Assembly: GCA_963924555.1 (NCBI GenBank)
Contig: OZ004588.1
Location: 5,918,205-5,982,204 of the forward strand
Reading direction: 5' to 3'
DNA: 64,000 nt
Source of the DNA: Crambe crambe
Taxonomy: Eukaryota > Porifera > Demospongiae > Poecilosclerida > Crambeidae
Of the stretch, positions 1 to 64,000 are shown one piece after another. Position 1 is the stretch's first letter; every line of letters begins with the position of its first letter. The translations under genes and the position numbers were made by a program. Below the pieces are notes generated by a model. That model searched no databases, was not told where the DNA came from, and saw nothing but the letters and a program-made list of their open reading frames with translations.

Positions 1-417
1 TTTCGCTCCTTTTCTCATATAATAACTGGAACTCAAAACCACTATAAGACTGTCCGTTCTGCCATAGTTGCACACATGCCAAGTATTGAGCCTTATATAC
101 AAGGTAGTGGCATCCGTAGTGTAGCCGAGTACATTAGGACAAGTAATATGGAAAAAGCAGGCACTTGGGGTACTGATATCGAAATTTTAACTTTGGTACA
201 TTTACTAAATACTCCAGTGTATGCATACATGGATGATATTAAGCAATGGCAACACTTTACACCCGGGAATATAGATCCCACATTGGATAATGATATAACT
301 CAGACGGCCATGTATCTCACACATTATGATAGACACTTTGAAGTAGTGCTGTCAACTGTGGCTGTAACTCCTCAAGTGGTGCATGGTACAAGGCGTAGTA
401 CAAGACGATGCCACTGA
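1..417 (+). CDS. OTU-domain cysteine protease-like protein, 3' part only
   Basis: The reading frame is open from the first base of the window to the TGA at 415-417, so the 5' part lies outside. The translation begins FRSFSHIITGTQNHY, which resembles the helix after the catalytic Cys of OTU deubiquitinases. It later has GTWGTDIEILTLVHLLNTPV and ends YLTHYDRHFEVVLS; the H-x-E-V segment is where OTU enzymes carry the catalytic His. The catalytic Asp-Gly-Asn-Cys motif would lie upstream and cannot be seen. OTU enzymes cleave ubiquitin chains. This compact type is also found inside large transposons such as some Helitrons and retroelements, so a mobile-element origin is possible. No other transposon domain is visible beside it. 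The family call is from motif recall; function is inferred. Confidence 0.65.
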   Translation, partial: FRSFSHIITGTQNHYKTVRSAIVAHMPSIEPYIQGSGIRSVAEYIRTSNMEKAGTWGTDIEILTLVHLLNTPVYAYMDDIKQWQHFTPGNIDPTLDNDITQTAMYLTHYDRHFEVVLSTVAVTPQVVHGTRRSTRRCH

Positions 418-1552
418 TATATTTCATTATAACTTACTGTACTGAATCTCTAAGTGTGTTTAAGAATGACACTGATTATTGCTATTGCAATAAACTTACA
501 AAATATCTCTAGATGTCTGTGTTTATGCAAACACCAGTGCAGCAATACCACATTTTGGCACTCCCACCTAGGTATACTATGTATACCACATTATAAGTAC
601 TGTGGAAAGAGATGAATAGCGATGCAGGGAGTGTCACATCCTTCACTTGACAGTGGAGGGTGAAGTCAAGTGACAGGTCACATGACGAGTTGGGACTGGC
701 TGGAAGTAGATAAGATGTGGTATTGCACTTAGAATGGCATTGTTGTGTTCTGGTGTGCACACTTACGTAATTTAGGCCAAACATGCCATTCACTTCCAGT
801 ATAATTAGGATGTTATTATGTCCCAACCTAAATGGCACCGCACTCTTTCCTTTAACAACAGTACTATAAACACAGACTTAAATAATACCTGCTAAGATTT
901 ATATTATTTGATTGCGTCATGCTGATGAGCTCCATATAGAGCGAAACAATATTGCTTCCTCTTGCAAAAGAGGGGCAATCCACCACTGAGGTGGTTGATT
1001 GTCCATGACTTATCAAATAATATAAGGTAATAAGGTTAAAAAAAATTCAATCCTATTCAATTAATTGTGTAGGGTGCTACTTATATAGGAATGTGTACAA
1101 TGTAGCTCTCTAGGTATGGTTCAAACCATGGCAGCTCCATATAATAATAGGAGGCCATATGCCAAGTGCCTACAATCCATTTGGACAAACATTAATGCTG
1201 TATCAAAAATAATAATAAAGGAGGACCATTCAAAAAGTAAATATCAGGTGTTAGTTAATTAGAAGTAAAGATTTCATAAAAAAAAAATCCTTTACTTCCA
1301 CTATTCTTGTAGTGGCCATGAAGAAATAAAGCTACTATACACGCGTTTGTACACATTATTATACATCCTATAATCGAAGTAGCACCCTACACATAATTAT
1401 TATGTAACATCCCATTCATGTCACTGGTATCAAAAATAACAGGTATAATTGCAACATTTAAACAACACCTGTCGTGTCTAGCTAGATTAATTAGATCATG
1501 TCACATGCGTACAATCTATGCATGTGCAGAATTCACATGTGCAAATAAAGTT
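418..1552. other. Spacer without a supported gene
   Basis: I see no coding exon that continues into a neighbour. The stretch has short imperfect inverted repeats near 540-700 (for example CTTCACTTGAC / GTCAAGTGAC) and a small perfect-looking hairpin around 990-1010 (CCACTGAGGTGG). A minus-strand open frame at 509-838 has no recognisable family and low-complexity composition. Confidence 0.4.
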
Positions 1553-3159
1553 ATGGATACCCGTGTGAGTTACTAAATAATTATATGTTTTACTAGCTAG
1601 CTAGCAAGACATAATAATTGGTGTTACAAGTTTCAGCTAACATTTCACTGCCTATAACTTTCATTTTCAGATCAATATAGAAGAATTATATGAGTTTGGT
1701 AAGAGAAAACTATCTAGATACAAAAAAAACATAGGCTAGCTACCTATTAACTGATAAGCTCTCCTAACTTAGCTACAGATAAAAGGTACTAGTAGTACTG
1801 TCAGTGCAGAGCTAGTGATAATTATTATTATCCTTTCATTATTCTTTCAATTTGAAGATGACCTCCTGATGGATCACCATCGGAACAATGCTGGTATGCT
1901 GAGCTATCTACAATATGTGTACTGTACAGCTATCATAATAACTTGGTTATCTTTGCATTGGGGATTGGGTGCTTACCCGTATGGATCTAAGTAATGTTGC
2001 AGTAGCTGTAGTGGTCTGCAAGATGTACCCTATACTTAATGCAAACATGCATGTCAATTAGTATAGACAGGATAATCAAAGCAACTATAACAGGATAATT
2101 ATGTGAGGGTCTACTGTATATGAACTAATGCATGCTATTCTATTGATAACATTTAATGATTTTAACTCTCACAGGTGATAATAATATAGAACCAATGATA
2201 ATAGGTAAGTCTGTGCAAAAAATTAATTTCATGCCATTAACTGCTATCACAAAAAAATTTGCATTACTATAACTGTGTGAAAATGTGCAAGTTAGATTGT
2301 TGATGTGGGGGAGGGGGGAATTGAAAGAGGTGTGAGGGGAAGAGGGGGTTATTTAACTAAAAAACTCTATCAATGACTACAACTTCACGTCAATTGCAGG
2401 GTACCCAGGAGGTGGAGTGGAAGGAGGGATGGGAAGAGGAGGAGGAGGAGTAGGGGTGATGGGAAGAGGAGGAGGAGGAATTGAAAGGGGAAGAGGTGGA
2501 GGGGTGGAAGGAGGGGTAGGAAGAGGAGGAGGACCAGAAGGGGGAAGAGGAGGAGGAGTAGAAGGGGGAAGAGGAGGAGGAGCAGAAGTGGGAAGAGGAG
2601 GAGGAGGAGGAGGAATTGAAAGGGGAAGAGGTGGAGGGGTAGGAAGAGGAGGAGGACCAGAAGGGGGAAGAGGAGGAGGAGTAGAAGGGGGAAGAGGAGG
2701 AGGAGCAGAAGGGGGAAGAGGAGGAGGAGCAGAAGGGGGAAGAGGAGGAGGAGTAGAAGGGGGAAGAGGAGGAGGAGCAGAAGGGGGAAGAGGAGGAGGA
2801 GCAGAAGGGGGAAGAGGAGGAGGAGCAGGAAGGGGAAGAGGACGAGGAGAAGAAAGGGGAAGAGGAGAAAGAGGAAGAGGAAGAAGAGGAGGTGGAACAG
2901 AAAGGGGAAGAGGAGGAAGAGGAAGAAGAGGAGGTGGAACAGAAAGGGGAGGAAGAGGAAGGAGGGGTGGAAGGAGGAATCCTTATTATACATTCAAATG
3001 TAAGTTATGATGTATACACTGTACATTGAATAATTATTTCATAACAATTATTTTCATATGTGCAGTCTATGGAAGTAAAATAAACATTTATAAATGTAAG
3101 TTGCAAGTCATGATTGAGTCATTATTATGATATCCTGGTAATACATCTTCATTGCAGAA
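1553..3159 (+). CDS. Candidate mini-exon gene for a Gly/Arg/Glu-rich (GRG/RGG) repeat protein
   Basis: I infer seven exons: 1553-1564, 1671-1698, 1858-1893, 2175-2204, 2400-2999, 3066-3095, 3158-3159. Every intron is GT-AG. After the first junction (phase 0) all junctions are phase 1, and the exon lengths (28, 36, 30, 600, 30) keep one frame. The last junction creates the stop itself (T + AA). The predicted protein is 245 aa: an acidic start (MDTRINIEELYEFG, then DDLLMDHHRNN), about 200 residues of G-G-R-G-G-G-[A/V]-E repeats that become more Arg-rich (GRGRGEERGRG), then NPYYTF and a short Tyr/Lys tail. No signal peptide is visible. RGG/GRG regions commonly bind RNA and are methylated on Arg. 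The frame logic is seen in the sequence. The start codon is the weakest part, and the whole call could fail if the purine repeat is simply a minisatellite. Confidence 0.5.
2403..2960. repeat. Purine-only 24-bp minisatellite
   Basis: One strand is almost entirely G and A for about 550 bases. A 24-bp unit (GGAGGAGGAGCAGAAGGGGG plus AAGA) recurs about ten times in the centre, with degenerate 12-15-bp versions on both sides. It makes up the long exon of the candidate gene above. Such purine tracts can form triplex or quadruplex structures. The opposite strand also reads open as a Leu/Pro/Phe-rich frame, which I treat as a by-product. Confidence 0.85.
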
Positions 3160-3356
3160 CAAAAAGACCTATATAGTAATTATAAAATTAATAATTATAA
3201 TAAATTTTAATAATTGAATTACAAAATACATGCGCATAATTATCTTGCTCGTGTAGCTAGCCATGCGTATAGCTAGCTTAGATTCAACGAGGGTTTATCT
3301 GCCTAACTTCAACACTAAAAAGCTACTGTTCAAAGAAAAAAGACCAGGAACAAGTA

Positions 3357-3665
3357 AGGGAAAAAACATTTCTGTGAAATGAAAAAAGATGTAGGGATGA
3401 CCACTGCTCAAAAAAGTAAAGAAACAAGGGTAGGTACGAAGAATGGAAATGGGATCAATCTTTGTTCTGTATATCAAGCGAACAATCCCTACATATACGC
3501 CAGGTAGCTTCAGATAATAGTGTGTATGTGTAGGGATTGTTGGCTGGATATACAGAACAAAGATTGATCCCATTTCCATTCTTCGTACCTACCCTTGTTT
3601 CTTTACTTTTTTGAGCAGTGGTCATCCCTACATCTTTTTTCATTTCACAGAAATGTTTTTTCCCT
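3357..3665. mobile_element. Foldback MITE, TA target duplication (copy 1)
   Basis: The element is a near-perfect hairpin of about 309 bp. It starts AGGGAAAAAACATTTCTG and ends with the reverse complement. The arms are over 130 bp each and flank a loop of roughly 30 bases around 3500-3530. Direct TA dinucleotides at 3355-3356 and 3666-3667 fit Tc1/mariner-type insertion. A second copy lies at 25018-25316. The sequence AGACCAGGAACAAG left of this copy matches the inverted right flank of copy 2, so the true family end may be longer than the TA-bounded core. Confidence 0.85.
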
Positions 3666-4008
3666 TACTTGTATATACATGAGATACAGTAACATTATTT
3701 AACAACCATTTTCAGTGTCAATTTTACTTCACCTATTATTATTTGCAATAAATTCAGTGTATTGATTGCAATTATACAGCATAATTGCTGTTAATATTCT
3801 CAGCTAGCTGCATATGAAAAAACTATGTAAAACATCTCTAGATAATAGCTTAAAAATTCATATCAAAAGACATCCAACGCTTCGGCCTTCCTCAAGAATA
3901 CAATTACAAAACTGAAAAAAACAGATGACTTACTTAGTCTGATGATGTAATGCATGATGCGTGACTGGTTCTGACCGGTTCAGGACGAAAAAAACCCTAA
4001 AGCTAGTA

Positions 4009-4133
4009 CAGTGGATTGCAGGTTGGTAGCAAGGTCACATGGACCAATCAGATTCATGCTGACATCATTGCCTGCAAATCTGATTGGTCCATGTGACCTC
4101 GGTGGCTGAAGTATTAGTATCTGCAATCCACTG
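4009..4133. mobile_element. Small foldback element, TA-flanked
   Basis: A 125-bp element with inverted ends CAGTGGATTGCAG / CTGCAATCCACTG bounded by TA on both sides (4007-4008, 4134-4135). An inner inverted pair (GGTCACATGGACCAATCAGA and its complement) makes it a strong hairpin. It carries no coding capacity and lies just downstream of the STT3B stop codon, possibly in its 3' UTR. Confidence 0.75.
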
Positions 4134-4299
4134 TATCTAGAGAAGTTTTACATACAGCAAAATGACATACCTTGGTCTATAAATCCTCACTTATCCACGT
4201 GTGCCAAAAAGTATCACTTTCAAAACCTTTACGCAGTTGCTACACAGTTCTCGTTGTATAATAATAAACAATGACGTAATAATAATAATGATTCAGTTT

Positions 4300-7200
4300 C
4301 TAGTTATTCCTCTTGGAGGACTTTGCGTGGTGTCCTTGTCTGCCACTCTTGCCCGATTTCTTCTTTCCTTTGCTGACAGAGACCTTGTTTCTTATTGTCC
4401 CTCTCTTCTTATTCCTAGTCTGGAAATAGATAATAAACAAACAAACAAACAAACAAACAAATATCAATAAATAATCCTAGGTAAGAGCATAGTGAAGGGC
4501 ATTAGAGTGGAAAGCTCCCAGCTCTCCACTATAATTAATCGTACTGTTGTATACACAGTTAAAGTGACTGAAATTAATAGTGGATACAAGATTGAAATTT
4601 ATCAGAGGCCCTTAAAACAAACCCTGCTACGAATCTTAATTGCTATCCCCCCACGCACCTTTCTCGGAAAATATTTCCTCTTCTGTTTTATACCCCTGAG
4701 AGTTTTTTTCAATCTATCTCGGTTTTCGACATCCTTCACCCTATCAATGGAGAATTGATAATTATAATCCTAGAGAAATACTGCATTTTATGTGACAGTT
4801 CAACAATCACAAATCCTATTAACATTGCATTTATCATTTGTACCCACTCACCTGTATATCCTGACCAGCCAGTGTTCAGATGTGTAAGCCTCTTCCAGGT
4901 GCTTTAGCTTGATGTTTTTGTTGCCAATTTCAACGTTCCTAGTTCTATCGTAACCACTTGGTTGTCCATAGTTCTGAGGAAGAAAAGGAGAAGATGAGTA
5001 GGAACCAAAGGTTAACATTAACCACAGAGTTGAGAGTTAAAGACCTATATCCTACATTAATATACGTCCATCAGCCTATAGAGAGAGAGACAAGCAAGGT
5101 GCCAGAGAGAAAGCTGCCAGAGAAAGAAAAGCTAGCTAGAAGAGCATGCAATTTCAAACAGGGTGTGTGAATCATCATTAACTTAATTATTAACAAATTT
5201 ATCCCCCATTCAATGGCTAATGAGCCTGATCAAGAGGACACACAGAGATCATTACGGTTGGGAATAACAATTCATTCCCACGCCCTATTTCACTTTACCT
5301 GGACCTCTCCGAATCTGAAGTAGGCAAGCTTGTACATGAGACAGTTGAGTAGAGTGGAGGAGCCTGCAGAATCAACCCTGAACTCCCCTTGGGGAGTGAA
5401 GTAATTGGATTCCTACACGCACACAAAAAGAGACAGAATCACTTCCATAGTTGCCACAATTGCCAAATCCCATCCATAAGTAATCTTGCAACAGAATACT
5501 AAAACCAAAATTAATTTTTTTTACATAGCCTCCTTTCAAGTAGCACAACTCCAAAGTGAAGTCCTTTGATAAGAGGCTATTTTGGTTTTGCTGTGATCAC
5601 TGCAATCTACGCTATGAAAAGTGTACCAATTTCGAATCGAATTACCCCAGCCGGTTTTATCCTGTACTGTACCGTACCTTGATATCCTGTGGGTGCTCTC
5701 CTTCAGCAATCCGCACCATCCACAGAAACTTGTTAATATCGTCGCCGGAGTACCCAATCATCCCTCCGAATATGACCAGGACGTAGTTGACCCCCAGCAT
5801 CCTCATGATCTTGTAGGCCTTGTCCTCCGTGGAGGACATTGCCTTACCCACAAGGGCTATGTGACTGTTGTTCCAAGTATTATTGTCCACTAGTGTGGTT
5901 CGATTAGCCATTCCTGGAAGGGTACACATATCTATGTATTTATACTCATGGGTACAAATTTTATGTAGTAATCTTATGCAACCTTTGCGATTTCAAACAT
6001 AATTTATAATTTAGCAGTTACGAGGGAAAGCAGGAATAAATTATATTTCAAGCAGGAACAATAATTATCAGTTTTTATTTTATTTTGAACTGGCTTAATT
6101 TAGTACCTGCTTCTTTGAAAGGCTAGCTAAACAATGTTCCTTATCAATAGTCATGTACTATAGGTTCTTCATACGCATTTTACTATCTCTTTTGGAACTG
6201 TTCTCTACCATTAGCTATAGCTAGAACACATGTACACTACATTGATCAAAGCATATTTGAATTTCTACCAAAAATTCTACCCAACATGCATACATCTGTA
6301 TGAATAATATGTACCAGCTATCTGATAGCCATAATCCCACCAGGACATGACTCGAGCATGCTCAGGGGTATTCTGCCGCAGCCAAAAGTACGCCTCTCGG
6401 AAGTCATCAAGAATATTCCGTGAACTATACAAATAAGTTACAATCAAATAATTAAAATAGCCAAGACATAAATGGTATCTCATCTCAGGGATGAGGAAAT
6501 ATATGGAGAGATGTGTAGATCTTTAATAGGCAATTTATTAATTGTATGGGATGAAAATATAATATATGTCCTTGTTTCAGAGGTGAATTACAATGAAAGA
6601 GTTCTAATCAGAGAGAGGTCATAGGTCAATTAAAGAGAAAAGTTAGATATTCTGGACTTCATACTCAAATACTATACTGACCCATCTGGATTGGAGGAAG
6701 CCAGAACAACAGAGGGACTGGAGTAGGCGTTGCTTGTGACCCATGTGCAGTGGACAGCAAAGAGGACCATAAACATCATGAGGAGGAGGATCACTATGGA
6801 CCCCATGCTCGTTGTGCTTCCAATCTCTCCGCTCTGTTGGGCAGGGTCTACTGTAGTGGATGTGGTAGATGAAGACTTGGAACCTTTAGATTTTCCCTGC
6901 AAAGTGAAGAGATACGCAATAGCAAACCCTCCATTCCTTCCTAAGAAAATGTTAAAAGACAGTCAACACAAGGCTGCAGTTCGAGAAAATTGATGCCAAA
7001 AATCGATCGAGGCATGGCTGCTTAGTTTCTCTGTGTTCTAACAGAGCGTCTGGTTTTGCTTCAGTCATAGCGTAGAAAGTACAGTATGAAACTAAAGTTT
7101 TCGATTCTAGCATCTCTAATTATATTAATCATGTGCGCTAAGGTTCCTGTAGTAAACTACCTGTGCACTGATCAATGCTGTGCTTGCTTGTTTTGCAGTA

Positions 7201-10200
7201 TGCTGATCATGTAATATTTTTCTGTGCTTGCATCATTCATTTTGTTTTGTAGTATGCTGTCGTTAAGGTTACAAGTGTACATTGTCTATAGCATATAGAC
7301 CATACATTTACCACTTGGTGATTTCAGAATGGAATATGTAGAGTTACCCCTGAGATCAAACTACCTTTTTATTACGTGTCCCCAAAGCACCTACTCCATC
7401 TACTTCAGGCTCCCCACCTCCCTTTTAAGCCCAGCCCATACAGCAACTTTTAGATTGGGTAAAGGGTAATCAATCAATCTCTCCAGGTAGGTAATTACGT
7501 AAAGACATGAATGCAATGGTGCACCTTATCCTTTTCATAGAGGACTCGTCCTTCAGCTTTCTCCTTCTTCTTCTTTCCCTTGGTCTTACCACTGGTGCCG
7601 CCCCCTTGTGGAGAGAGGGCTCCACCCACTGTAGTGGGGGATGACTTTGCTTCAGTCTCTTCTTCTGTCTTCTTTGAGGAGTTCCCATTATCTACACGTT
7701 TCAATGTATAATTCTTGTGGTTTTACAAGCGTGAACCATCCTCTTTTGACTGAAAATGACAGTGTGGAAAATATTCACAAACAATCTGGATGAAGAAGTT
7801 GTGTTCTTATAAACAAATATTATTAGGGGCAATTATACTGGACAAGACTGCAGTTTGGCTGCCTGTGAAGCAGGTGTTTCAAATCAGTGCAAATTCAGTC
7901 CCATGCCATCAGATGTCAGATTTATTATTAGTCTGGCATAGCACTGCCCACCGACTTGAGTACGTGGTCTGGTGACATACAATACAACGAGTTGTGCCGT
8001 TTAGCAGGAAACCAGCTAAATCAATGAATATCGGTTAAATGACGTAAAATTACGCAAACACTTGGCACCTTTTCCTGTAAGTTCACACACTAAAATTGCA
8101 CCTGCCAATTAAATTAAGAATAACTATGACAACTGTGATGTCACTGGCTAATTATAATACCGCTTCCTACGACACTTCCTATTAGTAACGCGCATGCGCA
8201 ATAGAATCCACCAGCACAACTCGTTGTATTGTATGTCACCAGACCACCTAGTCAAGTAGGTGGGCGGTGCTATGCCAGACTAATTTATTATTGGCCCTGT
8301 ATAATACAGTGTAATTATTTCTAACTCTGACCTCCATTGGTCTGGGAGAAAACAGGCTTCATGTAGTTGTCAAGGGAACGAGAGATGGCGATGGCAGCCA
8401 GAATGCAGACAATTGGAGTCAGAGTCAACATCAGACGAACCATGACCCCAGCAAAATAAACTGCTGACACAGCATACAACACCACTGAGGAAATCAACAA
8501 CAATAAACAAAAAATAAACAAATATAAACAAACAAACAAACAAACAACCTCTGCATGTACTTATAAGGACATAAGGACATTTTTTAAGCATGCAAATTTA
8601 ATTCACCCATTACAGGGTTTTCCCCAGTGCAGTGCTTGAATACCACATTAAAGGATTTCGATATTCCTGTGCCTATTAAAATACATTGTTTTAACCACAT
8701 GAAAGAAAAATGGGCCCCATCAGAGTGGTGCCGCACCTCTCTAACACCCTTTGGGGAGAACCTTGCCATACCTCTCTGATCACCATTAAATACATGCAAA
8801 CCTAAGAATTTGTTTTAAAAATCTCTGCCAAGTGGGATTGAGTGCATGTCCATATTGATTTGGGAGTATGACTATCACTTACAAAACACCCTCTCATCGG
8901 TGAGGTTCTTCATGACAAACCACACCCCTGCTGGGAACACGCAAATAAGGATGTGCAGATCAAAGAAGAAGGACGTCCATGTAGTGGGTTGGTGCTCCGA
9001 TACACTGGCAATGATCGGAATGTGAATCTTGGCATAACTGGAGAATGGGAGATGGAGGAATAGTAGCACATGTACGTAAATATCATGGTCAAAATAGTTA
9101 CTGACTGACTAAAAATATGCAACTGTTATTGCATATCCACTTCTTTTACAATGTCAGATACAAGGTTCAAAGGTTAAAGTTTGCTAGGTGGAGAATAGCA
9201 ATGGACACTGACATAATGAAAGAGCCGGGAACTTTCCACCTATAGCTGTTAATACAGTGATTTTCAGAGCTCTTGGGAACCAACACTGCAACACATGAAG
9301 AATTAGCTAGCAAGCTCTGAAAACCACTGGAGGTTGTATGCGATAGAGACACTCACCCTGTGTCATAGAGAGAGTAGAACCTGCCACTCCAAGGAGCCAC
9401 ATAGCCAAGGTATGTCAGTGCAACTACTGCCACAAACACTATTCCAGCCCCTCCCACGGCTGCCGTATAAAACAACCTACGAAACTGTTTCCCTGTCAAG
9501 TGGGACTGCAGATACTTCAGAGCCCCGTAAATGTTCAGCAGAGCAAAGATCCCTGCAGCTGCCATGTGCTCGCTGGTTCTGATTGGTTGGAATCCGACGA
9601 AAGGAACTTGCATGGACATGACCAAACCCAGCAGGTAGAAGGTGGTATACGCCACATAGATCCTAGATTTTTCATGGATAAAAATTAATAACAGCATTGG
9701 ATTTTTGCTACTATCTGCTGTGGGGTTAGGACTACCATAATTTTAGTGGGACAGTAAAATTTGTTTTTTTTTTGAAAACTTGAATATTTAAATCCTGTAA
9801 AAATTTCCTAAGATCATACCAATTTTTTGGTGGAGAATATAATTTGGCATACTGGCAATTGAACCACCAAAGTTAACCGGCCATCTTAATACAAAAAAGG
9901 GATGAACTTAAAAAAGCATTATCAATATGCATGTGTTGGCGATCTTTTTTTGGATATCTAAAAGACCTCTATCACTACTAGATCTAATATCTGATTGACA
10001 GTTATAGATGTTGGTCTTTTACTCTGTGTCAGCTGTAATTTTAATAAAACAAGCCTATTGATTGAGTACTGCATTGATGATGGACAGTAATGGAGGGAAG
10101 TTACAGCTATATAGAACAAACTACTAATTACTGGTCAGGAAAAGTCATCTTTGACAGAAGTCCAATATAACTCGATTGATCTATTATCTATGGCTCAGGT

Positions 10201-10858
10201 AGAAATCATATCCTATTAGCATACAGCCAAATGCTTTGATGAAAGAAAAAAATCGTCCTTAACTTCTGTCCTGTTGGTTGGACTATCTCCACACCCAAGG
10301 TCATGAGTGATAGAGAGCTGAGATAATATAGAAGCTAAAAACGAATGGATTGATTTCCATCTATGACTGACTGCAACGGTGAGTGTGGTACACATGAGTA
10401 CCATATTACTACATAATGTACATGCATATATTACCGTCCAGCTGGACTCATTGTACGTACGAACCTGTGGGAGAAACGTCCCATGAGGAGAAGAGCGAAG
10501 ACATGCAGAGGGACCAGGTTGATGATGAAGACATATCCACCCCAAGCTGACACCTAATAAGGAAATAAGTTGACACCTAATAAGGAAATAAGCTGACACC
10601 TAATAAGGACGACAAGGAAACTTCATACTTCATAATAGAGAGGAAAGGGAGAAAGTGCAACGCAATGGATAGGTCAAGTGCTTGATATAAGTCAGGGGGT
10701 GGGAAAAATGAGAGAGAGGGGAGGGGAAGAGAGAGAAGGGAGGAGGAGAGGAGAGAAGGGAGGAGGAGAGGAGAGAAGGGAGGAGGAGGGGAAGAGAGAG
10801 AAGGGAGGAGGAGGGGAGGGACAGAGAGAGAGAATATTGTTCTGTACAGCTACCATGT

Positions 10859-10934
<76 letters not shown>

Positions 10935-12427
10935 GTTCTGTACAGCTACCATGTAAAAATAAGAGAGAGCTGCTGCAGTGCCCCAGAAGACCGATCCACT
11001 TTTCACTGCTTTCAGCCATAAAAAGTACGTGAACAGAAGAGCGAAGATGGCAATTCCCTCATTGTCATAGGAACCAGCCACAGACCTGGAGATGTAGCCT
11101 GGAACAATGGCGATGAAGCATGCAGCCAAGAGGCCAGCACGAGCATTCCAAACCTCCCTTGTCAGCAGAAAGGCAGCTATTGCAGTGAACCCACTGGAGG
11201 GAGGGGACACATGTATTATTACGGAGAGAAAGGATAAAGCAGTGGATGAAAAATGCATGGCATGGGGTGGATCCCGCAATGTGGACACCTTGAAGCCTCT
11301 AAAATATCACCCTGGACACTTCTCTACTCAGAACGCTTATTATTGGTCCTGACTTAATATTCCACTGTAATTATTGGAGGAATGGAAAGAAGGGACTAAA
11401 GGGTAGAAGATGATCAGGTGGAGGAGAGGCTTGATGTAAAAATGAAGGAGGAGGAAAGAGAAACAGGTGGTATTCCATATGCCAAATTTGGGAACATTTT
11501 ATTTCAAATTAAAACGAAACAGTTATTATAGTGGTTTTCAGTGTATACAATGGGTTGCATTTGACTCTTATGATGTCAGTCCTTTTCCAATTCATTACAG
11601 TCTTATTGAACTGACCTGAAAGTTGGAGCTAGGAACACACAGACATCTCGAATATGCACGGTAATGTGCAAGGAGTTGAGAATATGGTGGATGAGACCAG
11701 AAGTCACCATCAGGCCTGGATATACCTGGAACAACAAAGCAAAAATGTATGATTTCCCCCCAAGTGGAATAAATTTCCTGAAACAGTGGAACCTTTCAAT
11801 ATGAGGGTGTGAAAGAAAGAAAGAAAAACAAAAAAAACTTTTTTTCTATGTCCCCATGAAAATATCCATCTATGATACAAATAACTAGCAAACATTTCAA
11901 AAGTACTGGTCTCCGTATTGGAGCATTCACTTTTGAAATCAATACAAGAATCACAATAAAATAATTCACCGTTCCGCCTACAATCCTGCCAAGGGGGTAC
12001 CAGGCTCGGTCGTCAAACCAGTTCAAGAACTTGTAAAACCCGTTATTGGCCATATAATGAGTAGACCTATAATTGAACCTGAAACAATAAAATTTATTAT
12101 GCATGTTAATTTCTATTTTAAATGATACCCTCACAGATGTAATATTCTGCTCACATACCAGGGGTCGAATTCATGAATGATGGATTCAAATCTTATCACA
12201 GCAAATAAACGACTTGAAAAAGACACAATACAGGCTAATCCAAGGATCACTACGATGAGAAGAGATTGAGTCCCAGCTATTACGTCCAAGCCGCGCTGTT
12301 TATGTTCCTCCAGAAGCTTTGCTTTGTCTTGTACGCTTGCCGTAGACTCCTTGGTAGGTGCTGGTACCACTGTTTTCTCACTCTGGATCGACGTTTCAGG
12401 GTCAACCACTGCTGCAGCTGCAGCCAT
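4300..12427 (-). CDS. STT3B: STT3B catalytic subunit of oligosaccharyltransferase
   Basis: This ER membrane enzyme transfers the lipid-linked glycan to Asn in N-X-S/T sites. Sixteen exons join in frame to 866 aa: 12159-12427, 11970-12078, 11616-11725, 10950-11193, 10465-10553, 9357-9662, 8883-9037, 8332-8484, 7525-7691, 6682-6896, 6315-6424, 5678-5913, 5299-5412, 4852-4973, 4659-4740, 4300-4419. Visible motifs are HEFDPW (metal-site Asp, residue 88), [22 protein letters not shown] and the hallmark WWDYG at residues 634-638, followed by an [18 protein letters not shown] segment. The long charged N-terminus, the Lys-rich insert encoded by 7525-7691 and the basic Lys-rich tail point to STT3B rather than STT3A. 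Human STT3B is similar in length (about 826 aa). The start is the ATG at 12425-12427, followed by an Ala-rich leader. Several foldback repeats sit in its introns. It is divergent with SMARCE1. Confidence 0.97.
7921..8291. mobile_element. Foldback element inside STT3B intron 8
   Basis: The ends are long inverted repeats: GTCTGGCATAGCACTGCCCA at 7931 and its complement TGGGCGGTGCTATGCCAGAC ending at 8280, with pairing that continues through the GGTCTGGTGACATACAATAC segment on the left. The A/T-rich flank TTATTATTA is partly shared on both sides. There is no coding capacity. Confidence 0.7.
10555..10616. repeat. Three tandem copies covering an STT3B splice acceptor
   Basis: The string CACCTAATAAGGAAATAAG (with variants) occurs three times in a row, beginning within exon 5 at 10548-10553 and running into the upstream intron. 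Each copy carries a CTTATTAG-type acceptor on the minus strand, so alternative acceptors are possible. Only the exon-proximal one keeps the V-S-A-W frame. Confidence 0.6.
10700..10957. repeat. (AG)n microsatellite flanked by a duplicated splice-donor segment
   Basis: A pure AG run spans about 10862-10931, with a degenerate GGGAGGAGGAG region to its left. The 26-base string beginning ATTGTTCTGTACAGCTACCA occurs on both sides of the run (10835-10860 and 10932-10957). The right copy contains the 3' end and GT donor of STT3B exon 4; the left copy is a second, intronic version of the same donor. Confidence 0.85.
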
Positions 12428-13162
12428 CTTGATGGAAGTTTATGGTCGTCACACGTGGAATTTTCAGCCGCGCGAATAAAACACGTGATATAAGGTAGGC
12501 GGCCGCGGACGATACGAACTTTCAATTGGGCCATGGGAAGAATAACTTTGGAATGGAAGCAGCTATGATCAAGCAGTAAAGTTCAAAAAGAAGCTGAACT
12601 CTCCATCTATCAAGGCCCCAAGCATTATTATTTTAGCACTTACTCTTGTGAAGTTATCGGGCAAAATTCATAACTAGTATAAAATCGCAGTTTGGGGTAA
12701 CTCCGGACACTACTGGTAGAAATCTCTGATAGAGCTAGCTAGCAACCCAACATGAAAAATTTTAGAAAGAGATGACCTTGGTTTATCTGATACACATGCA
12801 CTTTTTCCCTGCGCTCTCTTGATGTTCAACCAGGCCTGCTTGAAATGCACAAGATCGTGACGTAAAGTTTCAGTTCGACGATTATAGATTTCGGGGCACG
12901 ATGCAGTCCAGAACGGCGGAAGAAGAGTTTAGCTAAGCATGCATTTACTGCAGGTATAAAGACTGCCTCTCAATCTTTGTAGTTTCTGAAAAAAAGTCGA
13001 AAGTCCGAAGTTACCCCATGTGTACGTGTCCGGAGATACCCCCCCGCGCCGCCTACACCTAGTACCTTACTAAAGTCCTTTAGTGGTTTTAAAACTGGTG
13101 ATCCTCTACCTATTGGGTTTAATTACCACTTTCGGTTTAGCTGCTTTCCAAAGGAGTGATCT
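12428..13162. promoter_or_regulatory. Shared spacer between divergent STT3B and SMARCE1
   Basis: The two start codons lie 735 bp apart on opposite strands, so both promoters must lie here. Next to STT3B it contains CACGTG-type sequence (ACACGTGGAA at 12451, ACACGTGATA at 12481) and GC-rich GGCGGCCGCGG at 12499. Within it sits an inverted-repeat element (12694-13042). No TATA box was identified with confidence. Confidence 0.6.
12694..13042. mobile_element. Inverted-repeat element in the divergent promoter
   Basis: The ends GGGGTAACTCCGGACAC (12694-12710) and GTGTCCGGAGATACCCC (13026-13042) are inverted with one mismatch over 17 bp. A further GTTACCCC lies just inside the right end. A related string, GGGGTAACTCTGG, occurs alone at 13586 in SMARCE1 intron 2. 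There is no coding capacity; the class is unknown. Confidence 0.55.
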
Positions 13163-16100
13163 ATGCATCCTTCTAGTGGACGACCGGGATATCCTCCGGG
13201 ATACTATGGAGGTCCTCAACATCCAAGTAAGCCAGTCATTTTATAGAAAGGAACACTCCGCTCCCTCTAAATAATGCACACCATGTGATGTTTTTAAATA
13301 CTTGTGGACATTATAGTACCATACACAGGAACATAAAAGCAGTTCATAGTAAAAATGATTTCTGACCTGTAACCTTTCTCAGGCCAACTTCGATCTCCAG
13401 GCTACCATCACATGCAACCTGGATCTAGCAATCCATCCTTTCAAGTGAGTGAATTTAGTCATAGAAAGGTAGCTCTGTGCCAATTCAATGCTATTTGGCA
13501 TCAATTTTTTTTTTTGCTGTCTTCTACTTCCATATCTAGTCACTCTATTTTGATATAACAAAACTAGTGATTAGTAAGGTAAGGTGGGGTAACTCTGGAA
13601 TAACTTTTGGGTTAACTTGGAAATACTAACTTGACTTACTATACTCCTCAATCTTTAGCTAGAGAGCATGAATCGGTAACTAGCTGACGCTAAAGGAGAA
13701 TTATTGTAGCTAGCAAGGAGCATCTTCAATTCTTGGGCTAGTTAGAGATGTGTCACAATTATAATATTTTCCAGAGTATGACTTCTCATTGGAACCTTCC
13801 CCCCACTCCCATGTCGCATCCAGGCCACGCCTATCCACCACACCCCATCCCCAATGCCCCGCCTAATAATCACGCAGGTGGTGGTGGAGGAGGTGGAAGC
13901 AGTGCCAAGTCAAAGTATGCTTATCTTGGACGGTATGGGGTGAGTGGTATACAGAACTCACATAGTGTATGAACATGAGTTCTTCTTGTTACTTCCTTTT
14001 TTAATAAGATAGCATCTAAAGATTACATCTTTAAGCATTTTAGATGGATAACATTGACAATCACACTGTGTCATTTAATGGTACCATTGTTACATATGTA
14101 TACATTTCAACATTGTTGTGTAGTTGAACATTCAGCAACCCAAGGCTCCTGAGAAACCACTTCTTCCCTATATGAGGTACAGCCGCAAAATGTGGGAGGA
14201 GTTGAAAGCGGACGGCAAGAAAGTCTGGGAAGTTCAAACTGTGAGTATATAAATCGTGCTTTTAAGTACCAAATTCCATTGGTTCTTTAGTCAAAATTGA
14301 GCTAGATATGATCGTGTCGATCATTTCACTTTTATGTGTGCAGGTAGGTAAGATAATTGGTCAGAAGTGGCGTGAAATGTCTGAAGAGGAGAAACAGCCT
14401 TACTGTGACGAGTATGAGGCTGAAAAGCAAATTTACAATGAGCAGATAAAGGCTTATCGGAACTCTCCAGCTTACAAGAGATGGTTAGAGGCCAAGATGC
14501 AAGGTACAGTGTGGAGTCAGAACAGTGTATAGCTTGGCAGTAGTGGTAATGGTTGTTGTTGTTGTCGTTTCATTTTGCTACTTTTGTCAGCATTGTTTTA
14601 TCTGGTACTTTATTAAAACACACTCTTGAACCTTAGTGCTAGTGAGGATCCTTATTAAGCTTTCTTCCCAAAAACAACAACAAACGAAAAGGCAGTACTA
14701 ACAAAATGGAGAGAGTGTCTGTCGCTCGTGGTTACCTATGTATTTTAACTTGTTCTTTTCAGCGGAGGCAGCTCGTGATGAACAACAGTCGTCCCAGTAC
14801 CACCCTGAGTATCCCCACCACATCCCTCACTCCATCATCCCCCGGCACCCCAGTCAGGACCCCCGAATCATGCTTCAGCAGCAGCAACAACAACATGATG
14901 ATGAGGAAGGTACATATGTATGCATGGAGGGCAGTATTCATTAGTGAAAGAATAGGGATGGTTTCCACAAGTCAGAGGGTATTTGTGGTTAATCAGCATT
15001 CTATTGACCACATCAAGGGGAAGATGTACTTGAAGGCATAGTGGGTCCCTATGTTTTGAGGTATGCTGGGGGAACACTGGAGGGGAGAATCTGGATCACT
15101 CAGTAGTGCTGGGAAACCAAGCTTCTACTCAATGTATCTGGTAGTCAAGGGGAGGTGGTCTCTTTTTGGAAATTGAAATGGGATGAGACCCTGTAATAAA
15201 TGTATAAGACTAACTCTCTAATTCTATCAATATCCCAACTTAATGGCCTCCATAAAGAATCTACCTCCCTATTAAGCCATATCCCAATCAGCTCCAGGTA
15301 CTTCTCCATCAGGGTTCCATCACTCATCCATCGATCACTTATATAATGAAAAACACTAAAGTGCTAACTCCCTTATTAAGGCCATTATTTCACCATGTGC
15401 CAACAGCACCTCCCTGAAGAGATCACCTCCGTCCCAATAACCCCATAGGAGCTAGGGCCACACTGAAAGTGTACACTGCAGACTTATATTGTGGGACAAT
15501 TTAGTGCACACTGCACACATATTGGGACATTTCAGTGTGCATATACCACACGCACTCGTGTTATTAGGTGCATCTCACTTAGTGCATATTCACTGCTATA
15601 TTCACTGTTAGGCGCTGCTACCCTTTGTTAAGTACTCCTTGCTTATAAGCTCTTCTTCTGGCTTATTTTTTATTTTCTTACTGGTTTAGCAACTCAATTT
15701 TTTCTAAGCTTACCTCACTTAAAAGTGTCTACTTCTGCACGGAATTGCCACTTACTGCTGGTTCTTCATCTGGTACTCTAATTACTGCCCACCTAAAATT
15801 AAATTATTCATCTCGCTGTTAGGCGCGTGCTTGCTATTAACAGTGGTTTCCTATTTGTGGAATGCATATGCCTAATAAAGCATGAGTATGGTAACACTTC
15901 TGTTTTTACAGTGCACATGACCCTAGCACCAGACAGGTTTCATAATAGTTATTATCATGATACATTTTGTTTAGATGAATATATTACTCGGAAGCAAGCA
16001 GCTGCCATGCGCTTTCATCGCAACCACCGTCTGATGCTTGAGATCTTTAGCGACACAAGTATCCCAGACACGAGGCATGTGGTCACCAGACAGCGCTTAC

Positions 16101-16699
16101 TCATTCTCAAGAAACAAGTACAATCACTCCAACTCCATCAGGTAAAGGGTCACCTCAAGGCTTGGCTTGATCATTGGGTAAAAGGATAAGGCATACTTCG
16201 TCTGGTAAAGGGTGTTGATAATATATAATGGGACCCAGCCTTTATCCTTTGTCTTTTGGACTTTTTGGAGTATACTTATCCTTTGTTAAGAGGTTTATCG
16301 TCTGGTAAAGGGTTTTAATAATAGCCTTTGTCCTTTATAAAGATGTTATCCCTTTGTTGAGAGGTTTGCCTCAGGGATAGACTGATATTACATAACATCT
16401 CTTAATAAGGTGCTAAACTTTCTACTTTCAGAAAAAGCTGCATGATGAAGTGTTGAAGATAGGCTCTCACTTCGAGGCGAAGAAGAGGCGATTCCTGGAG
16501 GACTCTGAGAAATTTAGAAAGGAACTCAAGCGAGTGAGTAATTTTAGTTAAATATATTTTCACACACCTTCAAATTTTTTCATGTGTTATACTTCAGATA
16601 CAAGACAACCCTCCAGCAACATGGAAGAAGCCTTCTTCTGCCTTCGTGGCTTTGGATGCCCCAGAACCATCAAGTAATCAGAAATTCACCAAAATTTAA
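13163..16699 (+). CDS. SMARCE1: SMARCE1/BAF57 HMG-box subunit of the SWI/SNF complex
   Basis: This subunit belongs to the BAF chromatin-remodelling complex and binds DNA through its HMG box. Nine in-frame exons give 382 aa: 13163-13226, 13383-13444, 13775-13939, 14124-14240, 14344-14503, 14763-14909, 15912-16141, 16432-16533, 16598-16699. The order is a Gly/Pro/His-rich start, a poly-Gly stretch and [11 protein letters not shown], then the HMG box at about residues 108-178 ([49 protein letters not shown]). A His/Pro-rich linker with six Gln follows. Next is the family-specific [20 protein letters not shown] segment and a predicted coiled coil ([31 protein letters not shown]). The tail is short, without the long acidic Glu-rich C-terminus of the vertebrate protein (about 411 aa). 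The start is the first ATG before a continuous frame. Confidence 0.95.
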
Positions 16700-18043
16700 C
16701 CGTCAACTAGCTGTAATTAGTGTTTTAATCAACCCTTTGCACTGACTCAATTCAAATATAATCCTCAAACTGTAACTCCACGCTTTTTTGAGATATCGTA
16801 CATCTTAATTTTTCTTTCAATGCTCATCAGGACATGTGCACTAAGCCCCATGCATAGTAGGGAAGCTGGCTGAGAACTTTCGGTCATTACTGAGTGCTCC
16901 TGGTGAAATCAAATGCAATATCATTTCTAACTTTAGCTCCTGTCAGGTTGGGAGGTGTGGTCTCACCTGTGGATTAACTATCAGCATGCAGTAGCTATTC
17001 GGGTGCAATTTTGATTCTTCTAGGGAAATGTGTTGTTCGTTATTATATCATATCTTACATATTTGGGTAAACTGAGTCTTATTGTACTCCAGACCTAAGC
17101 TGTCCAGTAGCTAGGCTATTGAATAGCATGATGTCAGATGCATGTCCCTCATTATAGCTAACTATTATGGCTTATTCTTTTGATAACTTTATTATATTGA
17201 ATGAACTGGGCACAGTGACCCCCCCCTCCCCCCCCCCCCCCCCCCCCCCCCCCAAGCTAATAATATTACATACTTGAGAATAAGTCTTTATGAGAGAGGT
17301 AGCTATGTAGTTCAACTGTTGTACAGATTTCATAATAGCTGCTACAACAGCTATCAGAGAAGTGAATGACTTCATAAGAATCTGTTTGATATACACACAA
17401 AAGATAATGGAGTTTCGTTCATATTACAGTACTATCTTGGTTCTCCTTTGCGTACAATCCACGTTGCCTGTGATGGGTTCCCGGGCTGCCTCCCAGGGGT
17501 GTGGTTTTAGAAGCGTGTCTAAGTATGGGGGAGTAATGCTGATGCACAGAAGAAGAGCCAAAGTCGAAGTGGGGGTTCCTTGTTGGCAGTTTGGGGGAAC
17601 TGGTGAGAGGGGAGGTATAAAATGTCTGTTTTGGTGATTTGGAGGGTGCCAACAATACTATCTTTTCTTGTAGCAGACTGAGAAAGGACAATAATAATAA
17701 TGGAAGTGAATTCATAGTAATATATGTATAAACTATGTGAAAAAACTTTTTCAGGGTACATGTAGCTACACAGTAAAAAAAATTAAAAAATCACAAGATG
17801 AGGGAAGTTAGCTATTATAATTCATACTTCAAAAGTTTACCACATTGTAAATAGATAAGAATGGTCAGTAAAATGATCAGTGACCACCTTGCATGCAGTC
17901 ACAAGCTTATCGGCCTAGCTAAATTGGGTAATAATAATTTGTATTTTACAATATTTTTGTTCTTACAGCTTATTTGCTTTTGTAGCTACAGGATCATTAT
18001 TTTTTCATGTAGCTAATTATCAATTTTTGGTTGTTGAACTTAA
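16700..18043. other. Spacer with a poly-C tract
   Basis: No gene is supported. A run of about 34 C residues with a single T lies at 17219-17253. The plus-strand frame at 17362-17637 and the overlapping minus frame at 17419-17715 do not resemble any family, and neither joins plausible exons. The SMARCE1 3' UTR probably occupies the first few hundred bases. Confidence 0.4.
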
Positions 18044-19071
18044 AGGGTAGGTGAAATGAAAAAATTATTTCTCAGTTTATTACATTTTTGGGTTGTTTTG
18101 TATGCCTACATTACTGGGAAGAAATATGAGAAGCATTGGTTGAAGTCTCACTGAGAAAATAGCAGTAGAAGTTGGCCATTTCATTTATATCCTGTTTGGG
18201 GCAGGGCTTACTTGTGATGTCATAGAGGGAATTCATTGTATAATCCCTATTGAAAATAATACAAATGTTGGAGTCTGTATTTCACATAAGGTTTGATATT
18301 TCCACTCCAAAGTTTGCACTAACAAATGCTAGGGTATGTTAAAGGCTGTAACAAAGTTTAAAGTCCATGCCTCTGATCAAAGGTGAGATATCCTTCACTG
18401 CATACAAGATATAAAAATAGGCTTTTTGAGCTGATGACCAATCTAGTATGCTGTAGGTAGGGGCTTAAAAGTCTTAGATAGACTTACTGGAGTATGTGTG
18501 AGCTGTCTTAGATATACTGGAACATGTGTGAGCTATACAGCATAAAAGATGATGCCTAGCTAGCTTGTAAGCTTAGTTTGACAGCTAGTAGGTATGATGC
18601 CTTGTGCTGTATATGTATAACTCACACATGCTCCAGTAAGTCTATCTGAGAATTCTAGCTCCCTACCTATAGCATGACAAGCTGGCCATCAGCTCTGAGT
18701 GCTTGTTTCTATATTTTGAAGTGATTTTTTTGAATATCTCACCTTTGGTAACAGGCATGAGCTTCAAATATTGGCATAACTTTTAGCATACTCTAAGATT
18801 AACTTGTGTAAAGTTTGGAGGGAATACACTGAACCATGTGTGAAATACAGACTCCAGCATTTTTATTATTTTCAATAGGGATTGTACAATGAGTTCCCTC
18901 TATGACATCACAAGTAAGCCCCGCCCAAAACAGGATGTAAATAAAATTGTCAACTTCTACTGCTATTTTCTCGGTGAGATTTCAACCAATGCTTCTCATA
19001 TTTTTTCTCAGTAATGTAGGCATACAAAACAACCCAAAAATGTAAAAAAAAAATTTCATTTCACCTACCCT
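18044..19071. mobile_element. 1-kb foldback element with TTAA target duplication
   Basis: The ends AGGGTAGGTGAAATG and CATTTCACCTACCCT are exactly inverted, and the element is flanked by TTAA at 18040-18043 and 19072-19075. The two halves are imperfect inverted copies over roughly 400-500 bp each; examples are TGATGTCATAGAGGGAATTC against its complement near 18893-18912 and AACAACCCAAAAATGTA near the right end. TTAA duplication is typical of piggyBac-type elements. There is no transposase frame, so it is non-autonomous. Confidence 0.85.
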
Positions 19072-19118
19072 TTAACCACCAAAAAAAAAATTATTATTTA
19101 GCAGCTGACTGGCCACTG

Positions 19119-19571
19119 CAGTGGCGTATCTAGCGAGGTGCTCAGGGTGCTCGAGCACCCCCCTCAGCTGCTAGCTAGCTTTTTCAGTAGGCTCGCTTCT
19201 ATAGTTATCTATCCAATTATTTAAAGCTGATCATCTAGCAAGCAGTTATTACACTTACAGAAAGAGCAGCATTGGGTCAGAGTTCAATAATCACATCGGC
19301 GCATGCGCCCGGCACGTTTTTACCCTAAATAATGCACATCTCGATCTAAAATTTCTGTGCTTCTTTATTCAGTCTGCACCAGTGTCTTCTCACTTCTGAT
19401 CCTGTACGCTGGTAAAGTAGGGTAGCTAATACTTAGGCCATCATCTGGGTATAATAAAGAGGGTGTGGTTAATCAAAAGTGGGCGTGGTTCGTAAAAATT
19501 TCGCGCGCGCTTACGCGCGCATTATCTAGCTAGCAAGCACCCTCCTAGCTCAAATTCTAGATACGCCACTG
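19119..19571. mobile_element. Short hAT-like non-autonomous element
   Basis: The ends CAGTGGCGTATCTAG and CTAGATACGCCACTG are perfectly inverted, and CACTG lies directly outside both ends (19114-19118, 19572-19576), a possible 5-bp target duplication. The ends resemble those of the hAT element at 31409-34792 (CAGTGGTGGATCTAG). Both also share GTGTGGTTAATC / GGGCGTGG and CGCGCG-rich internal sequence, so this copy may be mobilised by that transposase family. Confidence 0.75.
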
Positions 19572-19613
19572 CACTGCATAACTATTACGTAGCTGAACCA
19601 CACCACACAAGGC

Positions 19614-22542
19614 TTACGCATTTTGTTTTTTGGCTTGCTTGTATTTCTCCTCAGTGAACATTGCTGCCTCCTTCAGCTGTCGGTTTCTTACTTCCAAATC
19701 TGTCACTTTCTTTTCCGACTCGCCCAACCTGTCATGCAGCTCTCTCAGTAAGGCTGCTTCCTATTTGTAATGGAAGAAGACTAAGATCCATTTGTGTTCA
19801 CTTGATGCCTTAATAATATCTGCTCTTAACTTTCTCAATTCTTCACCACCGAATTTCACATTTAAAACACCAGCAGAGAGCTAATCAACTACTCTTTGAA
19901 ATTTTAATTTTGGTTAAGAATGGAGAAAGTTATTGTAGTTATCAAGGGATCACATACCAGCAGCTACATAAGAATAAGTTATCCCTATCAAGATTGGGAG
20001 CCTTGTACCCAGGCCTGCTCTTGCCTGCTCCACCCAACGAAAAACCTGGCCTAGTGCCTGGGTATGAGGTTATGCTGCTATAGGAACAGGGGGAGATTTT
20101 CGTGGGGTAAAATTTTCGTGGCTTTTACAACAAAAGGAAGGGAAATAGTACATTTTAATGAAAATTAAACATTTCATGCTATGCAGTGCAAATACATAGG
20201 ATCTTTATCCTTCCCTCCCCAAGCCTAACCCCAAGTATCAGTCCTGTGTGTATTCAGGAAGGGAAAGAGATTGTCTAAGGCCAGAGACATCATTGACTAA
20301 CTTGTGATAGAGAGCCATGAAGACTGTAAATGACTCGACAGATATCAATGTCCTCCTCCACTAGCTGGATCTTCTGCCGGACCCAGCGAGAAAATTCTGA
20401 CAGCCCATCCCTTAGCACTTCACACTCTGTCTTGAGCAGCTGGAGAAATTAACATGCAACTTAACTTATAAGTTCGTCCGGCTCAGTCAGATCAAGGGAG
20501 ATGTAGCTAGTGCATTAAAGAATAGTGGGGTTTCATAGGGGTGTGGAAAAACTGGGATTCCAAAGTAATTGCTATGACTGTTGCTTCCTCTTCCTTTAGT
20601 TCAGCTATTGCATTCTTCAACCCAAAAAGTGGGTGTGGACTCAAAATGGGTGTGGCTCCATCAGCTAAATGTATCATGCACCCCAAGAATTAAATAAAAT
20701 CCCCTAAATGGAATATTATTAGGTATCAAGAATGGGTACTGTACCTCAGATTCCCAAGCTACTTATATACCTCATAGCTTCTCTTTTGAACTTTGTGCTC
20801 TTCTGATTCTTTTTCTCTCTTGGCATTGAGCTTAGAGATTGTATCTTCCAGAGCCTGAATAAATAAACAAGCATAACTCAGTCTACTGCATAGACCCTAG
20901 GCTACATAGACCCACAAAGGCCCACAAGGATAAGGTGAGCATATAATAATATAATTATATTCAACATACATTCTTTTCAGCCTGCAGCGAAGCAATATCT
21001 TGCTCTGCAACATTCTCTTTACTCTCAGGATTGCTTTTTTTCTCTGACTCCAACAGATCTACTTGTGTCCCTACTGACTTGCTCTGAGTGGCAGCAAGCT
21101 TATACCTGCATACATACATATATACAATGGCTGAAATTTGGAGTGTAGATATCTCCATTATAGAACACAGTACAAAAGAAAGCAATTGACAATGTCCGAT
21201 TTCTAATAATACTAGAGCATTGGTGTTTCTTTCTGTCCCCATAGTATTTACATTGAGAAGTTACAACAACAAATACAGACCCAAATCCCTGGACAATCTA
21301 GGGAAGTCCTGGACGATTGGCAGCTATTATACCATGCAGCTGTTATAACTAGTATGTACGTACCTTCGTGGGATGACAGCAGGACTGTATGCTTGAGAGG
21401 GAGGGCCAGTTTTAGTGATATTCACTACAGGAAAACTGAGTGTATCCATAGTCTTAAGGGGCCTGCAAATAAAAATTATAGCTATAGCATAATTATAAAT
21501 TATGATAGCTAGTTAACCTTCTTGGCTATACTATGACCACTTTATAGGCTATAGTCCTCGATAACGGAAGTGGTCCCTTTTAGGTTGGTCAAAATATTAG
21601 AGTTATAGGTGCTGTTGGGATATAAGAGTGGCTTCAATGGAGAAGGTGGTCTCATTACAGGGTACGTTGTTGAAAGTGTTCAGGAAAAGCTACTCTATAG
21701 CTAGCTGGACTAACTACCTTTCTTTGGAAGGATTTATTCTTGGAAGGTGATACCGAGATGGTGGAGAGCCACCTTTTGGTTTAAGTTCCATTCCACTCTT
21801 TTCTTTATCGATTTCCTGTTCCAAATCATTCACACTCAGACTCCGTTCCAGTACAGAATCTTCCTCGACTCCTAATAGAGATATGCTTGGTTTTCCAGCA
21901 CCATAGCTTCGTTCCACTTCCAAGGACTTCAGTCTTGCTTTCAAAGTGACAATTTGCTTGTTGGCAGCTTGGTTCTTTTTCTTGAGGTCACTGGAGTATA
22001 ACTGCTCTTCGTAGAGGCTTTTCTCCAAGTGGAAGATTCTCTGAACTTGGTCTCCACGTCCTATGGTTTCCTTCAGCACTGTGTTCTCCAGAGTCAAATC
22101 TATGATATATAATTAGTATCCATGAACAAGAACTACCGCAACTTAATCATTTCACCAAATTTCAACCAACAGAGGTAACCCACACTCCCTATTGCTGTAA
22201 TAAAGTTTAGTTACAGGAATTATGTTATTGGACTATTGTATGAAATAGCTCAAAGAAGAGGGCAAGCTATAAGGAAGAGATATAGGCCAGCATTCAGTGT
22301 GTGTGGCTTCAAGACTCTAACTAGTAACCTTCAAGGGTTTGTTTGAGGATTTTGACTCTCCCTGTAGCCACATCACGTTCCTTCTGCAGCTCTACCACTT
22401 CATTCATCATGGCTGCTGCTCTCTTCTCCTGCAGTGTATGAATCTCTTTTCTCATCTTCTCCACATCTGCCAGTGATCTCTTTTCATGCTCACTGATGGA
22501 GACAGCCATATCTTCCAGCTGAGAGTTTCCTTGGTCAGCCAT
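19614..22542 (-). CDS. Coiled-coil protein, family not recognised
   Basis: Seven in-frame exons give 399 aa: 22329-22542, 21718-22099, 21364-21462, 20970-21105, 20771-20854, 20302-20439, 19614-19760. The protein starts MADQGNSQLEDMAVSISEHE and continues as a heptad-rich coiled coil (VEKMRKEIHTLQEKR; LKKKNQAANKQIVTLKARL). The middle is a Ser/Pro-rich, probably disordered part with RYHLPRINP and VVNITKTGPPS. A second coiled-coil half (ALEDTISKLNAKREKESEEH) follows, then a Trp-containing helix (SEFSRWVRQKIQLVEEDIDI), and it ends YKQAKKQNA. An in-frame ATG 54 bases further upstream (22596) gives an alternative start. The first donor is weak (GTTACT). A structural, cytoskeletal or centrosomal role is only a guess. 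A broken duplicate of its 5' part lies at 30395-30960. Confidence 0.85.
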
Positions 22543-23558
22543 GATCGATTCACCGAGCCACGCCTCTTCTAAAATATATCCACACGCGAGCCCCACCTCC
22601 TTTCATCGATCCCACGCAGCGCACGTAAGTGCCACATCACGTGGCATGCACGTGCTTGTGCAGGATACCGCGCGCGCCGTGGTAGTGCTTCTTTATAGCT
22701 AGCTAGCTTATGAGAAAAATCAGTCACAAACAAAAAATAAAAAGCAAAAAATCCCCCAAAAAACAAAACAAATACCAAAAAACCAAAAGAACAGCAGCAA
22801 CAACAACAACACAAAACCAGAACAACAGCAACAAAAAAAAAGACTACGAAAGACAGTCTAGTTCGGCTGATGGTAGTGCGCGTATAAGCCTAGTAGCAAT
22901 TGGAGCATGCGCATTTAATATGCACGCGTTATAATTTTTGGAATACAGTACCTTGGAAACAGCGTACCGTATGGCTCTATTGATATTCTATTGATATTGA
23001 TTTTCTCAGTATAGCTAAATAGACCACACAGATGTGGTTAGACCGTTAGTTAGCTTCAGCTGGCAGAGGAGTTAAGAATAGAGAGCTATAGCTAATCATA
23101 TCCACTTTATAGTTTCAGCAATTTCATATCTTCCATTGTTAAATCTGTAGCCACCAGCAACTGGTGTGGTCAAATCAATCACAGGTATAAGGTAAGACAT
23201 AATGCTTTTAATCTTCATAATGAATTTTGCTATGTCATTGAGTTCAGTAAGCAAATTTAAAACTTCCATGGTAACCTGGTAGTTAGCTATAAAGTCATAC
23301 TACAGTATCATCAACATGCAAGAGTTTTATAAAGATCCATGTAGATTATAGCTAGCTACGTAGCTACGTAGCTACATGTGAATCATGTCATGCATAATGC
23401 ATGCATGAATAACTACTATAATAGATTATCAGACCATGGTCTGATCAACGTCTTACATCAGATCAAAATAATATTATGGTGTTAGTATTAATTCTACCAT
23501 TATAATTTATATAGCTAGCTCTCTCTTCTCTCTTTCAGCTCTTGTTTGAGGCAGCACA
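22543..23558. promoter_or_regulatory. Divergent spacer between the coiled-coil gene and MSMO1 copy A
   Basis: The two genes point away from each other over about 1 kb. The spacer has an A-rich CAA/AAC tract (22725-22840) on the plus strand and a GC-rich, CGCGCG-containing patch near 22669. A probable 5' UTR acceptor of MSMO1 precedes the ATG (TCTCTTTCAG at 23529-23538). A related, degraded version of this spacer precedes MSMO1 copy B. Confidence 0.5.
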
Positions 23559-26500
23559 ATGAGTTCAGAGGGTGCTGACTTCTCTGTTGGCAAGGTTGCC
23601 TTAGCTGTGGGCTATTTAAATATCTCCCTCGAAGGCTATGTGGCCTCTGGATGGAATTACATGACTGATCACTACTCCAAATTCACCATTGCCACATGGT
23701 TCTCAATCATCCTACATGAGGTGAGTAATCATCAGTTATAAAACAACAATAACAACAACAACAACAATAAGATAGCTTATATGTTTGCTGCAATAATATT
23801 TCTTACACATAGTCACATAGTCACATTATGCTTGCATTGAAAATTGAAAAGCACTGAAGTGCTAACCCTCAATGCACGCATAAGGCACCAAGTGTTACAG
23901 TAAGAGTGCACATAATGCAATTGAGTGAGCAGTGTCCATGCTACAGCTGATTAGTTGATGAGGAGCATACAGTCCACTTCTCATTTTGCAATCATCAGTA
24001 TTATTTGAAGATGGCCACTGTATACATGTGCTGAAGCACAGCTTATAAAGGCTTATATACACATTGATATATGCAAAGCAAGTTAGTTCACTAAAACACT
24101 CCACTAGCTATGAATTTCATTATGCTGGCAGCTGTTCCACAGACACAGAGCTCACCTATACCTGTAGTCTTGCTATTAGATGAGTGGGTAATGGTCGGTT
24201 ACATATAGTACGTACACTATGCGGGCTGCAAATCTTGCCTTCTTTCTGAAATAAAGCCTTATCTAAAAATATTGGCTAGCTACATTTAAACACTGAAGAG
24301 TATCGTGTAGACATCATTAAGACTACTCTAGTCGCTACTGGCTGCAGACTCGATGATCAAAAAAAAACTGATGACAGACACACAGACACAACTCACTACT
24401 CTAACCGGTTACCCTCGGTGTGCATGTGTGCTGAGGGTTAATTAAGTGTGCAATATTTGACTGTGTGTAGAGTTATGGCATGCTATATCTGTTTCATTAG
24501 TTAACTCTTTATAGATTGTGTACTTTGGTTTGTGTCTTCCTGGTTTCCTGGCACAATTCATTCCATTCATGAAGAAATTCAAGATACAGCAGGTTAGTGT
24601 GTGTTGATATGATTATGTTATTTCAGTGGTTATTTTAGTGCTAAAACTGTGCAGTACATGCTTCAGTAGAAATACCGTACAATTTTTAGCATCATTAGAA
24701 CTTCAGCAGAGTGTGTTGTGAACCCTATAAGTTTGAAGCTTGGAATTTGGTCAAAAAAAGACAAAAATGAACCTCTGAGTATTAGGAGAGGTCCTACCAT
24801 GAATATAATTGATGTTGGTCTAGTGGTTAGTGAGTCAGGTGATTCACATCAGGTGTTATTAGTATCACTTCATGTGCGTGAGCTCGGTAGTAGCTAGCTG
24901 TACTGTATTCAATGATGTGTAACTGTGTAAAAAACAAGACTTCAAAGCATATTAATAGCCCGTAATTGAGTATACCTATGTACATAAGTCCTAGCTAGAC
25001 CAAAACCTTTTAGTATAAGGGAAAAATCATTTCTTGAAATGAAAAAAAGATGTAGGGATGACCACTGCTCAAAAAAGTAAGGAAACAAGAAGGATGGAAA
25101 TGGGATCAATCTTTGTTCTGTATATCCAGCCAACAATCCCTACATATACACACATTACTACACTATAATCTGAAGCTACCTGATGTATATGTAGGGATTG
25201 TTGGCTGGATATACAGAACAAAGATTGATCCCATTTCCATCCTTCTTGTTTCCTTACTTTTTTGAGCAGTGGTCATCCCTACATCTTTTTTTCATTTCAA
25301 GAAATGATTTTTCCCTTACTTGTTCCTGGTCTTTTTTCCTCTCTTTTATGGTTTTAGCTATTCTTCTATGTGTATGCAGGGTTCTCCAATAGTTCTCCAG
25401 CATCATTATCAACGAGTCAAGGTGTTGTGTTATTGTTGAGCTATACTTGGAGGTCGAAGGAAGATGCTGAAATAGAGTTTACCGTCGTGAATCTAAATCC
25501 CCGAGTCGATACAGTAGTCTATCTAGCTAGAGCTAGCTAGCTAGAGACACCTGAGTAATATTATAATTTCGAATAATTGGATATCAAATACATGCGCATG
25601 CGTATTATAGAAAAGATGGCTTCCTAATTGAATTAGTCGAGTGCTGTGCTCCGTAGTGTCTCCTTTTTCATCTACTCTTTCGAGGATCAACGAGTAGAAA
25701 AGATCGTAGTTCGTAGAATTTGGAGTGGATTTATCCTGAAATCATAGCTGTAGCTTGAGTGGTTCGAGAGATATGGTTGTCTAAGAAGAAGAATAATAAT
25801 AGAGAAGAAGAAGAATCGCAGTGATTTACCTGCTTGCCGTATTTCTGAAACGGTACGCTCCCTGGTCCTGAAACTTGGTCTGCACATTGTGGTAGGCTCT
25901 AGTAGGCTGGATAATCATTCACAGTAGCTTTTGTTAGGTCTAAGTGGGGGAACTAGAATTTCACTTTTGTATTAGTCTATAGGCGGCGCGCGCGGCCGTC
26001 CGAGTCATCCCTACATAGAGAGTGCTACAGCACTCTCTGATAAGTCTTCAAATTTTCAGTTGTTTTTATGAAACATTCCTATAACTAAATAATCTAACTG
26101 CTAGCTACGTATGTTCTTAGTGAAATTAACTTACTGCATGATCTGGTATAATGAAGGCTTCTGTTATTTCACATCTGCAGGATAAACCAGAATCATTCGA
26201 ATCACAATGGAAATGCTTGAAACTTCTCTTCTTTAACCATGTGTTTGTACAGGTGTGTGTGCCTTTATCACATAGAAACATGCAGCCATTTTACTGATGC
26301 ATGCATGGTTATAATGGCAAGTTGTACATTCTCACATCATGGATGGTGTCTTTTGCATTAATACTGTAGATACCAATGATTGCTGGAATATTCTTCTATA
26401 CTGAAATAGTAGGAACACCTTATGAGTATTGCTACATCCCAAAATGGTGAGATATAATGCAACAACCTTTCACTGCTGCATGATTATGCATTTGGTGTTC

Positions 26501-29500
26501 TTTACTACAAATGTTCTTAATAACACTCTATGCAGAGAGACTGGAATGATTATAAAGTACCCATTTCATGTTCACCTTTTTTTTCCACAATGCTGGAGCA
26601 CTGCAAATATCATGCATGTATGGTGGCTGTTTTGTGCCATTTCCTTCCGACATTCTAATACAACCTAATGCATGTATTCCATTAGTCTATAACCAAGCTA
26701 CTTCCACTTCAATTCCATGTACGTATGTGCCCATGTGCATGCACATCTTAGTGATATGGTCACTAAGGGATTGAAGGGGTACAGTGTACGTACTATGTAT
26801 GGCTGTGAGAATTACTGGGTGCATGCTAGATTGATCATTAGGCAACTAAATATTTCTCTAACTCAGCTACTCATGCAGTATTGGGCATGAACTCCTGGTA
26901 TTGGAAGGAATTTGGGGGGTTTACGAAGAAATTGCTGAGTGATGTAAGATGCTGGGGGAGGGGGGAGTTAGTTTGGAGCATAGCATGATTGATGAAGTGG
27001 AGTCGATAGGTCTGATGAAGGAGTGTCAGGTATGGATGAATGGTTTTGAGTGGTGGTGGGGAGTCTGTGTGTATAAAAAAAGATATTTGATGGCAGGACA
27101 GCGAGAAGACACTGAAGAAGTTTGTAGAAAAACTCCTTTAGATTGACTGTGCTGATACATAATCCAGTTCCAATTCTTGTGAGTGCATGCAGATGAGTCT
27201 ATATATAGAGAGGTTCCATCTAGATCCTCCGAAGCACAAAATTAGGTATGGGTTGCTTCCTCAACTCTGATGTCCTAATAGAGGTTGCAATCCCAGTATA
27301 TATGTATGTGCTTCCATCCTTTGTTCAGTGTGCTGTCCCAAAGCTTGAGCCACTGGTAACCATAGATTATTCCTTGCAAATATTGATAGCTAGATTAGCC
27401 TGGCCACAGATTAATTGAACCTTGATAATCTGTGGTTAACCATATATTCACTGAACATGAACCCTGAGTCAAACTAGCTAATGCATGGCCGGAGGCACTG
27501 CTACAGCTGGTACGGCCATGGCCGTACCACCATTCAGAGTTTTTTTTTGTTTTGTTTTGTGTGTGTGTGTGTGTGTGTGTATGCAATTTGAATAATAACA
27601 ATGACTTATAAGTTAGTACATGGCATTGCCTAGATTATACCAGATTGAAATTGATAACTGGAACCACTACTAATGAGCTGGCTCCGTCTCCAAAGAATCA
27701 TGGCTGTAGATGTAAACAGTGTGTACAAATGTGGAATTCGATATTACATTTTTCATGTCATTTTATTTTATTCCTCCTTGCCATATCCATGCTCCTGATT
27801 AAACTTTGAACTTTGAACCGCTCTGAACCAGTTATATAATTATTATAGAGTGGACTGTTATTAGAATGGAATAGAGGTGGAAGTATGTTGGAATCGAAGT
27901 GGAAATGCTATTGAAATCAGTGCGAGTAGCTATAAAAAGTTAATAGCATGAATCACAAAGCATATGGCCATAAGAGAGATCACATGATCCACATGACCAT
28001 GAGTGCAGTTTCAACAAATACTGTATTAGAAAGAGGTGGAAAAATGGCGGAAGGAAATGGCCCGAAACAGCCACCATAACATGATCATGCATAAGCATTT
28101 CAGAGATTCCACGTCGAGAAGTTCCATTCCAATTAGAAATTATTCATAGCTAGCTACACTGTTATCTATTTTATAGGTATATCGTCCTGGCCCAGTTGTT
28201 TGGTTGCCTAGTGTTGGAGGACACTTGGCATTTCTTCATGCACCAAGTGCTCCATCACAAGAGAATCTACAAATATATCCATAAAGTCCATCACAACTTC
28301 CAGGCTCCCTTTGGGATGGTGGCTGAATATGCTCACTGGTGTGAAACCATGAGTAAGTTATTTTATATCCATAGAGATAATTTTTGATGATGTACTTACC
28401 TATGGCTAGCTCAGTAGGAATTTTCGTATGATTATTGACACAGAAATTTGTTTCATTTGTTGCTGCTTGATCTTCCCTCACTTATAGCTACTGTAAAAAT
28501 TACCGAATAATGTAGCCATAATAATAACCAATAATTATTATAATGGACTGAAGGTCAAGTACATGACTGAAAATGAATACCCCTAAGACTCCATCCTGGC
28601 TGATTGACTATTGCATGGATTAATCAAGCCTGTAGGAAGCAAAATTTTAATGGTCAGGCCAGGATGTGGGTGTGGTCAAGTGAAATGGGTGTGGCTACAT
28701 AATATTCTGCATAAAATTATGCTGGTGAACATTTTAGGTGTGTTGAACGTTATAGATAGAGTTTTGAGCAGTGACTGGCAACTTGCTGATTCCCTTTTGA
28801 TATACAAGACATGATGAATAACATACACCAAGGGTCACGAAGTGGCGAGAGGGCATGCAACTGCCAATGCTCTATACATATAGACGGCATAGTATAAATA
28901 TTAAATAGCTTAGTACATGGTAGGCTCTGTCAGCATATATGCCTGTTTACTGCAGTAAACTGTAGCTTATTATAGTACCATTTTATATATCACTACCTAC
29001 ACTAGTTGCATGCCCTCTCACTGCTTTGATTCCATTTCGACATGCATGACATGATGAATAACATGCACACAGCTGTGACATCTAGCTAAGTCAGCAAAAA
29101 AAAATGTTTTGCTGATTCCATTTCGACATGCATGACATGATGAATAACATGTAGCTACACAGCTGCTGCAGCCAGTCTGGCATTGACTTAGCAACATCTA
29201 GGTCAACATTTTTAGCATATTGATACTGAAAGAAAAGATGCCTGAAGCTTTTCTGGGGAAGAAATCGAGCCTGAGCCTGCAGTTATGGCTAGCTATATCT
29301 TTTGAGTAGCTAAACGGAAAAGTCCTGCTCTCATCAGACCTCGAGAAAGAGGAAATTACTAATATTTGTAGCTAGATATCAAAGCTACATATCTACCTAG
29401 CCTAGGTAGATATCAAAGCATATGGGCATGCAGTGTGCTTGAAAATTTAAGAATAGCATTATAGTTGAGTGAGCCCTAACGCTACTGGGTCAAAGGTTTA

Positions 29501-30246
29501 AAAGTGGTCAGGCCATGGCCTGACTGGCCTGACCGGTTGCTACGGGCCTGTTAATAGATTACTGTACATGATTACTAGATGCTGTGATGAAAGCAATGTT
29601 GATTTGAAAATTCTATATTATTGTGCATGCTTGACACTTCATAGTTTTGCTCCCCACCCCCCACCCCACCCACCCCATGCAGTCCTTGGAATGGGATTCT
29701 TGATAGGTGTGCTCTTCTTGTGCAACCACTTGCTTCTTATTTGGTTGTGGATGACAGTGCGTCTGCTTGAGACTATTGATGTTCATAGTGGCTATGACTT
29801 CCCTTACCTCAACCCCCTTCATCTCATTCCTGGATATGCAGGTATGTCTCTATGTCTCGGCTAGAAGTTAGTAAATGAGCGAATCCTATAATATTGTGAA
29901 AATTTTCATAGGATAGCTAAGTGGATGTGTGTTTATGATTTTTATTTGTTTTTATTTTCACTTATTTGTTTGTTTGTTTTTAAAGCCACAAAATCCACGA
30001 AACTTTCTGAGTCTGCAATGTGGCATAGCTAATACACACAGGGAATTTCTGTAGCTATATACAATAAAACCATACTACACAAAATTAATAGGTGCCCGTT
30101 TCCATGACTTCCATCACCATAACTTCACTGGGAACTATGCCAGCACGTTTCTCTGGTGGGATTGGCTCTTTGGCACTGATAAGCAGTACAGGGAGTTCCT
30201 AGCTGCCAGTGGACGTCAGAAAAAATCCACTGAGAAGACAAGCTAG
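23559..30246 (+). CDS. MSMO1: Methylsterol monooxygenase 1, copy A
   Basis: This ER di-iron enzyme oxidises C-4 methyl groups of sterol precursors. Seven exons give 292 aa (human 293): 23559-23720, 24515-24592, 26181-26252, 26370-26446, 28177-28352, 29683-29841, 30092-30246. It is recognised from [31 protein letters not shown] and [12 protein letters not shown], and from the full set of His boxes: HQVLHH, HKVHH and HDFHHH, within [20 protein letters not shown] and [19 protein letters not shown]. Fatty-acid-hydroxylase family members use these His residues to bind iron. Membrane segments surround [20 protein letters not shown] and [20 protein letters not shown] 5' non-coding intron is likely, because the acceptor just before the ATG is conserved in copy B. 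It belongs to a tandem duplication; both copies look functional. Confidence 0.96.
25018..25316. mobile_element. Foldback MITE, TA target duplication (copy 2)
   Basis: Same family as 3357-3665: AGGGAAAAATCATTTCTTG at the left and its complement at the right, TA on both sides (25016-25017, 25317-25318), and matching internal sequence such as GATGTAGGGATGACCACTGC. It lies in intron 2 of MSMO1 copy A. The matching intron of copy B shows related flanking sequence without the element, so it inserted after the gene duplication. Confidence 0.85.
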
Positions 30247-30394
30247 ACACCAACAGTTTAGCTAAGCATTTTAAAATTTATAATATTTCATGCAGATACT
30301 GTCCATTATAAGCTAGTCTTGATCATGTAATACAAAAATTTAAACTAACCTTATGTTTATAGATAGCTAGTAGCAAATTTCCATGTTCAACTCC

Positions 30395-30960
30395 TTTTCA
30401 AATTCCACTCCTTTCTTTATCCAATTCCTGTTCCAAATCAGACTGTTCCAGAACAGAATCTTCCTCAGTGAATATAGATATAGCTATATGCTTGGTTTTC
30501 CAACATCATAGCTACAGTAGCTTCGTTCAACTTCTGGAATATTGCTAACTGCTTTTTGTAAAGGTCTTCTTCCAGTAGAAATTTGATAGTGCATGTAGCC
30601 TAGCTAGCTACATACATAAGCTAATAGCTATTTATGTACTGTAGCTTTAATTTATGTTGAGTGATACTTAAAGCAAGTGCTTAATTCTCCGAATTTTAAC
30701 CAACAGAGGTAAGCTAGCTACATGTGACAATTGGAATATCCAAACTGCAACTACATAGGCTAATAGAATAATAAATATGATGATTGTGAATAGGTAGTGC
30801 AGTGAGCATACTCAGTATACCAGTGCTAAGCTACAGAAATTGTGCCATTGATAGCAGATGTAGCCAGCACTGCACGCCTCTTCTAAATTATTATTTTTGC
30901 AGCGAGCCCCACCCCCTTACGTTCCACGCACGTGAGGCGTGGTCTGATTTTTATAGGGGT
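30395..30960 (-). pseudogene. Degraded duplicate of the coiled-coil gene 5' part
   Basis: Strings such as AATTCCTGTTCCAAATCA, ACAGAATCTTCCTC, ATATGCTTGGTTTTCCA, AACCAACAGAGGTAA and CACGCCTCTTCTAAA follow in the same order as in exon 2, intron 1 and the start region of the coiled-coil gene at 21780-22600. They carry many small insertions and deletions, and no start codon equivalent survives. The similarity continues to 31140 (ACAGATGTGGTTAG; TTTCAGCTGGCAGAG, matching about 23030-23065), marking the left part of the second duplication unit. Confidence 0.8.
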
Positions 30961-31408
30961 GTGGCTTCGATATCAGCTGCTTTGACCTCAGCAACAGAAG
31001 GACAGAAGGCTGGAGAATCTGGCTTCACTCTACAAATAAGCCAATAAACAAGGTATACTGATTTTAGATTTAGCTAGTAATCGACCACAGATGTGGTTAG
31101 CTACTCAGCTTTCAGCTGGCAGAGAAAAGTAGAGAGTTATGATCAAAACTGCTGAGACTTATGAGCTCTATTTTGAAATATTCTATTAGCTAGCCACAGT
31201 AGCTTCTAACTTTGAGCTCAGAAGTCTTGGTTTCAGAAATATATGAACTGTACAGCTATTCTCTGATTCAATTAAGTGCCCTCCAACAGGGCTACTGAGT
31301 TTAGAACCTAATAATGTCAGTTGCCCTACCATTAACTCTTTAGTGCCATTGGTTTATAATAATATTGTGATGAAATGGTTTAGAAACGGTTTAGAAACAT
31401 GGCCATGG

Positions 31409-34400
31409 CAGTGGTGGATCTAGAAAATGGAAAGGGGGGGTTCCAATACTATCCGCGCGTAAGCGCGGAAAAATTTTTCCTGGCCACGCCCATTTTTATC
31501 TAACCACACCCATTTTGATTAAACCGCGCCCACTTGATGTGCACTGTACTGTGGGTACTAACTATCAACGCCACAACAGCACTGCAGACTTCAGCAACCA
31601 GTACTTCTCCGTGCCATACAGCTACTTCCAGCTACTTCGTGGGTGGCTACTTCGTGGGTGAAGTAAAGTAGCTACTTCGTGGGTGAAGTAAAGTACCATG
31701 TGACCAAGGTACTAGTATAATAAGCGCCAACATGCAACCAGCTAGCGGAGTATCTCGACTAGTATTGCTATACAAGACACAAGAAATATAATGTGAGTGA
31801 TAAATAACGAGCCTATAAATAAATTATTACACTTTCAGGTCTCCTGATTGTCATTATCAGCTAGCATGAATGGGAGCTTGATCCTCCTGGGATTAGCCTT
31901 GGCAAATTCTGTGACCAAACTCTTCATTTTGCAGGGAGAGGCAGTTAGTTCATTACAGCGATCACGATTGATTTTCATGAGAGAGAGAGAACTCAGCCTG
32001 GATTCACCCATTGTAGAACGGTGAGCAGTTTTAATCAACTTGAGTTGACTAAAGCTACGTTCACTCTGGCAAGAAGTGATTGGAAGAGTGAGAGCAATTC
32101 TAATCAAGGCATGTAAATTCGGGTATGTCATTGCACTGCACTGCTTGAATGAATCAATCAGTCTATCAGGGATATTAGACAAGCTACCTGAAGAGCTGCT
32201 CGAAGCACTTTTCCACTTCCTAATCCAATCACTATACTCTATTGAGAACATTGATGGGTTTGGCAGGTCAATGTCATAAAGGCTAACTGCTTCAGCAAGC
32301 TCAGTTGGAACTACAACATCATCATCTAGGAGCTTTACACACTCACTAGGAAGAAGATGGAGGAGACCTAGAGCATTCTTATGAGCTGGATTATTGACAA
32401 ATCTTTCTTCTAACTCTGAAATTACATGAGAGAGAAACTCATTGTACATCACTATCCTGTAATACTCTTCTGCATTGCCCGTTGATGGGTTTCCTCGATG
32501 TGCCATACGAGTGGTAACTCTGGGTTTTTGTATCTCAAAATCATCTCCATGCAACTTTTTGCCTAGTGATGTCACCTCCAATAAGACCTTATGAAATTCT
32601 CTCTGAGACTCCTCCCGCATTTTTTTCAAGGTGGATACAACAGAACTGACCATTTTGTATGCTTGCACAACGTCAACAGCTAGCTGTTGAAGCTTAACTG
32701 TCAGCTCCTTCAGCACTTGGAATATTTGAAGAAGAATGTAGAATGCAACAAGAAAAGGAGAGGACTGCAGTTGATAGAGAAACCCATTTGCTTTTGTGAT
32801 CGTTTCCCCATCCCAGCTCCAATCTAACCCCAAATCTGCATGCAGTGCAGGATGAACCATTGCATCAAGACATGCATTTACAGCAGGCACAAGCTGTAGG
32901 AAGGTGGCATAAGACTCAATACGTTCTACCCAGCGTGTTTTACATGCATCTTTCAACCTTTTACCTCGTGGTGTTGAATTGAGCTTGTCTATACATTTGT
33001 CCAGTAGACGTTGCCTTTTAGCTGAATAGTTGAAGAAGCGGGCAATTTCTCCGATGTAAGACTCTGCGTTTTTGAAGGCCTGGATTGTGCAAGCTGAAAC
33101 AACTGCCAAGTTTAGTCGATGTGAGGCACAATGATAATACATTGCTAACGGGGCAGATTGCTGAACAATAGCTTTGCAGCCAGAACGAGCACCAGACATG
33201 TTAGAAGCGCCATCGTAGCACTGACCACACATGTCTGACAAACACAGCTTATTTTTCTTCAACCAATTTAAGATAGACTTGGCTAATACCTCACCAGTGA
33301 TTCTCTTAACTTCAATGAAATCAACAAATACTTCTTTGACTTCATTATTGAAAACATACCTCAAGACTAGAGAGAGCTCTTCTTTGTTAGCAACATCAGT
33401 TACCTCATCAGCAATGATGGAATACAGCTTGGCTTGTTGGACTTCAGCAATGATTTCAGAACGAATGCTATTTCCTACTACATCAATCAACTCATTTTGT
33501 ATACCTTTTGACGTGTAACATGCATTCTTTGGAGATTCAGCTAGATGTTTTGCTAGAATAGAATCTGTTTCAGCTCTAAAACGAACTAACTGGATAAAAT
33601 TTCCCTCATTGAGAGATGATTCCTCCTTCCAGTTGATTCCGTCATCGCGATGACCTCTGAGAGCTAATCCCTGCTTACCACACAGAATAACTACCTTGAG
33701 TAGGGACTCGATAACACTCTGGTTGCGGTCCATTGTCTCCTGTAACTTGGTACATAGCATCACATCAACAGCTTTGGATGGATTTTCATACCGATTGAGA
33801 AACTCCTCCATTCTGGAAAGAGCAGCAAGGTGATAATCTTTCCTTGCATGAATCCCCACTTTCTCAGACATCTTGGTCCAAGCACAAAATGGCTTAGTAA
33901 CAAACAAACCAAGATTGTGACCACCAGCCGCAACAGGTGCAAAGAAAGCACAAGCACGACAAAAAGCCCCATCTGAGAAACTACTGTAGTGTAGCCATGG
34001 GTAATTCTTCAACCAAGTAGGCTGAAATTGGCGGTATGAGCTTGATTCACAAGGGCGAGTGCGAGGATAGGTTGAGGCATCCTGATCAGGCTCTGTTTTG
34101 AGAACACTATACTTGTGGTCTCTAGGAAGCTGGCTTAAAACTGTACCTGCAGCAAATAGCTTACCAATATCACACTCTTGATCAGCAAGTGAAGAAGAGA
34201 GAAGAGTGTTGTCAGTATTGGTAGTTGAACCAGCACCACCTACATTATTGTGCCAGGCATGCATAATTATGCGTGTGTGCCCTGTTTCAGTTTCATTCTG
34301 TTTTTTATACTCACCACTGCTGCTTTGTATGTCACTGGGAGTTGCAGCTCCTGTTGAGACAGTGGCTACTGAGTTTGACTCATCTACTCAGAAAATTTAA

Positions 34401-34792
34401 TGATTAATGATCAATGCTAATTTTTTATCCATGGAATACCTAGTCTGCTCTTCTTAGATTGAAAGAAAGATGTAATATTACACTGAGAATGAGATGGCTT
34501 CTTCCTGCTCATTTTGGTCAATGGTCTAAAAGATTATACAGCACGGGAAATTCCCTTTCTAGCTAACTTGTACGGGAAATTCCCTTAGGCTCGCGGGCCC
34601 CGCCCTTCGCGATCGATCGAATTCGCGCAAACGTAGAGAAGATCGAATTCAGGCAGTTAGCTAGACTGTAGGCCTAGATTAGGAGACTGTCTGTAGTGAG
34701 TTGCTTAGACTACATTTTTTAGATTCTGCCAGCCTTATTGTATGAAAGGGGGGTTCCATGGAACCCTAGGAACCACCCTAAATCCGCCACTG
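31409..34792. mobile_element. Complete-looking autonomous hAT transposon, 3.4 kb
   Basis: The inverted ends are CAGTGGTGGATCTAG (31409-31423) and CTAAATCCGCCACTG (34778-34792), 13 of 15 bases matching. CATGG directly flanks both ends (31404-31408, 34793-34797), consistent with a 5-bp target duplication as reported for some hAT lineages (8 bp is more usual). Inside is a single uninterrupted transposase gene on the minus strand. The element splits the second duplication unit between the coiled-coil relic and MSMO1 copy B. With an intact frame and both ends present, it may be recently active. Confidence 0.88.
31835..34512 (-). CDS. hAT-family transposase with TTF-type zinc finger
   Basis: The main frame (31835-34281) is intact. 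Two short upstream exons, 34440-34512 and 34315-34383, join in phase 1 with GT-AG sites to give 862 aa. Order: MSRKKPSHSQ then CNITSFF (PCNA-box-like, residues 10-17); a Ser/Thr-rich linker; TTF/BED-like zinc finger with FCRACAFFAP (Cys155, Cys158) and later His; RNase H-like core with IADEVTDV (Asp about 339), CYDGASNMSG (Asp about 404) and CASHRLNLAV. A C-terminal hAT dimerisation region follows: LTLPITSCQSERSFSQLK, whose Glu (about 788) is probably the third catalytic residue, then STMGESRLSSLSLMKIN. The type is close to the ZMYM/KIAA1586-like hAT transposases. If the upstream exons are wrong, translation could start at 34264 (809 aa). It has no internal stops, so it is either active or domesticated; the flanking inverted ends favour a transposon. 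Confidence 0.93.
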
Positions 34793-36042
34793 CATGGTAT
34801 TTAAAAACCTTCATGTCTTGATCTCAATATCTAACTATTATACGCTAGAAGGGCAGCTAAGAATCTGAACCAGACTCCTAAAGCATATAGCCCTTTTATT
34901 AGCAGTATTTTTTATACTATGGAAATTTACAAAATCAAATCGGTGTTTCCCCAGTATACTAAATGTAAGGCAGGCCGCTTTGTTTGGATAAAGAAACTTC
35001 TTATGAAAATACACTTAAGCACCCTTTTGAAAGTAAGGCAAAGTGGGGCTATTTCGAATGGCAGGCTATTCCGAAGGGTCAAATATTTTCAAAATTCCAT
35101 GAGCTTACGAGCTCCATTTTGAAAGATTTATAGTAGATTATATCCTTCAACATTGAGCTCAGAAGTCTCAGTAGTTTCAGAAATATTTGAACCTACGGAA
35201 TAGCCCCGCCGTTCGAAATAGCCCCCCTTTACCTTACAGACTCTGCAAAATGTATGCTAAGCTGCATGCTATAGCTAAGAACCATTAGCTGTACTATGCC
35301 ATATAAGGCCATGGTAAATAAATTACTCGTTTCTCAGGCAAAAACTGTCAAATGAGTAGGTAGGGAGGCTATTTTAAATATTTATTTAATTAAAGGGGTG
35401 CTCCTTATATTAAGGCCATGGTAATTTAATTCCTTGTCTCTCATAAAAAAATCATCCACAAATTGAGGAGGGAGGTATAAAAAGGATGTAGTCAAATGCC
35501 ATTTTCGAAGAGCATTAAGAGAGCTAGCTAATTTGAACTTTGACCCTAATCTTTTTTCTTGGGGAAGGCATCAAAATTTGAGGAAGGAGGGCCTGAGAAA
35601 CAGTTAAATAAATTACTGTGGCCTAAAATTGTCTTTTTTCCACCTCATCTGCCACACATCATGACCAGCAGCATGAAATGATGTAGCTGTAGTCCAAAAA
35701 TTGCATGATTGAGTTCAGTAAGCAAATTTATAGCCTTCATGGTCTGATATGCCACAATTATTATATGGTATGATTGTAAGCAAATGTAGAGCTTCCATGG
35801 TAGATATAGCATAATAGGAAACACGTCATCAATCAACATGCAAAAGGTTTACATAGCTATGTATATTGTTATCCCTCCAAACTGTCAGGCCATGGTCTGA
35901 TCTGACCGCAAACCATAAATCAAATCAGAAAAAAATAAGGAAAATTTCATGAAAAATAATAACCATTAGCATAAAATCTACAATGAAAAATCCAGTTTTA
36001 GCTTCTCTTTTCACTCTTCCAGCTCTTGTTTGAGGCAGCACA
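34793..36042. other. Upstream region of MSMO1 copy B
   Basis: The right half (35700-36040) is similar in order to 23230-23558 before copy A (GAGTTCAGTAAGCAAATTTA; CATGGTCTGATC), so it is the duplicated promoter and 5' UTR region, ending in the acceptor CACTCTTCCAG. The left half holds a repeat also seen at 63186-63271 (TTTATCCAAA / TTTGGATAAA with an adjacent C/G run) and the small inverted element at 35033-35235. Confidence 0.55.
35033..35235. mobile_element. Short inverted-repeat element
   Basis: The left end GTAAGGCAAAGTGGGGCTAT and right end (inverted: GTAAGGTAAAGGGGGGCTAT) match with three differences; the arms continue through TTTCGAA and GGCTATTCCG. The interior (GAGCTC, GAGCTCAGAAGTCT, TTTCAGAAATAT) reappears without ends at about 31160-31250, on the other side of the hAT transposon. 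Confidence 0.65.
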
Positions 36043-39000
36043 ATGAGTTCAGTGGATGCCAACTACTTTCATATTGTTGGGACAGTGTACAAGGTTGCCT
36101 CAGCTGTGGGCAATTCAAGCATCCCTTTTGAAGGCTATGTGGCCTCTGGATGGAATTACATGACCGATCACTACTCCAAATTCACCATTGCCACATGGTT
36201 CTCAATCATCCTGCATGAGGTGAGGAATCATCAGTTATAACAAGCAATGAAAATTACTTTAATTATTGCTAACTAGCTATTCATGCATTATACCTATATA
36301 TTATACTATCACACATACTTGCATAAATATATTAAGTGTTTAAGTATGCAATATTTGATATAGTTTGTGTTCTTCTTTTTGTGTCTTCCTGGTTTTCTGG
36401 CACAATTCATTCCTTTCATGAGGAGATTCAAGATACAGCAGGTTAGTATGTTGTTACAGAAATGCAGGTCATTTTAGTGGCTATAATAACAATTTGGTGG
36501 TTAATTTCCCAAAACCCACCTATTAATAACCCACCAAAATTGGAAGATACAGATTGTTTGAAACTTGGTATGATATGACATGACGTGAACTATGCATGGG
36601 CGGGAGATGTCCTAAGTGCATTAGGAATTGGTTCCATATGAATATGCTTGAGGTTGGTGTGGTTAGTGAGTCAGGTGATTCACATCAGGTGTTATTAGTA
36701 TCACTTCATGTATGCATGCACATGAGCGTGGTAGTGGCTATAGAACTGTATTCAGTGGCCATAGAACTGTATTCAGTGGCCATAGAACTGTATTCAGTGG
36801 CCATAGAACTGTACTCAGTGGCCTTTATCTGTAACCATGTGAAAAAGACCTCAAATAGCCCATAATTGAATATACTACTCATAATTGAATATTTCACTCT
36901 CTTCATTGAAAGAAGAGAACGAGTAGCTTGCCCCACACTTACAAGCAAAGTAGAAGATATCGAATAACAATCAAGCTTGGCCAGTAATGAATGTATGCCA
37001 AACATCAAGAAGAGGAAGCAATGCCGCATGACTTGTGGATCTCCAAACCACACCCATCACAAACAAATATAATATGGAATTTTTACTATTAAAAAATGTC
37101 ATGCCAAGACATCTTTTGAAAGACTAACTTAATTGTTACTGCATGATCTGTAAAGTAAGGTTTCTGTCATTTCATGTCTACAGGAGAGACCAGAATCATT
37201 TGAATCACAGTGGAAGTGCATGAAACTTCTCCTCTTTAACCGTGTATTTGTGCAGGTATGTACCCTTCAAAGCTTATGATCATCAGTGACCTTAGTCATG
37301 TAGAAACAATCTTAGTTACCATTATAAAAATATCACCAAGGCACGCATGCATGGTAACTTGTGCATTCAGGCGCTGTGTCTTTGCTATCATAGATACCAA
37401 TGATCGCTGGAATATTCTTCTATACTGAAATAGTAGGAACACCTTATGAGTATCACTACATCCCAAAATGGTGAGATATAATTGTTACAACAACCATTCA
37501 CTGCTGCATGATTATGTGCATTGGTACTCTCAATTTTTTTTTTTTAGATAAATAAATTAATTTAGCTACTGTAATGCTGGAGCACTGGAAAGTTATGAGG
37601 CATTTAAGAGATTCTCCCATTGTCAGATTGAGGGGTTCCAATGACTTCATACTATTTTATAGGTATATCGTCCTGGCCCAGTTGTTTGGTTGCCTAGTGT
37701 TGGAGGACACATGGCATTTCTTCGTACACCAAGTGCTCCATCACAAGAGAATCTACAAGTACATTCACAAAGTCCATCACAACTTCCAGGCTCCCTTTGG
37801 GATGGTGTCTGAATATGCTCACTGGTGTGAAACCATAAGTAAGTTCACAATCATGATATTAAAATTTTGTACGTATGTGATAGTCCGAAATGATGCTCGT
37901 AAATCTTGAATTTTTCTATATAATATAAAATACTTCTGAATACAAAAATGATTTTTTTTTGGCCTAGCTAGCTACTGCTTAAGGCTGGAATTTGGTCCAG
38001 TCATAGAACATAATAGACATCTTAGAGATAATTTTCATCAGAATAAAATACAGTGGAACCTTACTAAACTATATATTTGCATTCACTTGATCTCTTGATC
38101 TCTTGATTATTCACTAGCTCTAGCTTTCTCAATTCTTGACATATTTTTAAAAACCAGCAGAAAGCCGATCACCCACTCTACGGACTAGTTTTTGAAATTT
38201 GAGATTTTTGGTTAAGAATCGAAAAAGTTATTGTAGTTATAATGAACGCAAATAGACATTAGTAGGACCATCCATGGCCATAGGAATAATTATTGAGTTG
38301 GTCCCGAATGACTATTCGGGACTGAGTAGGTATTGGTGCATGGTCTTTGTGTTGAGGTGGTCCTGGTGTTTTTAAGGTGAGGTTCCACTAACTTGGGAAT
38401 ATCAGTGATTATAATAATATGTTACATGCTACTTTCTCCCAATGCAGTCCTTGGAATGGGATTCTTGATTGGCGTGCTCTTCTTGTGCAACCACTTGCTT
38501 CTTATTTGGTTGTGGATGATGGTGCGTCTGCTTGAGAGTATCGACGTCCATAGTGGCTACGACTTCCCTTACCTCAACCCCCTTCATCTCATTCCTGGAT
38601 ATGCAGGTATAGCTATCTCCGCTAGAATATGAAACTGGATCCCAGTGTCATTTATGTCTAGGAATATAATGTATATAGGTATAGCTAATAGTGTGTTGAA
38701 TTTGCAATATGCAATGTAGCATGGCTATAGCTAGCTACGTAACACATAGGAAATTTGCAATGAGAAGAGAACATGATAGAAATAACCTCTCACCCTTAAT
38801 TCAAAATCTCGTCCCATAGTATAGTGTTATACCTCCAAAGAGAGGACAACCTTTTTACAAGGGAGACTGAAACTGTTATTAACTCGCTATCATGAATACT
38901 AGGTGCCCGTTTCCATGACTTTCACCACCATAACTTCACTGGGAACTATGCCAGCACGTTTCTCTGGTGGGATTGGCTCTTCGGCACTGATAAGCAGTAC

Positions 39001-39051
39001 AGGGAGTTCCTAGCTGCCGGTGGACAGAAAAAATCCACAAAGAAGGACTAA
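36043..39051 (+). CDS. MSMO1: Methylsterol monooxygenase 1, copy B
   Basis: This is the second tandem copy, 295 aa in seven exons at equivalent positions: 36043-36219, 36364-36441, 37184-37255, 37394-37470, 37663-37838, 38448-38606, 38903-39051. It keeps HQVLHH, HKVHH, HDFHHH and [19 protein letters not shown]. Differences from copy A: five extra residues near the N-terminus ([15 protein letters not shown]), [10 protein letters not shown] in place of [15 protein letters not shown] for HVFVQ, and a different tail ending QKKSTKKD. All seven exons are in frame and every splice site is GT-AG, so it should be functional. Introns are much shorter than in copy A, which gained the MITE and other insertions. 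Redundant sterol demethylation, or tissue or stage division of labour, is inferred only. Confidence 0.96.
36733..36822. repeat. 21-bp tandem repeat, four copies, MSMO1 copy B intron 2
   Basis: The unit GTGGCCATAGAACTGTATTC plus A is repeated four times with one or two substitutions. The equivalent intron of copy A has a single related sequence (near 24890) and no array, so expansion followed duplication. Confidence 0.85.
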
Positions 39052-42007
39052 GGACTAAGAAGACTGAGCTAGACACCAGCAATTACATTTATTTATATTA
39101 TTTTTTTTATCTCATGCAGTTGTTTGTAAATGTTTTGTCAAATTTTAAATACTAAGTGTTCATCTTGATCTCCTCTCTGAGTAGCTAGCTAAAATGGTCA
39201 GTAGCTATTCATATTTCTGGTCAACTGCCTGCATCGGAAATTTGAAAATTAAAGTGGCACAGCTATTCAGTTTTTGTGGCTAGAAAATGGACTAATAATA
39301 ATGGTATAATGGATAATAACTAGCTACCATGCATGGTTGTGAGGGAAAATCCTGACCAGAAACATGAATGTCATTAACACTGGGTCTCCCACCCTGAGGG
39401 GAAATAGTCTGCTTACAGAGAAAAACTTTCAAATGCATAATGGCCTTATAAACTTCTAAGCTGTGTTTATGCATGTGCTTTGCCTCAAAACTGTTGGACT
39501 GATATCTCCATGCTAGATCATTGCACAGTCCAGTCCCAAGTCTACTGGTAGTCATGCATGTTAGCTTAAAGTGGGAGCTAAAGTATGAAGAAGCATCTAG
39601 TCAAGCATTTTGAATTCTAAGGTTAGATTTCTAGGCTCTACCCATTATTAGCTAGACTACATTGAAAATCACAGTGATTGGCTTCTGATGAACTTTTAGT
39701 TATTGGCTTCCAAATGTGAATGTAAGACTGACATAATTATTACACCTACATAGCTACACATGGCATTGCCTCCAAATGATGGATTCCGCACTTCTCTGTA
39801 AGGATACGTACTTAATTGTTGCTGTCCCACCATGCATTCTACTTAGACATTGCTCCTCACTGGTATTGTCATACGTACTGTGGAAGCTGTATTGGTAGTC
39901 CCCGATTAGGACATGCTAGAATAAATTTTAGTGAGCATGAGTCATTATAGCTATAGCTAAAACATGAATCACATAATAGCTAGCTAGCTAATACAATGTT
40001 GATAAAGAGTGTGGGTTGCGTTTTAATAGCTATACACAAACAGTAGGTGTTAGCTAGCTAGCTAGGACAATTCAATATTCTCCACCTAGCTACAGACCTT
40101 TGAGTTGTACTGGTATTTTTATTCTAGATCACTGTCTACATAATCTTTGCTCCCATATAAATAAGGTTGCAGTCATATCAATAGTGTGGGTAATTAGCTA
40201 TTGTGATGACTAAACGGCTTTAAAATGATTATATTTGGCTGGTTTTCTTTTTGAAGAACTATTTTAAGTCTAAGTCATGGTCAAACAGTTCTTTTTTCAT
40301 CCACAGAAAGCTGAATGACTGTCTGGATGTCTAATTGGCTGGCTGGTATGTATAGGGATTCCTATAGTCCTATATTATGTATAGTTTTTATGCCTTTATC
40401 AAGTACATACATATGTAGCTATAATATTGGTGAAATATGTATGGGTTCATACATTGAAGTAACTATTATTATGTGGCTTAATATGGCATAGCCTTTTCAT
40501 TGTTGATATAATACATTTTCCCATAGAGTATCAACATACAGCTATATACATCCATGCATTAGTTAATAAAAGTAATTAAAGGGATAGCTAGCTAACTGCA
40601 ACTATACATTAGCTACATCAAATTCAACTCACTGGATCAATTTATTCAGCAATGATGAGTGAAAAATGTTGTAGCTTATACTAATCTTACACTTTGCAGG
40701 TCTTCATTTTCCTTCTACAATAACATGTTTATGCAATTTTGATACACACCCTAGCTACTTGAAATTAATTGTCCTGGTCTGTTGTGACTGGCCCATACAC
40801 TTAGAGTTGTAGGAATGTCTGCCTTCTTCTGCTTTGAACTAGTAAAGTACAGTTAGTCACTATACTATAACTAGCTACAATATAAAACTGTCTCGCACAT
40901 TTTCTATCATCTTCTGCTTTTGTGTGGGAAGCATGTTTCCTACAGGAAGCATTATGTTTCCTGTGCATGCATATCCTACATGGTGATGATAAAACAATAG
41001 CTACCTGGCCACACTTATAAGCATTATATTATGTTTCCTGTGCATGCATGCATGTCCTACTGGTGATGATAAAACAATAGCTACCTGGCCACACTTATAA
41101 GCATTATATTATGTTTCCTGTGCATGCATGTCCTACATGGTGATGATAAAACAATACCTGTGCATGGCTACACTTGCACTTGATCATGCATGCATGGTGT
41201 TTTTCAATCTCCTTATGGTCTGGTCTCAGGAGCTGGCCCGAGGGTCGGGCTCTGCGAGATTATAGGAAGTTCTATCCAGTTCTAATGGGTTTGTGAATAC
41301 AAAATACATATGAAGCCTTAGATTGCATGCACACAGTACAGCTGTTAGGATCCTATATATGCACCTTGATGTATTTAAGCTATTCAACTATTGTCACATA
41401 TTATTTTCCCACTTTGCAGTCACTGCATGTCTATAACTCAATGCTAATTATGGTTGCAGTCATATCTTCACTGCTGATTTCCTTTCCATTATGAGTCTTG
41501 GGTGCATATGAGTCTTAGGTGATGAAATAGCTAGCTAAAGTTAAAAACCTTGCATGGACGCATGACATGCAGTACTGGATGATTATTTATCTGGAAGTTA
41601 ATTGATTGAGGGGGTAGCTGCTTCCCATAACTTCAGATTGCGAGTAAGCAGGAAAGCCACTTATGAGGAAAGCATGATTAATAGCATTGAAATGCATATA
41701 CATATATTATTATTATTATTCTCTTCTATATTACTAAGGAAATGAGATAGAGTTGTAATTATTATAGCCGGATGTAGCAGATTGGAAATAATCTGGTAGC
41801 GGATTAGATTAGGGAATCCTATGGAGTGTTGGATCATTGAATTGCTTTCCCTTGGCTAGCTATATAAAGCAATGCTTATAGCTATAGACAGTCAAACAAA
41901 GTAAATAATAATAATTGTCAGCTACAGCTTTAGTTCAGCCAAGGCCTTCATACAATACTACCTAGTAAGTAAGCTACTATATTATAGTAAACTACAAGAA
42001 ATCAGTG
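39052..42007. other. Spacer between MSMO1 copy B and the receptor cluster
   Basis: No coding exon is supported; the minus frame at 39292-39555 matches nothing known. AGCTAGCT runs are frequent, and an 80-bp tandem repeat lies at 40949-41157. Just upstream of the first receptor is AT-rich sequence with TATATAAAGC at 41861, a possible promoter element about 145 bases before the ATG. Confidence 0.4.
40949..41157. repeat. 80-bp tandem repeat, about 2.6 copies
   Basis: A unit starting GCATTATATTATGTTTCCTG and containing GTGATGATAAAACAATAGC is repeated from 40949, 41021 and 41101. The second and third units are almost identical over 60 bp, and the last unit is cut short after ACAATA. Confidence 0.85.
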
Positions 42008-43201
42008 ATGGCATTGCCAGAATGTAAACTATTTCGACTCTCCAGTCTCGAAAATGGGACAGGAGAAAATCTTGATAATAGAATTTATATGTACTATAAT
42101 AATTATGACTGGAAATACCCATTGCAGGGCTACAACAATACTTCTAATGTAAGAATAACGTCGTCAGTATTTTTGGCACTTACTGTAGTGGTTGCTATTC
42201 CATGTAACATCTTGGTGATTGTGAATATCATTAAGAAGCATCTCTTCAGGCAACCTACTATCCTTCAATTTTTTAATCTTCTAATCGTGTCCATGTTATT
42301 CTGCATAATACACATCATTCCTTTTGGTCTTGTGACTTCAATAGCTGGAGAATTTGTGCTAGGAAGCACTGACTTTATTCGCTGCATTGTGTGTTCTGTT
42401 GATGGGTTCATTCTGATTTTCCTCTCTATTGAAATGATTTCCAGCTTTCTTTTAATATCTGTGGATCGATTTTTGTATCTGTTTAAACCTTTGCGTCATT
42501 CAAGTATCGTCACTGTTAAAAGAACAATTATAGCAATCTTACTCACCTGGATACATGCCCTTGCCTTCAGCATACCTCCTCTATTTGGGTTTGGAGGGTT
42601 TAAATTGGCTGGTACACTTCTACCAGTATGTGTCCCATATTCTGTTAATCGAGGGGGGAAGATAAGTCGCTATTGGTGGTTGCTTATCTTTTCAGTTTTG
42701 CTTCCTTTCTTTCTTCTCGGAGTTACGACCAATGGATCAAGCTTCTTCATCATTTTAAGAAATTTACGAAAAAATCACCACCGCTTAAAAATTTGGTCTA
42801 CAGCTAGAACAAATGCAGATGAAAGGTACTCGAGTATTTATAGACAGCAGATAATACTGTTCCAAATGTTTGGCTCTCTTTTGATTGCAAATATTCTGAT
42901 TTACATTCCTGTTATTGCTTATGTTATAACAATTGTTAACAATGGCAGAGATTACTTGGAATTCCTTACCTTTGTCCACATTGCTTTCAATTCGCAGGCA
43001 GTGGTACATCCTGTGTTACAAGTTCTCTTTCTTAAGGAGATACGAAATACTCTCAAACGGATTTGCTGCTCACTTAAAGTAACCAAATTACCAAGTGTGA
43101 AGTGTTGTGGGTGCAGCTGTCTGGAAGCCTGCAAAGCAGCTGTCATACCAAGAGAAGCAGAGGCTCAAACAGCAGAAGAAGGTCAAGTGGTGGCTGCATA
43201 A
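42008..43201 (+). CDS. Class A-like seven-transmembrane receptor 1
   Basis: A single-exon frame of 397 aa. The extracellular start has N-glycosylation sites (NGTG, NNTS). TM1 is VFLALTVVVAIPCNILVI; TM2 has FFNLLIVSMLF without the usual Asp. Cys in IRCIVCSVDG before TM3 can pair with Cys in LLPVCVPYSV of loop 2. TM3 ends ISVDRFLYLFKPL (DRF in place of DRY); TM4 has the conserved Trp (LLTWIHALAF). The TM6 segment FGSLLIANILIYIPVIAYV has no CWxP. TM7 is HIAFNSQAVVHPVLQ, where NPxxY would be expected. The tail has CCGCSCLEACKAA, a Cys cluster likely to be palmitoylated. The ligand is unknown. Its tail faces that of receptor 2. I start at ATG 42008 because paralogue 2 begins the same way (MAFPDCKLF). 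Confidence 0.93.
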   Translation: MALPECKLFRLSSLENGTGENLDNRIYMYYNNYDWKYPLQGYNNTSNVRITSSVFLALTVVVAIPCNILVIVNIIKKHLFRQPTILQFFNLLIVSMLFCIIHIIPFGLVTSIAGEFVLGSTDFIRCIVCSVDGFILIFLSIEMISSFLLISVDRFLYLFKPLRHSSIVTVKRTIIAILLTWIHALAFSIPPLFGFGGFKLAGTLLPVCVPYSVNRGGKISRYWWLLIFSVLLPFFLLGVTTNGSSFFIILRNLRKNHHRLKIWSTARTNADERYSSIYRQQIILFQMFGSLLIANILIYIPVIAYVITIVNNGRDYLEFLTFVHIAFNSQAVVHPVLQVLFLKEIRNTLKRICCSLKVTKLPSVKCCGCSCLEACKAAVIPREAEAQTAEEGQVVAA

Positions 43202-46200
43202 CTCTTTTCCTGCAAGAGAATACTGATAGCTAGATGATGTTCTCTCAATTAGTGAGCTAGTTAAATAGCCTCTCTAAGGTATATGAGCACCTATTACTAC
43301 AAGTAGTGTTGAGAATAATTATATTCAAGTACACTTTTTCACTATACATTCTGTGGGTGCAGGCTAGTTTTCTATGATCTGTGTCACAAACCAGAGGGGA
43401 GCCCAAAACTACTTACTAATAGCTGTAGTAAAGTAAGATTGTATAGAGACACACACACTGCATGAGAACTAGCTATGCACACAACTCAACACAAACAAGT
43501 TCAGCCCTAGTCTGACCGGTGACCCTTAGACCAACCCAAGGAAAAGGGAGACCCTGGTAAAATCACACACATAACAAGAGTTAAATCAAATTAAAAATTT
43601 CCTTGTAAAGCCCGCAAGGGATATATACATACAGAGAGTGACTTATGATGTGACATGATACACGTGTGCAGTGAAAATTTGTGAAATACGTAGGTGTTCC
43701 ATTCTGTTCTGTTTAGTTAGGGAGGTGCACATTCTCCCACTATTATGCTCTGCTCTAATTCCAAGCGGTATTATGCTAACTTCTGTTATCTATTCTGCTC
43801 ACTTGAGCTACCTATTAGGTTTCAATTATGCTATTAAATATTCTCGTCATTCTATTGTAATAAAAGAGAAGCTTCAACATACGTAGTCTTCCAGAGAATT
43901 CTCTTGCTGACATAAAAATGAGCCGGATAATAGTGGGAGTGAATTACTAGCACTATTTAGCATTTCAGAGATAGTACCAGTGGAGTTTGTAGAAGCATAA
44001 AGTAAAGTGGCCATGTGCTTGATCATGCACATGATGTAGTTGTGCCTATTAGCTATGTCAGGCAAGCATTAAAAAGATGCCTATTAGCTATGCCAAAAGA
44101 AATGCCAGCAGAATGTGCACCTCCCTAGTTTAGATATGGCCTTTGTTACTAGAAGTTACCAGGTTACCAGGATACTAGCTATACATATGATAGTATAATA
44201 TTGCTGGTTACCTTTGGTTACTCATTGGCTGTTACCAGCAGTTACCTGAAGTTACGAGGTTAGCTATAGGATGAATACTGGTCATACCTGAATTTTTTAT
44301 TTTTTATTATTATTATTTTTTTAATAAATTCATGTTTGAAAACATTAAGGGTTACACAAATAGAAAGTGCTAACACCAGTGTGTAACCAAAAAAAGACAA
44401 TCTAAATGAGTAATGGCAGAGTTAATCTCTTAAAAGTAACTAGTGACTGAGTCCGCAGTGCATCTGCCGGGAGATTGTTCCATGTTGAAACACTGTTGAC
44501 AGTAAAAGATATGTTGGAAGCATTAGTTTTCACATGTGGTTGAAGGAACTGGTTAAGCAGACAACCATCCCTATCAATTTTGCGAACAAAGACATCACTC
44601 GGGAAATAAAGCAGACCTGCATGTATTTTGAACAGGGTGCATTGCTTCAAAATCATTCTTCGGTTTCTCAGAGTAGGCAGTCCAGCTTTGTCAGGAGATC
44701 ATTGTAGCCACAATCCCACTGACGCAGACACATCCTCAATGCAAACCTCTGGACCTTTTCCAGTTTTTCAATATTTTTGACAAGGTGAGGGTCCCATACT
44801 TGAGCAGCATATTCCAGGTGAGGACGGACCATAGTGATATACAACTGTAGATTTACCACATTACCAGGATGTTTTAACTATGGGACGACACAAAATATTG
44901 AACACGTATGTTAGAGAGTTACTTCAGCTACTTAGCTAGTGCCAATGTAATCAAATATATTATAGTGAAGTGAGTGAGTTACCAGGAAGGTATAGCTAGT
45001 GGGGCTGTCACAAAATATTTGGTCCGGGGAAATATTTTGTCCAGGGCGGACGAAAAATTTGCAATTTTTTGTCCGGCGCTGCCATAAATTGTCCTCTTGA
45101 GAACAAAGCCTCTCTTCATAAAACTGTGCTATCTTTTGCATGTATTAGCTATAATAGCTACTAGCTATTGACCACTGCATGCAGTCTCAGTCTGGGTAAC
45201 ACAGTCAGCTATCACAACAGCCGGTTTGTTCAGCCAACAAGTCAAACCCCTCCATACCAACTCTGGTTTTTATCATCTGTGCTCTACCTAATGTCTGGAG
45301 GGGACCAAATTATTGTCCAGTGGGACAAAATACGGCAGCCATATTTTGTTTGTAGTAACCATGCATATCAGCTTCCATATAGCTAATACAAGTTGGTAGG
45401 GTCATACAAAAAACAACAAAACAACAACAACAACAACAACAAGTATATATCTAGCTAGATAGCTAGATAGTAACAGCAGAGACAACAGTCTAGTCAAAGC
45501 CAGGATTATCAGAAAGTAACAGCAGAGACAACAGTCTAGCCATATCTAGTCGAATAAGAAATCCAGGACCACTGAGAGAACGACTACAAGTCAGAAAGTA
45601 AAGCAGAGGCAACCACATGTGATCAGCTAGACATCAGGAAAGGCAAGAACAATGAAATCAAAGACTAGACCTAGATACAGGCCTTGCATGGAAGTGAGCA
45701 TTTGAGAAGGGCACTAAGACACACAAGTAAACTCATCATAGGAATTGACATTTGAATCATCTGATTTATTTAATATACATGAGCCTAGACCCTTCATTGA
45801 TTACAAAAATGAATTTCAATGGTGTCATTGTTCCTACCAGTGCCGAGGCATAATTCTTTTTAAAGACTAACTCGTTAAATCAATGACGACAAACAGGAAA
45901 TTCAATTATATACATACCCTGTAACCTGTAAGACTCTTAAGATAATGTGATAATGACCCCCTCCCTCACAGGAGTCTTAAAAATCTTGTGACGAAAAGCA
46001 GCAGATTTTTGTTTTGTGGCCTTATATGTGTAGCTATACAGATATAGATTCAAAAGTCATAATGAATAATGCAGACAAAATTAATTCATTGTTAGCTAAA
46101 TGATATTTAACATATTAAATTAATTGACTCGAATATGTACACATTTTAATTGCTAACACAATTTACGTAATTCTTAACACTAAGAGAAAGATAATGCAAT

Positions 46201-46275
46201 AAAGTAACTGTAATAATATTATTATGGAAAACATTAAGCAACCTAGCTACTCACAATATCAAAGCAGGCAAAAGG
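43202..46275. other. Spacer between receptors 1 and 2
   Basis: It holds a truncated LINE fragment (44402-44859), a (CAA)n tract (45408-45440), a 58-bp direct repeat containing AGTAACAGCAGAGACAACAG (45467-45545), and an A/T-rich element near 45000-45350 with repeated AAATATTTTGTCC/GGGACAAAAT strings. No receptor remnants are seen. Confidence 0.5.
44402..44859 (-). pseudogene. 5'-truncated LINE (non-LTR retrotransposon) tail
   Basis: The minus strand encodes the end of a reverse transcriptase frame: ITMVRPHLEYAAQVWDPH, then NIEKLEKVQRFALRMCLRQW and YNDLLTKLDCLL. After a frame break near 44660 it continues with VSTWNNLPADALRTQSLVTF. This order is typical of the C-terminus of CR1/Jockey-like LINEs. 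After the stop comes a short 3' UTR and an ATAATAA/A-rich tail (44298-44335). The 5' part, including endonuclease and polymerase core, is missing. It is a dead copy. Confidence 0.8.
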
Positions 46276-47427
46276 TTATACAGCCACAACTTGACCTTCT
46301 GCTCTTTGATCCTCTGCTTCTCTTGGTATCACAGCTGCTTTGCAGACTTCCAGACAACCACACCCACAGCACTTCAAGCTTGGTAATTTCTTTGTTACTT
46401 TAAGTGAGCAGCAAATCCGTTTGAGGGCATTTCGTATCTCCTTAAGGAAGAGAACTTGTATCACAGGATGCACCAATACCTGTGAACTGAAAGCAATGTT
46501 GACAAAGGTAACAAATTCCAAGAAATCTCTTTTATGGATAGCGACTGTTAAAATATAAATACTAAGAGGAGAATACATCAGAAAATTTGCAACCGAAACA
46601 GATCCAAACATTTGGAACAATATTATCTGTTGTCTATGAATACTCGAGTATCTTTGATCTTTAGACCAAGCTTTTAAGCGACGGTGGTTTTTCCATAAAT
46701 TTAATAAAATGATGAGGAAACTGGATCCATTGGTAGCATATCCAAGAAGAGTGTAGGGAATCCCGACTGAAAAGAGAACCAACCACCAATAGTGATTTAT
46801 CTCTCCTGTTTCATCGATGACATATGGGACGCATACTGGTAGAAGTTTACCAGCCAATTTAAACCCTCCAAACCCAAATAGAAGAGGTATGGTGAGGGCA
46901 AGGGCATGAATCCAGGTGATTACAATTGCTATAATCGTTCTTTTAACAGTAACGACATTGGAATGACACAAAGGTTTGAATAGATACAAAAATCGATCTG
47001 CAGATATTAAAAGAAAGCTAGAACTCATTTCGATAGAGAGGAAAATCAGAATGAGTCCATCAACAGAACACACAACACAGCGAATAAAGTCAGTGCTTCC
47101 TAGTATAAATTCTCCAGCTATTGAAGTCACAAGAGCAAAAGGAATGAGGTGTGTTATGCAGAATAACATGGACCCAATTAGTAGATTCAAAAATATAAGG
47201 ATAGTAGGTTGCCTGTAGAGACGCTTCTTAGCAATATTCCGAATCACCAAGATGTTGCACGGAATTGCAATCACCACAAAAAGTGCCAGAAGCGCTGATG
47301 TTGCTATTCTTACATCAGAAGTATTGTCATAACCCTGCCGTGGGTATCTCCAGTCTTTTTCGGAGCTTCCATTATCAAGACTTGAGAGTCCTTCATTGAG
47401 AAATAGTTTACAGTCTGGGAATGCCAT
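46276..47427 (-). CDS. Class A-like seven-transmembrane receptor 2
   Basis: A single exon, 383 aa, the closest paralogue of receptor 1. It has MAFPDCKLF at the start, an NGSS glycosylation site, ISADRFLYLFKPL after TM3, the FGFGGFKLAGKLLPVCVPYV loop with the disulfide Cys, FVNIAFSSQVLVHPVIQ in TM7, and a CCGCGCLEVCKAA Cys-rich tail. Like its paralogues it lacks TM2 Asp and NPxxY. It is tail to tail with receptor 1 and followed upstream by a decayed third relative (47860-48345), so this part grew by local duplication. Confidence 0.93.
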   Translation of the reverse strand: MAFPDCKLFLNEGLSSLDNGSSEKDWRYPRQGYDNTSDVRIATSALLALFVVIAIPCNILVIRNIAKKRLYRQPTILIFLNLLIGSMLFCITHLIPFALVTSIAGEFILGSTDFIRCVVCSVDGLILIFLSIEMSSSFLLISADRFLYLFKPLCHSNVVTVKRTIIAIVITWIHALALTIPLLFGFGGFKLAGKLLPVCVPYVIDETGEINHYWWLVLFSVGIPYTLLGYATNGSSFLIILLNLWKNHRRLKAWSKDQRYSSIHRQQIILFQMFGSVSVANFLMYSPLSIYILTVAIHKRDFLEFVTFVNIAFSSQVLVHPVIQVLFLKEIRNALKRICCSLKVTKKLPSLKCCGCGCLEVCKAAVIPREAEDQRAEGQVVAV

Positions 47428-47859
47428 TACTGATTTCTTATAGCTGGATGAATTGGCTAATAGCTTACTACATATAAGTTGGCTGAACTACATATACTTA
47501 GCTAGCTACTTAATGAAACCCTTGGCAACTAACTAGCAAGCTAACTCCAATAGTGGACCTAGTATAGTTGTGTTTGCATCATTTTTGTGTAATTTTTGCA
47601 TCATTCTCATATAATTAACCACTAATTTCCAGTGAAATTTAAGGATCACATATGGCATTCCTGGAAAGCAGTAGCTATAATTACTAGCCATAACTATAGC
47701 TATATTATTATGGCTAGTATAATAATTATGATATTGTCTTGCTTGACAGAATTGGTAATGGCAAAAATATTTAGCTCATCATGGTTATGAGAACGTGGAA
47801 TGCATAATAATTATTATTGGCAATATAAAGGTTACGTAGCTATATATATACCAGGTAAA

Positions 47860-48345
47860 GTATCCACTGTACAAAGAATCCCGACCCAAATCTAATCAAT
47901 GGAAGGCAACTAGAAGTGTATACAGGCCCTGTTTGGACACATACTGGTAAAAATGTATAGCTAGCTACAAACCTAATTAAACTCTCCAAACCCAGGTAGC
48001 TATGCTGAAGGCAAGCTGGTGAATATGATTGTTCTTTTAACAGTGAAAGATGCAAAGGTTTATCTAAACAGATACAAAAACAGATATGCTAGAAATAATT
48101 TCAATGGATTCATCAACAGAACACATGACACAGCGAATGAAGTCAGTGCTTCTTATCTCCAGCTATTGAGTTCACAAGAGCAAAAGGAATGAAGTGTATT
48201 ATGATGGACACGATCAAAGGAAAGTATAGGTTGCCTGTAGAGATGCTTCTTAGCAATATTCCCAATCACCAAGGTGTTGGAATTACAATCACAACAAAAA
48301 GTGCCAGAAACACTAGTGATGTTGTTAACATTATTCTTACACTAT
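47860..48345 (-). pseudogene. Deleted receptor pseudogene related to receptor 2
   Basis: The minus strand carries recognisable pieces in order: LVIGNIAKKHLYRQP-like sequence, IIHFIPFALVNSIAGD, TDFIRCVMCSVD, a TM3/DRF remnant and a loop-2 remnant (FLPVCVQTGPV). Frameshifts and several internal deletions separate them. The start codon and everything after TM5 are missing. It sits between receptors 2 and 3 in the same orientation. Confidence 0.85.
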
Positions 48346-48469
48346 TATAATGACATAAATATGAAGAAAAAAGTTGTGAGAGTAACTATACATATAGCTA
48401 GCTACCTTTAATATTAGCTATATTAGTGAGCATAATAGAAAAGGTCCAAAATTCAGTGTTACTTAATTA

Positions 48470-49621
48470 TTATGGGATCTCGGATTCTTCTGTAACTTGA
48501 CTTTCTGACTGTTGTCTCGTCACCATCGCTCTTTTGCAGGCCTCAAAACAGCCACATCCACAATACTTCTTTGGAAATATCTTTATCATCAGAGCCTTAG
48601 GAAAGCAACAGATCCTTTTGATAAAAGTCCGTATCTCTTTAATAAAGAGAGCTTGTACCAGAGGATGCATTACTCCCTGGGAACTTAAAGCAATGTGTAG
48701 TAAAGTACCGAACTCCAAAGAATCACTTCCAGTGATATAAATGACAATAACATAGAGGAAAACAGGGGTATAGATGAGAATATTTATAATAAAAAGCGCA
48801 CCAAAAATATGAAATAGCAGGAATTGCTGCTTGTAATGATGAATGTTATTTTGACTTGCATTTGTTGTGTTGGATGCAGTTTTTATTCGACGATTTTTTT
48901 TGTATAAGTTTCTGCATATAATGCAGAGAATCGATACATTCACAATGATCCCAAATAGAGCTACTGGAATTGCCAACCCCAAAGTGAGGAATAAAAAGTA
49001 ACTGTCAAATTCATTTACCCCATCTTCGTTGGTCCTGAGAGAATTTGGAAAGCATATTGGCCAACGGTTACCAGGTAGAAAGAATCCTGACCCAAATCCA
49101 AATAAAGGAGGTATGCTGAAGGCAACTGAGTGTATCCAGACAAAGGAAATTGCCACACCTATTCTCTTTATGGTGACAATACTTGGATACCTCAAAGGTT
49201 TACAAAGATATATTAATCTATCCAGAGATATTAGGACGACACTCCATGCGATTGCATTGAAGAGACATACAAGAATAGCTCCATCAATGGAACACACAAT
49301 GCAACGGATGAAATCAGTGTTTCCATATATAAATTCTCCAGCTATTGAGGTAACAATAGGAAATGGTATGATGTGTATTATACACAACAGCATAGTTGTA
49401 ATCAGTAGATTCAAATACAGCACAATAATAGGCTGTTCGAAGAGACGGTTTTTAACAACATTCCCTATGACGAGGATGCTACATGGCATTGCAATCACAA
49501 CAAAGAGTATCAGAAAAATCAATGTTGCTATTCTCACACTGGGCGAACTGTCATCTTCTGGGTCAGGGAAGCTCCAGTTTCTTATAATACTTGTGTTGCT
49601 GAGTCCTTGGCAGAGTGCCAT
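48470..49621 (-). CDS. Class A-like seven-transmembrane receptor 3
   Basis: A single exon of 383 aa and the most divergent intact member. It has FLILFVVIAMPCSILVIGNV (TM1), LYLNLLITTMLLCIIHIIP (TM2, no Asp), IRCIVCSIDGAILVCL, and ISLDRLIYLCKPLRYPS with DRL in place of DRF. Loop 2 is longer (FFLPGNRWPICFPNSLR). TM7 is IALSSQGVMHPLVQ, and the tail has CGCGCFEACKRA. Asn-rich ICL3 (TTNASQNN) differs from the others. It is head to head with receptor 4 across the 3-kb repeat-rich spacer. Confidence 0.92.
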   Translation of the reverse strand: MALCQGLSNTSIIRNWSFPDPEDDSSPSVRIATLIFLILFVVIAMPCSILVIGNVVKNRLFEQPIIVLYLNLLITTMLLCIIHIIPFPIVTSIAGEFIYGNTDFIRCIVCSIDGAILVCLFNAIAWSVVLISLDRLIYLCKPLRYPSIVTIKRIGVAISFVWIHSVAFSIPPLFGFGSGFFLPGNRWPICFPNSLRTNEDGVNEFDSYFLFLTLGLAIPVALFGIIVNVSILCIICRNLYKKNRRIKTASNTTNASQNNIHHYKQQFLLFHIFGALFIINILIYTPVFLYVIVIYITGSDSLEFGTLLHIALSSQGVMHPLVQALFIKEIRTFIKRICCFPKALMIKIFPKKYCGCGCFEACKRAMVTRQQSESQVTEESEIP

Positions 49622-50218
49622 GATGAAGACTGGCTTTTATAATTCCTGGAATTCAGTAGTAGTAATTATATAGTAGAGGCTCAATCAATAGTGTGTTTGA
49701 CTGCATGCAGAATTTACAGCTATTATATATAGTCAATGGAAGCCATTCTAATAATTATTCATCATGCTCCGTTTGAAGTTATCTATGCTATATTAGTACA
49801 CACGCGTAGCTATAATACACACGCGTAGCCAGAACCCTGACTGCTCTTGTTTTACAAAGAACTGATATCAGATCCTGCCCAGCTGTAGCCACTTCAAGGG
49901 CAATAATTATGGGGGATATTCAGTTCGGAACTGTGTGGTGTCCGCGCCACATGTGCACCGGTGTCAAAGTCACGGATGACTCCCCCCGGAAAATGACTCC
50001 CCCAGTCATTCCTGCCTAAGGCATAAATGACTCCCCCCTGGTGAAAATGACTCCCCACACGGTCATTCCTGCCTTGGCCCCTGATCACAATAAATCATGT
50101 AGCTAGCTAATTTATCTCAGGAAGAAGTTGATGCTGAAGATGATGATGAACCTGTGGGACAATTTTTATGTATAGCTATATAGCTGGCTAGCAACAAAAA
50201 TGGTGTCATGGATTTACT

Positions 50219-50312
50219 GCTCCTGTCAGATTCTGCATATTGTGACTGCCTGCATGATGCCAGAGATATGGTGGAATGCGAAGATTGCTTGAACTGGTTT
50301 CACCAAAACTGT
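50219..50312 (+). pseudogene. PHD-finger fragment (degenerate duplicate)
   Basis: The frame reads AYCDCLHDARDMVECEDCLN and WFHQNC, a half PHD finger with Cys and His in the usual order (C-x-C, C-x2-C, W-F-H-x2-C). The following sequence is out of family and the second zinc half is absent. It parallels the better copy at 51660-51770. Confidence 0.6.
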
Positions 50313-50395
50313 GCATATTTTATTATAAGCTTAACTGTCCTTTGTGTAAGCACTATATATGATGCATCTTCCTTTGAACTTTAATGCATGCATAT

Positions 50396-50930
50396 TCTGG
50401 TAGTCATTCATGCCTAGGATGGAATGATTCTCTTCCATGGCTATAGATTTTCAGGGAGTCATTCATGCCTAGGATGAAATGACTCCCCTTCAATCATGCC
50501 GAGGATGAAATGATTCCCTTCCATGGCTATTAATTTTTCAGGGAGTCATTCATGCCTAGGATGAAATGATTCTCTTCCATGGCTATAGATTTTTCAGGGA
50601 GTCATTCATGCCTAGGATGAAATGACTCCCCTGGAGTCATTCATGCCAAGGATGAAATGATTCCCTTCCATGGCTATAGATTTTTCAGGGTGTCATTCAT
50701 GCCTAGGATGAAATGATTCTCTTCCATGGCTATAGATTTTTCAGGGAGTCATTCATGCCTAGGATGAAATGACTCCCCTGGAGTCATTTATGCCTAGGAT
50801 GAAATGACTTCCTTCCATGGCTATAGTTTTTTTCAGGCAGCCATTCATGCCTAGGATGAAATGACTCCCCTTCCATTTAGGGAGTCATTCATGCTGAGGA
50901 TGAAATGATTCCCTTCCATGTCTATTGATA
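50396..50930. repeat. Palindromic tandem array (GAGTCATT...AATGACTC)
   Basis: A unit of about 57 bp, or a shortened 30-bp form, is repeated roughly ten times. The core is GTCATTCATGCCTAGGATGA followed by AATGACTCCC, so each unit holds the inverted pair GAGTCATT / AATGACTC around CCTAGG. The linker TTCCATGGCTATAGATTTTT also recurs. Spacing is irregular and there is no CRISPR-like spacer variation. Confidence 0.85.
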
Positions 50931-51170
50931 ATTCATGCCTTGCAATTCGCCTCGTCAATCTCCCCTCAAAACTGGTTCCCAAAAGGTCAGGATATTGTAA
51001 TGGACCATTGTGCTACATACTAAGATTGTGCAGAATAAGGAGGTACCTAGTAATTATCCTCGTCAACTTCCCCTCAAAACAGATTATCTGCTACAGTTTG
51101 CTTCAAAATTAATAGTCAACTATAATAGCTACCAATCCATAATATTGTAGAGAAAGATCCAAAGAAGATG

Positions 51171-51770
51171 AAAAATATAGTGCTGGGTGGGAAATGGATC
51201 TGTGATGAACATATCATCCTTGCTCAGCATATCTTGAAGATGCAATTTCCGAATATTGGTGGATTTCAGTCACCATTGCTCTGCCAAAATGATGCCTTGA
51301 TTCCAGTTCAGAATGGTGAAACAATACGTATACGTAGGTACATACATGCATAATTTGTTTTTCTCATGCTCAGGAAGAAGTGGATGCTGAAAATGATGAA
51401 ACAATGGAATACAGGAATATGCTATACATACATACATGTTCCTCCTGTGCAGCAACAAAGTGGTATCGTAGATTGTGGAGTATTTGCGATAGCTTTTGCT
51501 GTCCATGCAGCACTAGGAGAAAATGTGGGAGAGATTGAATTCCAGCAGGAAGAAATGAGGAGCCATCTTTCTAAATGTTTATGGAAGAAAACTTTTTTTT
51601 CTCCTTTTCCAAAGTTGGGGGAAAGGGGGCATAGGGATAATTACTTCCCCTGTCGGATTCTGGAGTTATACTGTGACTGCCTTATGCCAGAGACATATGG
51701 CAACATGGTTGAATGTGAACATTGTTTTAATTGGTTTCACCAAGACTGTGTAGATTATGACAATATATAG
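51171..51770 (+). pseudogene. ULP1/SENP-type protease plus PHD-finger fragment
   Basis: Two adjacent frames give a C48 protease remnant. The upstream part is GGKWICDEHIILAQHILKMQ then FPNIGGFQSPL. The downstream part is HVPPVQQQSGIVDCGVFAIA then FAVHAALGE, with the catalytic Cys in DCG. The His/Trp block that normally lies between is missing, so the active site is incomplete. In the same frame follows a PHD-like half finger: YCDCLMPETYGNMVECEHC, then NWFHQDC, ending at TAG 51768-51770. ULP1 domains joined to PHD-like fingers occur in transposon-derived genes of marine invertebrates; this one is probably such a relic. A spliced functional gene cannot be excluded. Confidence 0.6.
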
Positions 51771-52619
51771 TGAAAAAAATTTGTGCCGTTGTCAAAGTCA
51801 CGGATGACTCCCCCCGGAAAATGACTCCCCCAGTCATTCCTGCCTAAGGCATAAATGACTCCCCCCTGGTGAAAATGACTCCCCACACGGTCATTCCTGC
51901 CTTGGCGCCTGATCACAATAAATCATGTAGCTAGTTTATCTCAGGAAGAAGTTGATGCTGAAGATGATGATGAACCTGTGGGACAATTTTTATGTATAGC
52001 TATATACATAAAAATGTTTATGTATATGTTTATGTTTATGTATATGTTTATGTTTATGTATAGCTATTATATATAGTCAATGGCTTCCATTGACTATATA
52101 TAATAGCTGTAAATTCTGAGATCAGTAACTGAAGTGTGTGATGTGGGGTTCATGACCCTTCATAGCATGACAGCGGGGGTGCTACAGTCATACACCATAT
52201 TATGTGGGGCTACCTGAAGAACAGGACACAGCTGTCAACCTCCATAGCTATCTAGCTATATAATGAAGGGGACACCACGATATGGACCACCTGAGAGCAC
52301 TATCTGACCTGGGCCGCTTGGAATTCATTATTGGAGCTCCAGAGGAACTTCAGTCATAATGTATAAGCTAATAAGCTAGACCCATGCATAACTTCCTGTT
52401 CTTGTAGCCATTACTCAGGAAATGTACTAGCAGCTGCTATTAACTATATTGCATTACGAGGTCAATTAGTGTGGAATCTATATTATAGTAGATGGCTATA
52501 TTAGGGAATCCCACATCAAATTGTGAGTGCAATTATAAAATCATTGAACTATTGTTTAACTGCCATAGCTAATTACAGTTTAGCTCTCTCTCCCTCTTTG
52601 TGATTGTGAGGAACTAACA

Positions 52620-53702
52620 ATGACATACTGCCAGCAACTCAGCAACTCAAGCCTTGAAAGAAATTGGACTTACCCAGACCCAGAAGCTGATAATGCCTTC
52701 GGCATAAGAATCACAATGGCAGTGTTTCTGATAGCTTTTGTAGCAATTGCAATGCCTTGTAACATCTTGGTGATTGGAACAATAATCAAGAAGCGCCTCT
52801 TCAAGCAACCAACTGTTTTGCTGTTTCTAAACCTACTACTGACAACTGTTGTCTTCTGCATAGTGCACCTGATACCATTTGGTATTGTTACTGCAATTGC
52901 TGGAGAATTCATACTTGGAAACACTGACTACGCTCGTTGCATTGTATGCTATATTGATGGAGTTCTTCTCATAATTCTCTCAATTGAAATTGGTTCCACT
53001 ATCATCCTAATATCAGTGGACAGATTTGTATATCTATACAAACCCTTGAAGTATTCAGGAATTATCACCATTAGGAAAACAATTATAGCCATTGGATTTG
53101 CATGGATATACTCCTTTGTCTTCAGCATACCTCTTCTATTTGAATTTGGAAAGTTTAAGCTAGCTGGTAGGCTTTTGCCGGTGTGTATTCCTAGGTTTAC
53201 CAATGAAGCAGGCCTATTTGATGGCTACTGGTGGTTACTCATCTTTGGAGTGATATTACCATTAGTTTTCCTTGGGGTCATCTTCAATCTTTTCAGTCTC
53301 ATCATCATCTTTAAGAATATACGCAAAAGCCATCAACGCTCCAAAGCTCTATCTACAACAAATAAAAGTCTGAAGTACTCAAATATTCAGAAACAACAAA
53401 TTCTGTTGTTCCATATATTCGGTACTCTTTTAGTTGCTAACATGTTCATCTATATTCCTGTTGTTATTTATGTCGCAGTTCTTAGTACAGAGTTTTTAGC
53501 ATTTCTTAACCTTCTTCACATTGCATTCAACTCGCAAGCAGTTGTACATTCGGTGGTGCAGGCTCTCTTCATCAAGGATGCACGAAATATAGCAAAAAAG
53601 ATTTTATGTTGCTTATCTAAGAAATCACCAAGCTCGCAGTGTTGTGGGTGTGGCTGTATGGAGGCCTGCAATGCAGCTGTCATACGAAGAGAATCAGAAT
53701 AG
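52620..53702 (+). CDS. Class A-like seven-transmembrane receptor 4
   Basis: A single exon of 360 aa. It has two N-terminal glycosylation sites (NSSL, NWTY), FLIAFVAIAMPCNILVIGTI (TM1), FLNLLLTTVVFCIVHLIP (TM2, no Asp), ARCIVCYIDG, ISVDRFVYLYKPLKYSG, LFEFGKFKLAGRLLPVCIP, and TM6 IFGTLLVANMFIYIPVVIYV. TM7 reads IAFNSQAVVHSVVQ: the Pro kept in all other intact members is replaced by Ser. The tail has CCGCGCMEACNAAVI and ends shortly after RRESE. It is oriented towards pseudogene 5. Confidence 0.93.
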   Translation: MTYCQQLSNSSLERNWTYPDPEADNAFGIRITMAVFLIAFVAIAMPCNILVIGTIIKKRLFKQPTVLLFLNLLLTTVVFCIVHLIPFGIVTAIAGEFILGNTDYARCIVCYIDGVLLIILSIEIGSTIILISVDRFVYLYKPLKYSGIITIRKTIIAIGFAWIYSFVFSIPLLFEFGKFKLAGRLLPVCIPRFTNEAGLFDGYWWLLIFGVILPLVFLGVIFNLFSLIIIFKNIRKSHQRSKALSTTNKSLKYSNIQKQQILLFHIFGTLLVANMFIYIPVVIYVAVLSTEFLAFLNLLHIAFNSQAVVHSVVQALFIKDARNIAKKILCCLSKKSPSSQCCGCGCMEACNAAVIRRESE

Positions 53703-53875
53703 ATAATTGAAGGTGGCTGTGGCTGCATGGTTGACATTGTTTCTGTACCAGTATTTTTGGTTCACATATTCACTATTCATGATATCAGTAGGTGGTAGTG
53801 ATCAACCAACATCAATTTCACCTGTCCAAAATCATTAATAATTATTTTTGTGATACACTGTTTTTCTCTTGTAGT

Positions 53876-54330
53876 ACTCATATGTATCCTATTACAGAAA
53901 CACCACATACTGTAGCAGGAAATGTTTGTGGGGTAAAATTTTCTTCCCAGGCAATTTATTCTCATGCCCTCCTCTGGGAGGAGGGCCCGGGAAGAGAGCC
54001 TGGGAGGAGAGCCTGGGAATGAGGCTCGATCCAGCCCTGCATTCAGCTTCCACTGACCTGGGAGTATATTTATAGTCGATAAATAAAGGCCATGTAGCTA
54101 TAACCAGGGATTGTGGCTTCTTCTTTGTTTAGTATACAAAGAAATGTATAACAGTTGAGTAGATTATTGAGGAAGTTAGCTAATAGGCTCCTGATATGAA
54201 CTGGGATATCAAGTGTAGCAGAAATAATTAGCAAACATAACATGCCATTCATATGATAGGTGGTCTACGTGTGTAGTATTCGCATAAAATCAATTACTAC
54301 ATGTCTTACGTTCATCCCCCACAAGCCTGA
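53876..54330. repeat. Flanking repeat of receptor pseudogene 5 (partner at 55888-56720)
   Basis: The two blocks are direct copies: ATGTATCCTATTAC, GGAAATGTTTGTGGGGTAAA, CTCCTCTGGGAGGAGGGCC, GGATTGTGGCTTCTTCTTTG and ATATGAACTGGGATATCAAG occur in the same order in both. The right copy carries about 380 extra bases in the middle (55980-56310). Both have a 20-bp tandem of GGGAGGAGAGCCT-type units. They bracket the inverted pseudogene 5 and lie upstream of receptor 6. Confidence 0.8.
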
Positions 54331-54348
54331 GTATTTAGCTATTAATAC

Positions 54349-55800
54349 CTAGCCAAAGAACTTAGTGATTGAAGTTCGTATGTCCTTGATCAAGAGAGCT
54401 TGTATCAAAGGATGAACTAGAGTCTGTGAATTGAAAAAAATGTGGGCAAAGGTGAGAAATTGCAAGAATTCTCTCTTAGCGGCAACACTTGTTATTACAT
54501 AAGCAATAAAGGGTATATAGATGAGAATATTCCCTATAAAAAGAGCACCGAAAACTTGAAATAGCCTCACTTGCTGCTTCTGAAAGTTTGAATATTTCGA
54601 CGGACTTTATTCAAACGGTGATGATTTCTTCTCAAATTTTTGCAGATGATGCAGACGATGCATATGTCCACAACAATCACAAGAAGCAGTAATGGAATTA
54701 CTAGTGCAAAGATGAGCAATAACCAGTAAGGATTAATCTTCCTGTTATTAGCACGATCAACTGAATATGGAGAACACAATGGCAAGAACCTACCAGCGAG
54801 TAGAAATCCTCCAAACCCAAAGAAAGGAGGTATGCTGAAGGCAATGGTGTGCACTTGGGTCAATATGATTGCTACCATTGTTCTCTTTACAATGATGATG
54901 TTTGAATAGCACAAAGGTTTGTAGAGATACACAAACCTGTCTACAGATACTAAAACGGTTATTTCCCTGTATAAGCAGTCACGAAATGTGACAACCATTA
55001 CAACTGATACACCTAGTATGATCATGCAACTGATACACCTAGCACAACCATTGCAACTGATACACCTAGCACAACCATTGCAACTGATACACCTAGTACA
55101 ACCATTACAACTGATACACCTAGTACGACCATTACAACTGATATACCTAGCACAACCACTACAACTGATACACCTAGTACGACCATTACAACTGATACAC
55201 CTAGTACAACTGATACACCTAGTACGACCATTACAACTGATACACCTAGTACGACCATTACAACTGATACACCTAGCACAACCATTACACACAACTGATA
55301 CACCTAGTAGGACTATTACACCATTGCCAACCAGCAACTATATGCATGTTACATATAGCTTGCTGAGTAAGCATGTTTCGTGACTGCTTATACAGGGAAA
55401 TAACCACTAAAACAATATTCCAACCAATCTCGATAGAGAGGGAAATGAAAATTACTCCATCCACGTAACATACTATGCAGCGAATAGAATCAGTGCTTCC
55501 AAATATAAATTCTCCAGCTGTTGAGGTCACAATAGCAAATGGTAGATGTGCTATGCAGAAGAACAGGTTGGTGATCAACAGATTCAAAAACAGGAGGATG
55601 GTAGGCTGCTTAAATAAACGCTTCTTTACAATACTCCCTATCACCAGGACGTTGCACAGGATTGCAATCACACCAAAAAAAGTCAAGAAAACTGACATTG
55701 TTATCCTTACACTGGAAGCATTATCATCCGATGGATCGGGGTAGCTCCAATTCCTTGTCAGGGTTTCATCTAGGAATTTCACCTTGGAGGGGAAGTTCAT
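54349..55800 (-). pseudogene. Receptor pseudogene 5, split by a transposon
   Basis: It is very close to receptor 6 (shared FLTFFGVIAILCNVLVIG, LLITNLFFCIAHLPFA and FSIPPFFGFGGFLLAGRFLP). Three lesions are visible: a 449-bp element at 54957-55405 interrupts TM3 just before VDRFVYLYKPL; a one-base loss in the intracellular loop 3 region near 54590 shifts the frame; and a stop after ITKFFG removes the Cys-rich tail. The pieces outside these lesions remain well conserved, so inactivation is recent. It is head to head with receptor 6 (starts about 1 kb apart), suggesting an inverted duplication. Confidence 0.93.
54957..55405. mobile_element. 449-bp MITE carrying a 27-bp minisatellite, 8-bp target duplication
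   Basis: The ends are perfect 30-bp inverted repeats starting GGTTATTTCCCTGTATAAGC. ACTAAAAC is duplicated at 54949-54956 and 55406-55413; receptor 6 has the unoccupied site as ATTAAAAC, which confirms the insertion. Between the ends are about 11 copies of a 27-bp unit (ACAACTGATACACCTAGTAC plus GACCATT), readable in more than one frame. The GG start and 8-bp duplication fit Merlin-type or some hAT elements. There is no transposase. Confidence 0.92.
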
Positions 55801-56791
55801 GGAACATGTGGCAATAAGGCCACAGTGGGGGGGGGAGAGGGAGAGAGGAGAGAGTGCCGGAGTTAATTAAACTTAATTAAGAGCAAATCACTCACATGTA
55901 TCCTATTACTCTAAAAATATCATATAGAGGAAATGTTTGTGGGGTAAAATTTTCATGTTTCTAATACACATTAATTTTTTTGATGATGAATTGTCCCAAG
56001 CTGTTTTGTACTCCATAATGGTTGGACTCAAATGTTAGCCCCAAGACTGCTATAGCTAATATGGAGAGCTAATTTAGAAATGGCCAAAATATTATTTGAA
56101 TATTATTTGATTTCCACATGGGACAAATTTTAGAGGCAACCCTTGATCCCCTCCCATGCATGGTGCATGGTTCCCAAGCCAACATGCAAGTCTTCCAAAA
56201 AAAATTCCATATATGCCCAGGTTCTCCCACACCTTGGCCTCCCCTATGACCCATGCCCCTATTATAGTCCTGACCTCACCTATCTAAAAATCCCTAGCCT
56301 TAATTTACTCTATGCATTCTTATACCCTCCTCTGGGAGGAGGGCCTGGGAGGAGAGCCTGGGAGGAGAGCCTGGGAACGAGGCTAGATCCAGCCCTGCAT
56401 TCAGCTTCCATGGACCTGGGAGTATATTATAGTCAATAAATAAAGGCCATGTAGCTATAACCAGGGATTGTGGCTTCTTCTTTGTTTATAGTATTACAAA
56501 GAAATGTATAACAGTGGAGTAATTATTGAGGAAGTTAGCTAATTAGCTAAAAAGCTTCCTGATATGAACTGGGATATCAAGTGTAGTAGCAAATATAACA
56601 TGCCATTCATAGTAGGTGGTCTACGTATGTTGTATTCGGACTATACAGTATACTACATGTTGCACATTCACTGTTTCATCCCCCACAAGCCTGAGTATTT
56701 AATTAGTACCTAGCCATGTAGCATACCTTTTTACAGCTAGTATTCGATTCATTTCTTAGCTAGTAGATCTAACTGTGTCCAACCACGCCTC

Positions 56792-57904
56792 ATGGTGATT
56801 ATGGAACGCTGTCTAAAATTCAACAACTCAGACATCACAAGGAATTGGAGCTACCCCGATCCATCGGATCATAATGCTTCCAGTGTAAGAATAATGATGT
56901 CAGTTTTCTTGACTTTTTTTGGTGTGATTGCAATCCTGTGCAACGTCCTGGTGATAGGGATAATTATCAAGAAGCGTTTATTTAAGCAGCCTACCATCCT
57001 CCTATTTTTGAATCTGTTGATCACCAACCTGTTCTTCTGCATAGCACATCTACCATTTGCTACTGTGACCTCAATAGCTGGAGAATTTATATTTGGAAGC
57101 ACTGATTCTATTCGCTGCATAGTATGTTACGTGGATGGAGTAATTTTCATTTCCCTCTCTATCGAGATCGGTTGGAATATTGTTTTAATATCTGTAGACA
57201 GGTTTGTGTATCTCTACAAACCTTTGCGTTATTCAGACATCATCACTGTAAAGAGAACAACGGTAGCAATCATATTGACCCTAATGCACACCATTGCCTT
57301 CAGCATACCTCCTTTCTTTGGGTTTGGAGGATTTCTACTCGCTGGTAGGTTCTTGCCATTGTGTTCTCCATATTCAGTTGATCATGCTAGCAGGCAGATT
57401 AATCGCTACTGGTTATTGCTCATCTTTGGACTAGTAATTCCATTACTGCTTCTTGTGCTTGTTGTGAACATATGCATCGTCTGCATCATCTGCAAAAAAT
57501 TGAGAAGAAATCATCACCGTTTGAATAAAGTGCGTCAAAAATATTCAAACTTTCAGAAGCAGCAAGTGAGGCTATTTCAAGTTTTCGGTGCTCTTTTTAT
57601 AGGGAATATTCTCATCTATATACCCTTTATTGCTTATGTAATGACAAGTGTTGCCACTAAGAGACAATTCTTGCAATTTCTCACCTTTGCCCACATTGCT
57701 TTCAATTCACAGACTCTAGTTCATCCTTTGATACAAGCTCTCTTGATCAAGGACATACGAACTTCAATCACTAAGTTCTTTTGCTGCTTGCCCAGAATAA
57801 AACTAAGCATGCAATGTTATGGGTGTGAGGCCTGCAATGCAGCTATAATGCAGGAAAATCAAGTTGGTATGAATGAAGGCCAAGTCGTATATGTGACTGC
57901 ATAG
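56792..57904 (+). CDS. Class A-like seven-transmembrane receptor 6
   Basis: A single exon of 370 aa and the intact partner of pseudogene 5. It has an NNSD glycosylation site, FLTFFGVIAILCNVLVIGII (TM1), FLNLLITNLFFCIAHLP (TM2, no Asp), IRCIVCYVDG, ISVDRFVYLYKPLRYSD, loop-2 Cys in FLPLCSPYSV, TM6 VFGALFIGNILIYIPFIAYV, and TM7 IAFNSQTLVHPLIQ. The tail has a shortened Cys cluster (CYGCEACNAA). A second in-frame ATG at 56801 would shorten it by three residues. The untouched TM3 provides the empty-site reference for the element in pseudogene 5. Confidence 0.93.
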   Translation: MVIMERCLKFNNSDITRNWSYPDPSDHNASSVRIMMSVFLTFFGVIAILCNVLVIGIIIKKRLFKQPTILLFLNLLITNLFFCIAHLPFATVTSIAGEFIFGSTDSIRCIVCYVDGVIFISLSIEIGWNIVLISVDRFVYLYKPLRYSDIITVKRTTVAIILTLMHTIAFSIPPFFGFGGFLLAGRFLPLCSPYSVDHASRQINRYWLLLIFGLVIPLLLLVLVVNICIVCIICKKLRRNHHRLNKVRQKYSNFQKQQVRLFQVFGALFIGNILIYIPFIAYVMTSVATKRQFLQFLTFAHIAFNSQTLVHPLIQALLIKDIRTSITKFFCCLPRIKLSMQCYGCEACNAAIMQENQVGMNEGQVVYVTA

Positions 57905-58281
57905 ATAGTTGCTTAAAGAATTGTGTTGCTGTTTATTATTTCATCTCTCATGCATACATCATAAATATTGCTGTATTTCCTCGCTAACTTACTGTTGCAG
58001 CTTTGTATAAAACTCCAGGTGCCATTGACTGAAGAAGCCATGTGTAACTATTAATATGGTATATATCATATCCAGTTTTCCTCATGACCTGTGTTGTAGC
58101 TTCCTGTGAAAGAAGCCAACCACTTACCTGCTAGAATTGGGGGAGTCCCCTTATTAATGCGCATGCGTTCTACATCATTATCACTAGCACTCGTATAGAT
58201 TGTATGGTTTTGTTAGAGCTTGCAAGCTAGCAAGCTAGCTAGCAAGTAGATCTCTAGCTTATCTCTATCATACAAGAAATA
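57905..58281. other. Short spacer between receptors 6 and 7
   Basis: It holds the receptor 6 3' UTR and receptor 7 promoter. GCGCATGCG occurs at 58160 and an AGCTAGCAAGCTAGC run at 58220-58245. No further feature is seen. Confidence 0.4.
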
Positions 58282-59421
58282 ATGGAATTCTGCCTGCAAC
58301 TTAACAACACGACTGATTGGAGCTACCCCGATCCAGAAGCTGACAATGGTTCAAGTGTCAGAATAACAATGTCAGTTTTCTTGATACTCTTCGTCGTGAT
58401 TGCAACGCCCTGTAACATTTTAGTAATCGGCAGCATAGTGAAGCAGCGTCTGTTCAAGCAACCCACCATACTGCTATTTTTAAACTTGCTCGTTGCCAAC
58501 ACTCTATTCTGCATAATACACCTTGTACCATTTGGTATTGTGACTTCAGTAGCTGGAGAATATATATTGGGAAGCACTGACTTCATTCGTTGCTGTGCGT
58601 GCCTAGTTGATGGGGTCATTCTCATCTTTCTTTCCATAGGAATTGGTTGGAGCATTGTCTTTATATCTGTGGATAGGTTTGTGTATCTGTACAAACCTCT
58701 GCGATATTCAAACATCATCACCATTAAAAGAACAGTTATAATGATAGTGATAGCCTGGATATATACAATCGCTTTCTCCATTCCTCCTCTATTCGGGTTT
58801 GGGGGGTTTGCCCTAGCTGGAAAGTTTTTGCCTGTGTGTTCACCTTACTCTACCGATGAAGAAGGAAGACTTAATCAATACTGGTGGCTCCTTATCTTCG
58901 CAATGATAATTCCACTACTACTTACTGTTACAGTCATGAATGTGTGGATCCTACAGATCATCTGCAAAAATATACGCAGAAATCGTTGCCGCTCTAAGAA
59001 TCTATCCAGAGAAGAAGCAAGTCGAAGTTACTCAAACACTCAGAAACAACAAATTTGGTTATTTCAAGTCTTTGGCGCTCTTTTTATCGCAAATATTCTC
59101 ATCTACATACCCCTGATCGCTTACATTTTAGCAATTACCATTACCAAAAGAAAAAGTTTCTTGGAACTCCTCACTTTTGTTCACATTGCTTTCAATTCTC
59201 AGACAGTAGTGCATCCTCTGCTACAAGCTCTTTTCATTAAGGATATTAGGGCTCTTATTAAAAGATTCTTATTGTGCTGCTCACCTAAGAAGTTACCGAG
59301 CTTGCAACACAATGACTATGTGTGTTGTGGCTGTCTGGAAGCCTGCAATGCTGCTGTGGCAATTCAAAGAGAATCTGATCAGGAAACACAAGAAAATCAA
59401 GGGCAGGCTGTGACTGCTTAA
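58282..59421 (+). CDS. Class A-like seven-transmembrane receptor 7
   Basis: A single exon of 379 aa. It has NNTT near the N-terminus, FLILFVVIATPCNILVIGSI (TM1), FLNLLVANTLFCIIHLVP (TM2, no Asp), IRCCACLVDG, ISVDRFVYLYKPLRYSN, FGFGGFALAGKFLPVCSPYS, and TM5 from YWWLLIFAMIIPLLLTV. ICL3 is basic (RRNRCRSKNLSREEASR). TM6 is VFGALFIANILIYIPLIAYI and TM7 IAFNSQTVVHPLLQ. The tail contains KRFLLCCSPKK and CCGCLEACNAA. It follows receptor 6 on the same strand, 377 bases downstream. Confidence 0.93.
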   Translation: MEFCLQLNNTTDWSYPDPEADNGSSVRITMSVFLILFVVIATPCNILVIGSIVKQRLFKQPTILLFLNLLVANTLFCIIHLVPFGIVTSVAGEYILGSTDFIRCCACLVDGVILIFLSIGIGWSIVFISVDRFVYLYKPLRYSNIITIKRTVIMIVIAWIYTIAFSIPPLFGFGGFALAGKFLPVCSPYSTDEEGRLNQYWWLLIFAMIIPLLLTVTVMNVWILQIICKNIRRNRCRSKNLSREEASRSYSNTQKQQIWLFQVFGALFIANILIYIPLIAYILAITITKRKSFLELLTFVHIAFNSQTVVHPLLQALFIKDIRALIKRFLLCCSPKKLPSLQHNDYVCCGCLEACNAAVAIQRESDQETQENQGQAVTA

Positions 59422-59623
59422 CAAAGAGTTAGCTATGGATCATAACAGCAGTTTCTTCAGTTTGCCAGCTCCATGTATACATGAGTTGCACTTAATTTAA
59501 TCTGAGTTCAGAATTAACATTAACCTTTCTGGTTCAGAAAATTATAACCTCACCTTCCATTGCAATTAAATCATTATAGAGCCAGCTATTATGATGTGTT
59601 GGCATGCAGCTAGAGTTAGTTGC

Positions 59624-59657
<34 letters not shown>

Positions 59658-61435
59658 CTAGCAAGTGTTATTAATGCTCTCTGAATTATGCAATTTTACT
59701 GTTAGTGTAACTGTTTTAGAAGATATAAAGCTATAGCTCTAAATGCATAGCTATGTACAGCTAAAGGACACTCTGAAAGAGGACCACCTCTCAATAAAGG
59801 ACATTGTATATACACTCTATACAAAATAACTTCCAAAAGAGGAACAAAGGACAAAATGCTGGGTCCCAAGTGTGTCCAGGTTCCACTTTACATGTATGTT
59901 GACACTCGTCATGGGAATATGACTTCTGTGCATATCAACAATAAAATAGCTATGCCAAAGCCACACTTAGTCCGGCTAGGGGAATTATCCATACAAGTGG
60001 CCATAATTAGTTACTTCCTTAATTTTCAATCTGATTCAATGTAGTTATGAACCCATGCATAAGGATCAGATTCAACAATACGTAAGGACTTGAGAAAAAT
60101 ATTTGAGGTTTTAATGATGATCTGCTATAAGGCTTTGGACAATGAAAAAGGAGAACTTTATAATTATATAACCTTATGACCTTTGACCTTGGCATTCCTA
60201 TAATGATGTGTTCCCCATGGGAAAATAGCGAGCCAGCTAGTGCAAGACTTCCAGATAATTATTCATCCAGTAATGTCATGTGTCCATGGGAAGGGGATTT
60301 CAACACCAGCTTTTAGCAAGGTATTTTTATTTCATCACTAAGTTTGTCTTTGGGGAATAATCTAGACTCCATGACTTCAGAAAGAAAACCTGCCAACTGC
60401 ATATAACTAATCACTTTAAAACCAATAGTCATCACAAGAAGTAGTGAAGCACTATATTGATATGACTGCAGCCTTACTCTATACACAGTGATCTATAATT
60501 ACCGCAAAGTGGGAAAATATGTGACAATAGTGGAATGAAAATACCCTTTTAGCTTAAAAGGTGCATAGGCGAATTGTCCTAACAGCTACTGTGTCCACTC
60601 TAAGGTTTCATATTTTGTATTCACCACCCACAATCATTGTAAATAGAACTGGATTGAACTTCCTGATCATAAGGAGATTAAAAGCACCATGCGTGATCAA
60701 GTGTGGTATTGTTTTATCATGCAATGGGATATGGATCAACAAGTTGCTGCATGTGTATAACACATTAGCTAGATCATTGGAGAAAACTCTGACTGCTAGA
60801 AGATCATTGAAAAATTCACAAAGAAGGCCATTTGATTCTAGCAATGGAGCATGACTAATATAGACTGGCATCATAGGAATGGAATGTAACTGCCTTTATT
60901 GGTGCTGGGAATTTTGTTTTGATTCTTGTACAGTTAAGTACTATTTTGTGAGTCAAACCTCTCCTTATCTGGACTTGTCTATGGACTGTTACCTGCATAA
61001 ACTCTGACCTCAATTTATGTAATATACATGACCAACTTTGTCCAGAATATCGATCATTACTATTTTTAAAGGAGTTACGGACAAACCAGAGTTATAGGCA
61101 CCCCCAGATAAGGTATACAATATTTATGGTATAATGGATACCTTTATATAATCAGAGCTTGCATGTTATTCGTTCGTACAGATGCAATCGACGTACATGA
61201 ATACTGACTTTAGGGAGGAAAAAAGTTATACATAGTTAAGTATGTACATACACACATATAGAGAGAGACAAAAAGATATAAATAATAATAATATAACCCA
61301 ATTCAACATGGCCATGTGCACTCGTTTATATATAAAACAGGCCATTGAGTGAAAGAAACAAAACAAACAGTGATAAACCAAAATTGTTACCAATGTCTAG
61401 ACTTGTGATAACTATCACCAGTGTGCTGAGTCAGC
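59422..61435. other. Spacer right of the receptor cluster
   Basis: It contains an (AAT)n microsatellite at about 59624-59656 and the phrase AGGACACTCTGAAAGAGGAC with a related one near 59830 (repeat debris). Two open frames around 60560-60870 on opposite strands have no family resemblance. The region 61100-61435 probably includes the 3' UTR of the next gene. Confidence 0.4.
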
Positions 61436-62382
61436 TCAATCTGTGTTGGTAACCAACGGGTGAGAGCTGCTAGAGAGAGTGACCCAATCATCCCCCACAC
61501 TGCTCAAACTCCCCTCTTCCAGAGACGAGTCTCTCGAGACTTCTGCCTGGTCATCTCTGTCCTCTGACAACTTCAAGTCACTATCACCTCCTTCCATCAG
61601 AGGATTGAGATTTTGGTCAGTTCTGAGATCAACCTCATTCCTAATATCTTCTTCCTTAGCATCAGAATTGCTTAAATCTACAGAATTATAGATTTAAGGC
61701 TTACTTCAATGACTGTCTATAGTGGCCACCAGAAGGAGCTCTACAAAAGCCAAGTGGTCTCAAAGAGAGATGGTCTCTCAATAGGGTGAAACTTTGATTT
61801 AATATACAGTGAATTGTGGGGTAAAATTATTATGGCTTTTGCTCTTCAATCTCGAAAATTGAATGCTATGTAACTTACTACCACTAAGCTTCTTTTTGCG
61901 TGTGTCATAAGTAGTGTCCCAGCCGAGTGTGGAATCACCACTAAAGTGAATCTTCTTTAGCAGCAAGTCACGTATCTGGATACACAAGAAGTAATATAAT
62001 ATATCCCCTTGGGACTTAGGAAAGGAATGTCCTGATTAGAGAAATATCTGTTCCTAATTCAGAAGTGAATTATGGAATGTGATACAGGAGATTCTTTGGA
62101 CTATGTACCCTCACTCCCAGGCCTGAGAGGAAGGCCTAGGAACGTTAGATCATATCAACTTTGATGAGAGGTCAGCTGCACTTTGTCAATATGATGAATA
62201 CATTATACTGTGTGTGTATCATAGTCTCAGCAGTACTGTAGCCAAAGAATGTATTATGCACAGGATTTTGTATGTATGTAGAATCTTTGCAATGAGCCAA
62301 AAAAGAATTTAGTATTGGATCACTTAGTTTCCAAATAAAGATTCTGCTCCATGTACTGCATACATGCTTCTGACACGCACGT

Positions 62383-62460
<78 letters not shown>

Positions 62461-63814
62461 GTTTGAGTCCAGCGATGGAGAGAAGCAGGGAATTCTCCGT
62501 CTCGGGATTAAGGTTGGGGATTTCTGGGATCTCTTCCTGCAAGGTGGCGATGACAGAGTCCAATTTCCCTCCGCAGTACAGACATTTAGCTTCCACATCC
62601 TCCAGACGAGTAGTCAGACGCTCGATCTCAGTAAGTGATGCCTCCGACACTGGCTGTGTCTAAGGTACAATACGTACAAGCACATGTACATGAAAATGAT
62701 TTGGAGTTTTATAGAAGGGGGGGGGGGGGGGGGGGGGGGGGGGAATTAATCATTGTACAGTATGCACCACTCTATTCAGAACGAAAATGAAAAGTTCTCC
62801 ATTTCCTTATTGGGCCATATGTACATATTGTGTATATTCATCAAATATTGTTTATACCTTTTCTAATGCATAGCTCTTTAATCTAAATGGAGTTTATCAC
62901 ATCTGCTCATTTGTGCCTTATTAGATCTACGTACACCTGCTTAAAGCATCAAATAAGCAGATATTTATTTGGAGCAAAGGAACTACATGCCTTTTAGAGC
63001 AACATTTAAAGTAAGCATACAGACCATTTAGATCCCGGTACACCCCATTAAAAAGCACATAATTATACAAACACTATATTTAGAGCAAGGATGATACGTA
63101 ACAATATGGAACAGCCTTTGTACACTTGAGAGTCTTCCATAGCCATAGGATATAATTCAATTAATGCCATGGACCCAGCCCACTTTCTTTGAAGTTTCTT
63201 TATCCAAATAGGGTAGCCTGCCCTGCATTTAATATACTGGGGGGGGGGGGGGGGGGGGGGGGGGAAACACTGCACAGAGCAGAGACCATGGAGCAGACCA
63301 TTTAAAGTGGAGGGAGGCATCTGTACTTTCCATTTTAAGGGAAGGTTGTAATATGATATTATGTTACGTACTTTGGGGTTAGTAGTCATTTCTTTGCCTG
63401 TGTTACTGTTGACCTTAGAGCTTTTATTTCTGTCTCCAAGAATCTTGAAACGGGGTACTCTCTTGCCACTTCCACTTCCACTGGAAGCTGGTGGAAAATG
63501 TAAAATTTTTCACAACCTAACAAGCTTTTATACCAACTTTGATCATGATGCTACTGTGACCTTGTTACAACCTTGCTACAAGCTTGAATTATGGAGAGCT
63601 ATAAGTGGCCATAACTACCTCCAAGGGTTAATATTTTGGGGATTATCCACTTCTCTATCAACTGACCTCCAGAGAATAACTGTTCATCTGTTTCATTTCC
63701 ATCCTCTTGTGTCTGCTTGCGTACCGGAGATGGGGAACGGGAATTGAACTCAAGGCGGGCTGTGTTACGGCTGGAATGAGACCCCATGGACTTGGGCATC
63801 GATCGAGCTCTAGA
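61436..63814 (-). CDS. Unrecognised acidic protein, five 3' exons (5' part beyond window)
   Basis: Five exons join in frame: 63667-63814, 63372-63487, 62459-62659, 61879-61975, 61436-61677 (stop). The first contains an ATG at 63799 (MPKSMGSHSSRNTARLEF), but the frame is open to a good acceptor upstream, so more 5' sequence may exist. Features in order: a Ser/Arg stretch (SRSPSPVRKQTQ); a Gly-Ser run with KRVPRFKILGDRNK; a helix with a CxxC pair (EIERLTTRLEDVEAKCLYCG); IPEIPNLNPETENSLLLSIA; a basic segment (IRDLLLKKIHF) and GWDTTYDTRKKKL; then a long acidic Ser-rich tail with DDWVTLSSSSHP near the end. I recognise no family, although the exon structure and composition look like a real conserved gene. 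Confidence 0.75.
62386..62458. repeat. (AC)n microsatellite abutting a splice donor
   Basis: About 36 AC units on the plus strand end exactly at exon 62459-62659. On the minus strand the intron therefore begins GTGTGTGT, and the donor GT is part of the repeat. Confidence 0.95.
62717..62743. repeat. Poly-G tract (27 G)
   Basis: A run of 27 G lies in the intron of the unrecognised right-hand gene; another of 26 G is at 63239-63264 in the next intron. Single-base runs of this length may be inaccurate in the assembly. Confidence 0.95.
63186..63271. repeat. Repeat copy with expanded poly-G, partner at 34943-35010
   Basis: The string GAAGTTTCTTTATCCAAATA, the following GCCTGCC...GCATTTA.TATACTGG and then AAACAC match the inverted sequence at 34943-35010, where the same place has only four C. 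Here the run is 26 G long (63239-63264). Confidence 0.7.
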
Positions 63815-64000
63815 CTGGAAAAAATCCTACAAGGAGATATGTATGATTCAATAGAAAAGGAGATGGTACATCTGATTCGGTATTATACATAACTCATAAT
63901 AATTTCATATCTCACATATTATCTCAATTCATTAATGTTAGCTCTTCAAATCAAAGAAGCAAGTTATTTATTTTCATCGGTGGCCTAGCAAACATTAAAC

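Follow-up and report, generated by a model that had tools for sequence, protein, structure and literature searches.

A lineage of class A receptors with exchanged TM5 and TM7 activation residues in the sponge Crambe crambe

The switch formed by TM2, TM5 and TM7 is treated as nearly universal in the activation of class A (rhodopsin-like) G-protein-coupled receptors. In the portion of the activation-pathway study drawn on here (PMC6954041), Y7x53 leaves its contacts with 1x53 and 8x50 for new ones with 3x43, 3x46 and R3x50, N7x49 moves toward D2x50, and the side chains of the sodium pocket are given as 2x50, 3x39, 7x45 and 7x49. The same source reports that the D2x50A and N7x49A mutants of the human A2A receptor lose agonist potency, with a 16-fold loss for Y7x53A, and calls D2x50 and Y7x53 indispensable from mutation data; the signalling lost by these mutants indicates that these positions matter. 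Asp is found at 2.50 in 87% of human class A receptors, according to the section consulted of a separate survey (PMC5592726).

Several described receptors depart from this scheme at single points. In the excerpts used here, the bitter taste receptors (TAS2Rs) are described as having H7.49, Arg in place of D2.50 and Tyr at 6.48, with Ser possible at 7.50; they differ from the receptors described below in having L7.53 and in lacking the DRY motif, W4.50 and P6.50 (PMC5592726, PMC10392674). A further source, likewise drawn on in part, describes a natural N2.50 and N5.58 in GnRH1R, where Tyr at 5.58 abolishes signalling while D7.49 and Y7.53 are kept (DPxxY), and N5.58 in NTS1R (PMC7576152). His occurs at 7.49 in working class A receptors: the motif of the oyster CCK receptor 2 (CCKR2) is HPxxY in the passage seen (PMC6219549), and GPR161 reads HPLIY in our alignment; both keep Y7.53. 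Thus, parts of the set reported below have precedents singly, and the combination of E/Q7.53, N5.58 and H7.49 is apparently undescribed, as no account of it was found in open papers.

A comparable system is described in the sponge Amphimedon, where some 126-130 rhodopsin-like receptors fall into clades made up of sponge sequences alone (PMC4302439, PMC10570526). In the extracts of these accounts used here, AqRho is likewise a large lineage-specific class A expansion, of about 126 genes without eumetazoan orthologues, and its tandem clusters hold 2-8 genes with 51-74% identity; the extracts describe no TM2, TM5 or TM7 motif, and the likeness to the receptors considered here is one of description.

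The window, a stretch of 64,000 nucleotides, is part of a 7.66-Mb scaffold in the 143-Mb genome of Crambe crambe. It carries a tandem cluster of six intact receptors (W1-W6), each a single ORF of 360-397 aa coding for a seven-helix protein, together with one pseudogene, as the original prediction had stated. The features, with window coordinates and generic residue numbers, are:

42008..43201, + strand: W1, class A receptor, 397 aa; S95 at 2.50 (42290-42292), N242 at 5.58 (42731-42733), Y299 at 6.48, H334 at 7.49 (43007-43009), Q338 at 7.53 (43019-43021)
46276..47427, - strand: W2, class A receptor, 383 aa; S86 at 2.50 (47170-47172), N233 at 5.58, Y285 at 6.48, H320 at 7.49 (46468-46470), Q324 at 7.53 (46456-46458)
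48470..49621, - strand: W3, class A receptor, 383 aa; T76 at 2.50 (49394-49396), N228 at 5.58, Y284 at 6.48, H319 at 7.49 (48665-48667), Q323 at 7.53 (48653-48655)
52620..53702, + strand: W4, class A receptor, 360 aa; T76 at 2.50 (52845-52847), N223 at 5.58, Y278 at 6.48, H310 at 7.49 (53547-53549) followed by Ser for Pro at 7.50, Q314 at 7.53 (53559-53561)
about 54355..55800, - strand: receptor pseudogene, broken frame, interrupted by a minisatellite
54991..55320, no strand assigned: 27-bp minisatellite, 12.4 copies, within the receptor pseudogene
56792..57904, + strand: W5, class A receptor, 370 aa; Leu at 4.50, N79 at 2.50 (57026-57028), N226 at 5.58, Y276 at 6.48, H311 at 7.49 (57722-57724), Q315 at 7.53 (57734-57736)
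58282..59421, + strand: W6, class A receptor, 379 aa; N73 at 2.50 (58498-58500), N220 at 5.58 (58939-58941), Y275 at 6.48, H311 at 7.49 (59212-59214), Q315 at 7.53 (59224-59226)

The other window receptors are 53-66% identical to W6. The fragments of the pseudogene retain FLNLLITN, VDRF and SQTLVHPLIQ, the TM7 string being readable in one frame (FNSQTLVHPLIQ), and its first part shares 96% DNA identity with W5 over 330 bases. Pairwise dN/dS values among W1-W6 (NG86, 15 pairs) span 0.15-0.50; for 14 of the pairs dS is near or above 1, which makes the estimates rough, and dN/dS is 0.15-0.36, with the W1-W2 pair at 0.50. These values show purifying selection acting on the six genes.

A profile search, which the original prediction had proposed as a check, matched Pfam 7tm_1 (PF00001) in all six (53.9-78.5 bits against a cut-off of 30.5; E 2.4e-14 to 7.6e-22). 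Each of them has D/E3.49-R3.50, C3.25 with its ECL2 Cys, and P6.50. Position 2.50 is not Asp in any (S, S, T, T, N and N in W1-W6), and the NPxxY position reads HPxxQ in five and HSxxQ in one (W4). Given the family profile and the other class A motifs, HPxxQ is best regarded as a variant inside class A, and the six ORFs are, as judged from their sequence, intact class A receptors. Other identities were considered and set aside. An opsin is contradicted by the lack of the retinal-binding Lys in the 7.43 column, in all 71 receptors of the lineage defined below. The TAS2R family is not among the Pfam matches listed up to E 10, from which HMMER filters remove weak ones; H7.49, Y6.48 and the lack of D2.50 are shared with it, but the presence of DR[FL] in 6/6, P6.50 in 6/6 and W4.50 in 5/6 is contrary to that family. 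The nematode Srx chemoreceptor profile (PF10328) is outscored by PF00001 in all six and exceeds its cut-off in just two. Contig scans of IMG/VR, prokaryote genomes and phages found no relatives.

The registers of the motifs were taken from profile alignments, one of a six-receptor profile with bovine rhodopsin and one of a wider 15-receptor profile with squid rhodopsin. In the former, NLLITS falls on NLAVAD and HPLVQ on NPVIY, ungapped; in the latter (E 7.9e-38), P5.50 falls on Pro, Asn on Y5.58, His on N7.49 and Glu on Y7.53. The profile of the window six alone mis-registers TM5 by two residues against bovine rhodopsin; hence the 5.58 assignment rests on the 15-receptor profile and the in-genome alignment. 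W1-W6 and one further receptor have an extra residue in TM5 (P-x8-N), and the spacing is P-x7-N in 49 rows having both P5.50 and N5.58.

With these registers, most of the motifs originally listed are borne out. DR[F/L] is kept in all six (VDRF in the pseudogene), as is the Cys pair between TM3 and loop 2 (C3.25 and the ECL2 Cys). The TM4 Trp, claimed for every copy, is present in five of the six, being Leu in W5 (56792-57904) and Gln in the pseudogene. S-Q-x-x-x-H-[P/S]-x-x-Q does replace NPxxY throughout, with H7.49, P/S7.50 and Q7.53 placed by both rhodopsin alignments. The TM2 claim holds in that Asp is missing at 2.50, which lies three residues after L2.47; the string F/Y-[L/F]-N-L-L, which had been named as the site of the substitution, is not the Asp position. 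It is the ordinary N2.45-L2.46-x2.47, and the proposed register was off by three to five residues. The outcome that would have overturned the claim, a conserved Asp or NPxxY at the aligned positions, was looked for and is seen at neither place in the window six. Further exchanges common to all six had gone unnoticed: Asn for Tyr at 5.58, Tyr for Trp at 6.48, Ile or Met for Ser at 3.39, and Ile or Ala for Phe at 8.50.

A genome search returned 126 matches, seven of them in the window (six genes and the place of the pseudogene). Ninety-one other places were tabulated; 14 proved partial or broken and were set aside, leaving 77. A further 28 lie outside the table, and HPxx[EQ] is absent from the four of these that were looked at. 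The alignment thus holds 83 near-complete receptors, namely the 77 and the window six, and weak or split receptors are under-sampled since sequences were taken by score rank. When columns 2.50 and 7.49-7.53 are left out of the tree, 71 of the 83 form one clade against all 12 others (SH-aLRT 98; a quick tree with some long branches). In a careful tree this clade has a support of 100/100, which there means separation from two outgroup rows only. The window six form one group inside it (support 100 in the quick tree, 100/100 in the careful tree). Members of the clade are spread over many chromosomes, and their median pairwise identity is 31%.

Despite this divergence, the same exchanges recur throughout the clade. 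Asn replaces Tyr at 5.58 in 67/71, His replaces Asn at 7.49 in 66/71, and Tyr at 7.53 gives way to Glu (42) or Gln (27) in 69/71; the three occur together in 63/71. Position 8.50 is V/I/L in 68, with one Met, one Ala, one gap and no Phe. D3.49 is kept in 71/71, R3.50 in 70/71, P7.50 in 69/71, F6.37 in 69/71 and Q6.30 in 62/71. Among 299 columns ranked by conservation over the 71 paralogues, C3.25, H7.49 and N5.58 stand 15th, 16th and 17th, followed much lower by 7.53 (44th), D2.50 (65th) and W6.48 (66th). The codons vary synonymously: CAT 46 and CAC 20 for H7.49, AAT 56 and AAC 11 for N5.58, and GAA 22, GAG 20, CAA 24 and CAG 3 at 7.53. The ranks of H7.49 and N5.58, set beside the median identity and the window dN/dS values, point to a retention beyond what chance would probably leave. 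The set is not absolute, as eight of the 71 lack its full form; three rows without the Asn and His show other changes besides, with YPxxE and S5.58 in two and a broken TM7 in L032. Further marks of the lineage are Arg 3.21 (71/71), an extra Cys at 3.22 (70/71), a Trp before TM1 (70/71) and an N-terminal Cys (67/71 in the aligned column, 68/71 if a Cys anywhere in the 45 residues preceding TM1 is accepted). A second disulfide may join the N-terminus to Cys 3.22, in a region where the alignment is loose. Some clade members, L006, L008, L024, L025, L045 and L053 among others, have open frames of 460-670 aa, which suggests long C-terminal tails.

Thus, the earlier idea of a separate receptor lineage with a consistent alternative set at its activation switches stands, and the set extends beyond the cluster: the TM7 exchange is common to the 71-member clade. 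The original prediction was a real observation in which one motif was misplaced and a lineage-wide feature was taken for a local one. We regard the assignment to a class A expansion of at least 71 near-complete members as practically secure.

The same alignment provides an internal control in two receptors outside the clade (L005 and L011), which keep Y5.58, N7.49, Y7.53, F8.50, D2.50, S3.39 and W6.48. One of them carries leucine-rich repeats, and none were seen in the shorter stretch taken for the other; both are likewise 7tm_1 receptors of Crambe crambe and, unlike the 71, fully canonical, NPxxY included. The other ten outside receptors have D2.50 and a TM7 with DP or NS. A second class A group is recognizable, comprising L049, L057 and L059-L063 (C5:212-217 kb, C20:1.33 Mb and C12:4.49-4.55 Mb), whose members keep D2.50, read DP or NS in TM7, have Arg aligned at 3.39 and leave the C3.25 column empty; L069-L071 look similar.

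Position 2.50 behaves differently from the TM5-TM7 set. Across the 71 it is D in 47, N in 17, E in 2, S in 2, T in 2 and Y in 1, and 41 of the 63 receptors with N5.58, H7.49 and [EQ]7.53 retain D2.50. The tree calls for at least five changes between Asp and other residues, in a direction not given by parsimony, the outgroups having Asp. Both observations indicate that D2.50 was lost separately from the TM7 change. Comparison of D2.50 with W6.48, S/T3.39 or E7.53 yielded three supported independent pairs and no demonstrable covariation. The window six are the most altered of the clade, with D2.50 lost, I/M at 3.39, Tyr at 6.48 and Gln at 7.45. Their changes at 2.50, 3.39, 7.45 and 7.49 cover all the side chains given above for the sodium pocket, and they likely have no allosteric sodium site. 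The presence or absence of D2.50 by branch offers a natural experiment that uncouples the TM7 latch from the sodium site.

The residues exchanged across the clade are those joining TM5, TM7 and helix 8 in other class A receptors (N for Y5.58, H for N7.49, E/Q for Y7.53 and V/I/L for F8.50), and R3.50, P6.50 and P7.50 are retained. The explanation that we favor overall, with a fair measure of confidence, is a large class A expansion with a rewired TM5-TM7-helix 8 latch. Its members would still be ligand-gated and G-protein-coupled; that they are functional receptors appears highly probable. TM7 would move inward on activation, and E/Q7.53 would bond R3.50 and N5.58, this polar latch replacing the water-bridged pair of Tyr5.58 and Tyr7.53. 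In the polar core, H7.49 would stand where Asn normally does, opposite Asp2.50 in the majority of clade members and opposite S/T/N2.50 in W1-W6. For the specific N5.58-E/Q7.53-R3.50 contact the odds seem even; since 7.53, the 44th-ranked column, accepts both Glu and Gln, not all members can require a charge-specific salt bridge. An extension of this scheme, which we consider improbable, would have H7.49 stand in for the allosteric sodium, such that in members with D2.50 a protonated His7.49 with Asp2.50 makes activation dependent on pH rather than sodium, E/Q7.53-N5.58-R3.50 acts as a second, tyrosine-free hold on the active state, and the window cluster, with its neutral 2.50, has dispensed with ion or proton.

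The strongest competing explanation, possible though one we would not bet on, is that the set is the ancestral class A state of sponges, ordinary among them and functionally neutral, with a polar 7.53 doing the job of Tyr. Its depth in the Crambe crambe receptor tree fits this, as do the sponge-only clades reported for Amphimedon (PMC4302439, PMC10570526), but compared with the two canonical receptors in this genome, at least four switch positions have changed jointly, a pattern that speaks for a rewired contact and against a single neutral exchange.

It is less probable, and on balance unlikely, that these are signalling-poor or decoy proteins, that is, ligand-binding 7TM proteins that do not activate G proteins through TM7, for instance arrestin-biased or scavenger receptors. 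The loss of function in the A2A mutants cited above from part of their source (PMC6954041) would agree with this, as would a cluster of at least five strong Arrestin_C ORFs in the genome, where alpha- and beta-arrestins were not distinguished. Against it, D3.49 (71/71) and R3.50 (70/71), a G-protein contact, would not then stay so strict, and both GnRH1R (N2.50/D7.49/N5.58) and the TAS2Rs (H7.49/S7.50/L7.53, R2.50) are naturally active in the material cited above. The least probable reading, that the window cluster is decaying under relaxed constraint and has lost D2.50, W6.48 and S3.39 through drift toward pseudogenes, could draw on the one pseudogene in seven copies, the three different residues at 2.50, the W4.50 lost in W5 and P7.50 in W4, and the W1-W2 dN/dS, but it is opposed by six full-length ORFs, by the low dN/dS of the other 14 pairs (with dS near or above 1) and by the identity of H7.49, Q7.53, Q7.45, N5.58, Y6.48, D3.49 and R3.50 in W1-W6.

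If the rewired latch is correct, dozens of receptors here use another set in place of the near-universal switch, and the lineage would point out the replaceable parts of the "common activation pathway". The set also provides a signature in sequence for sponge receptors, about whose ligands and coupling little is known. As to their role, the genes resemble chemoreceptor families in their tandem arrays, single ORFs, recent copies (near-copies are found, for example, at C10:3.79-3.85 Mb) and pseudogenes, and may serve to sense compounds from the environment or from symbionts; chemoreception by the cluster and clade might be given an equal chance of being right or wrong. In the part seen of one Amphimedon study, larvae swim differently when given drugs for dopamine and trace-amine receptors (PMC10570526), so that small molecules from symbionts or the environment are plausible ligands. 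G-alpha exons above the cut-off are found on four contigs of the genome. The Arrestin_C (PF02752) ORFs mentioned above lie at G000:C21:3414163-3515960.

Elsewhere in the window, an intact ORF of 809 aa (31835-34264, - strand) with DUF4371 and a hAT dimerisation domain represents a hAT-type transposase-derived gene. Simple repeats at 2385-3010 yield long low-complexity ORFs on both strands. The ORF at 10692-11288 (- strand) continues into a CT-rich repeat, and its start may resemble the oligosaccharyl transferase subunit STT3.
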